Below are positions 1 to 64,000 of a stretch of 64,000 bases of DNA, one piece after another; the first letter of the stretch is position 1, and every line of letters starts with the position of its first letter. Origin of the DNA: Paracoccus zhejiangensis. GTDB taxonomy: Bacteria > Pseudomonadota > Alphaproteobacteria > Rhodobacterales > Rhodobacteraceae. The stretch lies in the NCBI RefSeq assembly GCF_002847445.1, contig NZ_CP025433.1:62001-126000 (forward strand), written 5' to 3'. The notes beneath the pieces are model-generated. The model had not been told where the DNA came from and searched no databases. It saw nothing but the letters and a program-made list of their open reading frames with translations. A program made the translations under genes and the position numbers.

Positions 1-6
1 GGACGG

Positions 7-1269
7 GTGAGCCGCTGGAAACCCTGGGCGATCGGCGCCGGCACCTTCACCGCCGGTGCGGCGCTCGCCAGCTACGCCTTCCTGAGCGCGACCGATGCGC
101 CGCCGCAAGGGACATCGCTGAACCTGCCCACCTCGCAGGTGACGGATTTCCAGGACGGCAGCGGTCTCGACGGCTTCACCATTACCCGGCCGAGGCCCGG
201 GTCGCAGGCGCCCGAGGCCGCCGATCCGCCGGCCACGCGCACCCAAACCGTGGAGGTGGTCGATCAGGCCCGGATCGACGAGTTGGCGGCCGAGCTCGAA
301 GGGCTGCAGTTGAAGCTGACCGAGGGCGAGACGGCCCGCGACGCGCTTCTGGCGGAACTGGACGAGATGAAGGGCGATGCGGTGCTGAAGGACGAGGCAC
401 TCGCCGAGGCCGAGCGGGAAATGCTGCGGCTGCAATCGCAACTGGAAACCCAGGACCAGCTTTTTGGCGAAGAGGAGGCCGCGGCCGCGCTGGCCGCGGA
501 GCGCCGGGCGGCCTACGAGGCCCGCCGGGCCGAAGAGGAAGCCCGCCGGCAGGCGCAGATCGCCTCGCCCATGGTGGCCTGGCGCGCCAGCGGCGGGTCT
601 GGAGCGGCGTCGGGCGAAGGCGGCGAGACAGGCGATTACGCCGCCGGCGATAACTTCCTCAGGGCCGGGGCGAATACGGCACGGGTGAGCCAGAGCGAGG
701 TCATCGGCAGCCCGTCGAACACCATCATCCAGGGCACGCTGATCGAGGCGACGCTGGAGACGGCGATCAGCAGCCAGCTGCCCGGCAATGTCGCGGCCAA
801 TGTCAGCTATGATGTCTGGTCCATGGACATGAGCCAGGTGCTGATCCCCCGTGGCTCGAAGCTCTATGGCCGCTATGATGCGCAGATCGAGCGCGGACAG
901 CGCCGGGTGATGATTGCCTGGGACCGACTGGTCACGTCCGATGGCCAATCGGTGCAGCTCGAAGGCTATGGCACAGACCGGATCGGCCGCGCCGGCATGA
1001 CCGGCAAGGTCAACAATCATACGCTGGCCCGCTTCGGATCGGCCGCGGCCGTGTCGATCATCGGCGCGCTGCCAGAGATTGCCGTCGCCAGGATCGAGGA
1101 GCATGACGGCAGCGAGACCACGCGCGATACGGTCGAGAGCATCGGCCAGGATGCCTCTGACGCCCTCGATAACGTCATGGCGGACTATCTCGACATACCG
1201 GCGACGATCTCGGTCGACCAGGGCGCCGTGGTCATGGTCCGGGTGAATGCGGATCTCGAGATGTTCTGA
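7..1269 (+). CDS. virB10: VirB10 / TrbI-type type IV secretion core protein
   Basis: VirB10 spans inner and outer membranes in the VirB core complex and passes energy to the outer pore. The 420-residue product has a short cytoplasmic N terminus, one membrane helix at about residues 7-26, then a Pro-rich and Glu/Ala/Arg-rich periplasmic linker likely to form a coiled coil (about 85-185). The conserved C-terminal barrel starts near residue 230, with stretches such as IIQGTLIEATLETAI and VLIPRGSKLYGRYD that are typical of TrbI/VirB10. The start is a GTG six bases from the window edge, so a longer N terminus upstream cannot be excluded. The stop overlaps the start of virB11, consistent with one operon whose earlier virB genes lie outside the window. 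Confidence 0.93.
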   Translation: MSRWKPWAIGAGTFTAGAALASYAFLSATDAPPQGTSLNLPTSQVTDFQDGSGLDGFTITRPRPGSQAPEAADPPATRTQTVEVVDQARIDELAAELEGLQLKLTEGETARDALLAELDEMKGDAVLKDEALAEAEREMLRLQSQLETQDQLFGEEEAAAALAAERRAAYEARRAEEEARRQAQIASPMVAWRASGGSGAASGEGGETGDYAAGDNFLRAGANTARVSQSEVIGSPSNTIIQGTLIEATLETAISSQLPGNVAANVSYDVWSMDMSQVLIPRGSKLYGRYDAQIERGQRRVMIAWDRLVTSDGQSVQLEGYGTDRIGRAGMTGKVNNHTLARFGSAAAVSIIGALPEIAVARIEEHDGSETTRDTVESIGQDASDALDNVMADYLDIPATISVDQGAVVMVRVNADLEMF

Positions 1270-2276
1270 TGGCAGGTTATCTCGATCATTACCTGAAGCG
1301 GCTGGATCCGATCCTGGGCGATCCATCGACGATCGAACTGGCGATCAATGGCGATGCCGGCCTCTGGGTCGAGAAAGCCGGCGCCGCCCATATGAGCCGC
1401 TTCGACGGGATCAGCATGAGCCCATCGGATGTGACCGACCTGGCCCGGCAGATCGCCAATGCCGCCGAGCAACCGCTGACGGCCGCATCGCCGATGATCT
1501 CGACCACCGTCCCCTATGGCCGGGCGACGCTGCGGGTGCAGGCGATCATCGCCCCGGCAGCCTTCGGCGGCACGGTGCTCTCCGTCAGGCTATTCCGCCA
1601 GCGCCGGCCCTCCGAGGCGCCGAAGAGATTCGGCTTCCTCCGCCCGCAGGGCATCTCGCTCGAAACCGAACGACTGGCGAAGATCGAGACGATCCAGCGC
1701 CTCGCGGCCGGTCTCGGGCTGGGCGGCGATGCCGATGCGCTCCTCAAAGCCTGCATCGATCTGAAGCTGAACCTGATCCTCTCCGGCCCGACCTCGGCCG
1801 GCAAGACCGAACTCGCACGCCGGCTGATCTGGATGATCCCCGATACCGAACGCCTGGTTCTGATCGAGGATTCGGCCGAGGCCCTGCCGCATCAGCCAAA
1901 CCATGTCAGCCTGATCGCCGCGCGCGATGACGCCTCACCGCGCTCTGCCGACAAGCTCTTGCAGGCCACCCTTCGGCTGCGGCCCGACAGGATCATCCTG
2001 GGCGAGGTGCGCGGCGGCGAAGCCGCCACCTTCCTCGGCGCCATCAATACCGGCCATGAGGGCAGCTTCACCACGCTGCACGCGGCCAGCGGCCGCAAGG
2101 CCATGGACAAGATGGCGCTCCTCGTCATGAACACCGGCACCCAGCTGAGCTACCGCGAGATCCTGCGCTACCTGCGCGGCTCCATCGATGCGGTGATCCA
2201 GACCGGCCGCGACGGAGAAACCCGCGGCATCATGGAAGTCTATGTCCCGGCACTGGACCAGGACCTTCTCCGATGA
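1269..2276 (+). CDS. virB11: VirB11-type secretion ATPase
   Basis: VirB11 is the hexameric inner-membrane-associated ATPase that drives pilus assembly and substrate passage. The 335-residue product shows a Walker A loop, GPTSAGKTE, at about residues 173-181 (K179, T180). Next come an acidic strand RLVLIEDSAE, an RPDRIILGEVRGGEA box, and the His box with NTGHEGSFTTLHA, all in the order and spacing of the VirB11/PulE family. Its ATG overlaps the last base of the virB10 stop, a tight coupling typical of virB operons. Length and motifs fit a functional protein. The Walker A departs slightly from the usual GxTGSGKT (S-A for G-S), which is tolerated in the family. Confidence 0.95.
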   Translation: MAGYLDHYLKRLDPILGDPSTIELAINGDAGLWVEKAGAAHMSRFDGISMSPSDVTDLARQIANAAEQPLTAASPMISTTVPYGRATLRVQAIIAPAAFGGTVLSVRLFRQRRPSEAPKRFGFLRPQGISLETERLAKIETIQRLAAGLGLGGDADALLKACIDLKLNLILSGPTSAGKTELARRLIWMIPDTERLVLIEDSAEALPHQPNHVSLIAARDDASPRSADKLLQATLRLRPDRIILGEVRGGEAATFLGAINTGHEGSFTTLHAASGRKAMDKMALLVMNTGTQLSYREILRYLRGSIDAVIQTGRDGETRGIMEVYVPALDQDLLR

Positions 2277-2322
2277 GAACAGATCACCCTTCCTTTCCCC
2301 GGCAACAAAAAGGAGCATTGCC

Positions 2323-2523
2323 ATGACACAGGCCTATTACCGCATCACCGTCCCCGTCGAGGGCAGCGACGGCAAGACCCGCTTCCGCCCGGTCGGAACC
2401 CTGTTTGCGCAACGCGAGGACGCCAAAAGCGCCTTCAAGATCAAGCTCGACTTCCCCGTAGGCGCCACGGAGCTCGTGGTCTTCGATCCAAAACAGGTCG
2501 CCGACGACAATCCCGTCGAGTGA
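2323..2523 (+). CDS. small hypothetical protein in the T4SS operon
   Basis: A 66-residue product starting at ATG 2323, chosen over an upstream in-frame ATG because AGGAG lies at 2311-2315 with good spacing. It begins MTQAYYRITV and is acidic overall, with no signal peptide, cysteine cluster or membrane segment. It sits 46 bases after virB11 on the same strand and is probably cotranscribed. I do not recognise the family. Its position between virB11 and virD4 suggests a plasmid-specific accessory role, but nothing in the sequence shows one. Confidence 0.6.
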   Translation: MTQAYYRITVPVEGSDGKTRFRPVGTLFAQREDAKSAFKIKLDFPVGATELVVFDPKQVADDNPVE

Positions 2524-2705
2524 AAAACCCGGGGGGCTTGCGGAAGTGGCCCCTGAGCAACTGCCAAAAGAGCCGCACGCGATTGGAGGAGGCCGGTGAT
2601 CTGAGCACGACCGCGCCATCAGGTGTCGCGTCTCTCGGGCGGGGGGTGGTCTTGCGGCGCTCGAGTTCGTGCTCTGCGCCGCAACCTGATTTGAAGGAGT
2701 GAGAG

Positions 2706-3119
2706 ATGGACAAGGAAACCGAAGACCTGGCCCGGCGTCAGCGGGAGGCATTGGCCGAGGGGCGTGCGGCGGAAGAGGCGGGGGAGCCCGTCATCTACAT
2801 TCATGGTCGCCCTTACGCGGACCCTGCCGGCGAATTCTCTCCCTCCAGTGAAGGCACTCGTCCGCCGGCAACACTTGCGACACGGGATGTTGGCAATGAG
2901 CGTCTGAGGGACATCGAGTCTGACAATACGACGATGATGATGAAGCTGATTGAAAGCACCGCAGAGACCATGGCCTTCATCCGCAAGAATCTCTCGCAGC
3001 TGGCGGAACCGGATCGCCGGGTCGTCGCGGCGGCATATGGCCGGATCGTCGCCGAGGCCGCCAGGGACCATCGGCACAGCGTTGCTCCGAGGACGCATGA
3101 TCTGGACATGGATCTCTAG
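2706..3119 (+). CDS. hypothetical protein upstream of virD4
   Basis: A 137-residue soluble protein preceded by GAAGGAG at good spacing. The N-terminal third is rich in Glu, Arg and Ala and probably helical. The middle is Pro/Ser-rich, and the C-terminal half (about 70-125) is predicted helical, including AETMAFIRKNLSQL. No catalytic motif, signal or membrane helix is visible. It ends 11 bases before virD4, so the two are likely cotranscribed. Small genes before virD4 can encode relaxosome or coupling-protein partners, but that role here is inference from position only. Confidence 0.7.
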   Translation: MDKETEDLARRQREALAEGRAAEEAGEPVIYIHGRPYADPAGEFSPSSEGTRPPATLATRDVGNERLRDIESDNTTMMMKLIESTAETMAFIRKNLSQLAEPDRRVVAAAYGRIVAEAARDHRHSVAPRTHDLDMDL

Positions 3120-3130
3120 GAGCCAGGCAG

Positions 3131-5053
3131 ATGAACCGGACCTTCCTTGCCCTGCCCTTCGGCATTCTCGGCGGCGCCCTCATCGGCCTGATGCTGGGCG
3201 GTCTCTGGGTCCAGCATCAACTCGGGGTCAATGCCGCCTCCGCCGACATGTTCATCCTGATAAAGCAGTTCCCGGGGCTGGCCCGCAGCCTGACCCAGCC
3301 CTGGCTGACGGGCTATCAGATCGCCGCGGCGGGCCTGGTCGCGACCGTGCTCTTCACGCTGGCGATGTCCTTCACCGAGACGCTGACCCAATATGGCAGG
3401 GCCCATTTCCAGTCTCCGGCCGAGATCAGGAAGAACGGCCTCCTGCGCGAGATCGGTGGCGGCCTGGTCTTTGCCCGGCTCAGGACCCACAGCATCCTCG
3501 GCCGCATCCTCGGCAGGTCACGCTTCATCGCCTCGGGTTGGGACAAGTTCCCGCATTGCCTGGTTGTCGCGCCGACGCGGGCCGGCAAGGGTGTCGGCTA
3601 TGTCATCCCGAACACGCTGCTGTTCCCCGGCAGCTGCGTCATCCTCGATGTGAAGGGGGAGATCTTCGAGGCCACCTCCCGCCACCGCCAGCGCCAAGGT
3701 GACGAAATCTTCTACTTCGCCCCCTTCGACTTCGAACATCCCTCGCATCGCTACAACCCGCTTGAACGCATCGGCGCGCTGGCCAACCCTGATCAGCAGT
3801 TCACCGAGCTGAGCAAGCTGGCCAGCTATTTCCTGACCACCAGCGAGAAGGGCGGGGCGGCGGATTTTATCGTCGGCGCAAGGGAGTTGTTCGTCGCCGG
3901 CGGGATGCTGGCGATCGAGCGCGGAAAGCCCTCCATCGGCGAGATCACCCGCATCCTCTTCGGCGGGGCCGACAAGTCCGAGGTCTACCTGGCCCGGGCC
4001 GACGAGCTGCGACACCGCCAGGCCCGGGCGACCTTCGTCGATTTCAGCGGCTATGCCGATCGCACGCTCTCCTCCTATATCTCGGTCCTGAAGGGTGCCG
4101 GCCTCGGGCTCTGGCTGAACCCGCAGGTCGACCGTGTCACCAGCGGCAGCGATGTCAGCTGGCAGAGCATCCGCATGAAACCGCAGACGGTCTATATCGT
4201 CGTCAACAGCGACGATATCGTCACCCTCGCGCCGCTGATGCGGCTGCTCTTTGGCGAGTTGATCGCCACCCTGCGGTCGTCCCTGCCGAACCAGAAAACC
4301 GAGCCCTGGCCGGTGCAGATCATCCTCGACGAGTTCGACCAGCTGGGCCGGATGCCGATCGTCGTGCAATCGCTGAAGCAGCTGGCCGGCCATGGCGGGC
4401 GTGTCTCGATCATCACCCAATCCATTCCCGGTCTCGACACCCTTTATGGCGAGAATGACCGACTGTCGCTCGAATCCGGCGCTGGCATGAAGTTCTTCAT
4501 CAGCCCGAACGAGAAAAAGACCGCCGCCGAGGTTTCCGAGGCCCTGGGCAAGACGACCCGGCTCTCGGTCAGCGACAGCCTGTCCTCCGACGGGTACGGC
4601 TGGCGGCGGCGGTCGCTGTCCCGCCGGAACGAGGAGCGGCCGCTGATGAGCCCGGATGAGGTCAGGAAACTCGACGCCTCGAAAGTTATCCTGATCCCCG
4701 AGCGCCAGAACCCGATCCTGGCGGATCGCATCGTCCATTACCGAGACCGGTACTTCTCGAAGATCATGGCGGCGCAGACCGGGCCGCTGCCCTATCCCGG
4801 CGAACGGCACCAGATCAGGTCGTTGCGTGACGAGATCGAAAAGCTGCAAGGCCAGGTGGCGCAGTTCCGGCCGCTGGCCTATGCGCCGCCGGCGGGTATC
4901 ACCGCCAAGGCGGTCATCGCCGAGGTCGAGGCGGCACGGCCGACCATGACCGAAGCCGAGGCGCAGGAGACCCTGCGCCAATCCGACGAGGAAGCCATGA
5001 GGAAAGCCTCTGACTTCCGGAAGAAGATTAAGGCGAAGGTTCCTGACGCGTGA
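3131..5053 (+). CDS. virD4: VirD4/TraG-type coupling ATPase
   Basis: The coupling protein brings the relaxosome to the secretion channel and is an inner-membrane hexameric ATPase. The 640-residue product has two N-terminal membrane helices (about residues 5-30 and 58-82). Then come Walker A in PTRAGKGVGYVIP (K153) and Walker B in IILDEFDQLGR near residue 400, with the conserved TQS and SPNE regions after it. A helical C-terminal tail (about 560-640) is charged. AGGAG precedes the ATG at 3131. With virB10 and virB11 just upstream and a VirD2-like relaxase at 28 kb, the plasmid looks self-transmissible, though virB1-B9 are outside the window. Confidence 0.95.
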   Translation: MNRTFLALPFGILGGALIGLMLGGLWVQHQLGVNAASADMFILIKQFPGLARSLTQPWLTGYQIAAAGLVATVLFTLAMSFTETLTQYGRAHFQSPAEIRKNGLLREIGGGLVFARLRTHSILGRILGRSRFIASGWDKFPHCLVVAPTRAGKGVGYVIPNTLLFPGSCVILDVKGEIFEATSRHRQRQGDEIFYFAPFDFEHPSHRYNPLERIGALANPDQQFTELSKLASYFLTTSEKGGAADFIVGARELFVAGGMLAIERGKPSIGEITRILFGGADKSEVYLARADELRHRQARATFVDFSGYADRTLSSYISVLKGAGLGLWLNPQVDRVTSGSDVSWQSIRMKPQTVYIVVNSDDIVTLAPLMRLLFGELIATLRSSLPNQKTEPWPVQIILDEFDQLGRMPIVVQSLKQLAGHGGRVSIITQSIPGLDTLYGENDRLSLESGAGMKFFISPNEKKTAAEVSEALGKTTRLSVSDSLSSDGYGWRRRSLSRRNEERPLMSPDEVRKLDASKVILIPERQNPILADRIVHYRDRYFSKIMAAQTGPLPYPGERHQIRSLRDEIEKLQGQVAQFRPLAYAPPAGITAKAVIAEVEAARPTMTEAEAQETLRQSDEEAMRKASDFRKKIKAKVPDA

Positions 5054-5088
5054 TGCTCCTGTGTGCAAACCCGACCGGCGGTGTCGCG

Positions 5089-5397
5089 CTAGGGGATGCT
5101 CACATTCAGGGTTTGTTGACGGCGGCACAGGGTGCAGAGGTCCGGCACCACCCAGTCCAGGCCGACAAGCTTCAGCAGGCTTTGCACGAACCCAGTCGTT
5201 TGTCGCAAGGGCATGCCAAAGAGCACCTTCAATGTCAGGCAGGTCAGGATCGCCGTGTCACCGTAGCTCGGTTTTCTGCCACGCTTGCTGGTCGGCGGCG
5301 GTGCCCAGATCATTTCTGGATCAAACCAGATTGTCAGCGATCCGCGCCGCTAAAACGCATCATTGTAAGCCGACCAGTTCGTGGTCTGGTATTCGTA
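5089..5397 (-). pseudogene. IS5-family transposase remnant with internal stop
   Basis: On the minus strand the frame from 5397 reads a typical IS5-group N terminus (TNWSAYNDAF, then RRGSLTIWFDPEM, then VLFGMPLRQTTGF and LVGLDWVVPD). An in-frame TAG at 5350-5352 falls where the family normally has a short linker before RRGSLT. The C-terminal catalytic two thirds are missing: the frame ends at 5089, shortly after the RRQQTLNVSIP segment. No ATG is present at the 5' end. This is a dead fragment just downstream of virD4, and it marks the edge of the transfer block. Confidence 0.85.
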
Positions 5398-5409
5398 GCT
5401 GCCCAACTG

Positions 5410-5638
5410 CTCATGCCTACAAGCTATCATACTGGGTTCACGCGGTGAATCTTCCACCCGATTCGTGCGCGAAAGCCAGTGCCATTGATATTTACAAATT
5501 AATTTTAAGAAAGAAGATGTTTATTGTTTATGATATTGTCATTTTGTATTTTAATATAAGGAATCGAGTAATTAATATATGGGCGTTTTCGCGATGTCCA
5601 TTATCCATTTTTTACAATGTTCAGATAGGAGCGCAAAG
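5410..5638. other. AT-rich intergenic patch before the subtilase
   Basis: Bases from about 5485 to 5635 are strikingly AT-rich, with runs such as aattttaagaaag and ttttaatataagg, against a GC-rich background. It probably carries the promoter of the downstream peptidase, but no hexamer pair with correct spacing could be assigned with confidence. The abrupt base-composition change right after a broken IS5 copy suggests the peptidase arrived with its own leader DNA. Confidence 0.5.
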
Positions 5639-7981
5639 ATGAAAACCGAGAACGGCGACGTCAGGATCTACAGCCGCAAGGTGGTGTTCCGGCTGCATGA
5701 ATTCATCCGGGTAGACGATCCGAAATGGACAGCAAAGCTGATCGAGGCAGGCGAATTCGGACCCTGGTCCAAACTGCTCGAGATCTTTCCAGGCATCCGC
5801 ATCGAACCGCGCTGGATGGCGGCGGATGACAGCGAGATCCGAAAGCTGGTGGACAGGGCGCGCCATACGGATCCGGAATTCAAGCCGGGACCGATCCTGC
5901 ATTATTTCCAGATCGTCTGCCCGCACGATGTCGATCCGGACAAACTGGCCGCAGTGTTGGGCGAATGGTCGACGGTAGATTCCGCCTGGCGCGCGCCCGA
6001 TCCGCAGGCGCCCCCAGTCGTGCCGAATGACGATCCGCGCTTTCCGAACCAGGGCTATCTGGACCCGGCCCCCGAGGGCATAGATGCCGAATATGCCTGG
6101 ACCATTGCAGGCGGAGACGGCACTGGCCAGAATTTCATCGATATCGAATGGGGATGGACACTGAATCACGAGGATCTGGCCGCGCATGGCGCTACTTTGC
6201 TGTCGGGGCTGAACAATGGCTACGAAGGCCATGGCACTGCGGTTCTGGGCCAGGTCGCGGCGGTCGACAATACCCTCGGCTGCGTTGGGATCACCCCGGC
6301 GCTGGCCTCGGTCAATGTGATTGGGCAGTGGCGCGACGCCACCAATTTCGACATTGCCGATGCGACGCTGGACGCCTGCAAGCGGATGGGCTTCGGTGAC
6401 GTGCTGCTGCTGGAGGCCCATAGCAGTTTCAACGGCTTTACCCTTGTTCCGGTCGAGGCCTTCGACGACACTTTCGAGGCGATACGGCTGGCTACCGCGC
6501 TTGGAATCATCGTGGTCGAGGCGGGTGGCAACGGCGGCGAGGATCTGGACCTCGTAACCAATCCGGGCGGACAGAACTTCTTCGATCCGAGCGATCCATC
6601 GTTCCGCGATTCCGGTGCGATCATCGTAGGCGCCGCCTCGTCGGTTGCCCCGCATGCGCGGCTGGGTTTCAGCAGCCACGGGGGTCGGATCGACTGCTAT
6701 GGCTGGGGCGAGAACATCGACACGACCGGTGACGGTTGGACCGGCACGTCAACGACCGCCTATACGACCAGTTTCAATGGCACCTCGGGCGCCTCGCCGA
6801 TCATTAGCGGCGCGGCCCTTTCGGTGCAGGGCATGGTCGAGTCGGCCACAGGCTCGCGCCTGTCGCCCCGGCAGATGCGGGCAGTGCTGACCAATCCTGT
6901 GACCTCAACGGCTTCGGCCAATCCGGCCGTGGACCGCATCGGCGTGATGCCGAACCTGCGCGCTATCGTCGAGGATGGGCAGTTCAACATGCGCCCCGAC
7001 ATCTATTTGCGGGATTTCGTCGGTGACGCCGGCGATCCCCATGCAGGCGCGATATCGGCCAGCCCGGACGTGATACTGGTACCGATGACCGTGGTCAATG
7101 CACAGGCCGCCTTCGGCGCGGGAAGCGGAACCGAGAACCAGAACAATCTCGGCCACGAGGCCGAGGACGGGCAGGACAATTTCATCTATGTCCGTGCGAT
7201 GAACCGTGGCGGATCGGATGCCGCGGGCAGCACGGCACAGGTCTTCTGGTCGCCGCCCTCGACGCTGGTCACGCCCGATCTGTGGACTGCCATCGGCACG
7301 TTGCCCTTGCCTGATCTGCCGACCGGCGACACGTTGGTCGCGGCAGGTCCGCTGACCTGGAATGCGGCGGATATTCCCGCACCTGGTCATTACTGCTTCG
7401 TCGCGATCCTGTCCCACGCGCAGGATCAGGGGCCGACGCCGGCCGAATTCGGCGACTGGGACAATTTCCGCGCCTTCATCCGCAACAACAACAATGTGAC
7501 CTGGCGCAATTTCAATGTCGTGCCCAATGTACCACCGCCCGGCGCCAAGATGATCGCCCAGGATTTCCTGATGGCGGGGGCGTTCGACAAGACCCGCAGG
7601 ATGCGGCTCGAGGTCACGCTGCGGTTGCCGCGCGGCTCGAGGGCCTGGCTAAGGCTGCCGAGTCATTTGGCCGAGCCTTTCCTGCGTCAGCGCGGTCCCT
7701 TCGTCGAAGCTGATCCAAAGGGCAACGGCCTGCTGCTGCCGCTGAACCCGGCGGGCGTCACCCGCTTTCCCGATGTCGCGCTGCCACCAAAGATCCGGCA
7801 CGCGCTGCAACTACGTGTCCACATTCCCGAGCAAGCCACCGGACAGTCCTATCTTGGCTGGGCCGCACAGTTCGAGGGTGACGAAGAACTGGGCCGCGTC
7901 ACCTGGCGCTTTGCCTCGAAGGAAGAGATCGCGCTCCGCGACGAGCATCTGAAGAAGCACGCTGGAAAGCAAATCGGCTGA
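5639..7981 (+). CDS. S8-family (subtilisin-like) serine peptidase without signal peptide
   Basis: Subtilases cut peptide bonds with an Asp-His-Ser triad. From ATG 5639 (AGGAG at 5627-5631) the product has 780 residues. A novel N-terminal region covers about residues 1-140. The catalytic domain follows, with D168 in FIDIEWGW, H198 in GYEGHGTAVLG, the oxyanion Asn N298 in EAGGNGGED and S383 in GTSGASP. A roughly 370-residue C-terminal part after about residue 410 has beta-rich stretches and no recognised domain name. There is no N-terminal hydrophobic segment, so Sec/Tat export is unlikely and it may act in the cytoplasm or leave by another route. It stands alone, flanked by an IS5 remnant upstream and an opposite-strand WGR gene downstream. 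Confidence 0.88.
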   Translation: MKTENGDVRIYSRKVVFRLHEFIRVDDPKWTAKLIEAGEFGPWSKLLEIFPGIRIEPRWMAADDSEIRKLVDRARHTDPEFKPGPILHYFQIVCPHDVDPDKLAAVLGEWSTVDSAWRAPDPQAPPVVPNDDPRFPNQGYLDPAPEGIDAEYAWTIAGGDGTGQNFIDIEWGWTLNHEDLAAHGATLLSGLNNGYEGHGTAVLGQVAAVDNTLGCVGITPALASVNVIGQWRDATNFDIADATLDACKRMGFGDVLLLEAHSSFNGFTLVPVEAFDDTFEAIRLATALGIIVVEAGGNGGEDLDLVTNPGGQNFFDPSDPSFRDSGAIIVGAASSVAPHARLGFSSHGGRIDCYGWGENIDTTGDGWTGTSTTAYTTSFNGTSGASPIISGAALSVQGMVESATGSRLSPRQMRAVLTNPVTSTASANPAVDRIGVMPNLRAIVEDGQFNMRPDIYLRDFVGDAGDPHAGAISASPDVILVPMTVVNAQAAFGAGSGTENQNNLGHEAEDGQDNFIYVRAMNRGGSDAAGSTAQVFWSPPSTLVTPDLWTAIGTLPLPDLPTGDTLVAAGPLTWNAADIPAPGHYCFVAILSHAQDQGPTPAEFGDWDNFRAFIRNNNNVTWRNFNVVPNVPPPGAKMIAQDFLMAGAFDKTRRMRLEVTLRLPRGSRAWLRLPSHLAEPFLRQRGPFVEADPKGNGLLLPLNPAGVTRFPDVALPPKIRHALQLRVHIPEQATGQSYLGWAAQFEGDEELGRVTWRFASKEEIALRDEHLKKHAGKQIG

Positions 7982-8043
7982 CCGACATCGGGCAAACACC
8001 GCGACACCGTCTTTGCAACTGCGGGGTCGCGGCGCCTATCAGG

Positions 8044-8298
8044 TCAAACGGCACTCAACGCCCCACCGGCCTCCCGATATTCCCGTCTGCATTTCCGTGT
8101 CATCCAGGCCTTGCGGGCCTCACAAGCCTCCTCGGCCCCGGCTAACCACGCGCGCCGGGCCTGCCCGTCCCTCCCGGTCCAGCCCCATTGTTTGGTCAAT
8201 GTAACCCCGCAGAACAGGTCTGCCGTCAGTTCCAGACGATAGAACCGCGTCATGTTGCAGGCAGGGTCCTGCCGGTTCAGATGGATGGCGCTGTTCAT
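8044..8298 (-). CDS. WGR-domain small protein
   Basis: WGR domains occur in PARPs and many bacterial proteins and are thought to bind nucleic acid. The 84-residue product is essentially one WGR domain. RFYRLELTADLFCGVTL matches the FYxLxLxxDLFG core, and the tail KCRREYREA matches the usual KRRRGY end. The signature tripeptide is WGW, not WGR (KQWGWTGRDGQ). The start at 8298 was chosen because similar proteins begin just before the (A)IHL strand; a longer frame reaches 8370. It is an isolated gene, opposite in strand to its neighbours, and could be intact or a recent remnant of a larger protein. Confidence 0.7.
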   Translation of the reverse strand: MNSAIHLNRQDPACNMTRFYRLELTADLFCGVTLTKQWGWTGRDGQARRAWLAGAEEACEARKAWMTRKCRREYREAGGALSAV

Positions 8299-8907
8299 GG
8301 CGGCATGCTGGACCCCCTGCCCGGCTCCGTGCAACGCCTTTTCTGAATCGGCCCGGCCAGATCGATTCACGGTGCTGATGGATCGCGCTCAGATCATCGC
8401 CGACCAGAACCGGAACCGCCGTCCCCCTGTTACCTCCCGCATGGGAACCTCCTGTCTGACGAATGAGAGGCCTCAATCGTCAGACAGCTGCCCACATCTC
8501 CAAATGCACAGGGTGGCGACCAGTCCCGAACATCAGCCACGCGCGCCAATGCCGCGCGAGCAGCTTCGTCCAAGGGCTCTGACCGGCCATGCGACATCGC
8601 GACATCTGCCGATCGACCTCAGTTTCCCTGCCGGCTGCATGGACGGCCCATAGCCGCCGGTCGAGCTCGACATATGCTGCATTGCCGCATTCCTGGAAGC
8701 TGCCGTTCGTCTTGCGCCGCAACACACACGCGACCAAGAGGTAGCGATACGGACGCTCAGACCAAATCACTGTATGAATTGCCGGTTGAAAACCTAACCC
8801 ATGCCCGCTAACGGCTAGGAGCCTGAACAAACCGCTGATGTAATGGCTTTTTGCCAGGGCCGGAAATCTCTCCCTCATTGTGTCGGAGAGAAAATGTACA
8901 GGCAAAG
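8299..8907. other. intergenic region with no confident gene
   Basis: About 600 bases between the WGR gene and the desaturase. A minus-strand open frame at 8480-8905 (141 residues) is present, but it lacks a good ribosome site and resembles no family I know. Its composition gives no clear coding signal, so it is not called. No strong hairpin or repeat was seen. Confidence 0.4.
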
Positions 8908-9945
8908 ATGACAGATCAAACCGGTCGGCTCGGAAACGCGCCTCCCCGCAACGCGCGCGCCTGGCTCAGCACCCTGGCGCGGTATCGCGACCCGATGTCG
9001 GCGCGCAGCCTTTTCGAACTGGCGGCGACGCTGGTGCCGTTCGTCGCCCTCTGGGTGCTGGCCTGGGCGGCGCTTTCCGTAAGCGCATGGCTGGCGCTGT
9101 CCGTGGCGCTTCTGAACGGGGCATTCCTTGTCAGGATCTTCGTCATCCAGCACGACTGCGGACATGGGTCGTTTCTGACCAACAGAAAGGCGCAGGACTG
9201 GATCGGTCGTACCCTCGGTGTTCTGACCCTGACGCCCTATGCCGTCTGGAAGCGCACCCATTCGATCCATCACGCACATCATGGAGACCTCGATCAGCGC
9301 GGTATCGGGGATGTGCTGACACTGACCATCGATGAGTACCGGGCACGCTCGGCCGTCGGTCGCCTGATGTATCGGCTGTATCGCCACCCGGTCGTGCTGT
9401 TCCTGCTGGGGCCGAGCTATCTGTTCATCCTGCAAAACCGGCTGCCCATGGGCCTTATGAACGCCGGCTGGCGCTACTGGACCTCGGCCATGGGCACCAA
9501 TGCGATGATTGGCATAGCCCTAGGGTTGATGATCTGGTTCGGCGGGCTGATGCCGGTGCTGCTGATCTTCCTTCCCACCTCTGTCGTGGCGGCGACGATC
9601 GGGGTCTGGCTGTTCTACGTCCAGCACCAGTTCGAAGAGACCCATTGGTCTCGCGGGGAGCAGTGGCAGCTGCATCATGCGGCGCTCGAGGGCAGTTCAC
9701 ATTATGTGCTGCCGCAGCCGCTGCAATGGCTGTCCGGGAACATCGGCATCCACCATGTGCATCACCTCTATTCCCGGATTCCGTTCTATCGGTTGCCCGA
9801 AGTCCTCCGCGATCACCGCGAACTGGCAGAGGCGCAACGCCTTACCATTGGCGAAAGCCTTGCGACGGTGCGGCTGCATCTTTGGGATGAGACAGAGGGC
9901 AGACTGGTGTCCTTTGCCGAGGTTCGCGCAAGATCCGGCCTGTAG
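8908..9945 (+). CDS. membrane fatty acid desaturase
   Basis: Membrane desaturases insert double bonds in acyl chains using a di-iron site held by histidine boxes. The 345-residue product (start ATG 8908, weak upstream purine stretch) has the three boxes in order: HDCGHGSF, then HSIHHAHHGD, then GIHHVHHLYSR. Paired hydrophobic segments lie at about residues 40-75 and in the middle of the protein. The box order and sequence resemble the omega-6/DesA-type group. It is a single gene with no pathway neighbours, so the acyl substrate (lipid-linked or carotenoid-like) cannot be told from context. A longer in-frame start at 8851 exists but would add residues unlike the family. Confidence 0.88.
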   Translation: MTDQTGRLGNAPPRNARAWLSTLARYRDPMSARSLFELAATLVPFVALWVLAWAALSVSAWLALSVALLNGAFLVRIFVIQHDCGHGSFLTNRKAQDWIGRTLGVLTLTPYAVWKRTHSIHHAHHGDLDQRGIGDVLTLTIDEYRARSAVGRLMYRLYRHPVVLFLLGPSYLFILQNRLPMGLMNAGWRYWTSAMGTNAMIGIALGLMIWFGGLMPVLLIFLPTSVVAATIGVWLFYVQHQFEETHWSRGEQWQLHHAALEGSSHYVLPQPLQWLSGNIGIHHVHHLYSRIPFYRLPEVLRDHRELAEAQRLTIGESLATVRLHLWDETEGRLVSFAEVRARSGL

Positions 9946-10043
9946 TCTTGACCAGCGACAAGGCCGACACCCTGTCTCGGCCGAAGACAACCGGGGCTGG
10001 TCCTGCAGAAAGAAACCCGGTCGCCGCGCACGCAGGCCCTAAC

Positions 10044-10397
10044 TCAAGCGGCCTGACGGCGAGAAAGGGCGATCAGATCCTCGGGGACGAAGCCAGCGCT
10101 GCGAGCGGCGGCGATGAAGGCACGGCGCGCGGTTCCGACCGAGCCCAGGCAGTCCATGGCAGCATCAAGATGATGCAGCGCACGTTCGCGAGCGTCATCT
10201 GACACCGGCCATTTTCTGGACAGCCAGTATCTTGCCTGCTCGATGGTACTGAATTTCTGCACGTCGCCTTCCGGCGACATGACAAAGGACAGGGGTTCCC
10301 CCCAGTGGATTTCTATCAAGTCAACTCTTTCAGGGAGAAGAGAACGGGCACATTCACCATGTGCATCCGGTTCAGGAGTACGGGCGGGTCCGGACAT
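10044..10397 (-). CDS. DUF982-domain protein
   Basis: The C-terminal part carries the DUF982 pattern: an aromatic/acidic strand, then an Ala-rich helix with EQARYWLSRKWPV, then the ARRAFIAAARSAGF helix. Function is unknown; the family is common and often multi-copy on plasmids and chromosomes of Rhizobiales and Rhodobacterales. The start is uncertain. ATG 10397 gives 117 residues, ATG 10409 adds four, and a TTG just before IEIHWGEP would give a shorter protein closer to the usual size. It lies just beside the IS256 insertion and runs in the same direction as that element's transposase. Confidence 0.75.
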   Translation of the reverse strand: MSGPARTPEPDAHGECARSLLPERVDLIEIHWGEPLSFVMSPEGDVQKFSTIEQARYWLSRKWPVSDDARERALHHLDAAMDCLGSVGTARRAFIAAARSAGFVPEDLIALSRRQAA

Positions 10398-10479
10398 CGC
10401 CGATCCCACCCGCAGTAAAGCTGCCTGGACTCAGGCGAGCGTAAGATTCGTAGCCGATTCGCGGGTCACGTCCGTCAAG

Positions 10480-11825
10480 GTGGTGTAATTTCTCGGATGG
10501 CCTGAGGGCATGATTAGGCGGCTTTCGTTGTGATGCTAAGAATGGGATCGATCTCCTCCTTGTCGATCTGGGCGAAGGCCTCGACCATCATGTAGCGGCT
10601 TGCAGTCTGCCACTCGTCGTTTTGTTCGAAGAGGACGGCACCGATCAGGCGCATGATGGAGGCCTCGTTGGGGAAGATCCCGACGACGTCGGCGCGGCGT
10701 TTCACTTCCTTGTTCAGACGCTCGATCGGGTTGGTCGAGTGCAGTTTGGTGCGGTGCTGGCGAGGGAAGGACATGTAGGCCAGCACATCGTGCTCGCTTT
10801 CGTCCATGAGGTCGGCCAGCTTTGGCCATCTCGGGCGCAACTGCTCGGCCACCTTGCGCCAGGTTTCGCCGGCATGGGCACGGTCGGGCTGGTCGAAGGC
10901 CTGCCGGATCGCGGCTGCGATGACGGTGTGCTGGCCGCGCGAAACATGAGCGAGGGCATTGCGCATCCAGTGAACGCGGCACCGCTGCCACGTCGCTTCG
11001 AACACCCGGGCGATGGCGGCCTTGAGACCGGTGTGGGCGTCGCTGATGACCAAGCGGACCCCACCGAGGCCGCGCGCCTTCAGCGAGCGCAGGAACTCTG
11101 TCCAGAAGGTTTCGGCCTCAGAAGGACCGATGCCCAGACCGATGATTTCCCTGCGCCCCTCGGTGTTCGCGGCCACGGCGATTATCGCCGCCACCGGCAC
11201 GATACGGCCGCCCTGCCGGACCTTCAGATAGGTGGCATCCAGCCAGAGATAGGGCCAATCGCCGGTCAGCGGCCGGTTCAGGAACTCGCCGACCCTTTCG
11301 TCGATGTCCTTGCACAGCTTGGACACGGTGCTCTTGGAGATGCCCGACAGCCCCATGGCCTGCACCAACTCGTCGACGCGACGGGTCGAGACGCCACCGA
11401 TCCAGGCTTCCTGGATCACCGCGACCAGCGCCTGTTCCGAGGTCTTCCGGGCTTCGAGGAAGCCGGGGAAATAGCTGCCCTTCCGGAGCTTCGGCACCCG
11501 CAGGTTCAGCGTGCCCAAACGGGTATCGAGAGCGCGCTCTCGATACCCGTTGCGCCAGGTCGTGCGTTCGCCGCTGCGTTCATGCCGGCCGGCGCCGATC
11601 AGGCCGTCGACATCACTCTCCATGATCAGCTGAAGAACGGCCTCGGCAATGCCGCGCAGGAAATCGCCCTGATCATGCTTGGCCAGAAGCTCGGACAGGT
11701 CCATGTTGGTCTTGGTCATCGGGGTCTCCGTAAGGTTCGTGGTTGAAGCGTCGAAACTCCACCTCGACCATACACCTCGATGGCCACCCGGGATTACACC
11801 GATGAAGGCGTAGAAATTACACCAC
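10480..11825 (-). mobile_element. IS256-family insertion sequence (about 1.35 kb)
   Basis: The element is bounded by a perfect 14-base inverted repeat, GTGGTGTAATTTCT at 10480-10493 and its complement at 11812-11825. It contains one full transposase. The size is normal for IS256. No clean 8-9 bp target duplication abuts these ends. The 8-mer cacgtccg occurs at 10467-10474 and 11823-11830, overlapping the right repeat, so the true ends may differ by a few bases. The right end overlaps the last codons of the cold-shock gene. Confidence 0.85.
10514..11719 (-). CDS. IS256-family (mutator-type) transposase
   Basis: A DDE transposase of 401 residues, full length for the family. The acidic residues sit in WLDATYLKV, VISDAHTGLKAA and the conserved STNPIERLNKEVKRR segment; the RCRVHWMRNAL box typical of the mutator superfamily lies between. 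N-terminal residues GRHERSGERTTWRNGYRER match the usual DNA-binding region. The frame is uninterrupted and both inverted repeats flank it, so the element is probably still active. Confidence 0.95.
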   Translation of the reverse strand: MTKTNMDLSELLAKHDQGDFLRGIAEAVLQLIMESDVDGLIGAGRHERSGERTTWRNGYRERALDTRLGTLNLRVPKLRKGSYFPGFLEARKTSEQALVAVIQEAWIGGVSTRRVDELVQAMGLSGISKSTVSKLCKDIDERVGEFLNRPLTGDWPYLWLDATYLKVRQGGRIVPVAAIIAVAANTEGRREIIGLGIGPSEAETFWTEFLRSLKARGLGGVRLVISDAHTGLKAAIARVFEATWQRCRVHWMRNALAHVSRGQHTVIAAAIRQAFDQPDRAHAGETWRKVAEQLRPRWPKLADLMDESEHDVLAYMSFPRQHRTKLHSTNPIERLNKEVKRRADVVGIFPNEASIMRLIGAVLFEQNDEWQTASRYMMVEAFAQIDKEEIDPILSITTKAA

Positions 11826-12023
11826 GTCCGCGGACGCTAACGATTCGCGGCCATTGCGGTCGCGCTCGATGTCGAACGAGACAGCCTGACCGTCTTCGAG
11901 GCCACGCAGCCCTGCGCGTTCCAGCGCGGTGACATGGACGAAGACGTCCTTGGCTCCACCTTCGGGGGCAATAAAGCCGAAACCCTTGGTAGCGTTGAAC
12001 CATTTCACGTTGCCATTGGCCAT
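11817..12023 (-). CDS. cold-shock (CspA-like) protein with IS-altered C terminus
   Basis: A 68-residue single CSD domain that binds RNA/ssDNA. RNP1-like GFGFIAP and RNP2-like VFVHVT are both present, as are the N-terminal [10 protein letters not shown] strand and [29 protein letters not shown] ribosome site precedes ATG 12023; the longer frame to 12122 is unlike the family. The last codons (GTG GTG TAA) come from the inverted repeat of the adjacent IS256 element, so the natural C terminus after about residue 63 has been replaced. The five-strand fold should survive. Confidence 0.88.
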
Positions 12024-12229
12024 CGTGACATTCCTTTTCAAGATGCTGCCCACACAACGTAGCAGCCCGGCAAAGCTGAAGATCGAATGCTGAGCCGAAA
12101 GGAGCAGGTCCGAAAAAAACATATGCTCATCCCATATAGGGCAAGGAGCGTGAAATTACGAGGAGTATCTGGGTGCCCCAAAAAATAACTCAGACCTGCT
12201 GCGAAAACAGGGCAGTTTTGCGGAATACT

Positions 12230-12412
12230 TCAGTCACCCGGCTCTTCCTTCACCCGCTTTTCCGGGCTTGTATCGGCGTTTGCATCCTTTTCCGTCGTCG
12301 GCCTCGACGCCGGCTTTCTTCCCCAGACGGGTTTCCGATAGGATCGCGGCGCTGCTTTCTGGCTCAGAAATTCGGCCAGGTTGAACGGCGTCTTAGGTGT
12401 CGAATATCCCAT
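12230..12412 (-). CDS. small basic hypothetical protein
   Basis: A 60-residue product starting at ATG 12412, with a strong AGGAG ribosome site eight bases upstream. It begins MGYSTPKTPFNLAEF and has a Lys/Arg/Pro-rich tail, likely disordered. There are no cysteines or hydrophobic helix. I do not recognise a family. A strong hairpin lies just upstream in its leader. Confidence 0.6.
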   Translation of the reverse strand: MGYSTPKTPFNLAEFLSQKAAPRSYRKPVWGRKPASRPTTEKDANADTSPEKRVKEEPGD

Positions 12413-12437
12413 ATCACTTTCTCCTGATTTACAAAGC

Positions 12438-12465
12438 AAAGCGGCGGAGCAGGCTCCGCCGCTTT
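12438..12465 (-). terminator. 13-bp perfect hairpin ahead of the small gene
   Basis: aaagcggcggagc at 12438-12450 pairs perfectly with 12453-12465 across a two-base loop. On the minus strand it is followed by a weak T-rich stretch (tttgctttgt) and then the ribosome site of the gene starting at 12412. It could be a terminator for minus-strand transcription or a leader structure. Direction cannot be settled from sequence. Confidence 0.6.
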
Positions 12466-12815
12466 ACCCTCCCGGCTACTCTTTCTTGATGGGTGCGGAC
12501 GAGCTGTAAATTAGCATCGCCTTGTCCCACCAATTCACACGGGAACCTTAACCGCCATTGCGAGGCGGTTTCCTATTCCTGGATCAGCTTGTGCAGCCGG
12601 ACATAAGGCAGCATCGCCCCGCCACCAGAGGAATCGACCTCGATGGATTTTTCTTCACGCGCTGAACATGTTCTTGAGTCTGTACTCTCATTGGTGTTGC
12701 CAGCGGAACTCGCGAGTACTGGCGCGCAGTATCTGTTCGATTTTCGCATCAAATCCCCCCGTATTTTAAGTGTTTACTTGTTCCTGACGATGCCGAAGCC
12801 ATCGATGGCAGCCTA

Positions 12816-13022
12816 TCAGGGACGGGGCTTTCGCTTCTGTGGAGGGTCCGCAGATAGCTCTTCCTCCTTTGCCAGACGGGCAGCGCGAAGTGACTGAGTC
12901 AATTCATGGCGTTTTCGGAATTCCGCTTCGACGATGTCTCGCGCAGCGACTGTGGTTCGGTCCATGAGGTTCTCTCTGGGAGACGCGCGAAGAACCTCTT
13001 GCTTCCTTTTTTTGGCAGTCAA
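12816..13022 (-). CDS. small charged hypothetical protein
   Basis: The best start is a TTG at 13022 preceded by GGAGG at six bases, giving 68 residues; a longer ATG frame reaches 13181, and an internal ATG would give 49. The protein is rich in Lys, Arg, Glu and Ala and predicted helical throughout, with DIVEAEFRKRHELTQSLRAA as a clear amphipathic stretch. The family and function are not recognised. The neighbouring 12466-12815 stretch holds nothing else convincing. Confidence 0.5.
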   Translation of the reverse strand: MTAKKRKQEVLRASPRENLMDRTTVAARDIVEAEFRKRHELTQSLRAARLAKEEELSADPPQKRKPRP

Positions 13023-13539
13023 ATCAACCTCCGCTCCATGCCGTTTTTGCAGAACTGAACTGCAAAACCACACCGGCAAAAGCCGATGTGAGATAAGAGA
13101 ATTCCACGGAGATTTCTCACGAAAGAGATAAATCGCGCAGTCACCCGATCGTTCACCCGGGCAAGCTCTGCTCCTATCCAAGTAAGCAGTCGTTTCAGAA
13201 AATCAAGGCATTACAATAAATAAATTATCAAACCCAACCCGAAGCCACTCCAACCGCATGATATAATGACAACTTATGAGCACCCTTCGCTTCAGCCGCT
13301 GTAACGCTCATCCAAAGGGGTTGCTATTGAGGTCCTCTTCCATCATTCTCACGTCACAAGTTGATCTGGCGTCGAGAAAGCTCCGCCCGACGCCGTTGCC
13401 TTGATATCCAAAAATTACTGGCACTCCCTGAGTGAGTGAATGTGATCGCTGGTTCGAAACCTTCTCAGCCCCTTCGCATCGCGCGTGGGCTGAATAATCA
13501 TGCCCGCGCTTTGCGGTCCGTAAATCAAAGGATAACTAT
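13023..13539. other. intergenic region, locally AT-richer
   Basis: About 500 bases upstream of the small basic protein and the glucan synthase. The part around 13195-13275 is AT-richer than its surroundings and probably carries a promoter, but no sigma-70 pair could be assigned. No gene, tRNA or strong hairpin was identified. Confidence 0.4.
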
Positions 13540-13674
13540 ATGGCCAAGGGAAATAAACGCGGAAATCGTGAGGCGAAGAAGCCCAAACAGGTCAAGGCTG
13601 CCCCAGTAGCGGCGCCTCTGTTCGAAAAAGGCGCACTGGCACCCGCTGCAGCGCCGAAGAAGAAAAAGGGTTGA
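13540..13674 (+). CDS. 44-residue Lys/Arg-rich conserved small protein
   Basis: ATG 13540 follows an AAAGGAT ribosome site. The product begins MAKGNKRGNREAKKPKQ and ends in a KKKKG tail. Short basic proteins with this MAKGxKRxNREAKKPK start recur in Rhizobiales and Rhodobacterales genomes and have no assigned function. The stop (13672-13674) overlaps a TTG at 13671 that opens the glucan-synthase frame, so the two may be translationally coupled. It is too short for many gene finders. Confidence 0.7.
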   Translation: MAKGNKRGNREAKKPKQVKAAPVAAPLFEKGALAPAAAPKKKKG

Positions 13675-13715
13675 GCGGCTGCCTCGGAGCGGCGGTCGAA
13701 CGTATTTCTGCCGGG

Positions 13716-16700
13716 ATGACGACCCGTGATATCGTGCCGGGTCACCCCTGGGCGGATACGGCACCTGTTCGCGCAGAACTTTTCAGCGCCGAGCGGCTTG
13801 AGCAGCACGCGATCTCGCTGGCTTCTGCGCAGCCGGTGGCTGAACGGACAAAAAGGGTCCGGACATTGCGCCGCCGGCTGGACGACAATGCAAAGGTGTT
13901 GCTTACGGCGTGGCGCGCCAGCGCCAGTGAAGTTGCAGCCGGGCGCGAAGTGGTGCCCGCCGCGACCTGGCTTCTGGACAATTACCACCTCGTCGAGGCG
14001 CAGATCCGGGAAGTTCGCACCGATCTTCCCGAAGGGTATTATCGTCTTTTGCCAAAACTGGCGGATGGTCCATTCGCAGGATACCCACGCGTCTTCGGCG
14101 TGACCTGGGCATTCGTGGCCCATACCGACAGCCATTTCGATCCGGACATCCTGCGCCGTTACCTCGTCGCATATCAAACGGTGCAGCCGCTGACGATCGG
14201 CGAGCTCTGGGCCGTTGCCATCACCCTGCGCATCGTTCTGATCGAGAACCTGCGCCGGCTGGCGGATCAGATGACGATGGGGCGCGCTGACCGGCTCGAT
14301 GCCAACAGCCTCGCTGATCGCATCTGTGCCCCGGGTCAGGCACATACCGCCTTGTTGCCCGAAGTGGCACGCCTCGCCGGACGCCCGCTGTCCGAGGTGT
14401 TCGCCGCCCAACTGGCCAAACGCATGCGCGACCGCGATCCGCGCACCAATCCCGCGCTCGGCTGGCTTGAGGAGACTCTGGCGACGCAGGGAACGAATAT
14501 CGACACTGTCGTCCGCCACGCACAGGAACGACAGGGCGCCTCGAACGTCACTCTGCGCAATGTCATCACCGCGATGCGCAGAATTTCCGCGACCGACTGG
14601 TCTGATCTCTTTGAAAGCGTCAGCCTGGTCGAGGCTGATCTGCGCGACTATCCCGGCTATGCGGCAATGGATTTTCCCAGTCGCAATCTTTACCGCAGTG
14701 GGGTCGAGGATCTCGCGCGCGGTGTTGCACTGAGCGAGGGAGAAGTCGTCGCTTTGGCATGCCGACGGGCATCGGCAGCGCCCGCAGGGACCATGCGGGC
14801 GGATCCTGGTTGGTCGTTGATCGCGGCAGGAAGACCGGCCTTTGAACAGGAGATCGGCTTTCGCCCCCCTATCCATCTGAGGTTTCGCAGATGGGGGATC
14901 GCCGCGGGCCTGCGTGGCTATCTCGGCGCTATCGCGGTTCTGACGCTGGTCTTGCTATCGCTGTGCGTCATGTGGATCACGGGTGGAGTTGTCGGGGCTC
15001 TCTGGCTTCTGGCCATGGTGCTGCCGGCCAGCGGCGTTGCGGTGATGCTGGTGGACCGCATCTTGGGCGGCGGTATCGGTGCAACCTTATTGCCGGGCCT
15101 CGATCTGAGGGCAGGCGTGCCGTCCGAGTTTCGTACGGTTGTCGCGGTCCCGGTATTGGTGTCTGGCGACGATGATCTGCGCGCGCAAATAGAGGCGTTA
15201 GAGGTTCATCATCTTTCTGGTGCAGGCGGCGATCTGACGTTCATTCTGCTGACGGACAACGTTGACGCCCCGCATGAGGTCATGCCGGGCGATGCGGCAC
15301 TGCTGGAACAGGCGACAGAGGGCATCGCAGCCCTGAACCGTCGCCATCCGCCTGGTCCGGCGGGCCCGCGTTTCCTGCACCTGCACCGCCCCAGGCAGTT
15401 CAATGCGTCCGAGGGCGTCTGGATGGGGTGGGAGCGCAAGCGCGGCAAGCTGCACGAATTGAACCTCTTGTTGCGCGGGGCAACGGATACGGGGTTCCGC
15501 GAAGCCGATGGGCGCGTGCCCGTCGTTCCTGCCGATGTGCGCTATGTCATCACGCTGGATGCCGACACAAGGATGCCGCGCGACACGGCGGCGCGTCTGA
15601 TCGGCAAGATCGCCCATCCGCTGAACCGTCCGATCTTTGATCCCGCATTGGGCCGGGTGACCAGCGGCTACGGTATTCTGCAACCCCGTGTCACCCCATC
15701 GCTGGAGTCAGGCCTGCCCGCCACGCTCTATCAAAAGGCGACCGCAGGGCCGGGCGGGATGGAACCCTATGCCTCGGCGGCCTCGGATCTGTGGCAGGAT
15801 CTGTTCGGCGAGGGGTCTTTTACCGGCAAGGGTATCTATGACGTCGACGCCTTCGAGGCGGCGATGCGGGGGCGAGTGCCTGACAATACCCTGCTGAGCC
15901 ATGACCTGCTGGAGGGCATTTTCTCCCGCGCGGGTCTGGCCTCGGATGTCGAACTGATCGAGGCCTTTCCTGGCCGTGTTGACGTTGCCGCGCGCCGCCA
16001 ACATCGCTGGACGCGGGGCGACTGGCAGCTTTTGCGCTGGCTCTTCGCGCCCGGGGTGCCGGTGCTGGGACGGGTCAAGATGGCCGATACGCTGCGCCGC
16101 TCGCTGATCGCACCGTCCATGCTCGCGGCGTTGACGCTCGGGTGGTTGCTGCCGGGAAAGGCTGCGCTAAGCGCCACGCTGCTGCTGTTGGCCGCGCTGG
16201 CGTTGCCGGTGGTCTGGCCGACGATCCTTGGGGTGATCCCGCGTCGGGCGGGGTTGGACTCCTCCAGCCATCTTCGCCAGTCGGCGGGCGATCTGGGTAT
16301 GGCCGGCTTGCGGGTCGGGCTGGCTGCGACTTTCCTCGCCGATAACGCCTCGCGCATGATGGATGCCATTCTGCGCAGTCTGTGGCGGACCGGTGTCTCT
16401 CACCGCCATCTTCTGGAGTGGACAACTGCAGCCCAGGCATCTGGCCGGGCGCGGCCCGGGCTTTGGAGCCTTTCACTCTTCATGGCCGGCGGGATGGGGT
16501 TGGGCGTAATTCTGGTGACCGGCGCCGTGACACTGGCGCCTGCTGCGGCCCCGCTGGCGCTGCCGTTTGCGGCGTTGTGGCTTTGTGCGCCGTTCATCGC
16601 ATTCCGGATCAGCCGTCCATCTGCCGGCCCGCAACAGAATACCCTGTCCCCCGATGCCGCGCGTGACCTGCGCGTGATCGCCCGTGCGACCTGGCGCTAT

Positions 16701-19700
16701 TTCGAGACCTTCGTGACGGCGGATCACAGCCATCTGCCGCCCGACAACCATCAGGAAGTTCCCGTGCCGCTGACTGCGGCCCGCACCTCGCCCACGAATA
16801 TGGGCCTCTATCTGCTGTCCTGCGTGGCCGCCCGCGATTTCGGCTGGATCGGAACCGTCGAGGCGACAGAAAGGTTGGAGGCTACCCTTGCCACGATGCA
16901 AGAACTGCCGAAGCATAAAGGGCATTTCTACAACTGGTATGGGACGGCAGATGGGCAGGTGCTCAACCCGGCCTATGTCTCATCGGTCGACAGCGGGAAT
17001 CTGGCAGGGCATCTGATCGCTCTGGCAAACGCCTGCGAAAGCTGGGCAAGCGATGAAGGCTGGCCGGACAGCAACACCCAACGCGCGGGCCTTGTCGATA
17101 CACTCCGACTTGCCCGGCAGTCACAAAATGGCGGCGGAGTGCCCATCAGCGGCCTCCTGGACGGGTTGGAGGCTGCAATACTCATCCCCGGCGAAAGCGT
17201 CGCCTGGCCAGCCATCCTTCGTCTGGCCGTAAAGGCCAAGGGGGCATTGGCGAGCGAACCATTTGCCGATGATCTTCGCGAATGGTTGCAGGCCCTGTGT
17301 GATCAATGCGCGCGCAACGCTCATCCCTATGATCCCGCCGCGCTGCCGCCGCGGCTGCACGCATTGGCGGCGCAGGCGCGGGCCATGGCTCTGGCGATGG
17401 ATTTCGCCTTTCTCTTCGATCCAGACCGCAAGCTTCTGTCGATCGGCTGGTCCCGCAACGACAATGCCCTCGACGAGAGCTGCTATGACCTTCTGGCCTC
17501 CGAGGCGCGGCTGGCCAGCCTGTTCGCCATCGCAAAGGGCGATGTGCCGGTGCGCCACTGGTTCCGCCTGGGCCGACCCGCCACGCCCGCGCGCGGCGGG
17601 TCGGTGCTGGTATCCTGGTCCGGCTCGATGTTCGAATATCTGATGCCGGCATTGGTGATGGAGGAGCCATCGGGCAGCCTGCTCGATCAGACCAACCGGC
17701 AGGTTGTGGCCGGGCAGCGCGCCTACGGCCGCCGGCATGGGGTCCCCTGGGGCATATCGGAATCCGGCTTCAACGCTCGCGATCTGGATATGAATTACCA
17801 GTACTCCACCTTCGGTATCCCGGGAATGGGGCTGAAGCGCGGCCTTGCCACCGATCTGGTGGTGGCGCCCTATGCCACCGGGCTTGCGACGATGTTCGCC
17901 CCGGCCGAGGCTCACCGCAACTATGCCGCGCTGGCGGCGGCTGGAGGCCGTGGTCGCTACGGGTTTTATGAGGCGCTGGATTTCACGCCCTCGCGGCTGC
18001 TTGACGGCGAAACCGTTGCCGTGGTTCGCAGCTATATGGCGCATCATCAGGGCATGACCATCGTCGCCATCGCAAATGTCCTGCAGTCTGGCCGCATCCG
18101 GTCGCATTTCCATGCCGAGCCGATGATACGCGCGACCGAGCTTGTCTTGCAGGAACGCATCCCGCGCGACATCCCCGCCGTGACGCCGCGCCTTGAAGCC
18201 GTGGCGGTGCCCGACAGCCCGAGCGCGCTGGACATGCAGCGGATGGCGCTGATCGAAGGCACCCCACAGGGGCCGCCGGTCAGCCATATCCTGTCGAACG
18301 GCAGTTATTCGGTGATGCTGACCACAACCGGCGGCGGCTATAGCCGTTGGGGCGACATCGCCCTGACGCGATGGCAGGCGGATGCCACGCGTGACACCGG
18401 CGGCACGCGGATCTGGCTACGCGATCTACAGGGCGGCCAGCTGCATTCCGTCGAGGGCGCGGCAGACGACGACCAGCGCGAGGTGCAGTTCTTTGAGGAT
18501 CGCGTCGGCTTCTCACGCAGGCAGGGCACTCTATCCACAGCGATGGATGTGCTCGTTTCGGGCGAGGATGATGCCGAAGTGCGCCGGGTTGCAATCACTT
18601 CCACGTCCCGCCGTCCGCGTGAGGTAGAACTGACATCCTATGCCGAGCTGGCCCTGACCACACAGGCTGCGGATGCAGCGCATCCCGCCTTTACCCGGAT
18701 GTTCGTGCAGACCGAATACCTGCCGGAATTCGGCGCGGTCATCGCGACCCGCAGGCCGCGTTCCCCTGATGAAACCCCGGTCTGGGCGGCCCATTTTCTG
18801 GTGGTGGAGGGTGAGCTTTCCGCGGCGATGGAATTCGAGACCGACCGCGCTGCTTTTGTCGGGCGCGACAATGACCTGTCCTCGGCGCAGGCTCTGATCC
18901 CGGGGAGCCGGTTGGAGGGAGGGATCGGCACTGTGCTGGACCCGGTCTTTGCGCTGCGTCAGCGGGTCAGGATCCCGGCAGGCGGCACCGTGAAACTCGC
19001 GTTCTGGACAGTGGTCGCGCCGACCCGCGATGCGCTCACCGACCTGATCGACCGACACCATGACCGCAATGCCTTTGATAGGGCAAAAACACTTGCCTGG
19101 ACCCAGGCACAGGTTCAACTGCGCCATCTCGCGATCACACCGGTGCAGGCAGCCGGCTTCCAGCGCCTCACCGCGCCGATCCTCTGTTCGGACATGCGTT
19201 TCCGGGCGCGTGCCGATCTTGTTGCCACGGGCGCAGGCAAGCAATCTGCACTTTGGCCGATGGGCGTCTCGGGCGATCTGCCCATCGTGCTGCTGCGCAT
19301 CGACGATGCCGCCGACATCGCGCGGGTGCATGAGATGCTGCTGGCGCAGGAATATTGGCGTGGCAAAGGCTTGGCGGTGGATCTGGTAATCCTCAACGAG
19401 CATCCCGCCTCCTATGTTCAGGGCCTGCAAACGGGGATCGAGGCGGCGCTGAGGGGCTCGCGGGCGCCGGATGGCGGTGGAGGTGGGCAAACACATGCCC
19501 TGCGCGCCGATCTGATCTCGCCCGAGGCGCGGTCGCTGCTGATCTCGGTGGCGCGGGTGCATCTGGTGGCGCGGCGCGGCACCCTGGCCGAACAGATCGC
19601 TGCAATCCTGGCAGATGATATTGGCGAAGAGGAGCCCCCGGCGACACGGGCGCGGCAACTCCCTGCCACGGCCAGCCCACCAGCGGTCGAAGAACTGGAG

Positions 19701-22097
19701 TTCTTCAACGGCATCGGCGGCTTTGCGCGGCAGGGCCGGGAATATGTTACGATCCTCGACGGCAGCATCCCGACACCGGCGCCCTGGATCAATGTCATTG
19801 CCAATGACAGCCTTGGCTTTCACGTCTCGGCCACAGGCAGCACCAGCACCTGGGCCGGGAACAGCCGAGAGAACCGCCTGACACCTTGGTCGAACGATGC
19901 AGTGGCCGATCCGACGGGAGAGGCGTTCTACATCCGCGACGATGCCACGGGCGAGGTATTCTCGCCCACCTTTGCTCCTTTGCGCCAGGCGGGGCGTCAC
20001 ATCGCGCGTCATGGCTTTGGCTACAGCCGGCTTCAGCACCAGGCGGGGGGGATCTGCCTTGACCTGCTGCAATTCGTGCCGCTCGCGGATCCAGTAAAAA
20101 TTTCGCGCCTGACCCTGCGCAACCTGTCCGCCCAGCCCCGGCGGCTGACCGTGATCAGCTATGCCGAGCCAGTGATGGGCCCGTCACGCGCGGGGTCGGC
20201 GCCGTTCCTGACCACCGAACGCGACGGTGAGACCGGCGCGCTCTTTGCCCGTAATCCGTGGAACACGGCCTTTCCTGACCGGGTGATGTTCGTCGACCTA
20301 GCGGGCGCTCAAAGCGGGTTCACCACCGACCGCACCGGGTTTCTGGGCCGGGGCGGCGCACCCACCATGCCACTGGCGGTCAGCCTCAGACAACCGCTGG
20401 CGGGTCGTGCCGGATCAGGCCTCGATCCCTGCATGGCTCTGGAACGCAAGGTAGAGCTGGCGCCGGGTGCTCAGATCGTCATTGACCACTTCCTCGGCCA
20501 GACGGTCTCTGTCGAAGACGCACGAACCCTGATCTGCCGCCTCCGCAAGACTGATCTTGATGCCGCGCTGGCCGAGGTCGAAGCGCATTGGGAGGCCGTG
20601 CTCGGAACCGTGCAGATCGAAACGCCGGACCGTGCGATGGATGTCATGGTCAATGGCTGGCTGCAGTACCAGACACTGGCGTGCCGCATTCAGGCGCGCG
20701 CCGGCTTCTATCAGGCCAGTGGGGCCTATGGGTTCCGAGATCAGTTGCAGGATGGCATGGCACTGACCCTGTCTCAGCCCGACCGTGTCCGCAGCCATTT
20801 GTTGCGCGCGGCCGGACGACAATTCCCCGAGGGCGATGTGCAGCACTGGTGGTTGCCGCATTCGGGGCAAGGCGTGCGCACGCGAATATCGGATGATTGC
20901 GTCTGGCTGGCCTACGCCGCTGCGGAATATATTGCGGTGACAGGCGACAGCGCGGTGCTGGACGAGCGGGTTCCCTTCATTGAGGGAGCTTTACTGGCAT
21001 CGGACCAGCATGACGCCTTCTTCCAACCCGAGCCATCGGGAACCGATGCAACACTCTGGCAGCATTGCGCGCTTGGCCTCGACCGCACCATCGCGCTGAC
21101 AGGCGCGCTCGGCCTGCCGCTGATCGGCACCGGCGACTGGAATGACGGCATGAACCAGGTTGGTGAGGCGGGGCGCGGCGAGAGCGTCTGGCTCGGCTGG
21201 CTGCTTCTCGATACGCTTAGCCGCCTCACTCCCCTGGCCGAGGTCCGTGATCCGGTGCGCGCCGTGCGCTGGCAGGCACATGCTACCGACCTCCGCGCGG
21301 CGCTGGAGCGGGAAGCGTGGGACGGGGAATGGTATCGCCGCGCCACCTTCGATGACGGGACCTGGCTTGGCTCTGCCGCGGCAACCGCGTGTCGGATCGA
21401 CTCGATCGCGCAAAGCTGGGCGGTCTTGTCAGGTCAGGCCGATCCGGCCCGCGCCGCGACAGCGATGGCCTCGGTCGAACGGCATCTGATCCGCCCCGAT
21501 CCGGGTATTGCGCTGCTGTTCACCCCGCCCTTTGACAATGCGGCCGTCGGCTTCGGCCCCGATCCCGGATATATTGCGGGCTATCCCCCCGGCCTGCGTG
21601 AGAATGGCGGCCAATACAGCCATGCGGCGATGTGGGCGATACTGGCGCGAGCTAAGCTGGGTGACGGCGACGGCGCGGTGCGCCTGTTCGCGATGCTGAA
21701 TCCGATCAACCATGCGCTGACCGCGGAATACGCCGGACGATACAAGGTCGAACCCTATGTCGTTGCGGCGGATGTCTATTCAGTCGGCCCGCATGAAGGA
21801 CGGGGCGGCTGGACATGGTACACCGGGTCTGCGGCCTGGATGTATCGCGCTGCGGTCGAGGGCATTCTCGGCATCCGGCGCGAGGGCGATCATGTGCGGA
21901 TCGCACCGTGCTTGCCTGCGCATTGGCCTGGCTTCTCCGCAACGGTGCGGGTGGCCGGCACCGCCATCGATATCCGGGTTACGCAGGGCGACATTGCTCC
22001 CGAAGGTTTCATCCATTCGAAGGACAACGACACACGCGCGCTGTTGGACGGCGCGCAGCACCTGGTTCGGTTGCATATCCCGCTTCAGTCCGCGTGA
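13716..22097 (+). CDS. ndvB: cyclic beta-1,2-glucan synthase (NdvB/ChvB/Cgs-type)
   Basis: This giant inner-membrane enzyme initiates, elongates and cyclises periplasmic beta-1,2-glucans. From ATG 13716 it has 2793 residues (2808 from TTG 13671), the normal length for NdvB/Cgs. Membrane helices lie around residues 400-470, 800-860 and 920-970. The GT84 transferase region between the first two groups has ITLDADTRMP, SHDLLEGIFSR and the QHRWTRGDWQLLRWL (R-x-x-RW-like) motif. A glucoamylase-like region follows, then carbohydrate-binding-like beta domains. The C-terminal GH94 phosphorylase domain has the catalytic-acid motif GTGDWNDGMNQ (D2477). Neither start has a strong ribosome site. A plasmid location is notable since these glucans affect osmotic adaptation and host interaction. 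Confidence 0.95.
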   Translation: MTTRDIVPGHPWADTAPVRAELFSAERLEQHAISLASAQPVAERTKRVRTLRRRLDDNAKVLLTAWRASASEVAAGREVVPAATWLLDNYHLVEAQIREVRTDLPEGYYRLLPKLADGPFAGYPRVFGVTWAFVAHTDSHFDPDILRRYLVAYQTVQPLTIGELWAVAITLRIVLIENLRRLADQMTMGRADRLDANSLADRICAPGQAHTALLPEVARLAGRPLSEVFAAQLAKRMRDRDPRTNPALGWLEETLATQGTNIDTVVRHAQERQGASNVTLRNVITAMRRISATDWSDLFESVSLVEADLRDYPGYAAMDFPSRNLYRSGVEDLARGVALSEGEVVALACRRASAAPAGTMRADPGWSLIAAGRPAFEQEIGFRPPIHLRFRRWGIAAGLRGYLGAIAVLTLVLLSLCVMWITGGVVGALWLLAMVLPASGVAVMLVDRILGGGIGATLLPGLDLRAGVPSEFRTVVAVPVLVSGDDDLRAQIEALEVHHLSGAGGDLTFILLTDNVDAPHEVMPGDAALLEQATEGIAALNRRHPPGPAGPRFLHLHRPRQFNASEGVWMGWERKRGKLHELNLLLRGATDTGFREADGRVPVVPADVRYVITLDADTRMPRDTAARLIGKIAHPLNRPIFDPALGRVTSGYGILQPRVTPSLESGLPATLYQKATAGPGGMEPYASAASDLWQDLFGEGSFTGKGIYDVDAFEAAMRGRVPDNTLLSHDLLEGIFSRAGLASDVELIEAFPGRVDVAARRQHRWTRGDWQLLRWLFAPGVPVLGRVKMADTLRRSLIAPSMLAALTLGWLLPGKAALSATLLLLAALALPVVWPTILGVIPRRAGLDSSSHLRQSAGDLGMAGLRVGLAATFLADNASRMMDAILRSLWRTGVSHRHLLEWTTAAQASGRARPGLWSLSLFMAGGMGLGVILVTGAVTLAPAAAPLALPFAALWLCAPFIAFRISRPSAGPQQNTLSPDAARDLRVIARATWRYFETFVTADHSHLPPDNHQEVPVPLTAARTSPTNMGLYLLSCVAARDFGWIGTVEATERLEATLATMQELPKHKGHFYNWYGTADGQVLNPAYVSSVDSGNLAGHLIALANACESWASDEGWPDSNTQRAGLVDTLRLARQSQNGGGVPISGLLDGLEAAILIPGESVAWPAILRLAVKAKGALASEPFADDLREWLQALCDQCARNAHPYDPAALPPRLHALAAQARAMALAMDFAFLFDPDRKLLSIGWSRNDNALDESCYDLLASEARLASLFAIAKGDVPVRHWFRLGRPATPARGGSVLVSWSGSMFEYLMPALVMEEPSGSLLDQTNRQVVAGQRAYGRRHGVPWGISESGFNARDLDMNYQYSTFGIPGMGLKRGLATDLVVAPYATGLATMFAPAEAHRNYAALAAAGGRGRYGFYEALDFTPSRLLDGETVAVVRSYMAHHQGMTIVAIANVLQSGRIRSHFHAEPMIRATELVLQERIPRDIPAVTPRLEAVAVPDSPSALDMQRMALIEGTPQGPPVSHILSNGSYSVMLTTTGGGYSRWGDIALTRWQADATRDTGGTRIWLRDLQGGQLHSVEGAADDDQREVQFFEDRVGFSRRQGTLSTAMDVLVSGEDDAEVRRVAITSTSRRPREVELTSYAELALTTQAADAAHPAFTRMFVQTEYLPEFGAVIATRRPRSPDETPVWAAHFLVVEGELSAAMEFETDRAAFVGRDNDLSSAQALIPGSRLEGGIGTVLDPVFALRQRVRIPAGGTVKLAFWTVVAPTRDALTDLIDRHHDRNAFDRAKTLAWTQAQVQLRHLAITPVQAAGFQRLTAPILCSDMRFRARADLVATGAGKQSALWPMGVSGDLPIVLLRIDDAADIARVHEMLLAQEYWRGKGLAVDLVILNEHPASYVQGLQTGIEAALRGSRAPDGGGGGQTHALRADLISPEARSLLISVARVHLVARRGTLAEQIAAILADDIGEEEPPATRARQLPATASPPAVEELEFFNGIGGFARQGREYVTILDGSIPTPAPWINVIANDSLGFHVSATGSTSTWAGNSRENRLTPWSNDAVADPTGEAFYIRDDATGEVFSPTFAPLRQAGRHIARHGFGYSRLQHQAGGICLDLLQFVPLADPVKISRLTLRNLSAQPRRLTVISYAEPVMGPSRAGSAPFLTTERDGETGALFARNPWNTAFPDRVMFVDLAGAQSGFTTDRTGFLGRGGAPTMPLAVSLRQPLAGRAGSGLDPCMALERKVELAPGAQIVIDHFLGQTVSVEDARTLICRLRKTDLDAALAEVEAHWEAVLGTVQIETPDRAMDVMVNGWLQYQTLACRIQARAGFYQASGAYGFRDQLQDGMALTLSQPDRVRSHLLRAAGRQFPEGDVQHWWLPHSGQGVRTRISDDCVWLAYAAAEYIAVTGDSAVLDERVPFIEGALLASDQHDAFFQPEPSGTDATLWQHCALGLDRTIALTGALGLPLIGTGDWNDGMNQVGEAGRGESVWLGWLLLDTLSRLTPLAEVRDPVRAVRWQAHATDLRAALEREAWDGEWYRRATFDDGTWLGSAAATACRIDSIAQSWAVLSGQADPARAATAMASVERHLIRPDPGIALLFTPPFDNAAVGFGPDPGYIAGYPPGLRENGGQYSHAAMWAILARAKLGDGDGAVRLFAMLNPINHALTAEYAGRYKVEPYVVAADVYSVGPHEGRGGWTWYTGSAAWMYRAAVEGILGIRREGDHVRIAPCLPAHWPGFSATVRVAGTAIDIRVTQGDIAPEGFIHSKDNDTRALLDGAQHLVRLHIPLQSA

Positions 22098-22136
22098 CCG
22101 CCCACACCTCGGTTCGCGCGGCCGACCAGCGCCACG

Positions 22137-23024
22137 TTAAGATGAGGCTTGGTTCAAGCTCCCCGCAGTCACGGTGACACTGACCGCCATTTCGATAAGT
22201 GCATCACTGTTGCCGATGAAGCTGCCCGAAACCGGGACGATCTGGCGCACATCGCGGGCCACGGCCACCGGGATCAGATTCCTTGCACCAACACTCCGGT
22301 TGGTCGGATCGAAAGTGATCCAGCCCGCGCCGGGCACATAGATCTCGGTCCAGGCATGGGTCGAACCCGGCCCCGTGGATCCGACAAGGCTTTCACGGGG
22401 ATCGAACAGATATCCGGACACGATACGTGCGCCGAACTTGAGTATCCTTGCCGCTTCCGCCAGCATGACCGCGAAATCCCTGCACGACCCCCAGCCACGA
22501 TGCAGGGTTTCAAGCGGCGATTGCGTGCCCTCGGTCTCCCGGCTCTGATAGGAAATGCGGTCGGATATCCCGTCGCTGATATCCATGAGCAGGGACAGCG
22601 TGTCGGTGCGCCAGCCGTAGACAAACCCCTCGACCCAGCGTGAGAAATGACCTTCAGGATCGGGATATTGTGGCATGGCCAGCGCACCGAGGTCGGTCCA
22701 GTCGTCACCGGAGTAGAGGAACGGCCAGCGCATCGCGGCGGGCGCAATGGCGAATCCTGGCGAGGGCGAAGCCGTCAATTCGATCCTCGCGCGGCTCTCG
22801 ATCCGCAAGCAGGCGGTCGGCTGCAAAAACGTGGCCGTGGTGATCACGTTTCCCGAGACGTCATTCGCCCATGACAGTTCCGCAGCCGGAGACAGGGAAA
22901 CGTCATGGGACAGGAGGTGCAGGTCCCGGGACTCGCGTGGCCGAAGCATCATACGGTGCGGTCCGAGGGAGACCTCGCTTCGATATCGGTAGGTGGTCGT
23001 ATGAACCGTTTCGAGAAAGACCAC
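22137..23024 (-). CDS. transglutaminase-like cysteine protease superfamily protein
   Basis: A 295-residue protein with the bacterial transglutaminase N-terminal beta domain ([21 protein letters not shown], about residues 5-85) and a papain-fold catalytic domain. The triad is visible: C181 in [11 protein letters not shown]223 in STHAWTE and D239 in FDPTN. No signal peptide is present. Members of this group may act as proteases or amide transferases, often in two-gene clusters with alpha-E and ATP-grasp partners, neither of which is here. It converges with the glucan synthase, 40 bases apart, so it is not in that operon. Confidence 0.88.
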
Positions 23025-23069
23025 GTGTATCCTGCTTTCGACCGCCGCTATGCCCGCAGAGAATGCTTT

Positions 23070-23264
23070 TCAGGACTTTCGCGAAGAGCCCGGGGAAACG
23101 GGGACGGCATTCTTCCACGAATGGGACCCTTTGCAGCGTTTGCATATGCGCTCGCCGAACCCCTCGCTCCAGAACATCGTCTGGCATCGCAGGCAGGATC
23201 GTTCCCTTGGTGCATCCGTAAGGGCGCGTTGCAGGTCGTTATCGTCAGGCAGGGAATCTTTCAC
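23070..23264 (-). CDS. small zinc-ribbon protein
   Basis: A 64-residue product with two CxxC pairs, SCLRCQ and ICKRCKG, separated by about 15 residues, consistent with a zinc ribbon. It overlaps the upstream gene by four bases (ATGA), indicating translational coupling. Homology-level function is unknown; such single-ribbon proteins may bind nucleic acid or partner proteins. Confidence 0.7.
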   Translation of the reverse strand: MKDSLPDDNDLQRALTDAPRERSCLRCQTMFWSEGFGERICKRCKGSHSWKNAVPVSPGSSRKS

Positions 23265-23572
23265 GGTTTTTTCGGTTCGCTCTCGATCAGTCGCGCCAGA
23301 TCTCCGAGGGCGCGCTGGATCAGCTTCTGCTTACGGGCGTCCCTTGCTTCCGCGGTCTCTGCGTAGCGACGGATCAGGTATTGGGCCTTAACCGCTGCCT
23401 CCATCCATGTCACCGATGGCTCGGCGAGAAGTTGCGCTTCAAGCTCCTCCTGGCGTTTGCGCAGGGCCTCCTGATCGGCTTCGAACTCCCTGAGAGCATG
23501 ACGGCGAAAATCCGTCGCCATCTGTCCTTCGGTGCTACGCCGGGCATCAAGGCTCACCGGATCATCACTCAT
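23261..23572 (-). CDS. helical hypothetical protein
   Basis: A 103-residue, highly charged, probably all-helical protein with an Arg/Glu/Gln-rich coiled-coil stretch (about residues 20-50) and a second helix around AAVKAQYLIRRYAETAEAR. It has no cysteine, signal or membrane segment. Its stop overlaps the start of the zinc-ribbon gene and its own start overlaps the stop of the upstream gene, making a tight three-gene unit. The family is not recognised. Confidence 0.65.
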   Translation of the reverse strand: MSDDPVSLDARRSTEGQMATDFRRHALREFEADQEALRKRQEELEAQLLAEPSVTWMEAAVKAQYLIRRYAETAEARDARKQKLIQRALGDLARLIESEPKKP

Positions 23573-23841
23573 TCTGCGCCACCCGGCTGAGGTGCTGCCT
23601 GATCTCGCCCGATCGCGGCCTCAAGGTCTTTCTCAGTGATCGGTCGCATCTCCGCCCGACCAGCCCGTCCTGTGACAATCATATGGGTCGAGGTCCTGCG
23701 GTAGGCCTCAAAGCTCAACCCCTGCAGAAGCTCTTCCTCGACGAGGACATCATAATTTCCGGCGGGCAGCAGATCGGCGTAACCTGACAAGGTGAACGGA
23801 TGCGCGAAAGTCACCTGCTTCCTGGATGAGCGGATGTTCAT
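23569..23841 (-). CDS. hypothetical protein, first gene of a three-gene unit
   Basis: A 90-residue product from ATG 23841, chosen over the upstream ATG 23925 because a G-rich ribosome site precedes it and the sequence from MNIRSSRKQV looks coding. The N-terminal half is beta-rich (VTFAHPFTLSGYADLLPAGNY), with an acidic strand DVLVEEELLQG after it. Function is unknown. It is followed by two small genes with overlapping ends and is likely the lead gene of their transcript. Confidence 0.65.
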   Translation of the reverse strand: MNIRSSRKQVTFAHPFTLSGYADLLPAGNYDVLVEEELLQGLSFEAYRRTSTHMIVTGRAGRAEMRPITEKDLEAAIGRDQAAPQPGGAE

Positions 23842-24256
23842 CTGTAGCCCCCGATCAGGTCTGAAAAACTTGTCCGCGTGTGACGCCTTCGCTTCGGCGC
23901 GGCGACACGGCAGCGTTCTGACCATACGATCATCGTCCGCCGCCGGGGCTGATCGGTGTTAGCGTCCTCTCTGAATTATGCCTGAATCAAAAATGGATGC
24001 GACCGTCGCACTTCCGGCTCCCCGGAACGCGATGGCATGCTGAATATCGGCCCATGCAAACCTGGATCAGTCAGCCGCTCCAAGACTCCGTTATACGGAA
24101 AGGCGCTGGCGGGGAGCCAGTCAGCAGGTCGTAACAAGTTCCAGCGAGGCTGCGGAGCCCGCAACCGACGATATCCGGCGTGCGGATTGTGCAGCCTCGC
24201 TTGTCAGGGCGACAAGGGCGGCAAGGCCTGCCTCCTCAATGGTCGTTGCAGGCGGG
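23842..24256. other. intergenic region
   Basis: Over 400 bases between the small-gene unit and the Crp/Fnr gene stop. A minus-strand frame at 23976-24164 (62 residues) lacks support. Nothing else could be assigned. Confidence 0.35.
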
Positions 24257-24991
24257 TCAACGCAGCAACGGCCCTGCATGATCCATATATCCGGTGTCGA
24301 AACCCGCCAGTGCCTGAAGGCCCTCGAAATTGTTGAAGGTCACCTTGCCTTGCCGGAACGTGACCAGCCCGTCCTCCCGCAACTGCCGCAGCACCCGGTT
24401 GACGTGAATGGCGCTCAGACCAAGGGCATCGGCCAGATGATACTGGGTCAGGGGACAGGAGAATCCCGTCCTGTCGCCGATCCCCACATGGTTCAGCCGT
24501 GCCCCGAGTTCCATGAGCAGATGCGCCATCCGCTCCACCGCTGAGCGCCGCCCGAGATTGACCAGATGCTCGACCATCATCGCCTCGTCGCGGGATGAGG
24601 CCCAGAGGACGGCGGTGGCAAGCCGGGGCGCCTCGGCAAATGCGCCGAGGATATCGGGGGCAAAGACCTCGGAGGCTTCGATATCCGTCAGCGCCTCGAG
24701 GCTGAGGTCTGACGTTCGGAACAGGATGCTGCGCAAACCCAGAAAATCGCCGGGAATCTGGAAGTTGATGACCTGCCGTCCGCCATCGGGCAGCATCTTG
24801 TAGGAGCAGGCCCAGCCTTCGGCCAGAATGTAGACCGAAGCATTCGACTGGCCCTCGTGCATCATCTCATGCCCGGCGAGGAAGGTTCTGCGCCGCCGAT
24901 GAAAGCGCGCAAGTGTCTCCAGATCCACATCCGACAGGGCCACGAAGGTCGACAGCTTCCGGGTCAGCGGACTGCTCTCAATATGGGTCAA
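24257..24991 (-). CDS. Crp/Fnr-family transcriptional regulator
   Basis: A 244-residue regulator with an N-terminal cyclic-nucleotide-type beta barrel (about 20-140, including GHEMMHEGQSNASVYILAEGW and FQIPGDFLGLRS), a dimerisation helix (about 145-175), and a C-terminal winged helix (about 185-225, LADALGLSAIHVNRVLRQLREDGLV). The barrel lacks the FNR-type N-terminal cysteine cluster, so oxygen sensing by an iron-sulphur cluster is unlikely; the ligand is unknown. This form resembles Crp-like regulators common in Paracoccus and Rhizobium. Dyads lie just upstream, and it is divergent from a small gene and groEL. Confidence 0.92.
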   Translation of the reverse strand: MTHIESSPLTRKLSTFVALSDVDLETLARFHRRRRTFLAGHEMMHEGQSNASVYILAEGWACSYKMLPDGGRQVINFQIPGDFLGLRSILFRTSDLSLEALTDIEASEVFAPDILGAFAEAPRLATAVLWASSRDEAMMVEHLVNLGRRSAVERMAHLLMELGARLNHVGIGDRTGFSCPLTQYHLADALGLSAIHVNRVLRQLREDGLVTFRQGKVTFNNFEGLQALAGFDTGYMDHAGPLLR

Positions 24992-25059
24992 CAGCTTCTC
25001 CCGGTTGGTGCGGAGTTCACGACAGGCAGTCGGGCAGGCTGCTCTGGATCAGTCCGGCC

Positions 25060-25094
25060 GACAGAACTTCCTGTCAGGGTGATGCAGCTCATCA
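25060..25094. promoter_or_regulatory. dyad sequences between the divergent crp-like gene and 25145
   Basis: Two dyads sit in the 150-base divergent gap: gacagaacttcctgtc at 25060-25075 (5-bp arms) and tgatgcagctcatca at 25080-25094 (5-bp arms). Their position suits operator sites for the Crp/Fnr-type regulator encoded next to them. Spacing does not match the FNR consensus exactly, so this is tentative. Confidence 0.35.
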
Positions 25095-25144
25095 GGATTC
25101 TGCCCCTGTCCTGATCCTCTTCTATACCAAAAGGACGCCTCGCG

Positions 25145-25381
25145 ATGCCCGGCCAGACAGATCATGCAGGAATGGCAGCACTTTCCATCTGCGAGGCTCT
25201 CCTGCTCGCCATCAATGACCACAAACTTCTGCCCGAACGCGAGATCGCAGGCGTGCTCCGCGATGCGGCGGCTGCGCATGAGAATGCAGCAGGCAATGCG
25301 ACAGAGATGGAGATGCATCAAAGCGTCGCCAGCCTGATCAACGGGATCATGGTCGGGATAAACCCAACCGGTCGGCCTTAG
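25145..25381 (+). CDS. small helical hypothetical protein
   Basis: A 78-residue protein, ATG 25145 with AAAAGGA upstream at good spacing. It is mostly helical with His/Met-rich patches ([19 protein letters not shown]) and no membrane or metal motif clear enough to name. It is divergent from the Crp/Fnr gene and 136 bases upstream of groEL, so it may be cotranscribed with groEL. Function is unknown. Confidence 0.65.
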
Positions 25382-25517
25382 CGCTGCGCTCTCTCAGTCC
25401 AGGGGGAACCCGAGACGGCGGCCTTCAGCAGAGGGCAGCGCATCCGGGATCGGCCACGCCCATTCTCGCAGGACTATTGCCCTGCTTCCACATTGCCAAT
25501 TTTCAGGAGCGACCGAC

Positions 25518-27095
25518 ATGTCTGCGAAAGACGTTCTCTTCGGCACCGAAGCCCGCAGTCGCATGGTGAAAGGGATTGATGTCCTCGCCGATACGGTCAG
25601 GATCACCCTCGGCCCGAAGGGGCGCAATGTCATCCTGGGCCGGGACTTCGGGGTTCCGCGGATCACCAAGGACGGCGTGACAGTTGCGCAGGAAATCGAG
25701 CTTGCGGACAGGTTCGGGAATATGGGCGCCCGGCTGGTTCGGGAAGTTGCGACCCGCACCAATGACGAGGCGGGAGATGGCACGACGACCGCCACCGTCC
25801 TTGCGCAGGCCATCGTCAGGGAAGGCATGAAGGCGGTGGCTGCCGGCATGAACCCGATGGATCTGAAACGCGGCATCGACAAGGCTGTAAAGGCTGCCGT
25901 CACGGGCATCAGGGACATGTCGCGGCCAGTTCGCGACAGTGATGAAATCGCGCGGGTCGGAATGATCTCGGCGAATGGCGATGCCGCCATCGGCCGACAG
26001 ATCGCGGATGCGATGGAGCGGGTCGGCAAGGAAGGTGTCATCACCGTCGAGGACGCAAAAGGCATCGAGACAACGACAGAAGTCGTCGAAGGCATGCAGT
26101 TCGATCGCGGCTATCTCAGCCCCTACTTCATCACCAACGCGCAAAAGATGACCGTGGAACTCGAAGACTGCGTCATCCTGCTGCTCGACAGCAGGTTATC
26201 GGCGCTCAAGCCAATGCTGTCGTTGCTTGAGGAGGTGCTGGAGGCCGACAAAGCGCTGCTGATCGTTGCGGAAGATATCGAAGGCGAGGCGCTTGCGATG
26301 CTGGTCGTCAACAAGCTCCGCGCTGATCTGAAGGTTGCGGCGGTCAAGACCCCCGGCTTCGGCGATGGCCGCAAAGCCATGCTGGAAGATCTCGCCATTC
26401 TGACGGGCGGCGAGGTGATCTCGGCCGATCTGGGAACGCGGCTTGAAGATGTGACGATGGCGCGGCTGGGCACGGCGAAGAAAATCCTCGTCGGCAAGGA
26501 CGCCACGACCTTGATCGGCGGTCAGGGCGACAAGGCCGCAATCGCGTCTCGCATCGGCCAGATCCGCGGGCAGATCGAGGATGAAGCGTCGGATTACGAG
26601 AAGGGAAAGATGCAGGAGCGGCTGGCACGCCTTTCGGGCAGCGTTGCCGTGATCCGCGTCGGCGGTGCCACCGAGACAGAGGTGACCGAACGCAAGGACA
26701 GGATTGACGATGCGCTCCATGCGACGCGTGCGGCCGTCGAGGAGGGTGTGGTTCCGGGCGGAGGGGTCGCGCTCCTTCTCGCCGGAAATCTGCTGGCCGA
26801 TATGAAAGGCGACAATCCCGAGCAGGACGCCGGGATCAGGATCATCCGAAGGGCGCTACAGGCGCCTCTGCGCCAGATCGCCGAGAATGCCGGGATCGAC
26901 GGCGCTGTAGTCGCGGGGAAGATCATCGAGGCAGGTCGCGCTGGCTTCGGCTTCGATGCGCAGGCAGAGAGCTTCGTCGACATGTTCGAGGCCGGTATCG
27001 TTGATCCGACGAAGGTGGTGCGGATCGCGCTCGAGGATGCCGCCTCGATTGCGGGCCTTCTGATCACCACCGAGGTCATGATCGCTGAGAGCTGA
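25518..27095 (+). CDS. groEL: GroEL-type chaperonin, orphan paralogue without GGM tail
   Basis: Chaperonin 60 refolds proteins in a tetradecamer with GroES. The 525-residue product keeps the ATP-binding segments ([24 protein letters not shown]), the apical domain and GGGVALL, and aligns over the full family length. The usual C-terminal GGM repeat is absent; the protein ends VMIAES. No groES is adjacent. AGGAG sits before the ATG. No clear CIRCE repeat (TTAGCACTC-N9-GAGTGCTAA) was seen upstream, so control may differ from the housekeeping copy, perhaps through the nearby Crp/Fnr regulator. Additional groEL copies are common in Rhodobacterales and Rhizobiales. Confidence 0.95.
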
Positions 27096-27418
27096 TGAGG
27101 CGCGCGGAAATTGCGTGAGTGGTTTCCCCGGTGGCCGCTATACGTTCTCACCGACAGAAAACACGGAATTCCGGGAATAATTCAGAAACGCTTTCCTGGC
27201 CTTGCGGTGACTACCATGCCGCGTGCCCAACAGAGCGCTCTCCGCCCCTCGCGGTGGTTCTGACTGGGAACTCGCTGCAGTGCGCCCGAACGGCTGCTTC
27301 GATAGATTGCTGCAGCGGCCATGCCGCGCTGTAGTCAGGCGGCTCTCCGCCCGATCTGCATGAAGCCCGCGAGAAAACTGACCTTCAAACGACCCATCGT
27401 TGTCGACACAGGTCATGC
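27096..27418. other. intergenic region
   Basis: About 320 bases between groEL and the convergent vapC-type gene. A minus-strand frame (27138-27422) has no homology signal or ribosome site. No strong terminator stem with a T run could be identified. Confidence 0.35.
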
Positions 27419-27820
27419 TCATGCGGCGAAGGGATTCCTGATCGTGATCCTGTCGGCCACCCTGAACCCGTCCTGCATGTCCTCGGAAAGCAGGTTATCA
27501 CAGCCAGCCAGCAGCCCGGCCGCAACGATCATCGCGTCATAGACAGACAGCGCGTGCTTCCGCGCCAGGGCGATGCCCAGATCATGCGTCTCATAGGTCA
27601 GTGGCTCGACGGTCACAAACTCACGGATCATGAGCAGAAATTCATCGCTCTGCGCCCAACTCATCCTGAACTTCCGCCGCGTGACGTTCGCGATCTCGTT
27701 CAGCACCTGCACGCTGACGGTTCCGCCGCCGCGCAGCAGACATTCGGCAACGTCTGCCTTGGCACGGTCTTCAGAGAGCAGGTAAAGCAGGACGTTGGTG
27801 TCGAAGAACCTACCTGGCAT
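27419..27820 (-). CDS. VapC-type PIN-domain toxin
   Basis: PIN toxins are metal-dependent RNases, often cutting tRNA. The 133-residue product begins with RFFDTNVLLYLL (first Asp), has VLNEIANV (conserved Glu), LSVYDAMIVAA (Asp) and CDNLLSEDM (Asp), the full acidic set of an active PIN domain. Its start overlaps the antitoxin gene by 11 bases, in the usual antitoxin-first order. Stabilises a plasmid by killing or arresting segregants. Confidence 0.9.
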   Translation of the reverse strand: MPGRFFDTNVLLYLLSEDRAKADVAECLLRGGGTVSVQVLNEIANVTRRKFRMSWAQSDEFLLMIREFVTVEPLTYETHDLGIALARKHALSVYDAMIVAAGLLAGCDNLLSEDMQDGFRVADRITIRNPFAA

Positions 27821-28040
27821 TCGCCTCGTTCCGGTCGAACCGGTAGTCCTTGGGCATCAATCCGCGAAACTTGCGAAGCCGGGCCAGGATTTCTTCGGGA
27901 TCGCGGCGGCGATGAACCTCAAAATGCCCGGCATCGGCCGCGGTGATTTCGATCTCGTCGCCCGCCTTCAACCCGAGTTCCTGGACCATCCGCGCAGGCA
28001 GGCGGACGGCCAGAGAATTGCCCCATTTCGCGATCTGCAT
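27810..28040 (-). CDS. AbrB/MazE-type (SpoVT-fold) antitoxin
   Basis: A 76-residue DNA-binding antitoxin with the AbrB swapped-hairpin pattern: QIAKWGNSLAVRLPARMVQELGL then GDEIEITAADAG. The charged C-terminal tail (about 45-76) is where such antitoxins wrap the toxin. It precedes and overlaps the PIN toxin gene. The pair is expected to autoregulate from the promoter upstream of 28040, but no operator dyad was assigned. Confidence 0.9.
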   Translation of the reverse strand: MQIAKWGNSLAVRLPARMVQELGLKAGDEIEITAADAGHFEVHRRRDPEEILARLRKFRGLMPKDYRFDRNEANAR

Positions 28041-28119
28041 GATGTTTGGCTCCGCCTTGAATGATACACATCTCCAGCAATGTATATCCTGACTGCCGGC
28101 GGTTCAATCGGTGATGCGA

Positions 28120-29994
28120 TCACAACTCATGCCCGTGATCCTTGCCGCGGGAGCGATGCTGCTCACCGACCTCCTGATCGGCCATCTTCTGATTGACCTG
28201 CCGGGCTTGGGCGAGGGTCATGCCGACCGACTGATGGGCTTCGCCGGCCGCTGCCACAGCCCGCGCGATAGCCCGTCGCTGACCCGCATCCGGGAAATCG
28301 ACGGCCAGGGCATTGGTGTCACCCGCCGCGATCCGCGCCAGGACATGCGCGCCATAGCGGTCGCGGAAATCGGCGCCGAAACGCTCTGCGTGATCGTCAT
28401 TCTGGAATTCGACCTTGCCATGCTGGGCATGCGCCTCGGCCATGGCGGACAGGGTACGGGTCAGCTTGTCGCTCGTGGCCTCCTGCTCGATCGGCACCGC
28501 GCGGGAAATGACACGCGCCGCCGCCGCATAGAAGGTATCGACCAGCTCGGCCGCCCTGCCCCGCCCGTCCTCGGAAGCGAGATCGATCTTCTTCGCGTCG
28601 GCCACAGCCAGAATATCGGCCTTGATCCACGCGCGCTCCTGCCAGGCATTCGCGGCACCGCTTTCCATCCGGGACTGGATCACGACCGGATCGAGGCCGG
28701 CCTTTTCTGCGGCCGCGCCGATCTGCGCCGTCATTTCCCTCGTGCCATCCGGTCCGATAACCTTGTGCCTGTCCTGGACAGTGATGCGGGTCTCGTCCAT
28801 CTGCGCCTGGTAGATGGCCGTGCGCGGGGCGTGATGCATCATCTGCGCGCCGCGCTTATCGCCCAGATCGCGTACGATCTCCGAGGCGATCCCGTAAAGC
28901 TCTTCGCGCAATTCACGCTGGTCCTGCACGGGCAGGCGCGAAATGTCCCTCTCGCTCTCCTCCAGCCAGGTCCCGAAGGCAGTGGCCAGATCGCCGCGAT
29001 TGCGGATGGTATCGAGGTCCATGACGATCTCCTGGTTGCGGTGATGGATGATGCCGCCCGCTTCAAGCAGCCCGGCCGCGGCTTCGATTTTCCGGGCCAG
29101 ATCCTCATCGCTGATGAGTGTGGCCATGACGGCGAGACTGCGCAGCACCTCGATATTGCGCTGGACCTGGTCGAGCGCATCGCTGAGCGCCCTGCCCTGC
29201 CGGCGGTTCTCGATCGGCGCCCTGCCCTCGCGCGCCGCACGCTCGATCTCGGCTCGCGACGGTCCATAGGTCAGGATGCCGCGATCCAGACGGCTGCTCT
29301 TGTCCAGAAACAACCCGTGCTCGCCGGCGATCCCGACCAGCCGTTCCTTCATGAAGTCGAGATTGAAGGCATGGTCCTTCGCCATGAAGAACCAGTCGCC
29401 ATTCTCCAGGCCCCGGTTGTTCACGACCACATGGACATGCTTGTTGACGCGATCCGTGTGCAGGGCCGCGACATAGGCCCATTCCTCGCCATCCGAATGC
29501 AGCCCGGACTGGAACAGCTCCATGCACCATTCCTCCACCACCGGACGGGCGCGCTCGGCGCTGACATCGAAGGGAAAGGAGACCAGCAAATGCGTGGTCT
29601 GGCCGTTCTTCGGATCGCCGGTCCATTCATCCGACCACTGATCGACGACAGCCTTGCGCTGATCGCCGTCCAGTGTCCGGGCCCGCGGGTCAAGATCGGC
29701 CATGTTGCCGAATACCGCCGCCGCCTTGGAAAACAGGTAATCCAGCTGATTGCCAAGCTGCTTGCCGGTATGGGTGCCGCCCTTGTGGATCTTCTTCAGC
29801 ACCACCGCATTCGAGCCCTGGGTGACGCGCCACAGGCCCGCTGCCCGCCCGGAAACCTTCGGCCTCGGCGTCATGAACCTGTCGAACGCGCGCGCAACCT
29901 CGGCCTGCTGGAAGGCCAGCATCCCCGCCCCGCCCTGCCAGATCGGAAACTCGATCTCGCCGATCAATGCCTCGGCCAGCCCACCCCGGCTCAT
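28120..29994 (-). CDS. VirD2-like conjugative relaxase
   Basis: Relaxases nick oriT and carry the strand through the T4SS. In this 624-residue protein the metal-binding histidine motif is HTDRVNKHVH at residues 179-188, with H186 and H188 as the HxH pair. A Gly-rich N terminus with VVLKKIHKGGTHTGKQLGNQLDYL may contain the catalytic tyrosine region. The remaining ~350 residues are helical and charged and may hold the secretion signal. The start overlaps the end of the accessory gene by four bases, so they are cotranscribed. This order and the HTD..H.H motif resemble VirD2/MOBP-type proteins. The candidate oriT lies just upstream of the pair. Confidence 0.9.
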   Translation of the reverse strand: MSRGGLAEALIGEIEFPIWQGGAGMLAFQQAEVARAFDRFMTPRPKVSGRAAGLWRVTQGSNAVVLKKIHKGGTHTGKQLGNQLDYLFSKAAAVFGNMADLDPRARTLDGDQRKAVVDQWSDEWTGDPKNGQTTHLLVSFPFDVSAERARPVVEEWCMELFQSGLHSDGEEWAYVAALHTDRVNKHVHVVVNNRGLENGDWFFMAKDHAFNLDFMKERLVGIAGEHGLFLDKSSRLDRGILTYGPSRAEIERAAREGRAPIENRRQGRALSDALDQVQRNIEVLRSLAVMATLISDEDLARKIEAAAGLLEAGGIIHHRNQEIVMDLDTIRNRGDLATAFGTWLEESERDISRLPVQDQRELREELYGIASEIVRDLGDKRGAQMMHHAPRTAIYQAQMDETRITVQDRHKVIGPDGTREMTAQIGAAAEKAGLDPVVIQSRMESGAANAWQERAWIKADILAVADAKKIDLASEDGRGRAAELVDTFYAAAARVISRAVPIEQEATSDKLTRTLSAMAEAHAQHGKVEFQNDDHAERFGADFRDRYGAHVLARIAAGDTNALAVDFPDAGQRRAIARAVAAAGEAHQSVGMTLAQARQVNQKMADQEVGEQHRSRGKDHGHEL

Positions 29995-30536
29995 GCCTCG
30001 GTCTCCACGAAGGTCTTGAACAGCCGCACCCCGCGGCGGCGCTGCTCGGCAACGACCGCCTGCAAAAAGGTCCGCAGCCTCGGCAGGCTCAGCCGCAGAT
30101 CGTCCAAGGCGCGCATCTCGCCCTTCGCCAGCTTGATCTTCCTTGTGTTGGCGGCAAAAGCGATCTGGTTGATGTTCACCCCGATCTTGTGCAGTTCATG
30201 CTTGATCGCCTCAAGTTCCGCCGCCTGTTCGGGCGGAAATTCGAGCATCCCGACACTCGACCGCAGCAGCGTGCGCAGCACATCCGACCGGCTCTCCGTA
30301 CCGAGCACGTCCTTCAGCCGGTCCAGTTGCTGCACTTCCTCCGGGGACAGGCGCACGGTCACGACGCTGCCATAGGTCGTGGTGGCCTCGGACTGACGCA
30401 GTTTGAGGGCCTTTTCGGTCTTGATCGCCTCGGGCCCAGCCCCGACAGCATCGGCCACCGTCGAAACTGTCCCGCCCGCCTTCACCTTGCGGATCGCCTC
30501 GGCCTTCTGCTCTCTCGTCAGCGATTTGCGAGCCAT
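29991..30536 (-). CDS. mobilisation accessory protein (MobC-like)
   Basis: The protein (181 residues from ATG 30536, preceded by AGGAGG) has an N-terminal basic/helical region MARKSLTREQKAEAIRKVKAG, a ribbon-helix-helix-like segment TYGSVVTVRLSPEEVQQLDRLKDVLG, and a C-terminal helical region with a MobC-like EAIKHELHKIGVNINQIAFAAN stretch. Such proteins help the relaxase open oriT. A much longer open frame extends upstream to 30809, but it crosses the candidate oriT and lacks a ribosome site. The stop overlaps the relaxase start. Confidence 0.85.
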   Translation of the reverse strand: MARKSLTREQKAEAIRKVKAGGTVSTVADAVGAGPEAIKTEKALKLRQSEATTTYGSVVTVRLSPEEVQQLDRLKDVLGTESRSDVLRTLLRSSVGMLEFPPEQAAELEAIKHELHKIGVNINQIAFAANTRKIKLAKGEMRALDDLRLSLPRLRTFLQAVVAEQRRRGVRLFKTFVETEA

Positions 30537-30599
30537 AAATATCCTCCTGACGACGGCAATCAGACGGCTTGTATACATTCCGCATTTCCTGCCACTTCC

Positions 30600-30706
30600 C
30601 CCTATGTGCCAGAGTAGCCCAGGATCGCGAGCATAACAAACAAATTCGCAACCAGGGGTTGCGCCCGCTGTCGCGATCACCGGGATGCTCGGTGCGGCAC
30701 ATAGGG
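30600..30706. other. candidate oriT: nested inverted repeats
   Basis: Three perfect inverted repeats are nested around one centre: ccctatgtgcc/ggcacataggg (30600-30610 and 30696-30706), gatcgcga/tcgcgatc (30623-30630 and 30671-30678), and cgcaacc-agg-ggttgcg (30647-30663). They lie about 65 bases upstream of the accessory/relaxase operon, where oriT sites usually sit. The nick site itself was not recognised. Confidence 0.6.
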
Positions 30707-31186
30707 TCCGTTTGCTTTGAAGAAAAACAACGCCGGCACACCGGCACCGCTGCAGGCGCCAATCTGGCGCCGTCGCCTGTGACCGGATGAACCGTGGGGT
30801 GATCTGCAACTTGCCGTGGGAAGCCCGTCAGTCGATTGCCGATCGCGCTGTTACCATTTGGGCCGTCACACAGGGCCTTTAGGAAAGGCTGGCGTTCCCG
30901 GTCGGCTGGCACTGCTGCCAGTCCTCCCAAAAACGGCACAGAGGCCCCTGCCCTTCGGCCAGAATCGATACGGATGGAACCGGAACCATGACAGATCGAG
31001 GCCATGACAGCGGATCGTGTGCCTGCGGCGCAGGATGATCCGTCAGAAGAATGGAAGGGGCGTTGCCCCTCGCCGCAGCAAGGGCAATCGACAGAACCGG
31101 GTCCTCGCCGCTGACGCGGCTGCGGGCCGCGCCACTTCCGTCGATTCCCCTTGTCGCAGCTACCCCCAGTCTCGGCGACGGCCAGA

Positions 31187-31210
31187 CCCCGAAAACGACT
31201 GTTTTCGGGG
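31187..31210. promoter_or_regulatory. 10-bp hairpin before the 31252 gene
   Basis: ccccgaaaac (31187-31196) pairs perfectly with gttttcgggg (31201-31210), loop gact. A second GC-rich gggg/cccc set follows directly. The structure is about 40 bases ahead of the gene at 31252. It may be a transcription or single-strand-entry element of the transfer region; that is inference. Confidence 0.45.
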
Positions 31211-31251
31211 CTGTCCCCATTGCGGGGTGCCCCATACCGGTGGAGGGGAAG

Positions 31252-31632
31252 ATGGCCGATGCAGCTGGACGGGATTGCAAGGAGATGAGCCCGGGACTGC
31301 GCCTGTCGCGTGTGGCGGACCTGATCGATGCGATCCATGCCTGCCATCCTGACGATGCCGAGCAGGTTCTGTCGGTCGTCCTGGAGGAATGGCAGACCGG
31401 GGCGCCCATGCCGCCCTTCCTTGACGCCATGAGCGATGCAGAGTTCTGGGCCCATGCCGCGACGTTCGAGGAGCTGCGCGCTGTCTTCTTGGCCGCAGGA
31501 CGGAAGCTGGCGCGATACCCGCTCGGGCCGCAGGGCCGGATGCGCATGATCCGGAGATTGATGGAAGGTCTGAGTGATGGCGAACGGCAGGAGATCATCG
31601 GCGTGGTCTCTGCAGAACGCGATCCTGCGTGA
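31252..31632 (+). CDS. small plasmid protein, paralogue of the 33663-33989 product
   Basis: A 126-residue protein from ATG 31252, which has GGAGGGG just upstream; a longer frame to 31051 crosses the hairpins and is rejected. Residues about 25-115 align with the product of the minus gene at 33663-33989: LIDAIHACHPDDAEQVLSVV against LFDAIAACDRADAEFILSGV, and QGRMRMIRRLMEGLSDGER against RGRMRLMRRLLGEMTNEER. It is predicted all-helical, with no catalytic motif. Function is unknown; its position points to the transfer or leading region. Confidence 0.75.
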   Translation: MADAAGRDCKEMSPGLRLSRVADLIDAIHACHPDDAEQVLSVVLEEWQTGAPMPPFLDAMSDAEFWAHAATFEELRAVFLAAGRKLARYPLGPQGRMRMIRRLMEGLSDGERQEIIGVVSAERDPA

Positions 31633-32297
31633 TAAAGCACGATGGAGACACCAAGCCGGGATGTGCCGGAAGGGTTCGTTCTCGGAGGACCTGCTGTCAA
31701 CTGCAGGCCCTCGGTCGAGGTCGGCGAAAGCCACCCCCTGATCCGGTTGTCCCGGCGACGGCAGAGGGCCAGGATACGCGCATTCAGCGCCGACCTGCAC
31801 ACTGGTTTGATATTTGCTGAAAATCAGGCGGTGGCCCGCATCGCTGCTCCTCTCAGAGCCCGTCGCGGCCACCGCCTTTCCTTCCGTCCAGTTCCCGCCG
31901 GCGGCACTGCGCCGGACGGGAAACACTCTCGCGCATCTTCAGGCTCTTCCAGACGAGTGGAGCAGGATAGACCCCGCGCGAGACCCAAGCTCGACACTGC
32001 ACCGGAGGTGAGTTTTGCAGCGCGTTGGTGCCGATTGATTGGCTCTGGACTTTCCAACTCTACCCCAATTTCTGATTCAAAGCGAGAAGCCGGTTTGTCA
32101 CCTCCGGCTACAATTCTGTGTCACGGCTGCCCCGTCCCTGCTCCAGTCTTACGGCGATTGCGCGATCGATGGCGCGCCGGGTAGCGGGCCTCTCGATCGC
32201 TGATGGCACCATCGTCGGTCACAGCCTTGAACCTGCAACCTCGGGCTGACATTCGGACAGCTTGTCGGCGGGCGTATGTTCCCATTACGTTCCTACC
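31633..32297. other. intergenic region
   Basis: About 660 bases. Long overlapping open frames on both strands reflect the high GC content rather than genes. None has a ribosome site or family match. No repeat or strong terminator stood out. Confidence 0.35.
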
Positions 32298-32615
32298 ATG
32301 CCGTCGATACCCTCAACCAACAGATTCGCCAACCGCTCGATTCGCGACTGTGCCCGCGACCATATGCTCATCGTGATGCGCTGCGATCTGTGCGGCCGGA
32401 CGGTCAACTATTGGGCCGAGGATCTGGCGAAGGTCATCGATGACCCGTTTCACGAAGCGCATGTGCCGCCCTGGGGCTGCGGCCATTGCCGGATGATCGA
32501 TTACATGTCGATCCGCTGGCACCTGCCGAACGCACAAGAGCTGGCGGCAGGCTTGACCGTTCGCAGGCCGGTCAGGCAGGTTGTCAAATGGATCTGGCGC
32601 GATGAAAGGGTCTGA
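32298..32615 (+). CDS. conserved hypothetical protein with two CxxC pairs
   Basis: A 105-residue protein with MRCDLCGRTVNYWA and WGCGHCRMIDYMS, two CxxC pairs suggesting zinc binding. It ends with a basic stretch RRPVRQVVKWIWRDER. The N-terminal MPSIPSTNRFANRSIRDCA start resembles a small alphaproteobacterial family that I recall as annotated only hypothetical. ATG 32298 was preferred; a longer frame starts at 32262. The stop lies two bases before the apparent SRAP start, so they may be coupled. Confidence 0.7.
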   Translation: MPSIPSTNRFANRSIRDCARDHMLIVMRCDLCGRTVNYWAEDLAKVIDDPFHEAHVPPWGCGHCRMIDYMSIRWHLPNAQELAAGLTVRRPVRQVVKWIWRDERV

Positions 32616-32617
32616 CG

Positions 32618-33241
32618 ATCTGCAATCTGTATAATAACGGCACCACGCAGGAGATGATGCGCCGGCTCTTCCCCGGCGTGACGGACCGTGCCGGCAATCT
32701 GCAGCCGGGCCGGGTCTATCCCGACCAGCCCGGTGCGATCATCCGCCATGATGGCGACGGGTTGGAGCTGGTCACAGCGCGCTGGGGTCTGCCCTCGCCG
32801 AAATTCGCCCTGAAGACGGAACGCGACCCCGGCGTGACCAATATCCGCAATCTTGGATCGCCGCATTGGCGCCGCTGGCTCAGTCGGGACAATCGCTGCC
32901 TCGTCCCGCTGAGCGCCTTCGCCGAGCCCCGCGGCAAGGGGAAGGGCAACCAGTGGTTTGCCGCCACGAACAACCAGCCAATGTTCTTTGCCGGCATCGA
33001 GATCCGCGACTGGACCTCCGTCCGCAAGGTAAAGGACGGCGAGACCACGGATGATCTCTATGCCTTCCTGACTTGCGAACCGAATGCGGAGGTCCGGGAG
33101 ATCCATCCAAAGGCCATGCCGGTGATCCTGACGCAGCCCGACGACTGGACGGCCTGGATGAACGGGGCTCCCGCTTCGGAGCTTCAACGGCCCCTGCCCG
33201 ACGGATCCCTTGCGTTGCTGGACGAGGCCGAGCTGACCTGA
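32618..33241 (+). CDS. SRAP (YedK/HMCES-type) protein with apparent ATC start
   Basis: SRAP proteins form a thiazolidine crosslink to abasic sites in single-stranded DNA through Cys2. Codons before the first ATG (32654) read ATC-TGC-AAT-CTG-TAT, giving CNLYNN right after the initiator, the family's invariant N terminus. There is no ATG or GTG there; AAAGGG lies seven bases upstream of the ATC at 32618. Other SRAP landmarks follow: VTNIRN (in place of NARxE), CLVPLSAFAEPRGKG and HPKAMPVIL with the catalytic His. Starting at 32654 would lose Cys2 and give an inactive protein. Its length, about 207 residues, is normal. It probably protects DNA in the leading region. Confidence 0.85.
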   Translation: MCNLYNNGTTQEMMRRLFPGVTDRAGNLQPGRVYPDQPGAIIRHDGDGLELVTARWGLPSPKFALKTERDPGVTNIRNLGSPHWRRWLSRDNRCLVPLSAFAEPRGKGKGNQWFAATNNQPMFFAGIEIRDWTSVRKVKDGETTDDLYAFLTCEPNAEVREIHPKAMPVILTQPDDWTAWMNGAPASELQRPLPDGSLALLDEAELT

Positions 33242-33662
33242 CCGGATCGACGACTGGCCCTGAATACGTCAGCGATGCCCCCCGCACGGCGAGACTGCGC
33301 GATCGACAGCGCCGTGACATCCGGCAACCTGGCCATCACAAGCATCTCCGGCGGCGCGGATCAGTCTGGAATTGACCTCGACGAAACCGAGGAGCGAGTG
33401 ACGAAAGGGCATGGGTGTCAGTTCCAGAGAAGCCGCCTTTATCGGCGATCGCGAGGCCCGCCCGAGCGTAACCTGGACTGCTGCGGGAGCGCGACGTGAA
33501 GCGCATTGGATCCGTAGCAACCAGTCAAACTCAGGTGCTTCCGAAAGATCGAGAACGCATCGGAAAATTCACCCCCGGAATCATCCACAGAAATTGGGGA
33601 TAAGTCTCGCCGCCCAAAAGACACCGCTCGAGGCGGGGCAGGCATAAACAGTGCCCCAGTCT
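33242..33662. other. intergenic region
   Basis: About 420 bases between the SRAP gene and the convergent paralogue gene. Only short frames without support occur. It contains no strong stem or repeat that I could see. Confidence 0.35.
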
Positions 33663-33989
33663 TCAGCGCGGCAGTTCTGCCCGTTCCTCATTCGTCATCT
33701 CACCGAGGAGGCGGCGCATGAGGCGCATGCGTCCCCGTGCGCCAAGCCGGCGCTCGCTCAGGCGCGCGCCGGTGGCGAAAAAATAGGCCGTCAGTTCCGG
33801 CAATGTCGCAAAGGCCGCCCAGGCTTCCGCCTCCTCCTCGATGGTGGTCAGTGCGGGCAGCGGCGGGCCCGCGACCATCTCGGCCAGAACCCCCGACAGG
33901 ATGAATTCCGCATCGGCGCGGTCGCAGGCCGCGATGGCATCGAACAGGGCCTGCGTGCGTTCCAGGCGCGTTGGATCTGGGCCGGCCAT
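33663..33989 (-). CDS. small plasmid protein, paralogue of the 31252-31632 product
   Basis: A 108-residue helical protein from ATG 33989, with GAGGG upstream. It shares the DAI.ACD..DAE..LS.VL.E and GRMRLMRRLL blocks with the product of 31252-31632, on the opposite strand. It is the last gene of a minus-strand run 36199 to 33663 of small genes and an ArdC-like protein, so it is likely part of that unit. Function is unknown. Confidence 0.75.
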   Translation of the reverse strand: MAGPDPTRLERTQALFDAIAACDRADAEFILSGVLAEMVAGPPLPALTTIEEEAEAWAAFATLPELTAYFFATGARLSERRLGARGRMRLMRRLLGEMTNEERAELPR

Positions 33990-33999
33990 GAGCTGACCC

Positions 34000-34203
34000 T
34001 CACAGCCGGATCCGCGCGGCCAGCTCGCGCGCATCGTGCTGGTGATGAAGCCTGGCGCAACCATCGTCGTGGTGGTCGCGGCGCCGGGCCAGACCCAACC
34101 GGACGCGGGGATTGAGCCTCATGACGGCCGCCCGGATCACGGCGCCGCCGCCGGCTGAGATCAGCACGTTGAGGCGGGAATATCGGGCATGGATGGGCAT
34201 CAT
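34000..34203 (-). CDS. small basic hypothetical protein
   Basis: A 67-residue product, ATG 34203 or 34200, both preceded by GGGAGAGCA. It starts MMPIHARYSRLNVLISAGG and is rich in Arg and His in its second half (RRRDHHDDGCARLHHQHDA), which could bind metal or nucleic acid. It lies between two same-strand genes of the leading region. Family not recognised; coding is supported by the ribosome site and spacing only. Confidence 0.55.
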   Translation of the reverse strand: MMPIHARYSRLNVLISAGGGAVIRAAVMRLNPRVRLGLARRRDHHDDGCARLHHQHDARELAARIRL

Positions 34204-34223
34204 TGCTCTCCCATGGGGCCGCC

Positions 34224-35120
34224 TTACGCGGCGGCCCGGTTGGTTCTGTCCAAGAGACCCGCGGGGGCGGTGCGCATCAGCCAGTCGGCGGCTTTCTGCG
34301 CCTCGGTCGCGGCCTTGAAGATGAACCGCTTCTCGGACTTCAATGCCCGCAGCCAGCTTTCCACATAGGCCGCCGTCTGCCCGAACTCCGGCGTCACGCC
34401 GATCTGCGCGCAGACCATGGCGCTGCCAATCTCGGCCACCAGTTCCTCGAAAGCGCGATCTGTGTGCCCGTTGAAGCGGCTGAACCGGTCCAGCCGATGC
34501 GCCGCGCCCGTGCCGTGGCAGCTCTCATGGGCGAGCGTGGAATAAAATCCGGCCGCATCATGAAAGGTCCCGACCGGCGGCATGTGGATGAAATCGCCCG
34601 CCACATCATAGAAGGCTTCCGGTCGGTCGCTGCTGCGGCGTTCAATGCCGGTGGCATCAAAGAAGGCTTCAAGCGCCGGGTCGGTCTCGGTGCCAAACTC
34701 GCGAGGCGCCTCGGCGGGCTTGCCCTGAAATTCTTCGGGCAAGCCGTCGATCTGATCGGCATTGAAAACGCGATAGGCTTTGGCATAGCCGAAGGTTTTT
34801 TCTTCGCCGGTCTCGGCATCCTCTTGTTCAAAGGTGCCGTATTTGACGACCGTGGCGGATGTCTCGCCCTTGCGGACCTGCGCACCGGCCTCCTGGGCCT
34901 GCCGATAGGTGAACCAATGGGCGCTGCGATAGCCCTGTTCAGCCGCCCGCGCCCAGAGCATCAGGATATTGATGCCGCGATAATACTCGCCATTGCTGCG
35001 GCGGGGAAAGGGAATGCCGCCGGCATCGCCGGTCCAGGGCTGCCGCCAGACCGGGGTGCCAGCCTCGATGCTGGCCATGATCTGGTCGGTGACATGCTGA
35101 TAGACATCGAACTCGGCCAT
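34224..35120 (-). CDS. ArdC-like antirestriction protein with zincin domain
   Basis: ArdC-type proteins shield incoming plasmid DNA from restriction and help transfer. This 298-residue protein has the N-terminal single-strand DNA-binding-like domain (VTDQIMASIEAGTPVWRQPW, YRGINILML) followed by a zincin metallopeptidase domain with HESCH at residues 198-202 and a downstream EELVAEIGSA glutamate. Two ATGs at 35123 and 35120 compete; GGAGG is better spaced for the second. It overlaps the upstream zinc-protein gene. A GC-rich stem (34216-34237) spans the stop codon and could end the transcript or stall it. Confidence 0.9.
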   Translation of the reverse strand: MAEFDVYQHVTDQIMASIEAGTPVWRQPWTGDAGGIPFPRRSNGEYYRGINILMLWARAAEQGYRSAHWFTYRQAQEAGAQVRKGETSATVVKYGTFEQEDAETGEEKTFGYAKAYRVFNADQIDGLPEEFQGKPAEAPREFGTETDPALEAFFDATGIERRSSDRPEAFYDVAGDFIHMPPVGTFHDAAGFYSTLAHESCHGTGAAHRLDRFSRFNGHTDRAFEELVAEIGSAMVCAQIGVTPEFGQTAAYVESWLRALKSEKRFIFKAATEAQKAADWLMRTAPAGLLDRTNRAAA

Positions 35121-35320
35121 CATGCGCCCTCCTGCACGGGGCGTTCGACGGCGCTGACCTCGATGCCGCAATCGTCGCAGGTCTTGTCGTCAAAGACGTT
35201 CGACAATTCCCACTCCTGCGTCTCCACGTTCCAGCGGGCACAGGCGTCGGACAGAAAGTTTTCACCTCCGCAATGCGGGCAGTGAATGGTAACGGGTTGA
35301 TCGGGTTCAAGCGCGGGCAT
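35120..35320 (-). CDS. small zinc-ribbon hypothetical protein
   Basis: A 66-residue product, ATG 35320 preceded by GGAGG, with CPHCGG and CDDCG pairs about 35 residues apart, consistent with one zinc site. Its stop overlaps the ArdC start, so the two are coupled. It could bind nucleic acid, but no family was recognised. Confidence 0.7.
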   Translation of the reverse strand: MPALEPDQPVTIHCPHCGGENFLSDACARWNVETQEWELSNVFDDKTCDDCGIEVSAVERPVQEGA

Positions 35321-35543
35321 GGTCGACCTCCACGGCGAACACGACGGTTTCGCCCTCGACGCGATAGTCGATCTGGCGCAGCAGCACCTGTTCCAGTGCC
35401 TCACGCGGGACGCCGGGATAGGTCGCGGCGATCACGTCCAGCAGCTGCGGGCGATCTTCCTCGAAATAGTACCCATTGACACCCCATGCGATCAGGCCGG
35501 GGGTATGAACGAGGGATGACGATCCCAGGCGATATTCAGCCAT
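35307..35543 (-). CDS. hypothetical protein of the leading region
   Basis: A 78-residue protein from ATG 35543, which has a strong AAGGAGG; the longer frame to 35633 is rejected. The composition is mixed alpha/beta (GLIAWGVNGYYFEEDRPQLL, then LLRQIDYRVEGETVVFAVEV). It overlaps the next gene by 14 bases. No catalytic motif is seen. Function unknown. Confidence 0.65.
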   Translation of the reverse strand: MAEYRLGSSSLVHTPGLIAWGVNGYYFEEDRPQLLDVIAATYPGVPREALEQVLLRQIDYRVEGETVVFAVEVDHARA

Positions 35544-35812
35544 GTGTGGCCTCCTTTGCGACGGGCGGCGAGGTCTTTGCCCCTTTCCGCCAATGGGCGG
35601 ACCTTCCTGCTCTGCTTGTCTCGAAAGGCCCATGCCTTTCGGAAAGCAGGAGCGGGAAGGGCGTAGCCCTGCCCGCGGCCCTGGGGCTGACTGTCACGGG
35701 GTCGGGAAGGCGGGGTGGTGCGGCCCGCAGCGCGGCACGCGCGAGGACACGGCCCGCCTGGACGACGACGCGCAACACGCGCGGCGCTTGCCCCTTGACC
35801 GGCAGACGCAGG

Positions 35813-35904
35813 GATGCGTGGCGGATGAAACAAACAGGAAGGTCGTCGGGTCGGGGGTGAGCTGGGCCTGCCCGGTCGATCCCCCGGCACGGCCACCGAT
35901 CATC
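35813..35904. repeat. non-coding repeat shared with 60782-60879
   Basis: About 92 bases that resemble 60782-60879. Both begin gatgcgtggcgga, then share aaggtcgtcggg, ctgcc, gatccccc and gatcatc in the same order with diverged spacers. Both copies lie in gene-poor flanks. It could be a plasmid structural element or a decayed shared gene flank. Confidence 0.45.
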
Positions 35905-35980
35905 CTGGACCGCAAAAGCGGGCCTCCATCGATCTTTCTGGCCGCAGGCGGCCCGCGTGAGCGACTGGATGGAACGGTAA

Positions 35981-36002
35981 AGGGGCGGCTTGCGCCGCCC
36001 CT
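35981..36002 (-). terminator. 9-bp hairpin terminator after the 36008 gene
   Basis: aggggcggc (35981-35989) pairs with gccgcccct (35994-36002), loop ttgc, directly downstream of the minus-strand stop at 36008. A short T run (tttacc) follows on the minus strand. It fits an intrinsic terminator separating that gene from the unit that starts at 35543. Confidence 0.65.
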
Positions 36003-36007
36003 GTTGT

Positions 36008-36199
36008 TCACTCCTGGTCGTCGTCCCGTTTCGGGAAGGCGACCATGTCGACGCCGGGGAACATGTTGTGGCGGACCTGGATGGAGGTGATCTCGCCGGC
36101 GTCGTTGCGGTTGATGAAGAGGACACCGCAGTTGTCCCAGAACGTCTTGCCGTCTTTCTCGCCGGTTTTCACGCGGAGCTTCATGCTATCAAAGGCCAT
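36008..36199 (-). CDS. small plasmid hypothetical protein
   Basis: A 63-residue protein beginning MAFDSMKLRVKTGEKDGKTF from ATG 36199, with AGGAAAGGA upstream. It looks like a small single-beta-sheet protein (GVLFINRNDAGEITSIQVRH, then GVDMVAFPKRDDD). Isolated on the minus strand before the ArdC gene unit; a hairpin terminator follows its stop. Family not recognised. Confidence 0.65.
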   Translation of the reverse strand: MAFDSMKLRVKTGEKDGKTFWDNCGVLFINRNDAGEITSIQVRHNMFPGVDMVAFPKRDDDQE

Positions 36200-36888
36200 C
36201 TGGTTTTCCTTTCCTGCTTGGCGTTTCGATGAAATTTCTGGGACGGGGCAGGAAGAGGGCCGGTCAATGGGGAATTTGTCTTCCGCGCGGAATGGCCGGA
36301 GGCCAGGGGACATTCGTCATTGAAGGCCATAGGCCGTCCGGCGCGCTGCCCTGTCATATTTCATCGATAAGAAACGCACCCGCTGGAACGGACCGTGTTG
36401 GCCACGACAGCCAGCATCCGCAGAACCGTGAGCGAGAACGACGGCAAGACCGGGACCGGCTGCCCGTCACCGGTGCAACCGCAATGCCGCTGGGTAGCGC
36501 TGCGACCGGCGACGACCGCGACACCATGTTCCTGCACGCGAGATTTTGCCCCGTCCAAACAGGCCGACCGGGGTTGGCCAGGGGCGTTGATAGCTGCCCC
36601 ATGATCCGGTTGCGAACGCGACGGCAGAAGGGCAACCCGCGTGATCGGCCGAATGGGCCAAGACGCGTCACAGCGGCGCGGGCCCTGCTGCGCCTGCAAA
36701 GGTATCTGCAGGCCGGGCGGGAAGCAGGCTTTCGCTGCGTGTGCGAGCCGAGCCCTGCCAGACCGCGGAAGCGGACACTCCGCCAGGATCGCGCCGCGGA
36801 ACCCTGGTTCACCTGCAGGAAGGGCGGAAAGCGGACGGTCGGGTGAGCGGTGAGAACATCTTTCAGATGTGCCTACCGCCCCCGAGTG
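36200..36888. other. intergenic region without a called gene
   Basis: Nearly 700 GC-rich bases between the leading region and the sugar locus. Overlapping frames on both strands are probably GC-driven. I see no ribosome site, repeat or domain that would justify a gene. Confidence 0.4.
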
Positions 36889-38001
36889 TTAGGCCGCCGT
36901 CCACATTCCACCCGCCCCATTCGAGCGGACACACGCGCGGATGAAACGCATTCCTGCAAGTCCGTCCTCGGCGGTAGCCAGCGCTCGCGTCGACGCCAAG
37001 CCCTTACCTTCGATCAGATCCGCCGCATCGGCGTATAGAGTTGCGAACGCCTCCAGATAGCCCTCGGGATGGCCGGACGGTATGCGGCTTGGCGTTTGGG
37101 TCAAGCCGTCACCGCGGCGCAGCAGGCGGGTCGTGTCGCCAAGCGGGGTGAATTCGAGCAGATCAGGGTCTTCCTGATCCCATGCCAGCCCCCCCCTTTC
37201 GCCGGCGATGCGGAACCGCAGCGCGTTTTTGGTGCCGGGGGCGATCTGGCTTGCCCAGATCATCCCCTTCGCGCCGCCGTCGAAACGCAAGAGGACTGCC
37301 GCGTTGTCATCCAGCCGCCGTCCCGGCTCGAAGGCGGTGAGGTCGGCAAGAACGGCCTGAACTCCAAGCCCCGAAACAAATGTGGCGAGATTTACGGCAT
37401 GCGTTCCGATATCCGCGATGCAGCCGCCCTCGCCCGACAAGCCGGGATCGGTGCGCCAGACGGCCTGTTTCTGCCCGCTCTGTTCAACGGGTCCGGCCAG
37501 CCAGTCCTGCAAATATTCCACCTGCACATGACGCACCGCCCCGATTGCCCCTTCGGCGATCATCCGGCGCGCCTCGCGCACCATCGGATAGCCTGTATAG
37601 GTCTGGGTCAGCACGAAGGGCACGGATGTTTCGGCTGCCAGCGCAGCCAGTTCCTCGGCCTCGGGAAGCGTCGCGGTCATCGGCTTGTCGCAGATCACTG
37701 CAATGCCTGCCCGCAGGAAGGCCGTCGCCACCTTGGCATGAAGGTGGTTCGGCGTGACGATCGCCACCGCAGCGATCCCGTCAGGACGAGCTGCCTCGGC
37801 CAAAGCCATCTGCGCGAAATCGGAATAGCTGCGGTCGGGCGCAATGCCGAGATCCGCCGCCGAAGCCGCGGCCCGTGCCGGGTCGGAGGACAGCGCCCCC
37901 GCAACCAACTCCCACCGCCCATCCAGCCTTGCGGCCATGCGGTGGACCCCGCCGATGAAGGCCCCTTGTCCTCCGCCGACCATGCCCAGTTTCAGTGTCA
38001 T
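36889..38001 (-). CDS. Gfo/Idh/MocA-family NAD(P)-dependent oxidoreductase
   Basis: These enzymes oxidise or reduce a sugar/polyol hydroxyl using a Rossmann domain. From ATG 38001 the 370-residue product opens with LKLGMVGGGQGAFIGG (dinucleotide loop), carries AVAIVTPNHLHA and the VICDKPMTATL motif (the EKP-like lysine), then a C-terminal alpha/beta half with GGCIADIGTHAVNLA where the catalytic His/Asp are expected. ATG 38001 overlaps the previous gene by four bases (ATGA). It is the last gene of the sugar operon; the second dehydrogenase is at 41878-43044. The substrate is unknown. Confidence 0.93.
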   Translation of the reverse strand: MTLKLGMVGGGQGAFIGGVHRMAARLDGRWELVAGALSSDPARAAASAADLGIAPDRSYSDFAQMALAEAARPDGIAAVAIVTPNHLHAKVATAFLRAGIAVICDKPMTATLPEAEELAALAAETSVPFVLTQTYTGYPMVREARRMIAEGAIGAVRHVQVEYLQDWLAGPVEQSGQKQAVWRTDPGLSGEGGCIADIGTHAVNLATFVSGLGVQAVLADLTAFEPGRRLDDNAAVLLRFDGGAKGMIWASQIAPGTKNALRFRIAGERGGLAWDQEDPDLLEFTPLGDTTRLLRRGDGLTQTPSRIPSGHPEGYLEAFATLYADAADLIEGKGLASTRALATAEDGLAGMRFIRACVRSNGAGGMWTAA

Positions 38002-39062
38002 GACCGGATCCCCAGCATTGCGTCCAGCACCGCCTGATCGGCCCTCCCGCCTGCGAAATCGTCGAAGGCCTGCCCCGTCACCTCGATCAGATGACGGGCG
38101 ATAAAGGGCGCACCCTCGGCGGCACCCTGCGCCGGGGATTTCAGGAAGCACTCCCATTCCATCACCGCCCAGCCGCGATAGCCGTGCTGGGTCAGCCGCG
38201 TGAAGACGGCCGGAAAATCCACCTGCCCGTCGCCAAGGCTGCGGAAACGCCCCGCCCGTTCCACCCATGGCGAATAGCCGGAATAGACGCCCTGCCGACC
38301 ATCGGGGCGGAACTCGGCGTCCTTGACGTGGAACGCCGAGATACGGTCATGATAGATGTCGATGAAGGCCAGATAATCCATCGCCTGTAACAGGAAGTGC
38401 GACGGGTCGTAGTTGATCCTCGCGCGGGGGTGTTCGGCCACGGCAGAGAGGAACCTCTCCCAGCTTGCGCCGTCGAACACATCCTCGCCGGGGTGCAGTT
38501 CGAAGCCAATATCGACACCCGCATCGTCATAGGCATCAAGGATGGGGGTCCAGCGGCGGGCAAGTTCGGCGAATGCCGTCTCGACCAGTCCGGCGGGGCG
38601 CTGCGGCCAAGGATAGAGATAGGGGAAGGCCAGCGATCCGGTGAAGCTGACCGTTCCCGAAAGCCCCAGACGCCGCGCCGCCGTTGCGGCCTTGGTCACC
38701 TGATCGACCGCCCATGCCTGCCGTGCGCCGGGATTGCCCCGCACCGTTTCCGGCGCGAAGGCATCGAAGGCCGCGTCATAGGCGGGATTCACCGCGACCA
38801 ACTGTCCTTGCAAGTGCGTGGACAATTCCGTGATGGCGATGCCCGCTTCGGCGCAAATGCCCACCACCTCGTCAGCATAGGTCTGACTTTCGGCGCAGAG
38901 GTTCAGATCGAACAACCGCCGATCCCAGGACGGGATCTGCACGCCTTTGTAGCCCAGCCCTGCCGCCCAGGCCGTGATCGCGGGCAGGCTGTCGAAGGGT
39001 GCATCATTCCCCGCGAATTGCGCCAGAAAGATGCCCGGACCCTTGATCGCACTGCCCGTCAT
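37998..39062 (-). CDS. TIM-barrel sugar phosphate isomerase/epimerase family protein
   Basis: A 354-residue xylose-isomerase-like TIM barrel (AP-endonuclease-2 superfamily). Metal-site style residues appear in FELHPGEDVFDG, INYDPSHFLLQ, AFHVKDAEFRPDG and WAVMEWECF, and each is in the expected barrel order (Glu, Asp/His, His, Glu). Such proteins act as epimerases, isomerases or dehydratases on sugars and inositol derivatives. It overlaps both its neighbours by four bases. A second TIM barrel, at 44350-45171, is more distant. Confidence 0.9.
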   Translation of the reverse strand: MTGSAIKGPGIFLAQFAGNDAPFDSLPAITAWAAGLGYKGVQIPSWDRRLFDLNLCAESQTYADEVVGICAEAGIAITELSTHLQGQLVAVNPAYDAAFDAFAPETVRGNPGARQAWAVDQVTKAATAARRLGLSGTVSFTGSLAFPYLYPWPQRPAGLVETAFAELARRWTPILDAYDDAGVDIGFELHPGEDVFDGASWERFLSAVAEHPRARINYDPSHFLLQAMDYLAFIDIYHDRISAFHVKDAEFRPDGRQGVYSGYSPWVERAGRFRSLGDGQVDFPAVFTRLTQHGYRGWAVMEWECFLKSPAQGAAEGAPFIARHLIEVTGQAFDDFAGGRADQAVLDAMLGIRS

Positions 39063-39358
39063 GCCGCCCTCTCCGACAGCATGGTCAGGGGCCGGATCTC
39101 CACCGGACAGGCCAGCAGACGGTCAAGCTGCGAAACCAGCGGTTGCAGATGCGGCATCGCCAGATGCGCGTCCAGCGCCGCGCGGTCGGTCCAGTTCTCG
39201 TAGAAGACAAAGACGCAAGGATCGGCAGCATCGACGTGGAAGTCGTAGCTGATGCAACCCGCCTCGGCCCGCGTCGGCGCCACTAGCGCCATCAGCAGCG
39301 ATGCCAGTTCCTCGCGCGTTTCAGGGCGGGCGGTGACGGTTCCGATGATCGTATACAT
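39059..39358 (-). CDS. antibiotic biosynthesis monooxygenase (YgiN/ABM-like) protein
   Basis: A 99-residue dimeric ferredoxin-fold ABM domain: MYTIIGTVTARPETREELASL, then ISYDFHVDAADPCVFVFYENW and AHLAMPHLQPLV, all hallmarks. Many such proteins are not involved in antibiotics and some are cofactor-free oxygenases or lyase-like accessory proteins. It overlaps the downstream epimerase gene start and lies three bases after the permease, within the sugar operon. Confidence 0.9.
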   Translation of the reverse strand: MYTIIGTVTARPETREELASLLMALVAPTRAEAGCISYDFHVDAADPCVFVFYENWTDRAALDAHLAMPHLQPLVSQLDRLLACPVEIRPLTMLSERAA

Positions 39359-39360
39359 GG

Positions 39361-40317
39361 TCAGCCCCGCTTCTGGCTCAGCGCAACGGCAAGGATGATG
39401 ATCGCGCCCTTTGCAATCAGCTGCTGGCTGAACTCCAGCCCCATCAGGATCAGGCCATTGTTGATCATCCCGATCATCAGCGCGCCGACGATGGTGCCGA
39501 TGACCGTCCCCTTGCCGCCGAACAGGCTCGTCCCGCCAAGGACGGCCGCGGCGATGACCGACAACTCATCCCCTTCGCCAAGCTGGAAGCGGCCCGATTG
39601 CAGACGGCCAGCGTAAAGCATCCCGGCCAGCGCGGCAGCGCAAGAGGACAGGACCAGCACCTTGAACTTGATGCTGCGCGTATCGATACCGGAATAGCGC
39701 GCCGCCATTTCGCCCCCGCCGGTCGCCAGCACCTTGCGGCCAAAGCCGGACCGGCGCAGCGCGACATGACCGACGCCCGCGATCACGGCCATCCAGAACA
39801 TCAGGACGGGGATCGGGCCGACCGAGCCGCCCCCGAAGATCCAGGAATAGCCGGGGGACAGGATCGGCACGGCCGCCGTGTCGGAAATCCACATGGCCAC
39901 GCCCTTGGCGATGCCCATCATGGCAAGTGTCGTCAGGAAGGACGGAATGCCGATCCGCGTCGTGAGCCAGCCGTTGAACATCCCGACGGCCAGCCCCGTC
40001 GCCAACCCGGCAAGGATGCCGCCAACAGGCCCGGCGATGGCAATCGCCATTGCAACCGTCACCGTGGTCAGCCCCGCCACCGCACCCACCGACAGGTCGA
40101 TCTCGCCCGCCGACAGCACGAAGGTCATGGCCACCGCCATCACCGCGATCATCGCGGTCTGCCGCACGATGTTCAGCAGGTTGTTCGGATTCAGGAACCC
40201 CTTGTCGTTCAGCGTCAGCGCAAAGACGATGAATATCACCACGAAGCCAATATAGATGATGTTCTGCCGCCAATTGGCGAAGAATGCCCCGGCGGGGGCG
40301 GTTGCTGCCTTAGCCAT
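39361..40317 (-). CDS. ribose/xylose-type ABC transporter permease
   Basis: A 318-residue RbsC-like permease with about nine or ten hydrophobic segments. It includes a glycine-rich LSVGAVAGLTTVTVAMAIAIAG stretch and the conserved AAAVLGGTSLFGGKGTVIGT motif of the BPD_transp_2 family. It follows the ATPase with an 8-base overlap. One permease with a two-domain ATPase implies a homodimer channel. Substrate: a sugar or polyol, not resolved from sequence. Confidence 0.95.
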   Translation of the reverse strand: MAKAATAPAGAFFANWRQNIIYIGFVVIFIVFALTLNDKGFLNPNNLLNIVRQTAMIAVMAVAMTFVLSAGEIDLSVGAVAGLTTVTVAMAIAIAGPVGGILAGLATGLAVGMFNGWLTTRIGIPSFLTTLAMMGIAKGVAMWISDTAAVPILSPGYSWIFGGGSVGPIPVLMFWMAVIAGVGHVALRRSGFGRKVLATGGGEMAARYSGIDTRSIKFKVLVLSSCAAALAGMLYAGRLQSGRFQLGEGDELSVIAAAVLGGTSLFGGKGTVIGTIVGALMIGMINNGLILMGLEFSQQLIAKGAIIILAVALSQKRG

Positions 40318-41881
40318 GGCTGGCCTCCTTGATGGTCAGGGCTTTCTGGATTTCCACCTGAAGGCGGCGCTCGGCCGCCTGCAGGGCATTTTCGGGGTTC
40401 GTCTCAGAGGGATCGTCCAGTTCGGAGCGGTCCAGCATCTGATGCGCCCGGCCATCCGCCATCACGAGGATGCGGTCGCAGGCTGTCAGCAATTCCGACA
40501 GTTCCGAGGAGATGACGATCACCCCCTTGCCAGACTGTGCCAGTTCCCGCACGAGACGGATGATCTCGGCCTTGGACCCGATATCGATTCCTGCCGTCGG
40601 TTCGTCGAGGATCAGGATCTCGGGTTCAGTAGCCAGCCACTTGCCGATCACCACCTTCTGCTGGTTTCCCCCCGACAGCGTGGACACCGCATGGTCGCGG
40701 CTTGCCGTCTTGATCGACAGTCGGGCGATCATGTCCTCGGCGATGTCACGCACGCGGCCACGGTCCACGAAACCCTTCGGCGCGATGCGCCCGATCACCG
40801 ACATGACCATGTTGTCAGCAACGCTATGCGCCGGGATGATGCCCTGCGTCGCCCGGGCCTCGGGCACCAGCGCGATGCCGTGGGCCACGGCATCGGCCGG
40901 GCGGCGGATCCCCGCTTTCATGCCCTTGATGCGGATCTCGCCCGAAACGGCGGGTTCGATACCTGCAATGACGCGGGCCAAGGCGGACCGACCGGAGCCG
41001 AGCAGGCCCGCAAGTCCCAGCACTTCCCCCCGATGCAGCGCGAAACTGACGTTCTCGGGTTTGTGCGGGCCGGTCACATTCGCAAGGTCCAGCAGAACCT
41101 CGCCCCGCGACACGTCACCCCGGGCGACATCAGCCAGCCCTTTGGATTTCTTGCCGACGATATGTTCGATCATCACGTCGATGGGCAGATCGGCCAGCGG
41201 CGCGGTGATCACATGTTTTCCATCCCGCAGGATCGTTGCGCGGTCCGCGATGCGGGCAATCTCGTCCATGCGGTGGCTGACATAGATGATCGCCACGCCC
41301 TTGGCCTTCAGCTGCCGCAGAAAGACGAACAGCCGTTCCACATCCGACACAGAAAGCGCGGTCGAAGGTTCATCGAGGATCAGCACCCGCGCATCCTGAC
41401 TGATCGCCTTTGCAATCTCGGTCAGTTGCTTCTGCCCCGCCCCCAGATCGCCGACCAGCGCGGTCGGATCAACCTCGACCTGCAACATGTCGAAGATCGC
41501 CTGCGCCCGCCGGACAGAATCGGCATCGTCGATCATCCCGCGCGCATCGCGAGCTTCGCGGGTCAGGAAGATGTTCTGCGCCACAGTCAGCGTGGGGATC
41601 AGCGACATTTCCTGAAAGTTCATGGCGATCCCTGCCGCCCGCGCCGCTTCGGGCGAGTGGGCGGCCAGTTTCTGGCCACCAACCTCGATCTCGCCCTCCT
41701 CCGGCACGTGAACGCCGTTCAGGACCTTCAGGATGGTGGACTTCCCCGCCCCGTTACCGCCAAGCAGGGCGTGGACCTCACCGGCAAACACCTCGAAATC
41801 CACTCCATCCAGCGCGCGAATGCCGCCGAAGGATTTGGAAATCCCCGTCATCCGCACGGCAACCGGGGCGGGGGCGGTCAT
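40310..41881 (-). CDS. double-domain sugar ABC transporter ATP-binding protein
   Basis: RbsA/MglA-like, 523 residues from ATG 41881. The N-terminal domain has GGNGAGKST (Walker A), LGAGQKQLTE (signature) and VLILDEPSTAL (Walker B). The C-terminal domain has a degenerate Walker A (LLGSGRSALA), but an intact LSGGNQQKVVIGK signature and ILILDEPTAGIDIG Walker B, the usual arrangement. The ATG overlaps the end of the dehydrogenase gene by four bases (41878). It pairs with the permease and the binding protein of the operon. Confidence 0.95.
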   Translation of the reverse strand: MTAPAPVAVRMTGISKSFGGIRALDGVDFEVFAGEVHALLGGNGAGKSTILKVLNGVHVPEEGEIEVGGQKLAAHSPEAARAAGIAMNFQEMSLIPTLTVAQNIFLTREARDARGMIDDADSVRRAQAIFDMLQVEVDPTALVGDLGAGQKQLTEIAKAISQDARVLILDEPSTALSVSDVERLFVFLRQLKAKGVAIIYVSHRMDEIARIADRATILRDGKHVITAPLADLPIDVMIEHIVGKKSKGLADVARGDVSRGEVLLDLANVTGPHKPENVSFALHRGEVLGLAGLLGSGRSALARVIAGIEPAVSGEIRIKGMKAGIRRPADAVAHGIALVPEARATQGIIPAHSVADNMVMSVIGRIAPKGFVDRGRVRDIAEDMIARLSIKTASRDHAVSTLSGGNQQKVVIGKWLATEPEILILDEPTAGIDIGSKAEIIRLVRELAQSGKGVIVISSELSELLTACDRILVMADGRAHQMLDRSELDDPSETNPENALQAAERRLQVEIQKALTIKEASHG

Positions 41882-43044
41882 TCCACCCGCTCCCACTTGC
41901 CGGTTTCACCCGACCGAAGCAGGGCATCGGCCACCAGTTCCGTCAGCAGACCATCCTCGAAATTCGGGCTGGGCTGCTTGCCGCTGGCAATCGCGCTGAA
42001 CAGGTCGAAGCATTCGACGATCTTCGTTTCCGAATAGCCGATGCCCAGACCGGGGATCGGCCACAGACCGCCGCCATAGGGATGGGCTGGACCAGTGTAG
42101 ACCGTGCGGAAGCCGCGTGCATCGGCGGGGTCGTCGGCGAACATCACCTGCAACTCGTCACGGCGTTCGTAGTTGAAGTGGATCGACCCCTTCGTCCCGT
42201 GGATTTCCAGCGTGATGAAGTTGTTCCGACCCCATGCGTTGCGCGTGGCCTCCAGGCTGCCGATGGCCCCGTTGCCGAAGCGCAGCATCGACACCACCTC
42301 GTCATCCACATCCACCGGAGCACGTTCGGCATCAGCGGATTTCTCCGACGCACCCAGCTTGTCCACCCCGCCCTGCTGGATGGGGCGCGTCGTGACATAG
42401 GTCTTGGTCATGGCGATCACCTCGGCAATGGGACCGACGAGGTAATGCGCAAGGTCCACCACATGGGTCCCGATATCCCCCACCGTGCCCGACCCCGCGA
42501 TCTTCTTCTGAAAGCGCCAGGACAGCGGCCCGTTCTCATCTGCCGACCAGTCCTGAAGGTAGGTGCCGCGGAAGTTCAGGATGCGGCCGATGCGGCCTTC
42601 CTCGATATATTTCTTGGCCAGCGCCACGGCGGGCGTGCGGCGGTAGTTGAAGGCCACCATGTGGATGATGCCTGCGGCCTTCGCGGCTTCGGTCATCGCG
42701 CGGGCCTCTTCCACGGTGCGGGCGAGGGGCTTTTCGCAGATGATGTGCTTGCCCGCCTTGGCGGCGGCGATGGCAATCTCGGCATGGACATTGTTCGGCG
42801 TGCAGATGTCGACCACGTCGATATCGGGCCGCTCCACCACGCTGCGCCAGTCGCTGGAGGCTTCGTCAAAGCCGAAGCGGCGGCGGGCTTCCTCGGCGGC
42901 GCCATCGGTCATGTCCACGACCACCTTGCGGTGCGGGATTGCCGGGGCGGGCCAGAAGAACATCGGCATCGAGGCATAGGCCATGGCATGCGCCTTGCCC
43001 ATGAACCCGCCACCGATCATGGCGACGTTCATCACTTTGGTCAT
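41878..43044 (-). CDS. Gfo/Idh/MocA-family oxidoreductase (second copy)
   Basis: A 388-residue dehydrogenase, opening MNVAMIGGGFMGKAHAMAY (dinucleotide-binding loop), with DICTPNNVHAEIA, ICEKPLARTVEEA (Lys in EKP) and SGTVGDIGTHVVDLAHYL (catalytic Asp/His area). ATG 43044 has a plain upstream region. It is only moderately similar to the dehydrogenase at 36889-38001, so the two probably act at different steps. Hairpins sit between it and the binding-protein gene. Related to inositol- and glucoside-3-dehydrogenase-like enzymes, but the substrate is undetermined. Confidence 0.94.
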   Translation of the reverse strand: MTKVMNVAMIGGGFMGKAHAMAYASMPMFFWPAPAIPHRKVVVDMTDGAAEEARRRFGFDEASSDWRSVVERPDIDVVDICTPNNVHAEIAIAAAKAGKHIICEKPLARTVEEARAMTEAAKAAGIIHMVAFNYRRTPAVALAKKYIEEGRIGRILNFRGTYLQDWSADENGPLSWRFQKKIAGSGTVGDIGTHVVDLAHYLVGPIAEVIAMTKTYVTTRPIQQGGVDKLGASEKSADAERAPVDVDDEVVSMLRFGNGAIGSLEATRNAWGRNNFITLEIHGTKGSIHFNYERRDELQVMFADDPADARGFRTVYTGPAHPYGGGLWPIPGLGIGYSETKIVECFDLFSAIASGKQPSPNFEDGLLTELVADALLRSGETGKWERVE

Positions 43045-43086
43045 TGTCGGTCTCCGATCTTGTGCGGGTCGCGGAAGTTGGGAAGG

Positions 43087-43161
43087 GCCGGGCCTTCACG
43101 GGCGGGGAGCAACGCCCCCAGTAAAGGCCCGGCAGGCGCACGGGGTGATAGGGACACCCCG
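43087..43161 (-). terminator. intercistronic hairpins after the binding-protein gene
   Basis: gccgggcctt (43087-43096) pairs perfectly with aaggcccggc (43124-43133). A second stem, cggggtg/caccccg, is at 43141-43161. Both lie between the binding-protein stop (43173) and the next gene start (43044) on the minus strand. This fits the pattern where a stem stabilises the abundant binding-protein message and lowers downstream expression. Confidence 0.55.
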
Positions 43162-43172
43162 CGCGTGTTCGG

Positions 43173-44294
43173 TCACTGCATCGAGGCCTTGATGTTGTCG
43201 GTCGCTTCGGTCGAGTAGACCTGCTTCCACGCGTCGAGCAGGTTGTCCTTGCTGACGGGCAGCGCAGGCAGGGCCACGAAGTCGGGCGCATCCTTGTCGA
43301 GCAGGGCGTAGCCTGCCAGCTTCGCCTCGACCACGCCGGCGTCATAGGGACGCTGTGCGCCAAGGCCCTTCATGAAGCCGCCCTGCGCCATGCTGATGGC
43401 GACGTTTTCGCCAAGGTCGACGGTGGTGATGATCAGATCATCGCGGCCATTGGCGCGGGCGGCGGCCATCACGCCTTCGGCCGGAACGTCCCAGACCGCC
43501 CAGATGCCCTTGATGTTCGGGTTCGCGGTCAGCATCGCGCCAGCCGCCTTCTCCGCATCGCCCGAGAAGTCCGGCCCGCCGATCCCCTGTTCTTCCACGA
43601 TCTTGATGTTCGGGTAGTCGCTGGCGATCGTCGCCTTGAACGCGTCATAGCGCTGCTTCGTTACGAAGAAGTCGGCGGCGTGGAACACGAGCCCGATTTC
43701 GCCCCCGTCAGGGCCAAGCGCCTTGGCCATCAGATGGGCTGCGGCGACGCCATTGCCGTAGTTGTCGGCCGAGACGACCGAGACATAGTCGGTGCCCGGA
43801 ACGAAGCCCGTCGGGACGTTGTCCATGAACACGAGCTTGGCCCCGGCCTCATGCGCGGCGCGGTAGGCGGCGGCGGTGGCGGTGGGGTCGGTCGGGATCG
43901 ACACGATGATGTCGGGCGACTGCGCCATGATGGTTTCAAGGTCGCTGACCTGCTTTTCGGGCTTGAAGCCCGCATCGGTCACGGAGATCACTTTGATCCC
44001 CATCGCGGCGAACTGGGTCTGCAGGCCGTTGATCTGCGCCTGGCTCCAGTCGTTGCCGGCGTAATGCATCACGATGGCAGCGGTGGCGCCCATCTCCTTG
44101 ATCTTGGCCAGCTCTTCATCGCTGAGCACGACATCCGAGGCGGGCGAGGGGTCTTCACCGCTCGGTCCCTTGGACAGGACGGTTTCCTGCAACTTGGCAA
44201 GCGCCGCGTCCGGATCTGCAAAGGCCGGGGCGGCGATCCCCATCAAAAGCGCAAGCGCGGTCGCCGAGCCCATGAGGCTGCGTCTGGTCATCAT
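43173..44294 (-). CDS. periplasmic sugar-binding protein of the ABC transporter
   Basis: A 373-residue type-1 periplasmic binding protein. The signal peptide MMTRRSLMGSATALALLMG with an AFA|DP cleavage marks export, probably Sec. The body has the family's alternating pattern, with TAAIVMHYAGNDWSQAQI, SPDIIVSIPTDPTATAAAYRAA, KLVFMDNVPTGFVPGTDYV and VSADNYGNGVAAAH. It is the first transporter gene and is followed by hairpins, then the dehydrogenase and ATPase. It is paralogous to the cytoplasmic product of 46762-47772. Confidence 0.95.
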   Translation of the reverse strand: MMTRRSLMGSATALALLMGIAAPAFADPDAALAKLQETVLSKGPSGEDPSPASDVVLSDEELAKIKEMGATAAIVMHYAGNDWSQAQINGLQTQFAAMGIKVISVTDAGFKPEKQVSDLETIMAQSPDIIVSIPTDPTATAAAYRAAHEAGAKLVFMDNVPTGFVPGTDYVSVVSADNYGNGVAAAHLMAKALGPDGGEIGLVFHAADFFVTKQRYDAFKATIASDYPNIKIVEEQGIGGPDFSGDAEKAAGAMLTANPNIKGIWAVWDVPAEGVMAAARANGRDDLIITTVDLGENVAISMAQGGFMKGLGAQRPYDAGVVEAKLAGYALLDKDAPDFVALPALPVSKDNLLDAWKQVYSTEATDNIKASMQ

Positions 44295-44349
44295 AACTTC
44301 TTCCTCCCAGAGAAGTGTCGGGGTTGCCCCCGTGTGGTGGGCAGGGCGT

Positions 44350-45171
44350 TCAGCCGGCGATTGCCCGGTTCAGGTAGTCCATGCTCAGCCGCGCCCCTTC
44401 GGCGGGGTCACGCCAGGAGTCGAGTTCGGTGCAGACCCAGCCCGCAAAGCCCACATCCCGCATCGCCTTCAGGATCGGCCCCGTCGGCACATCGCCGCGG
44501 TCAAGCGGGGTGAAGGCAAAGGGTTCACGCTGGAAGCCCTTGAGGTGGATGTAGGAAATCCGCTTCGCGTGGTCGCGGATCAGTTGCGCCGGATCACCAC
44601 CGGCTGCGGCCAGATGCGCCGTGTCGGGGCAGAAATCGATGGCGGTCAGGTCGAAGATCTTGGCCACTTCGCCCGGCCCTTCGACGATGGTCGACAAGTG
44701 CGGGTGGTAATGCGCCCGCAACCCCCGCGCCTCGGCCAGCGCCTTCACGCGGTCGAGGGCTGCGCCCAGCTTGTGATAATCCGGCTCGCGCGTGCCGTCG
44801 AAACGCTTGGCCCCGCCGCCCACCACCAGATGCGGCGCGCCCAGTTCGGCGGCACGGTCGGCGGCGCGCGTCACGCGGGCCAGTTCCTCGGGCAGAATGT
44901 CGTCGAAGATGAAGTTCCCGCCCGCATAGGTGGCGACCAGTTCCAGCCCGTTGTCGGCCAGAAGCTTGCGCATCTCGGCGGCGCTGTAGTCCAGCAGGTT
45001 GCCGTCGAACAGCTCCACCCCGGCATAACCAGCGGCAGCGATGTCGGCGCAGGCGCGGTCCATATCGCCGTAGGTGCGGTAGGCCAGTTGCGTGATCGAG
45101 GTGACGCCCACGGCATCGCCCCCGAGCCCCCCCCAGCAATTGGCGTGATAGGCCAGCTTCCAAGCTGTCAT
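44350..45171 (-). CDS. TIM-barrel isomerase/dehydratase (IolE-like)
   Basis: A 273-residue AP-endonuclease-2 type TIM barrel resembling inosose dehydratase/isomerase proteins. It begins WKLAYHANCWGG, has AGYAGVELFDGNLLDYS, FCPDTAHLAAAGG, YIHLKGFQREPFAF and WVCTELDSW with the metal/Glu residues in order. It is the first gene of the minus operon (55 bases before the binding protein) and is divergent from the ROK regulator, so it is probably the first target of control. Reaction not certain; inositol-like substrates are plausible. Confidence 0.88.
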   Translation of the reverse strand: MTAWKLAYHANCWGGLGGDAVGVTSITQLAYRTYGDMDRACADIAAAGYAGVELFDGNLLDYSAAEMRKLLADNGLELVATYAGGNFIFDDILPEELARVTRAADRAAELGAPHLVVGGGAKRFDGTREPDYHKLGAALDRVKALAEARGLRAHYHPHLSTIVEGPGEVAKIFDLTAIDFCPDTAHLAAAGGDPAQLIRDHAKRISYIHLKGFQREPFAFTPLDRGDVPTGPILKAMRDVGFAGWVCTELDSWRDPAEGARLSMDYLNRAIAG

Positions 45172-45295
45172 CGGTATCCCCTCCCCGTGCCGCAGGCGCT
45201 GCGGGATGGCCCGCCTTGCCTGCTTTCCTGCCGGCCTCCTCTGACCGTGGCAATTTCGTTAAGCCTAGATTCAGCTTTGGTCAATAATAAATCTG

Positions 45296-45332
45296 CTTAT
45301 GTCTGATTACTTCTGCATTTTTACAGCATAAG
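45296..45332. promoter_or_regulatory. inverted repeat in the ROK-operon divergent gap
   Basis: cttatgtctg (45296-45305) and cagcataag (45324-45332) form near-perfect inverted arms with one unpaired base, 18 bases apart, in an AT-rich stretch of the 223-base gap between the isomerase gene and the ROK gene. This is where a ROK regulator's operator would be expected. Tentative. Confidence 0.4.
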
Positions 45333-45394
45333 TTTTTCCTTGAACGGCAGAAGGACGCCCTTTATCCCTTCTGAAACCCTGCAAGGACGCGATT

Positions 45395-46765
45395 TTGCCC
45401 CTGACTGCCCAGGACCTGACCGAATCGCCCCGCCCCCGCGGCAAGGGACGGCCGCGCACGGTGGAAACCGCTGCGCCATCGCTGGTCGAACTCCTGAACC
45501 TCGTCCGCACGGGTGCCGCCAACACGCGGCAGGAACTGGAACGCCAAAGCGAATTCGGCCGCGCCGTGGTGGCGGATCGCCTGACGATGCTGGGCGATCT
45601 GGGACTGGTGGACGAAAGCGAACTGGGCACCGCCACGGGCGGCCGAGCGCCGCGACTGGTGCGCTTTGCCGCGCGACGCGCCGCGATCCTTGTCGCCACG
45701 CTGGATCAAACCGCGATCGGGGTAGGTGTGGCCGACCTTTCCGGCAAACTCCTGACCGAACATCACGAAGCCGCCGACCTGACCGCCCCGCCCGCCGAAC
45801 TGGCCGATCGTCTGACAGCACTCTTCCGCTGGTCGATGGAGCGTCATGCACCGCAGGGCGGCATATGGGGCATCTCCCTCTCCGTCCCCGGGGCCGTTCA
45901 GGGCGCGACGGAGGGTGACTTCCTGACCGCCACGCCGCCGGTCCTTCCCGCCTGGGAAGGGTTTCCACTTGTCGAAACGCTGACGCGCGATTTCGGCGTG
46001 CCGGTCTGGATGCGGTCCAGCGTCGAGACGATGACGATGGGCGAGCTGCACGCAGGCGCGGCGATCGGCACGCGCAGTATGCTTTTCCTGAAGGTCGGCC
46101 GCCGCATCGGCGCGGGCATCGTCTGCGACGGCCAGCTGTATCGTGGCGCGCATGGCGCGGCAGGCCTGATCGGATCGCTTCCAGTCACCTCAGGCGGGCG
46201 AAGCGGCCCTCTCGATGCCCTCGCAGGATCGGACATGATCCAGCGCGAAGGTCTATCGGCGGCACAGGACGGGCGAAGCCCCATGCTGGCCGACATCCAG
46301 CGCCGCGGTGGCGAGATCACGGCCATCGAAGTCTCGCAAGCCGCACAGATCGGCGATCCCGCCTCGGTCGCGATCCTGACCGAGTCGGGCCACCTGATCG
46401 GTCAGGTCGTGGCGACGCTGGCCAATGCGTTGAACCCGGAACTGATCGTGCTGTCGGGGTCCATCGTGCAGACGAACGACATCCTCCTCGCCGCGGTGCG
46501 CGAGGCGGTCTATGGCGCATCGCATCCCTTCGTCACGCGCGACCTGCGGATCATCCGGTCGCAGATGGGCAGTTCGGCCGGACTTGTCGGCGCGGCCCGC
46601 GTGGCCTCGGAACAGCTGTTCGCGCCGAGTTTCCTGAAGGAATGGGTGATGCAGGGTAGCCCGCTTGCCCATCCGGCCTTCGCCGCCCTGCAGGATCGGC
46701 TTTCGCAAACCGCACCGCCCCCTCCGCCGCCAAGGGCGGGGACCGGACAGGAGCTTCCGAGATGA
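45395..46765 (+). CDS. ROK-family transcriptional regulator with degenerate sugar site
   Basis: Regulators of this family join an N-terminal winged helix to a ROK kinase-like sugar-sensing domain. The 456-residue product starts at TTG 45395 with AAGGA at 45383-45387. Helix-turn-helix lies at about 28-75 (LVELLNLVRTGAANTRQELE, FGRAVVADRLTMLGDLGLV). ROK-like parts include SVPGAVQGA and KVGRRIGAGIVCDGQLYRGAHG. The usual ExGHxxV and CxCGxxGCLE zinc motif is replaced by GLIGSLPVTSGGRSGPLDAL with no cysteine, so the ligand/zinc site is degenerate. A Pro-rich tail closes it. Its stop overlaps the next gene's start (ATGA). It probably controls the divergent sugar operon. Confidence 0.9.
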   Translation: MPLTAQDLTESPRPRGKGRPRTVETAAPSLVELLNLVRTGAANTRQELERQSEFGRAVVADRLTMLGDLGLVDESELGTATGGRAPRLVRFAARRAAILVATLDQTAIGVGVADLSGKLLTEHHEAADLTAPPAELADRLTALFRWSMERHAPQGGIWGISLSVPGAVQGATEGDFLTATPPVLPAWEGFPLVETLTRDFGVPVWMRSSVETMTMGELHAGAAIGTRSMLFLKVGRRIGAGIVCDGQLYRGAHGAAGLIGSLPVTSGGRSGPLDALAGSDMIQREGLSAAQDGRSPMLADIQRRGGEITAIEVSQAAQIGDPASVAILTESGHLIGQVVATLANALNPELIVLSGSIVQTNDILLAAVREAVYGASHPFVTRDLRIIRSQMGSSAGLVGAARVASEQLFAPSFLKEWVMQGSPLAHPAFAALQDRLSQTAPPPPPPRAGTGQELPR

Positions 46766-47772
46766 CGATATCCGGCCTCGGCCCGCATGGCGAACGCGCC
46801 GCCCCGCCCGAACGGGTCAGCCTGCTGCCCGACGACCGCACCGCCGCCAAGGCGGCCGGATGGCGCGTTGCCGTGGTCCTGCACACCTTGGAAAGCGACT
46901 GGGCCAAGCAGCAACTTGCCGGCATGATGGGTATCTTCGGCGATTGCGGCGCCGCGGTGATCGATGTCGTGGATTGCGCCTTTTCCCCCGACATGCAGGT
47001 GGCCGAACTTGACCGGCTGATCTCGCAACGCCCCGATGCGATCATCTCCCTTCCCGTGGCGAATGAACAGGTCGCCGCCGCGCACCGCCGGGTGTCCGAG
47101 GCGGGAATAAAGCTGGTCCTGCTGGACAACGCGCCCACCGGCCTGTTGCCGGGCAAGGACTACACGGCGCTGGTGTCTTCGGACAACTTCGGTCTGGGCA
47201 AGATCGCGGCCGCCGGACTTTCTCCCCGCATCCCCGACGGGGCGAAAGTCGGCGTCCTCGGCTTCGCCGCCGATTTCTTCGCTACGAACGAACGCGAGAT
47301 CGCCTTCACCAAATGGCTTCAGGTGAACCGCCCCGACATCACACCGCGCATCCACCGCTTCGCGCGGATCGAGGACTCAGCCGCAGCCGCGGATGACCTT
47401 CTGTCGGCAAACCCCGATCTGGCCGGGCTATTCGTCGTTTGGGACACGCCTGCCCTTGCCGCAGCCACCCGCCTTGCAGAACGCGGCGCAACGATGTCCA
47501 TGGCAACCGTGGACCTCGGAGAGGCCGCAGCCATCGCCCTCGCAACGGGCAATTCCTTCTGCTGCATCGCAGCCCAGCAGCCTTTCCTCCAAGGGATCAC
47601 AGCCGCACAGACCGTGATCCTGTGCCTTCTCGGTCGCCCCGTTCCCGCCTGGATCGCCCTACCCGGCATTGGCGTCACACGGGACAACGTGGTCGAAAGT
47701 TTCCAGACGATCTGGCGGCAACCGGCCCCGCGCGAAGTGCTCCGCGTGCTGGGCCTGTCGCGCGGCAAATGA
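46762..47772 (+). CDS. cytoplasmic periplasmic-binding-protein-like protein, ROK partner
   Basis: A 336-residue type-1 binding fold without a signal peptide: it starts MTISGLGPHGERAAPP. Its body parallels the operon's exported binding protein: MQVAELDRLISQRPDAIISLPV against KQVSDLETIMAQSPDIIVSIPT, then VLLDNAPTGLLPGKDY against VFMDNVPTGFVPGTDY, and ATVDLGEAAAIALATG near the C terminus. It has no helix-turn-helix and is coupled to the ROK gene by a 4-base overlap. A cytoplasmic ligand sensor for the degenerate ROK protein is the most economical reading, but this is inference. Alternative: a sugar-binding protein whose signal was lost. Confidence 0.85.
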   Translation: MTISGLGPHGERAAPPERVSLLPDDRTAAKAAGWRVAVVLHTLESDWAKQQLAGMMGIFGDCGAAVIDVVDCAFSPDMQVAELDRLISQRPDAIISLPVANEQVAAAHRRVSEAGIKLVLLDNAPTGLLPGKDYTALVSSDNFGLGKIAAAGLSPRIPDGAKVGVLGFAADFFATNEREIAFTKWLQVNRPDITPRIHRFARIEDSAAAADDLLSANPDLAGLFVVWDTPALAAATRLAERGATMSMATVDLGEAAAIALATGNSFCCIAAQQPFLQGITAAQTVILCLLGRPVPAWIALPGIGVTRDNVVESFQTIWRQPAPREVLRVLGLSRGK

Positions 47773-48006
47773 AGGCCGGCATGGCAGCGATGCGACAGGC
47801 TCACCGGCGGATTTGAATCCGCCAAAGTTCCATTACGACTGTCCATCGACATATCGCCGCGACCGTCCGCTTTGGGCCGAGGGTGTGTGGAAACTCATGG
47901 CCTGGGTTGGCCACGGGCGATCATACGGTCCGGTGCGCGCCATCGGCGTATCCCTCCGGCGGGGACCGTCTGACGGGATTTCGCCGCCGGTGATAAGTCC
48001 GACCTT

Positions 48007-48421
48007 ATGGCCGACCATAAGTTCAGACCTGAGATCGAAGTTCTTTCTGCCGCGGATGCGCCGCGCCGGCGGCACTGGCGCGATGCGGACAAGATCCGGA
48101 TCGTGGAGGAGAGCTTCGTGGGGCCTCGTCAGGTGGCGGCGACGGGCCCGGCGGCATGGTGTGTCACGCTCTCTTCTGACGATATGGCGCCGGCAATATC
48201 GCAACGGCGAGTTTGGTGATGAGACAGCGTCGGCGTTCATACCGTTGACGATCTCGCCCGGGAGGCTCGCGCCAGTGACTGCGAAGGCGCCAGTGGCGCG
48301 GCGTGACACCCCTAATGTGCAGCTCGAGATCGTGCTGAGGAACGGGCGCCGACTTCTTGTCCCCTCCACGGTGGACCCGGAAGCGTTGGCCCGGCTTCTT
48401 CCGGTGCTGGAGGGTCGATGA
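48007..48421 (+). pseudogene. IS66 TnpA remnant, frameshifted
   Basis: The frame from ATG 48007 reads an IS66 TnpA N terminus (MADHKFRPEIEVLSAADAPR, VEESFVGPRQVAAT). After an extra base in the gggccc run at 48143-48147 the reading continues in another frame: ARRHGVSRSLLTIWRRQYR, then LEIVLRNGRRLLVPSTVDP to 48421. A single 1-base insertion explains the break. The C terminus overlaps the tnpB remnant by four bases, as in the intact element. Confidence 0.85.
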
Positions 48422-48606
48422 TCGCCTTCCCGGCGGGGGTGCGCGTGTGGATCGCGGGTGGGGTGACGGACATGCGGCGCGGCATGAACACGCTGGCGCT
48501 GACAGTTCAGCAGGGACTCGGGCGCGATCCGCATGCGGGCGAGATCTTCTGCTTTCGCGGGCGCAAGGGCGACCTGGTCAGCTTGTTGCCTGCCGGGCAA
48601 CGATAG
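48418..48606 (+). pseudogene. IS66 TnpB remnant, truncated by IS1182
   Basis: Residues up to about 54 (RVWIAGGVTDMRRGMNTLAL, FCFRGRKGDLVS) are the N-terminal half of IS66 TnpB (family length near 115). After about 48577-48586 the sequence belongs to the opposite-strand IS1182 copy, and the frame closes at a stop by chance. The third IS66 gene, tnpC, is absent. Not functional. Confidence 0.85.
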
Positions 48607-49646
48607 ACGTCGCGTTCCGGATCGTAGAGAAAGTCCGCCTTGACGAACATGCCTTTGCCTTCGTTGCCCGAGGTGGCGGGCCGCGGCACGGTCGTGGTGA
48701 TGCCCACCTCATGGCAGGCAAGGATCTCGGTGCCGCTGAAGTAGCCCTTGTCGACATTGGCGTGCAGGTCGTCGCGGCCGAGAGCCTCCTTGGCCGCCAC
48801 CGCCATCGGGCTCAGTTGATCGCGGTCAAAACCCTGGTTCGTGACGTCATGCGTGACGATGATGTGGGTCTCGGTATCGACGACATTCTGGACGTTGTAG
48901 CCGACGAGCCCGCTGTGCCGGGCGCTGGTCGCCATGGTGCGGGCATCTGGATCAGTCAGGGATATCTGGCCGTCCGGCGCGTCGGCCAGGGCCTTGTCCA
49001 TCGCCTTCAGCCGCGCGACCTCCTGCCGGATGCGGCCGTAGCGGCGGGCAAGATGGGCGACCTTCTCAGTGCGCGCCTCGCCTTCCTCCTGCCCGTCGAT
49101 GCGGACCATCTCGTTGATGTAGCGTTCGACATCGGCCTCGAGATGCGCCAGGCGGCTGGCGATCTTGCCCTTGGTGAAGTTGCGGTCGCGGTTGTTCACC
49201 GCCTTGAACTTGCTGCCATCGATCGCGACGCAATCGCCCTTCAGCGTGCCGATCCGGCGGCAGAGTTCCACGAACTGCGCGCAGGTCTTGCCGATGGCCG
49301 GGCCATTGTCGCGCCGGAAGTCGGCGATAGTCTTGTGGTCCGGCACAAGCCGACCGGTCAGCCACATCGCCTCGACATTGCGCCCCGCCTCGCGCTCCAG
49401 CCGTCGGCTGGAAGGGATCCGGTTCAAATAGCCGTATATGAACAGCTTGAGCAGGACCGCAGGGTGATATCCGGGCCGCCCCGTCCGTGCCGGGGCCGAA
49501 CGCACGAAGCCAAAGCCTGGTAGATCAAGCTCATCGACAAAGAGATCAACGACGCGAACGAGGTGATCTTCGCCGATCCAGTCCTCCAACCGCTCCGGGA
49601 AAAGGGCGGTCTGGCCACGCCCAATACCTTCGATGAAACCCGCCAT
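48507..49646 (-). pseudogene. IS1182-family transposase, 3' truncated
   Basis: The N-terminal 350 residues look sound: MAGFIEGIGRGQTALFPERL, RTGRPGYHPAVLLKLFIYGY, RRDNGPAIGKTCAQFVELC, CVAIDGSKFKAVNNRDRNF and NVDKGYFSGTEILAC. The protein then stops matching after YRCPAGNKL and runs into IS66 DNA. The family is usually about 450-480 residues, so roughly 100 residues and the 3' inverted repeat are gone. The remaining DDE core is incomplete. It lies head to tail against the IS66 fragment. Confidence 0.85.
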
Positions 49647-49753
49647 GCCGAACCCCTGCTGACCTGCAGAAGTCTACCACAGCAGGCAGTGTCCACACAG
49701 CCTCGGCCGTTCAGATATGACTAGGCGGCGACGATCACCGTGAGCAGTCTTCG

Positions 49754-52057
49754 CTACTGCGATGCCCTTCCGGCACGCCCTCGGACGGCTTCACTGACCT
49801 TTGCACCTAGTTCTTTCGCTGCGCCAGTCGTGGAGGGCTTCGCGGCAAGGCAGCGGGCAAGCCTGTGTCGAGCGCGTAAAACCTCGGGAGCGACCATGTC
49901 GGCGGCCGAGGCCGTCACAAGAAGCTCCATTGCCGCCCGCAGAGACGATGGCGATAGCATCCGGTCACGTGCCTCGATGGCGTTGATCAGGTCGTCTGCC
50001 ATGCGGGCTTCGAGCCAGGTAAACAGCTCACGCGGCAGCGCGCTCCCGGCCGTGCGGAGCCGTTCCAGGCGGAGCGTCAGTGCCGTGATCTGACGGTCCG
50101 CAGCCGTCAGCAAGGCTGTGTGCAGGTCGCGCGCCGCTTCCAAGACCTCTGCGCGCCATTCACTCCTGATCCCCCGATCCAGCAGATCATGCGCGCGTCC
50201 CGTGCCGAGCAACGCCGCGACCCCAGCAACCGGCCCAAGGATCAGCGCCCCCGCGGGGCCGAGGACCACAAGGCCCAGGATCGCGCCCCCGGCCTGTCCC
50301 GCGCCGGCCAGACCACCGCGGACGGACAGGTCGATCACCAGCCATGCCGGCAGATCCTCGACCGGGATCTTTCCTGTCCATGCTTTATGTGCCGCGCGTG
50401 CTCCGCCGATGATCGTCGCATAGAGAGGCACAGGCACATCCGCCAATCCGGCGGCAGCCTCAAGTGATCGGTCGACGAGGCTCTGGACATGATCGAGATC
50501 GAAACCGCTCGCGGTCGTCACCATTGGCGCCCAGGGCTCATCCAGAACTTGGGCCTGTGCGGCCAAAGCGTTATCGGCGATGACCGGAATGTCAGGGTAT
50601 TTCGCGAAATGGTCATGCAACAACGAGATGCTGGTGCCGCATTTGACTTGGACCGGAACGCCATCGACGATCAAGTCGTAGCCCGGCATCGTGGAACTCT
50701 CGGGCAGGATCACATCGTGGCCGTCTTCGATCAGTTGCGCCATGACCAGTTGCTCGGCGCTGTAACCCCGCAATGCAACCCGGGCACCCAGAGAGGCGAA
50801 ATTCGCGATATGAACCGAAAGGTCCAGCGGCGTGTCGAACTCGGACACGCGCGAGAAATCGGCAGCGGCCAGAACGGAGGGATCGACGGCCGCTGCGTGA
50901 TAAAGCATGTCGCCTGCGGTCAGACCTGCAACGAGAGCCGTGTTCTGACGGTCGGTGCTTTGCTCGACGGCGATCCGCGCACCCCAGAGACCTGGCGCCG
51001 CATCTGACACGGAAGGAATGTCCGTCGACAGGGTGGCGATGATTGTCCCGGCCCGCATCCGAACAGCCTTGCGCTGCTTGCCGTCGAGATGGCGCAGCTC
51101 TGTGTCGGGCATCCGGTAGAGCCCTCGAAACGCGTTCAAGAGCGTAGCCATCCCGTTGACCGCACCCTGACCGCGCACGGCCAAGAGGATCGCGACCCTT
51201 GCGGCGGCAATCTCAAGAGCGGCGCTGGCCCGGCTGCTGATCGCCCAATAGCCAAGGGTCGCGCTGCCGGCGATGACGGTCACGGGATTGATCATCACGA
51301 ACAGAAGCGATGTGAGCGTCGGCCCCGCCACGAAAGGAATGACGGATGAGAGGTGGGCCGCCATGAGATAAGGCGCAAAGCCCGCCGACCCGATCGCGGT
51401 GGCCAATGCGGCCCATCCGCCGCCGGCAAGAACCGCAGTAGAGATGGCCTGCTGGCCCTTGCGGATAGCTTCGGCAACCTCGGGATCCAGCTCTCCGCGG
51501 TCGCTCGCTGCCGCAAGGCCCTTCATCATGACCATCATCTCATGCGCGACGACATCCGGAAAGGTCACCGCCGCCCGCGCGCGCCTGCCGACGCCCGTCG
51601 CGCGGCGCAGCAGCTGCCGTCCCGCCCGACCCGTGATCGACAGGTCGGCATCCGCCCTCTCTTGCTGCGCATTGGCGACGGCAGGGGCGAGGATCTCGGA
51701 GGCCCGGACGGCGATGGCGGCGGCCTCCTCCTCCATGCTGCGGGTTGAAAGAGGATAGAGGTCCGGCAGCCCAAGACTCTGCTTCACGCCGAGCCACAGC
51801 CTTGATCGCAGCGCATCCGTCGAGAGGGGCCCGCTCATAAGATCCTTGGCGAAAGCGGTCACACGATCGGCACCCTGCTTGTCGTCCGAGACAAGCTTTC
51901 GCCAGGCGGCCTCGCCCACGGCGCCTGCAATTTTTGCAAGACGTGCGGCGTTCAGCAGGGCCAAGAGGCCACAGATTTCCTGGCGGGACGCATCGCCCAG
52001 ACCGGCAGCGATGTGGCGGGGAGACGGAGCGGCCTGTTGGGAGATCATATTCGGCAT
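49754..52057 (-). CDS. unrecognised 767-residue protein with PD-(D/E)XK-like motif and hydrophobic blocks
   Basis: I do not recognise a family. The N-terminal ~200 residues are helical. A hydrophobic Gly-rich block at about 205-277 and a second at about 578-617 (GGAILGLVVLGPAGALILG) suggest membrane association. Between them, residues about 415-490 show a restriction-endonuclease-like core: the helix YSAEQLVMAQLIEDGHDV, then GYDLIVDG (D near 458), then VPVQVKCGTS (QxK near 468-470). The C terminus is helical and charged. ATG 52057 has a weak AGG ribosome site. It stands alone between IS1182 and IS110 sequence. It could be a defence or toxin-like nuclease; no catalytic activity is proven. GC content resembles the surroundings. 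Confidence 0.7.
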   Translation of the reverse strand: MPNMISQQAAPSPRHIAAGLGDASRQEICGLLALLNAARLAKIAGAVGEAAWRKLVSDDKQGADRVTAFAKDLMSGPLSTDALRSRLWLGVKQSLGLPDLYPLSTRSMEEEAAAIAVRASEILAPAVANAQQERADADLSITGRAGRQLLRRATGVGRRARAAVTFPDVVAHEMMVMMKGLAAASDRGELDPEVAEAIRKGQQAISTAVLAGGGWAALATAIGSAGFAPYLMAAHLSSVIPFVAGPTLTSLLFVMINPVTVIAGSATLGYWAISSRASAALEIAAARVAILLAVRGQGAVNGMATLLNAFRGLYRMPDTELRHLDGKQRKAVRMRAGTIIATLSTDIPSVSDAAPGLWGARIAVEQSTDRQNTALVAGLTAGDMLYHAAAVDPSVLAAADFSRVSEFDTPLDLSVHIANFASLGARVALRGYSAEQLVMAQLIEDGHDVILPESSTMPGYDLIVDGVPVQVKCGTSISLLHDHFAKYPDIPVIADNALAAQAQVLDEPWAPMVTTASGFDLDHVQSLVDRSLEAAAGLADVPVPLYATIIGGARAAHKAWTGKIPVEDLPAWLVIDLSVRGGLAGAGQAGGAILGLVVLGPAGALILGPVAGVAALLGTGRAHDLLDRGIRSEWRAEVLEAARDLHTALLTAADRQITALTLRLERLRTAGSALPRELFTWLEARMADDLINAIEARDRMLSPSSLRAAMELLVTASAADMVAPEVLRARHRLARCLAAKPSTTGAAKELGAKVSEAVRGRAGRASQ

Positions 52058-52317
52058 CTTAGAAGCCTACCTACAGGGTCGGCGGCAGGGAACCCATGCT
52101 ATGTGACGATGTCTCCTGATTTGACCGAAGCTTCGCTTGGCGCGCATCAGATATTCACCTGTCAGGGTCACTGCACTGAGCATGAGCGGCCGGTTTAGGG
52201 AAGCTAAGCTCTACGGTCGCTGCTCCCCTGAGCGGCAGCTAATGGGATGTGCCGGCTGCTTCCCCCACCGTTGGGTTATCCTGAACCGGGATCATCCGCG
52301 CCAAAGGAGAAGCAGCC

Positions 52318-53385
52318 ATGTGTGCGAAGAAGACAGGAAGCATTGAAGACCTGGCAGTTGTCGGCATCGACATCGGCAAGGATACCTTCCACCTGGTCGG
52401 TTTCGACCGCTCGGGTCAGGTGGTTTTGCGCAAGCAGATCAAGCGGCTCGCACTGGACGCAACGTTCGAGACGTTGCCACGATGCGTGGTCGGGATGGAG
52501 GCCTGCCTCAGCGCCCATTTCGTCAGCCGAAGGCTGCGCGACTTGGGGTTCGATCCGCGGATCATTCCGGCGATCTACGTGAAGCCGTTCAACAAAGGCC
52601 AAAAGAACGACTACAACGATGCGGAGGCGATCGCCGAAGCCTCCCTGCGGCCGAACCTTCGGACGGTGACGGAGAAGAGCCAGGACCAGCTCGACCTTCA
52701 GGCCCTGCACCGGGTTCGGTCTCGGCTCGTCTCGCGACGTACGGCAACGATCAACCAGATCCGGGCTTTCCTGATCGAACAGGGGATCGCGGTCCGCAGC
52801 GGGCTCCGCGCCTTGCGGAATTCCTTCGAGACGATCCTCGAACAGCGGCGCGACGAGATCTCTGCCCGGATGCGGAATATCCTGATCGGGCTTTACGGCG
52901 ACTGGCTCTGGCTCGATGACCGGATTGCCGCCGTATCAACCGAGATCGAGGAGATCAGCCGTACGGAAGAGAACTGCGCGAACATCATGTCGATCCCGGG
53001 TATCGGACCGATGATTTCGACGGCCATGGTCGCGGCGGTCGGTCGGGGCGAGGTCTTCGACCGGGGCCGCGACTTTGCCGCCTGGGTTGGGCTGGTGCCC
53101 CGACAGTTCAGCACGGGCGGGCGTACGATCCTCGGACGGATCACCAAGCGGGGAAGCCGATACCTGCGCATGCTCTTCGTGCAGGCCGCCAAGGTGATCA
53201 TGATGCGCCCCCACCGTTGGCAGGCGTTCAGCTTCGGAGCCTGGCTCGAACGCGCCGCATCCCGAATGCCCAGGAACAAGGCTGCGGTTGCCCTGGCCAA
53301 CAAGCTGGCCCGCACGGCGTGGAGCATCCTGCGTCACGGCACGCGGTTCGACACCCCCAGAGATCCGACCATGGAAGCAATCTGA
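52318..53385 (+). CDS. IS110-family transposase (DEDD recombinase)
   Basis: A 355-residue transposase with the N-terminal RuvC-like DEDD domain (AVVGIDIGKDTFHLVGFD) and the C-terminal Tnp domain with IPGIGPMISTAMVAAVG, FAAWVGLVPRQFSTGG and GSRYLRMLFVQAAK. It is full length and uninterrupted. The reading direction is opposite to that of the 767-residue gene upstream. IS110 elements have no inverted repeats at their tips and carry structured non-coding ends, so the element limits could not be set, but they likely lie at about 52200-53480. Confidence 0.95.
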   Translation: MCAKKTGSIEDLAVVGIDIGKDTFHLVGFDRSGQVVLRKQIKRLALDATFETLPRCVVGMEACLSAHFVSRRLRDLGFDPRIIPAIYVKPFNKGQKNDYNDAEAIAEASLRPNLRTVTEKSQDQLDLQALHRVRSRLVSRRTATINQIRAFLIEQGIAVRSGLRALRNSFETILEQRRDEISARMRNILIGLYGDWLWLDDRIAAVSTEIEEISRTEENCANIMSIPGIGPMISTAMVAAVGRGEVFDRGRDFAAWVGLVPRQFSTGGRTILGRITKRGSRYLRMLFVQAAKVIMMRPHRWQAFSFGAWLERAASRMPRNKAAVALANKLARTAWSILRHGTRFDTPRDPTMEAI

Positions 53386-53667
53386 CAGCCTCCCGGTCAC
53401 CACGGAGTTCGCGAAAGAGGACAGCATGGAACGGAGAAACTACGCCCCCAGAGTCTGACGGCCCTTTAGGTCATTATCGACCTTGCCGCTAATGAGACCA
53501 AGGTGCGTGCGTAACCCCATCGAGGCCACGGCCCGCGAGCCGACAAACAGGCCGGATACATATGAGCGATTTCCGAAGACGCGCCGATTTCTCAATTGCG
53601 AACAGCAGCCGGCACATACATAAGGGCCGGCCTTGTCATTGGACGGCGGGATGCCTCCGTCGCTGCC
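53386..53667. other. IS110 right flank and junction DNA
   Basis: About 280 bases that hold the 3' non-coding end of the IS110 copy and then sequence leading to an ABC ATPase fragment. Exact junction not identified. No gene is supported. Confidence 0.4.
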
Positions 53668-53998
53668 TCAAGCCCTGTGATGATCGATGATAATATGGGG
53701 CAGACCTTTCGAACAGTGCTCGACACGCGCCTCCACCCCGTAGACCTCCCGCAGAAAGGCGGGTGTGATGATGTCACCCGGCTTCCCAGCCGAGTGCATC
53801 CGGCCATCGACAATCACGATCACGTCGCTGCAGAAGCGCAAGGTGTGGTTCAGGTCGTGAATTGCGATCAGCACTGCCATGTCGCGTTCAACGGCCAGCG
53901 CCGAGACCAGTGAAAGCACCTCGATCTGCCGGTTGAGGTCAAGCGCCGAGGTCGGTTCGTCCATCAGCAGAACCCGGGGCTCGCGAACAAGGGCGTTG
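53668..53998 (-). pseudogene. C-terminal fragment of a FecE-type iron-siderophore ABC ATPase
   Basis: On the minus strand the frame from about 53998 gives NALVREPRVLLMDEPTSALD (Walker B and D-loop), then AIHDLNHTLRFCSDVIVI (His loop) and a normal C terminus ending IIIDHHRA. The N-terminal Walker A and the signature are missing. Homology begins exactly where the glutathione-transferase gene's stop region lies (54016), so a rearrangement removed the 5' half. Not functional. Confidence 0.85.
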
Positions 53999-54015
53999 CC
54001 CTTGCCACATTCAGA

Positions 54016-54660
54016 TCATCTCCCATGACGCTGGCGCACGCGCGCGACGCTGCTCCGCTTCGCGACCGCTCCGTGAACGCGCGCCAGACGGGGCTTGCCA
54101 GCCAGCGCGACGGGATCGTCGCCGAAGAACTCGATCAGCATGTAAGCATAGAGGTCCAGAGCGCTGATCCCGTCGGTCAGAAAGAACGGAGCGCCGACGA
54201 TCGCCCGGTCGAGCGCTGTGAACTGGTCGCGCAACCGCGCGCGCGCATTGTCGATGAGAGCCGGATGGGTTCCCGGGTCGTCCAGAAAGCGCTCGGGATG
54301 GTTGAACTGGACGAAGGTCATGTAGGGGCTTGCGGCCATGTAGATGAGCCAGCGCAGGAACGTCGCCCTGTCGGGGTGGTCGGGCCTGGGAACCAGCAGC
54401 TTATCCGGGTGGCGTTCGCCCAGGGCGATGATAATCGCGGCGGTCTCGCCGATGACCTCACCTGACGGGAGTGCGAGGACAGGAACCTGCCCGGTCGGGT
54501 TCACCGCCAGATATGCCGCCGACTGGTGCGCGCCGGCGGCCATGTCGATCGCGACGCGCTCAAAGGGGATCTGCATCTCTTCCAGCAAGAGCTCGATCAC
54601 CATTGCCCCGGACATCTTCTCCCAGAAGAGGCGGTAATGACCTGTTTCGACCTGCGTCAA
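54016..54660 (-). CDS. glutathione S-transferase-family protein
   Basis: A 214-residue GST with the N-terminal thioredoxin-like domain (GHYRLFWEKMSGAMVIELLLEE, VNPTGQVPVLALPSGEVIGETAAI) and a C-terminal helical domain (RARLRDQFTALDRAIVG, SALDLYAYMLIEFF). It may conjugate glutathione to electrophiles or act as a disulphide reductase; the Ser/Tyr catalytic residue near the N terminus is not assigned. Starts at ATG 54660. Possibly the first gene of the following cluster; no clear promoter was seen. Confidence 0.9.
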   Translation of the reverse strand: MTQVETGHYRLFWEKMSGAMVIELLLEEMQIPFERVAIDMAAGAHQSAAYLAVNPTGQVPVLALPSGEVIGETAAIIIALGERHPDKLLVPRPDHPDRATFLRWLIYMAASPYMTFVQFNHPERFLDDPGTHPALIDNARARLRDQFTALDRAIVGAPFFLTDGISALDLYAYMLIEFFGDDPVALAGKPRLARVHGAVAKRSSVARVRQRHGR

Positions 54661-54809
54661 TTCCCACCTCCGTTCTGCCGCTTCCCACGATGCCGGACGG
54701 CCAGCGGGGAGGTGTCGATCTTTGCGCCGACCGGAGGGTCCGGCAAAGGACGCGATCTTCCGTTCCTATACCGACAAGACGACCGATCCCCGGGGCGTCC
54801 AAGACAGGA

Positions 54810-55094
54810 TCAGCTCTTGGCCGTGAGCGGATCGATCACCTGCGGGACCTCCGTGATCGCGCCGACCGGGATGCCCGACAGTTCCGAATGCTTTCGGATC
54901 GCTGCCTCGCTGTCGGCCAGATAGATGCAAAAGGTCTTGTCGCGGGCCACGTAGCTTTGGACCCACTGGATGCCCGTGCCAATCTGTTCCAGCGCCTGGT
55001 TTGACGCGCTGGCGGCGGCGCAGAGCTCGGCAGCTGACATTTGGCCAATCGCCGGAATGTCGCGCTCGATCATGAAGCGTTTCAACTGTGTCAT
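54810..55094 (-). CDS. DUF4242-family protein
   Basis: A 94-residue protein from ATG 55094, with AAAGGA upstream; a 6-residue longer frame starts at 55112. Family pattern: KRFMIERDIPAIGQM, AAELCAAASASNQALEQIG, QWVQSYVARDKTFCIYLADS and VPQVIDPLTA. The fold is a ferredoxin-like dimer with unknown function. Some relatives sit near stress or redox genes. It is transcribed toward the GST gene, 150 bases away. Confidence 0.85.
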   Translation of the reverse strand: MTQLKRFMIERDIPAIGQMSAAELCAAASASNQALEQIGTGIQWVQSYVARDKTFCIYLADSEAAIRKHSELSGIPVGAITEVPQVIDPLTAKS

Positions 55095-55174
55095 CGGATG
55101 GTCCTTTCTCAATCAGTTCCAATTTGCCACTTTCAGTTTTTGAAGACGAAGCATTCCACCGGCGCTTTGTGAGT

Positions 55175-55738
55175 TCACTCCCGCGCCGGAAGGCTATACT
55201 GCCCCTGCTTCGTTCCGACATATTGAACCAGACCTTCGCGTGCGGATCGCAGGGTGCGGGTGCGTATCTCGAAAAGTCCGGTCAGCCCTTCGTATTTGCC
55301 GGTGCCGCCCAGCCAGCGTCCCGTCCCGACATGGGGTGCGTCCAGTGGCTGTCTGTCGAAGGTCGCGCTTTCGAAGATCTGATCGCCATCTGCATCGGTG
55401 TAGGTACAGTTCACCAGTTCTTCAAAGGTCTTGGCCGTTTCATCCACGGTCCACGTGCCCAGACATCTGCCGGTCTGGTTGTGCAGGAACGCGGCGTTAT
55501 CGGCGTTCATTGCGGTCAGGGTCGAATCGACCAGCCCAAAAATTCGGCCAGTTCCGGTCTCAATCGGTTCGACCTCATTTGCAGCGTATCCGACGAAATT
55601 CGCCGCGAAGGTGCCCTCGCCCGCAACGGATTGGGCGTTTGCCGGCAAGTACGGCAAGTTGGCCATCAAGATCGCAAGCCCCGCCGTTGCGACAGCACGC
55701 CGGCGATGGCTAGCATCCTGCGGGATAGAGCATCGCAT
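55175..55738 (-). CDS. exported hypothetical protein (possible AOC-barrel-like)
   Basis: A 187-residue protein from ATG 55738, overlapping the upstream regulator gene by 29 bases. The N terminus is a signal peptide: basic HRRRAV, hydrophobic ATAGLAILMANLPYL, then ANA|QS. The mature part is beta-rich, with GTGRWLGGTGKYEGLTGLF near the C terminus, a pattern seen in allene-oxide-cyclase-like barrel proteins. One CxxxxxC-type pair (RCLGTW, NCTYTD) may form a disulphide. Function is unknown. Confidence 0.75.
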   Translation of the reverse strand: MRCSIPQDASHRRRAVATAGLAILMANLPYLPANAQSVAGEGTFAANFVGYAANEVEPIETGTGRIFGLVDSTLTAMNADNAAFLHNQTGRCLGTWTVDETAKTFEELVNCTYTDADGDQIFESATFDRQPLDAPHVGTGRWLGGTGKYEGLTGLFEIRTRTLRSAREGLVQYVGTKQGQYSLPARE

Positions 55739-56762
55739 AGTCGGTTTCCCCTTCAAGCATTTGGCGCGCGGCGGTCTGACTTGATGCATCAATACTGTCC
55801 TCTGGCAAATTGACGGGTGACGCGGTGAATCTGCTGTCTTGAATGGATGCGGCCGAGGCTGGACTGACCCAGATCGACATCGGCTTTCGATCCGGTTCGG
55901 ACGGCTGGTAACTGCCCCACGGGCCAAGGACCTGAAACAAGGTGATGGCCGCAGCAAGACCGGCTGAGAAAGCGCCAAGCACTGGCCGGTGCGACGTTGG
56001 CACGACGCGCGCCGGCATCGACAGGGGCACATGGCAGGTATACACCGACGAACTGAGCGCCCGGTCGACCTGTGGCGCCGGAGCGGCGCCAAGTTCCCTG
56101 GCGAAAAGGTCGTGGCAGTCCTTATGTGCGGTCGCGGCTTCTTGTCGGCGGCCAAAGGCGATGCAAAGCGCGATCAAGGCCGCATGGGCATCATCTTGAA
56201 ACGGCTCGCATTCAAGCCGTCGTCGCGCGGCGGCAATGGCTGCCGGTCCTTTGCCACGCTCGGCGAGGATTGCGGCCGCCTTGCCATGCAGTTCAGCACA
56301 AAGCTGGTCGTATTCCCGTTGCCGATCACGCAGCCACGCCTCGAACTCGGCAATCCCGACATCCAGCCCGGCGCAGAACCGACCGCGAACCATCAGTGAC
56401 AGTTCCGGGATCGCCTTGTGCGCGCCGGTTTGCAGCGCCGATCGGATCTCGGCGAGATCGAGCGACACCAGATCAGGGTTCAGCCAGACGGCGTTCTCAT
56501 CGGCGATCAGCACCTTTGCGGCATCGCCAAGCTGCGATCTCAACCTCACAAGACATTGACGCAAAGCGTGACGAGCTGCGGGCGTGGAGGATGCCTCGGC
56601 CCAAAGCAACTCGACCAGCCTCGTGCGGCCCGCCCGCAGGTCTGGTGCCGTTGCCAGACAGCCGAGCAGTGCCAGCGCCTTCGGCCCCGGCGTGGCCAGC
56701 ACCTGGCCGTACTGGCCTTGAAGGCGTGGTTCGCCCAGAAATGATAAGCGAAGGATCGGCAT
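55710..56762 (-). CDS. BTAD/SARP-type transcriptional activator
   Basis: A 350-residue regulator with an OmpR/SARP-type winged helix at about residues 1-95 (LRLSFLGEPRLQGQYGQVL, HALRQCLVRLRSQLGDAAKVL) followed by a BTAD tetratricopeptide-like domain (about 100-245, IAEFEAWLRDRQREYDQLC, AARRRLECEPFQDDAHAALI). A single hydrophobic segment (LGAFSAGLAAAITLFQVLG) near residue 270 implies membrane anchoring, with a roughly 75-residue tail outside. It overlaps the downstream exported-protein gene. Divergent from the hydrolase at 56954; CGTGACG direct repeats lie between them. Confidence 0.87.
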   Translation of the reverse strand: MPILRLSFLGEPRLQGQYGQVLATPGPKALALLGCLATAPDLRAGRTRLVELLWAEASSTPAARHALRQCLVRLRSQLGDAAKVLIADENAVWLNPDLVSLDLAEIRSALQTGAHKAIPELSLMVRGRFCAGLDVGIAEFEAWLRDRQREYDQLCAELHGKAAAILAERGKGPAAIAAARRRLECEPFQDDAHAALIALCIAFGRRQEAATAHKDCHDLFARELGAAPAPQVDRALSSSVYTCHVPLSMPARVVPTSHRPVLGAFSAGLAAAITLFQVLGPWGSYQPSEPDRKPMSIWVSPASAASIQDSRFTASPVNLPEDSIDASSQTAARQMLEGETDYAMLYPAGC

Positions 56763-56858
56763 CGTCCCTGCAACCCCCTGATGGGTATTCTAGCACAAGA
56801 ACGGCTAGACCTCGAAAAAACATGAAGAAAAGCCGGAAATTCACCGCAAGCGCTGTCG

Positions 56859-56888
56859 CGTGACGGGGTGCGTGACGCTGTCGTGACG
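56859..56888. promoter_or_regulatory. three CGTGACG direct repeats with 11-12 bp spacing
   Basis: The heptamer cgtgacg occurs at 56859-56865, 56871-56877 and 56882-56888, starts 12 and 11 bases apart, one helical turn. SARP-type regulators are known to bind heptameric direct repeats at about 11-bp spacing. The site lies between the BTAD regulator gene (56762) and the hydrolase gene (56954). Confidence 0.7.
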
Positions 56889-56953
56889 TCCCCCGTCCGA
56901 GACTCACCGAACTGACGACCGAATTTGGCGAATCAAGGAAAGGAGACGGAGTT

Positions 56954-57886
56954 ATGAAGAAGGTCACATTCACAACAGCCGCCGCCATTGCGATGGGGTT
57001 GACGGCGGCTCAGGCGATTGAAACCGGAACTATGCAGGTGGACGGGGCAGAACTGACCTATATCGAACAGGGCGAAGGCACACCGATCGTGTTTGTCCAC
57101 GGCGCAATCTCGGATGCGCGGGTCTGGGAAGGTTATGCCGACCGTATCGCAAAGGAGGGTCGCTTTGTCGCCTATACCCAACGCTATTTCGGGACCGCCG
57201 ACTGGCCGGATGATGGGATGGGTTTTACGCGCGGGACTCATATCGCCGACCTGATCGCCTTCATCGAGGGTTTGGGTTCCGGGCCGGTCGATCTTGTGAC
57301 GTGGTCCTATAGCGGCGAGATCGCGACCTATGCCGCTTTGCAGCGGCCCGATCTGTTCCGCTCGATGGTGCATTTCGAACCGGACGTAGACAGGCTGATC
57401 GACGAGGTTCCGGGCGCTGATGCCGCACGCTCACAGTTCGGTGCGACGGTTGGCCCGATGATCGCCGCGTTGGAGGCTGGCGACACCGAATCCGCCGCGT
57501 TGCGCATCATCGAGTCGGTGTTCCGGATGCCTGAGGGCTCAGCAGGAGAAGAGCCAGAACCATTTCCAACATACTGGAAGGAAAACGGTCGCACCCTGCC
57601 GATCTATGGCGGCATGGCACCGGGCGCGCCGCTGACCTGCGACGATCTTGCGCAAATCAATGTGCCGACGCTGGTTGTGCAGGGAACCGACACGCTGGTG
57701 CAATGGGCGATGATGTCAGAGCAGGTCGCGAAATGTTCCGGCAACGCAATGCTGGTCCGCATGGACGGCGTTACGCATGACGGTCCCTACAAGCGCCCAG
57801 ACCGTTTCATGGATCTGATCATGTGGTTCCGGTCGCTGAACTACGAACCGAGTGCAGGCGGGGCTGACGAGCCTGATGCGGGGTGA
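56954..57886 (+). CDS. secreted alpha/beta hydrolase, copy 1
   Basis: A 310-residue exported alpha/beta hydrolase. A signal peptide MKKVTFTTAAAIAMGLTAA with an AQA|IE cleavage leads in. The fold markers are IVFVHGAISDARVWEGY (oxyanion), VTWSYSGEIA (nucleophile S118 within T-W-S-Y-S, not GxSxG), VVQGTDTLVQWA (acid Asp) and GVTHDGPYK (His). A strong AAAGGAG site precedes ATG. It is paralogous to the product of 58288-59178 over its whole length. Substrate unknown; the weak nucleophile elbow is shared by both copies. Confidence 0.9.
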   Translation: MKKVTFTTAAAIAMGLTAAQAIETGTMQVDGAELTYIEQGEGTPIVFVHGAISDARVWEGYADRIAKEGRFVAYTQRYFGTADWPDDGMGFTRGTHIADLIAFIEGLGSGPVDLVTWSYSGEIATYAALQRPDLFRSMVHFEPDVDRLIDEVPGADAARSQFGATVGPMIAALEAGDTESAALRIIESVFRMPEGSAGEEPEPFPTYWKENGRTLPIYGGMAPGAPLTCDDLAQINVPTLVVQGTDTLVQWAMMSEQVAKCSGNAMLVRMDGVTHDGPYKRPDRFMDLIMWFRSLNYEPSAGGADEPDAG

Positions 57887-58287
57887 AGAAATTGGCAATC
57901 CAACATGGCTGGCAGGCGGTCAGATTCTGGAGGCTCGTCTGCCATGCCAGCGCATCCGTGGATTGTGCCGGACTGTTCCACATGCCAGGAATTCCTCGGA
58001 CTAGCCGGCTGGTCATCAGTATGTGCTAATCGATAGAAACATCCCGCATCGCATGGCTTCAGCGTGTGCCCGTTTTCGCGCCTGCGACGAATGGCAGGTT
58101 CGACGGGCCACGCCGCGGCATTTTGTCCCGTTGTGAAGGTCAGGTTTGGGCCGACATTACCTGACAATCACGAGCGGCACTGCGCAATGGTGCCGCAGTG
58201 CCGCAGGTCGGGTAGGAGCTCCCTCAGTCTTACACAGTCTTCCCTCAAACTGCGCCGCCTCCTCACGGATGTTCGTTCTCTCCACTG
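57887..58287. other. gap between convergent hydrolase genes, with repeat copy 1
   Basis: About 400 bases between the convergent hydrolases. The 73-base repeat (58135-58207) occupies part of it; otherwise no gene is seen. The repeat contains an inverted core, cggcactgcg/cgcagtgccg. Confidence 0.5.
58135..58207. repeat. 73-base repeat, copy 1 (copy 2 at 60624-60696)
   Basis: Equal-length alignment with 60624-60696 shows 63 of 73 identical bases by manual comparison and no gaps. Both copies are in the same orientation and flank the 58288-60503 segment. An inverted pair, cggcactgcg and cgcagtgccg, lies inside. It may be a small mobile or structural element. Confidence 0.65.
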
Positions 58288-59178
58288 TCATTCGACAATT
58301 GAAAGAAAACCCTCAATCACCGCGCTGAACTTGTCGGGCGCACGATAGGGCCCGCCGTGATTGACTTCGGGAAGCATCACCGTCATCCCATTTTCCACGC
58401 ATGCAGCGACGAGGTCAGCCATGATCGAGAAGCGCGTGAAGGACTGCGCACCCTGCACGACAAGCGTGGGCGCCGTTATCGCACCAAGCGCGTCACAATC
58501 GAGCGACGGTGACGGGTCCATCGCGAGATAGGGCGCAACCGTTCGGCCATTCTGGCGCCACATCTCCTGCGCCGGTTCGGTCTCGGCACCTCCTTCAGGC
58601 AGTTCGAACACTGCCTCGATGAAACGCAGGGCAGCATCCTCGGGCCTGTCTTCCTGCGCGGCCATGACCGCCGGCCCGAAATGCGAGAAGAGATCGCGTG
58701 TCGCGTTTGCGCCGCCGGGCGCGCCCGACACAAGGTTGTCGAGAACAGGTTCGTAATGCACCGCCGAGCGGAACAGGTCCGGACGATCAAGCATCGCATG
58801 GACGCCGATCTCGCCGCTGTAGGACCAGGTCACCAGATGAACCGGACCGGCATCCAGGCCCTCTACGAAAGCAATCAGATCGCTGACATGGGTGGTGCGC
58901 TGGAAATTCGTGGCGTCATCGGGCCAGTCGCCAGTTCCAAAGTAGCGCTGTGAATAGGCGACGAAGCGGCGTTCATCCGATATGATCGGACCATAGGCTT
59001 CCCACGCCCGAAGATCGCTGATCGCACCGTGGACGAATACGACCGGCACACCCTCACCTTCGCTGACATAGGTCAGGGACGCACCATTGACCTGCATTTC
59101 GGCGGTTTCGGCAATTGCGGTCTGACCCAGCGCGATGGCTAGGGCCGCTGTATATGTGACTGAAAATCTCGACATCAT
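58288..59178 (-). CDS. secreted alpha/beta hydrolase, copy 2
   Basis: A 296-residue protein with a signal peptide (MMSRFSVTYTAALAIALG, cleavage near AIA|ET) and the same fold markers as copy 1: VVFVHGAISDLRAWEAY, VTWSYSGEIG and NHGGPYRAPDKF (His). In the acid-residue position, copy 1 reads VQGTDT while this one reads VQGAQS, so the catalytic Asp is not conserved at that place. It may use another acid or be inactive. Convergent with copy 1 and divergent from the winged-helix fusion regulator. Confidence 0.9.
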   Translation of the reverse strand: MMSRFSVTYTAALAIALGQTAIAETAEMQVNGASLTYVSEGEGVPVVFVHGAISDLRAWEAYGPIISDERRFVAYSQRYFGTGDWPDDATNFQRTTHVSDLIAFVEGLDAGPVHLVTWSYSGEIGVHAMLDRPDLFRSAVHYEPVLDNLVSGAPGGANATRDLFSHFGPAVMAAQEDRPEDAALRFIEAVFELPEGGAETEPAQEMWRQNGRTVAPYLAMDPSPSLDCDALGAITAPTLVVQGAQSFTRFSIMADLVAACVENGMTVMLPEVNHGGPYRAPDKFSAVIEGFLSIVE

Positions 59179-59200
59179 TCCCTCCAGTTCTTTGATTTTG

Positions 59201-59244
59201 CGTGACTTGTCGGAATCGAGGCCTTCAGGTTACAATCCGTGACG
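59201..59244. promoter_or_regulatory. CGTGAC repeats upstream of hydrolase copy 2
   Basis: cgtgac is at 59201-59206 and cgtgacg at 59238-59244 in the divergent gap 59179-59309, spaced 37 bases. The same core as the three-copy site at 56859-56888. It links both hydrolase genes to one regulator, as an inference. Confidence 0.4.
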
Positions 59245-59309
59245 GCGTAGCGTCCTGAAACCGACATGAAATTTTGTGAAAGCCACGCCGCCGTGGGGAA
59301 TGAGTTCGG

Positions 59310-60503
59310 ATGGCACGGATCGACATCGGCTATGCCACATTCGACAGCGACAGCCGGCTGGTGAAACGCTTGTCAGGCGAAGAACATACGCTGAGGCCGC
59401 AATCCGCCCAGCTGCTGACCGAACTGGCCAGATCGTCAGGCAGGATCGTGTCGAAGCGCGATCTGATGGATGCTGTCTGGGGCGATATCGCCGTCACCGA
59501 AAGCAGCTTGACACAATGCGTGGCCGATATCCGTCGCGCGCTTGGCGATCATGAGCGCCGGATCCTGCAGACGCATCCGAAGAGCGGCTATCGGCTGGCC
59601 CCGCCCGTCGGCAATGCTGCCGTGGTCAATACTGCAATCGAACCGCTTGACGATGATCCGATCCGCTTTGCGACGTCTGCCGATGGCGTGAGGCTGGCCT
59701 GGACCGCGTCGGGAACTGGTCCGCCGATGCTCAAGGCACCAAGCTGGATCTCGAATATCGAGATGGAGGCGCAGAGCCTGATCTTCACCCAATTCTATCG
59801 CTGGCTTGGTGAACGTGTGCGCCTGATCCGCTTCGATCAGCGCGGCACCAGTATGTCGGATCGCGTCGAAGGGGTGTTGAGCATCGATGACATGGTCGAG
59901 GACATGCGCGCGGTCGCCGACGCGGCCGGTGTCGAGCTGTTCTTTCTGTTCGGCCCGTCGCAGGGCGTGGCCTTCGCAATCGCATTTGCACACAGATATC
60001 CCGAACGGGTGATCGGCATCGTCGGGCGCGGCGGATTCGGCCGCGGATGGCTGGTCAGCGGCGACGAGGCCGAGGTTCGCAAATACGAGGGCAGCAAGGC
60101 ACTGATCCTTGCCGGCTGGAACGACCCGAATCCGGAATATCGGCGATTCTTTACCGCGCGTCTCATTCCCGATTGCAGCGCCGAGGCCGCACGCGAATTC
60201 GACGAGATGCAGCGTCGTGCCTGCGATGCGGCCGCCATTCTTGCCAATCTCGAATTGATGGTCAGCATTGACATCGAGGACATGGCGAAAGAGGTGACAA
60301 CGCCTTCGCTGCTGCTTCATTCCCGGGGAGATCGCTCGGTCGCGGCCGACGAAGGTCGCCGGCTGGCCGCCGCCATGCCGAATGCGGACCTTGTCCTTCT
60401 CGAGGATGACAACCACATTTTCCTGCCAGGGACGACCGGCTTCGGCCAAGCCACAAGTGCTATTGATCGCTTTCTATTTGATCTTGGCTTGAGCACGCTC
60501 TGA
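59310..60503 (+). CDS. winged-helix / alpha-beta hydrolase fusion regulator
   Basis: A 397-residue protein with an OmpR/CadC-type DNA-binding domain at about residues 1-100 (LRPQSAQLLTELARSSGRIV, VAVTESSLTQ-like recognition region, HPKSGYRLAPP), a short linker, then a cytoplasmic alpha/beta hydrolase from about residue 125. Catalytic elements: GPSQGVAFA (nucleophile S), SRGDRSVAA (Asp) and DDNHIFLPG (His). No membrane segment is present. It may sense a hydrolysable ligand. Divergent from hydrolase copy 2. ATG 59310 follows a modest ribosome site. Confidence 0.9.
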   Translation: MARIDIGYATFDSDSRLVKRLSGEEHTLRPQSAQLLTELARSSGRIVSKRDLMDAVWGDIAVTESSLTQCVADIRRALGDHERRILQTHPKSGYRLAPPVGNAAVVNTAIEPLDDDPIRFATSADGVRLAWTASGTGPPMLKAPSWISNIEMEAQSLIFTQFYRWLGERVRLIRFDQRGTSMSDRVEGVLSIDDMVEDMRAVADAAGVELFFLFGPSQGVAFAIAFAHRYPERVIGIVGRGGFGRGWLVSGDEAEVRKYEGSKALILAGWNDPNPEYRRFFTARLIPDCSAEAAREFDEMQRRACDAAAILANLELMVSIDIEDMAKEVTTPSLLLHSRGDRSVAADEGRRLAAAMPNADLVLLEDDNHIFLPGTTGFGQATSAIDRFLFDLGLSTL

Positions 60504-60623
60504 TTGAACCAGTGTCCAATGGCCGCTTTGTCCCGCATTGCTGCCGCCCGCCTCACGAAAATGCTGCACCAGCGGTCGAACGGCCGGTTCGGTGAAAGCA
60601 ACATTGCGGCATCCCGAAATCGC

Positions 60624-60696
60624 GAAGGGCAGGATTGGGCCGACCTTACCTGGCGATCATGAGAGGCACTGCGTAATGGCGCCGCAGCGCCGCAGG
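60624..60696. repeat. 73-base repeat, copy 2
   Basis: Partner of 58135-58207, ten mismatches, no gaps. Directly followed, 85 bases later, by the element shared with 35813-35904. Confidence 0.65.
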
Positions 60697-60781
60697 GTTA
60701 TGCTCGAGGGGATGCCAGAGGCTGAACGACGGGCGGCGGTCGCTGAACTGGTCACGAGCGAGGGCAAACGCCATGCGCGTT

Positions 60782-60879
60782 GATGCGTGGCGGAGAACAC
60801 GAACGAGAGAAGGTCGTCGGGACTGGGCTAAGCCGTACCTGCCAGCTTGATCCCCCCGGTCCGGTTACATTGGATCATC
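60782..60879. repeat. non-coding repeat shared with 35813-35904
   Basis: Contains gatgcgtggcgga, aaggtcgtcggg, gatccccc and gatcatc in the same order as the copy at 35813-35904. Diverged but colinear; lies 165 bases from the rep gene stop. Confidence 0.45.
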
Positions 60880-61043
60880 GCCTCCCTCTATCCCCGCGAG
60901 GGCGGGGGAACCTCTACTGGCTTAGGGGTTGAAAAAACGACAATGTCAAAAAGGGCGGGCTGATCGCCAGACTACCCACTTTCGTTAAAGGAGCAAGAGG
61001 TTATCGGGCGCGGCTTTGCCGGGGCTTCCGTGGCGGTTGCCCG

Positions 61044-62258
61044 TCACGCCCCCTCTATCCCCTCGAACAGCCCCGGCGACATGTCCTCCCAGAAGGCGCT
61101 GATCCGGCCTGCGTTCAGCGGCGAGACCCAGCCATGGCGGGTGAAATCGTCGCGCATCCGCGCCTCGGTGAGCTGGCTCAGGAACAGCCGCCGGTCGGCA
61201 TCGCGCTGCGTCGGCGAGCGCGATTTCACCAGTTCGAGGATGCGCCGCAGCCGCGCGGCCTGCGCGCTGACCGACGCCGTGGCCGGGGCAGCGATGGCGG
61301 CACCACCCTGCCCCGCCGCATCCTCCTCGCTGCCGAAGTTCCCGTCCAGCGCCGCGCTCAGGTAGCCGACCATGCTTTTGACGTTCTTGCGGGTCTCGAC
61401 GTAATCGAGCTTCGCCTCGACCTCGTCCTCGCCATGCACCCCCAGCCATTGCCGCGCCAGCCGGTCACTGACCCCCAGTGCGCGCAGGCGGGCATAGACC
61501 GGCCCGTGCCGCATCCCCTCGCCATCGTCGATATCGAGGATCGCCAGCTGCGGGTTCTCGCGGATGCGAAAGCGGATCTCGCTGACCACCCTGCCCTGCT
61601 TGCGCGTCTCGGCGGTCAGGATGATGTTGCTGGTGCGGTTCACTTCGTCCACCGCCGGCTTGATGATCTTGGCGTTCAGATGCTTGAAGCTCTCGTAATA
61701 GGCCGAGCCCTCGACCCCCATCAGCCGTCGGAACAGCTCCAGCGGCCACCAGCCGGTCGAGCCGGTGCGGACAAAGCGATAGCAGTTTTCATAAAGCGCC
61801 AGCGCATGACCCGAGGTGAAGCGCCGCTGGATATTCAGGTTGATCAGCGCAAAGACCTTGGGGTCATGCATCTTCTCCGCCAGCGCCGGGGAATAGGCAT
61901 ATTCGCAGACCCCGCCCTTCAGCTTGGCATAGCTCAGAAGGCTCGACACGCCCCATTCCTGCTGGCCCTTCTCGTCCAGCATGTCCCATTCGGCCACCGT
62001 CTCAGCCAGCCCGCGCAGCGACTGTTTCAGCGTCTCCATGTCGTTCGAATTGTAACCGATCATCAGGCACAGCGTCCGCGCATCGATCTGGTGCCGGGTC
62101 CGGCTGATCAGCGTGTCATAGGCGTTCAGCAGCAGCACATTCGACAGCTTGCGCTGCAGCAGCGTCAGCTTGCCCGACACGTGGATCGCGGCCACATGTT
62201 TCTTCACCGCCCCCCGGCGCAGGGCGCCGGTCAGCTGGTCGCGGGGGATCTCGTCCAT
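61044..62258 (-). CDS. Rep_3-type plasmid replication initiator
   Basis: A 404-residue initiator with the two winged-helix domains of Rep_3 proteins: an N-terminal one with KLTLLQRKLSNVLLLNAYDTL (about residues 30-60), and a second with FTSGHALALYENCYRFVR and IKPAVDEVNRTSNIILTAETR. A C-terminal helical extension (about 300-404) may aid dimerisation. Family members bind iterons, which are present just upstream at 62285-62570. ATG 62258 is preceded by an AC-rich stretch. Divergent from parA. Confidence 0.88.
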   Translation of the reverse strand: MDEIPRDQLTGALRRGAVKKHVAAIHVSGKLTLLQRKLSNVLLLNAYDTLISRTRHQIDARTLCLMIGYNSNDMETLKQSLRGLAETVAEWDMLDEKGQQEWGVSSLLSYAKLKGGVCEYAYSPALAEKMHDPKVFALINLNIQRRFTSGHALALYENCYRFVRTGSTGWWPLELFRRLMGVEGSAYYESFKHLNAKIIKPAVDEVNRTSNIILTAETRKQGRVVSEIRFRIRENPQLAILDIDDGEGMRHGPVYARLRALGVSDRLARQWLGVHGEDEVEAKLDYVETRKNVKSMVGYLSAALDGNFGSEEDAAGQGGAAIAAPATASVSAQAARLRRILELVKSRSPTQRDADRRLFLSQLTEARMRDDFTRHGWVSPLNAGRISAFWEDMSPGLFEGIEGA

Positions 62259-62284
62259 GGTCCTGCTCGTTCGTCTTTTTTGCT

Positions 62285-62640
62285 ATTATGCCCGAAAAGG
62301 TACCCTCGGTCTACAAATCTTCAGGCACCCATCTGCAGGGAAGCTCGGTCCCGGAAACGGGTTCCTCTGGACGTTGCGCGCAACACAGGTACCCTTTTAC
62401 GGGATCAGACCCCCTGCCCTATCGCTCATTTCCCCCGCATTTGCCCGCTTTCGCACCGATCCCGCAGACGAATACCCGAATAACCGCGAATCGGTGCCGC
62501 CGGTCCTGCAGACGGGTACCCCTCGTCCCGGAATCGGGTCCCCTTCAACCCGGAATCGGGTGCCTGATCGCACCGAACATCTTGTAATCTAAGAAGAACA
62601 TGGTCCGTAAAGACTCTAAAGCAGATAAACAATCTACAAG
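62285..62640. other. predicted replication origin with iteron-like repeats
   Basis: Repeats of the form cccgga(a/t)(a/t)cgggt: cccggaaacgggttcct (62350-62366), cccggaatcgggtcccc (62527-62543) and cccggaatcgggtgcct (62549-62565), with partial copies near 62291 and 62510. An AT-richer tract follows at about 62575-62650. The gap lies between divergent rep and parA genes, a usual oriV position. Confidence 0.65.
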
Positions 62641-62772
62641 CTTTATGCTGCTGTTTTCCTTGATTTCAGAAGGGTTTCGCGGCGAAACCTGCCATCGGGG
62701 ATTCACAGACCCCGGTTCATGTGCGATAGTTTTGCCAAAACACATATCGAAGCAGCACATCGCGAAAGTAGC

Positions 62773-64000
62773 ATGATGTCAGGCAAGGACACTCTCCCGC
62801 CCTATTTCAACATCGATCCGGCCAAGGCAGCCAAGCGTCTGTCCGAGCCTATCGACACCGCCCGATTCGCGAAAGCCGCCGCCTTCGCCGCGCGGGGGCG
62901 CGAGGATCTGGCCAAGCGCGGCTATGCCCCCGACGGTCGCAAGCGCCTGCGCCGCTTCTCGACCTGGGAGGTCTGCCAGTACCTGATCCCGGTCGCCCCC
63001 GCGCATTTCCGCCGGGTGCTGCGCAAGTCCCCCGATCTGCCGCAGGGCACCGGCGAGGGCAATTCGAAATGGTTCACCCTCGAGGAGGTCTTGCGCCTCA
63101 GGGACCATTTCGCCGCCGAGGGCGCGGCGGGCCGCGAATACCGCCCCTGGCGCCCCGAGGGCCTGCCCGCGAAAACCATCGCGGTGGCGAATTTCAAGGG
63201 CGGCGTCGGCAAGACCTCGACCGCCGCGCATCTGGCCATGTCGGCGGCGCTCGACGGCTACAAGGTGCTGGTCGTCGATCTGGACAGCCAGGGCAGCATG
63301 ACCTCGATCATGGGCGGACGGGTGCCCGATGAATGGTCCACCGCCTTCCCGCTGCTGGCCAAGGATTACGCCCTCGCCCTGCAGGACGAGAACCGGGTCC
63401 GCGCCGCCGCCGGTCAAAGCCCCCTGCCCTTCGACGAGACCCTGACCGAGGCGCTCAAGCTCAGCGCCCGCGACGTGATCCAGCCGACCCATTGGCCGAA
63501 CATCGATCTTCTGGGCGCGCAGCTGAACCTCTACTGGGCCGAGTTCCAGGTACCGGTCTGGCGCATGGGGTTGCGCGGCTGGCCGCTCTGGGATGCGCTT
63601 GGCAACGCGCTCCACAACGACCGCATCGTTAACGATTACGACATCATCATCCTCGATACTCCCCCGGCGCTTGGCTATCTGACCATCAATGCGCTGGCGG
63701 CGGCCGATATCCTGCTAGTGCCGCTTGGGGCCAGCTTCCTGGAATTCGACTCGACGGGACGGTTCTTCGACATGCTCTATTCCACCTTCGCCAGCGTCGA
63801 GGATGGCGAGAACGCCGCCCGTCGCCGCGACGGCTTGCCGGAGATGCGCTTCGAATGGGACGCCGTCCGCGCGCTGATCACCCGCTTCGATGCCGGGCAG
63901 CAGACCGATCTGGCCAATGTCATCCAGGCCTATTTCGGCGATTTCATGACCACCTACCGGCAGGAAACCACCGCCATGGTCGGCCAGGCCGGCGAGCAGG
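62773..64000 (+). CDS. parA: ParA-type plasmid partition ATPase (runs off the window)
   Basis: The open frame from ATG 62773 (or 62776) continues beyond the last base, so the 409 visible residues are partial. After an N-terminal helix-turn-helix part (about 20-120, FSTWEVCQYLIP), Walker A is FKGGVGKTS (K147), Walker A-prime-like VVDLDSQGS and Walker B-like ILDTPPALGYLTINAL. This is the RepA/ParA class with an N-terminal DNA-binding domain. It is divergent from the replication initiator. A parB gene should follow outside the window. Confidence 0.92.
   Translation, partial: MMSGKDTLPPYFNIDPAKAAKRLSEPIDTARFAKAAAFAARGREDLAKRGYAPDGRKRLRRFSTWEVCQYLIPVAPAHFRRVLRKSPDLPQGTGEGNSKWFTLEEVLRLRDHFAAEGAAGREYRPWRPEGLPAKTIAVANFKGGVGKTSTAAHLAMSAALDGYKVLVVDLDSQGSMTSIMGGRVPDEWSTAFPLLAKDYALALQDENRVRAAAGQSPLPFDETLTEALKLSARDVIQPTHWPNIDLLGAQLNLYWAEFQVPVWRMGLRGWPLWDALGNALHNDRIVNDYDIIILDTPPALGYLTINALAAADILLVPLGASFLEFDSTGRFFDMLYSTFASVEDGENAARRRDGLPEMRFEWDAVRALITRFDAGQQTDLANVIQAYFGDFMTTYRQETTAMVGQAGEQ

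Follow-up and report, generated by a model that had tools for sequence, protein, structure and literature searches.

A ROK regulator with an emptied sugar site and a signal-less sugar-binding partner: a putative two-chain regulator of alphaproteobacterial levoglucosan clusters

Sugar sensing by ROK repressors is generally attributed to the kinase-like domain of the repressor itself, and the locus described here raises the question of how such a regulator could respond to its ligand once the sugar site of that domain has been lost. The window (the whole stretch of DNA analysed, 64,000 nucleotides from Paracoccus zhejiangensis) contains a gene for a ROK-family regulator followed by a gene for a sugar-binding-type protein without signal peptide (hereafter PART), both divergent from an operon that encodes an exported sugar-binding protein (SBP) of an ABC transporter (Table 1). 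A previous sequence-only reading of this DNA had proposed that ligand sensing was moved from the ROK protein to its partner; its coordinates and frames, and the ATGA by which the two genes overlap, were confirmed. The results presented below suggest that sensing and DNA binding may be split between two proteins, ROK and PART probably acting together as a split repressor-sensor for levoglucosan catabolism.

Table 1. Genes and sites of the ROK-PART locus and the divergent operon (positions in the window).
Feature	Position	Strand	Remarks
Gfo/Idh/MocA oxidoreductase	36889..38010	-	start assumed; listed open frame longer
Second IolE-like TIM-barrel enzyme	37998..39062	-	PF01261
Sugar ABC transporter permease	39361..40317	-	PF02653
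Sugar ABC transporter ATPase	40310..41896	-	profile matches
LgdA, levoglucosan dehydrogenase	41878..43044	-	NF052479, 717.9 bits (curated cut-off 650)
SBP, exported sugar-binding protein of ABC transporter	43173..44294	-	PF13407, 148.8 bits; signal peptide by sequence
IolE-like TIM-barrel enzyme, gene 1 of divergent operon	44350..45171	-	PF01261
Candidate operator, palindrome ACTTCTGCATTTTTACAGCATAAGT	45309..45333		only genome match at <=1 mismatch
ROK-family regulator	45395..46765	+	TTG start, 456 aa; PF00480, 112.1 bits (cut-off 22.9)
Ser208-Ser209 replacing sugar-site Asn-Asp	46016..46021	+	alignment with the ROK of L098
GLIGS replacing G-E/D-x-G-H, no CxCG behind	46163..46177	+	alignment, motif table
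ATGA shared by the ROK stop and PART start codons	46762..46765	+
PART, signal-less Peripla_BP_4 protein, putative cytoplasmic sensor	46762..47772	+	336 aa; PF13407, 94.7 bits (cut-off 35.1)
Nearly invariant PART N-terminus GLGPHGERA (residues 5-13)	46774..46800	+	identity at each residue at least 97.5% over 80 rows

Levoglucosan is a sugar from burnt wood. Since LgdA scored over its curated cut-off and since the accessible text of PMC7676230 describes a cluster of Bacillus smithii in which the enzymes for levoglucosan, LgdA, B1, B2 and C, are accompanied by a LacI gene and an ABC transporter, levoglucosan is most likely the substrate of the divergent operon. The contig that carries the cluster is 150,390 bases long, in a genome of 4,637,247 bases in five contigs. 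The cluster has two transposase genes on its PART side, one of the DUF772 type (48507-49646, -) and one of the IS110 type (52318-53385, +), and between them a 767-residue open frame (49754-52057, -) with no Pfam or NCBIfam match at E 0.001.

The window ROK contains both the ROK domain and the N-terminal DNA-binding part, as judged from the PF00480 score and from a profile alignment in which the ROK profile aligned with the chains of Mlc, Lmo0178 and XylR from their N-terminal part on. The accessible text of PMC2742894 defines the family by five sugar-contact residues and the zinc motif GHx(9-11)CxCGxxG(C/H)xE, and the window ROK departs from this definition: N, D, E and H of the canonical site are S, S, L and S, and CxCG is missing. 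In the alignment with a partner-less relative, which has N-D and D..H, the same positions are S-S and L..S, so that the zinc and sugar motif whose absence had been reported was not misread.

Emptying of the sugar site was general among ROK proteins encoded next to PART. In 85 PART-bearing ROK rows (four of 80 loci were excluded for lack of a full-length ROK, and some rows come from the same or near-identical species), neither the Asn-Asp pair nor an acid at the glutamate position of ExGH was kept in any, and the three zinc cysteines were retained in five; two further PART-bearing rows likewise had no Asn-Asp. In total, sugar-site Asn-Asp and ExGH acid were retained in 0 of 87. A base-rate sample was taken from 60 regions found by two ROK searches, of which 58 gave 61 ROK frames of at least 340 residues; the regions were mainly low scorers, and the sample is therefore biased toward degenerate sites. 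Within it, 59 partner-less alphaproteobacterial repressors were compared: 17 kept the three cysteines and 51 the Asp, and two lacked both the Asp and the acid at the E position. Both were also missing in one (L099, from Agrobacterium) of ten other partner-less ROKs. Joint loss of the two acids was thus found in 3 of 69 ROKs without PART and in 87 of 87 rows with it. It is ordinary for a ROK repressor to have lost its zinc site, whereas the loss of both acids together is rare without PART. For this reason the missing zinc motif, which the sequence-only reading had treated as diagnostic, was dropped as a key sign. The PART-bearing ROKs form a single clade (support 100/99), and their site loss therefore has to be counted as one evolutionary event and not as a statistical test.

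These frequencies also bear on a different explanation, to which we assign a small but real chance: that ROK itself senses a pathway metabolite through a remodelled pocket, PART merely tuning the response. Many partner-less ROK repressors have degenerate sites, and ROK domains may therefore read ligands by other residues; moreover, the whole ROK domain is under purifying selection (dN/dS of 0.08-0.13 for each of the ROK and PART genes in three comparisons). Against this explanation stands the joint loss of both acids, rare in ROKs without PART and complete in those with it, together with the retention of most sugar-contact positions in PART, as described next.

PART was modelled with AlphaFold2 at a mean pLDDT of 94.9. 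It has the Peripla_BP_4 fold of exported sugar-binding proteins (CUT2, RbsB-like) and no signal peptide, in agreement with the earlier description of a signal-less partner facing an exported binding protein in the divergent operon. When both binding-like proteins of the window were aligned, as had been proposed, PART and SBP were 36% identical (122/335 aligned positions, E 2e-65). The Pfam match covers PART from residue 36 onward, and the protein gave no match to a DNA-binding family. GPHGE or GPRGE occurs within the first 14 residues in all 79 complete rows. The most hydrophobic 13-residue stretch in the first 30 residues reached at most 0.82 in the 79 PART rows, a maximum that rises to 1.63 if the first 45 residues are taken, whereas the SBP rows from these loci, 75 once five loci lacking SBP DNA had been omitted, all scored at least 1.72. 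The call of signal peptides was made from this hydropathy comparison and the N-terminal sequence, not with a trained predictor. The true start of PART is unsure in some overlong frames (e.g., L097, L144 and L146); in 27 further places read upstream of the motif, deep branches and these frames included, no signal peptide was seen by eye. The sequence-only reading would have been contradicted by signal peptides in most partner homologues; none of the PART rows with a readable start has one. PART is thus predicted to be cytoplasmic. Its fold family and its identity to SBP would also fit a second binding protein for the transporter, exported by an unusual route, which we regard as extremely improbable: the hydrophobic N-terminal stretch is absent from all 79 complete rows, the gene overlaps a regulator gene, and the clusters with enough DNA already encode an SBP with a signal peptide.

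The consensus sequences of PART and SBP agree at 11 of the 14 positions aligned with what we take to be the ribose contacts of the ribose-binding protein RbsB, compared with 121 of 330 positions overall (P 0.0014, in a test that treats positions as independent and with the contacts mapped through alignments). Most sugar-contact positions thus appear to be kept in PART.

Conservation of the pair was analysed in a scan of one genome per species, using an alignment of 19 PART proteins as query, which gave 97 relatives, 80 loci being kept. This search for a ROK gene followed by a signal-less binding-fold gene, suggested in the sequence-only reading, placed a ROK gene of the same strand immediately before PART in 79 of the 80 loci; the contig of the remaining one begins inside PART. 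The two genes overlap by 4 bases in 36 of the 79 loci, and they are separated by no more than 10 bases in 59 and by no more than 95 in all. Because of this synteny, the low dN/dS and the near-invariant GLGPHGERA, the arrangement is more than chance. Several genome samples, which overlap one another and the 80 loci, gave the same picture. PART was present in 13 of 297 Hyphomicrobiales genomes, with ROK upstream in all 13; LgdA over the cut-off was found in 11 of the 297, and all 11 carry PART. Two genomes of this set (G798 and G835) encode PART, SBP, ATPase, permease and isomerase and no LgdA. G771 has an LgdA-like gene below the cut-off (555.9 bits) and no PART, and a further hit of the PART search, in G860 (362 bits), is an exported protein without ROK. 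Among 248 Rhodobacteraceae genomes, LgdA over the cut-off and PART occurred in the same six, ROK preceding PART in each; a class-wide sample (385 genomes) contained three with LgdA, all of which had ROK and PART. Shinella sumterensis MEC087, a levoglucosan degrader according to the accessible part of PMC10066097, carries the pair as well (locus L054).

Eight plasmid records of LgdA at 83-90% identity were all alphaproteobacterial and all among the PART records; for those at 66-71% (Deinococcus, Klebsiella twice, Metabacillus and Arthrobacter) there was no PART match above 37%. On an Ochrobactrum plasmid (L297, 8658-9996), seemingly a decayed ROK-PART cluster, PART is intact and ROK is reduced to about its last 96 aligned residues. 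In a Mesorhizobium ROK-PART cluster (L097, 411-8731), a GMC oxidoreductase and a gluconate 2-dehydrogenase subunit 3 are annotated at the place of LgdA, perhaps as another route to the 3-keto sugar. No ROK-PART fusion was found by length among the best 120 of 703 ROK relatives. Nor was any signal-less Peripla_BP_4 gene found within 4.5 kb of the 59 partner-less ROK repressors in a search with one Peripla_BP_4 profile, which would miss other binding folds; three overlong frames all had a signal peptide, and one 16-bit match in a wrong frame was discounted. Other arrangements of such genes were observed. Plasmids of Nitratireductor and Rhizobium (L104 and L108) carry operons with ROK, an M20 peptidase, two tandem binding-protein genes and a permease. 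On a Haloarcula plasmid (L107), a Peripla_BP_4 gene without evident signal peptide and with no ROK annotated beside it (5971-6990, +) starts divergently from a lipoprotein-type ABC binding protein (4591-5793, -), possibly an independent cytoplasmic companion in haloarchaea.

Protein distances were compared across 64 loci with seven genes each. The partial correlation between ROK and PART (0.53) was the highest of the 21 gene pairs, followed by SBP and LgdA (0.41); the adjacent ATPase and permease gave 0.17, and PART and LgdA -0.06. Locus pairs are not independent, and the correlation is therefore supportive only; neighbouring genes that travel as a unit also co-vary through this linkage. These values are relevant to the idea that PART serves in the cytoplasm to buffer levoglucosan or to assist LgdA, co-transcribed with ROK and outside regulation, which we judge unlikely. 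Such a role would agree with the sugar pocket positions retained in PART, and, the ROK and PART genes being translationally close, co-expression alone could hold them together. However, the distances of PART track those of ROK and not those of LgdA, PART occurs with ROK in the two LgdA-less genomes of the 297 and in the Mesorhizobium plasmid cluster without annotated LgdA, its gene lies behind the regulator and outside the catabolic operon, and Arthrobacter and Klebsiella have levoglucosan clusters that lack PART.

ROK regulators bind palindromic operators, and the region between the divergent genes contains a candidate for one (Table 1). Each of the 76 intergenic regions used (filtered from the 80 loci plus the window) matched this palindrome, of the form ACTTnTGn-N9-nCAnAAGT, at 10 to 12 of its 12 positions, the motif having been derived from these same regions, which belong to related loci; 15 of 1520 dinucleotide shuffles reached at least 10 positions (plain shuffles were also run). 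Eight regions had no part in the derivation of the motif. Four were above chance, namely Arthrobacter (11 of 12), G835 (11) and G798 (12), each with 0 of 500 shuffles, and Mesorhizobium (10, with 4 of 500). The palindrome was not above chance in the other four, G289, G310, G1012 and G970, which are four of the seven deep PART-bearing regions outside the 76. Its occurrence also in the partner-less Arthrobacter intergenic region suggests that ROKs serve the same operon in the same way whether or not PART accompanies them. A scan of the window intergenic region for promoters and terminators found nothing, and no promoter was thus recognised near the palindrome. That would be compatible with ROK being an activator when PART is present, or with PART having an effector other than ROK, which we consider quite improbable. 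ROK regulators with this architecture are mostly repressors, and a single palindrome between both start regions fits repression of both operons.

How this arrangement may have arisen was examined with protein trees. A plasmid of Arthrobacter agilis carries a levoglucosan cluster with a divergent ROK and no PART, and this ROK retains N-D, D..H and the three cysteines of the CxCG region. The zinc cysteines are also kept in five PART-bearing ROKs (G289, G835, G1012, G798 and Mesorhizobium 131-2-5), and the loss therefore looks stepwise. These five group with the Cys-less G970 and G1039, apart from the rest (support 89/75, not starred, with a midpoint root). The simplest order would be that the partner was gained and the sugar site lost, and that the zinc site was lost afterwards, perhaps more than once. 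On balance, we are inclined to accept that the task of ligand sensing passed from a ROK repressor to a separate sugar-binding protein in the cytoplasm, and that the resulting two-chain regulator took the place of a self-sensing ROK a single time, in alphaproteobacterial levoglucosan clusters, the sugar site being lost with the arrival of the partner and the zinc site later, in steps that are still visible.

PART proteins form one clade (100/99 in the first tree and 100/100 in the second). The sequence-only reading had called the partner a copy of the transporter's own binding protein. The best trees place PART outside the clade of levoglucosan SBPs. Forcing it into that clade cost 11.19 log units and was just not rejected (p-AU 0.055), in a test that omitted L100, a long SBP row joined to PART in the first tree, and whose group was named after that tree had been seen. 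A recent duplication of the transporter's binding protein as the source of PART is thus neither supported nor rejected. Two exported binding proteins (L147, 9463-10626, and L100, 7887-9002) scored nearer to PART than to the levoglucosan SBPs and are a possible sister group of PART.

The proposal that sensing has moved to the partner is favoured by the conservation of the pair, by the loss of the sugar site in all PART-bearing rows, by the sugar-contact positions kept in PART and by a palindrome shared with a partner-less cluster. By sequence, the window ROK keeps its DNA-binding half and has no canonical sugar site, a conserved palindrome lies between the two operons, and signal-less PART is encoded directly behind ROK; from this we infer repression, sugar binding by PART, its contact with ROK and a direction of switching. 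ROK would bind the candidate palindrome and repress both the divergent levoglucosan operon and its own operon. Imported levoglucosan, or its first product, would close the PART cleft, and an altered contact between PART and ROK would then take ROK off the DNA. The sign of the switch may have two versions, with free PART as a co-repressor or loaded PART as an anti-repressor. Some observations count against a split sensor: partner-less ROKs without the sugar-site pair exist (L099 and two of the 59), four deep regions have no palindrome above chance, and the Ochrobactrum PART is accompanied by a ROK remnant only.

Among the papers listed in literature searches there was no description of a ROK protein paired with a signal-less binding protein. 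The accessible part of a paper on the levoglucosan network mentions ROK-type factors near lgdA, and a signal-less ROK partner was not found in that part (PMC10066097). The pair offers one concrete answer to the question of what alphaproteobacterial ROKs with degenerate sites sense, and it provides a natural series that runs from an intact site without partner, through a partner with zinc cysteines, to a partner with the zinc site lost. The pair is a candidate modular levoglucosan sensor as well, and it cautions that a gene annotated as a transport binding protein may encode a regulator if it has no signal peptide.

The sequence-only reading had taken ROK repressors as normally sensing sugar themselves, which does not hold for all of them: Mlc is a ROK repressor that loses its activity when it binds EIIB, a domain of the glucose transporter. 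ROK and PART would resemble this case in that a ROK repressor is controlled by a transport-tied protein; the partner of Mlc is a domain of a membrane phosphotransferase, whereas PART has a soluble sugar-binding fold. Like the NagC/XylR-type ROK repressors, the window ROK has the family architecture and the DNA-binding part; unlike them, it has no sugar or zinc site and is followed by a partner gene. PART shares with RbsB-like ABC sugar-binding proteins the fold family and most aligned pocket positions, and differs from them in the absence of a signal peptide and in its own nearly invariant N-terminus. The combination of a DNA-binding part with a type-1 sugar-binding fold as putative sensor recalls the LacI family, a gene of which is contained in the Klebsiella plasmid levoglucosan cluster; LacI regulators are one chain, but here there would be two, the DNA-binding chain with an emptied ROK domain. 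The closest parallel may be found among antiterminators. According to the accessible text of PMC3795266, NasS, a binding protein that resembles NrtA but has no signal sequence, retains the RNA-binding NasT and releases it on nitrate or nitrite, a mechanism that AmiC-AmiR may share. As in these systems, in ROK-PART a signal-less transporter-type binding protein is encoded beside a regulator. In NasS-NasT (nitrate) and AmiC-AmiR (amides) the effector is an ANTAR RNA-binding antiterminator, whereas ROK is a DNA-binding protein and the ligand would be a sugar; moreover, the NasS-NasT complex separates on ligand, and a complex of ROK with PART is a putative one. By this analogy, ROK-PART may best be read as a DNA-binding counterpart of AmiC-AmiR and NasS-NasT.
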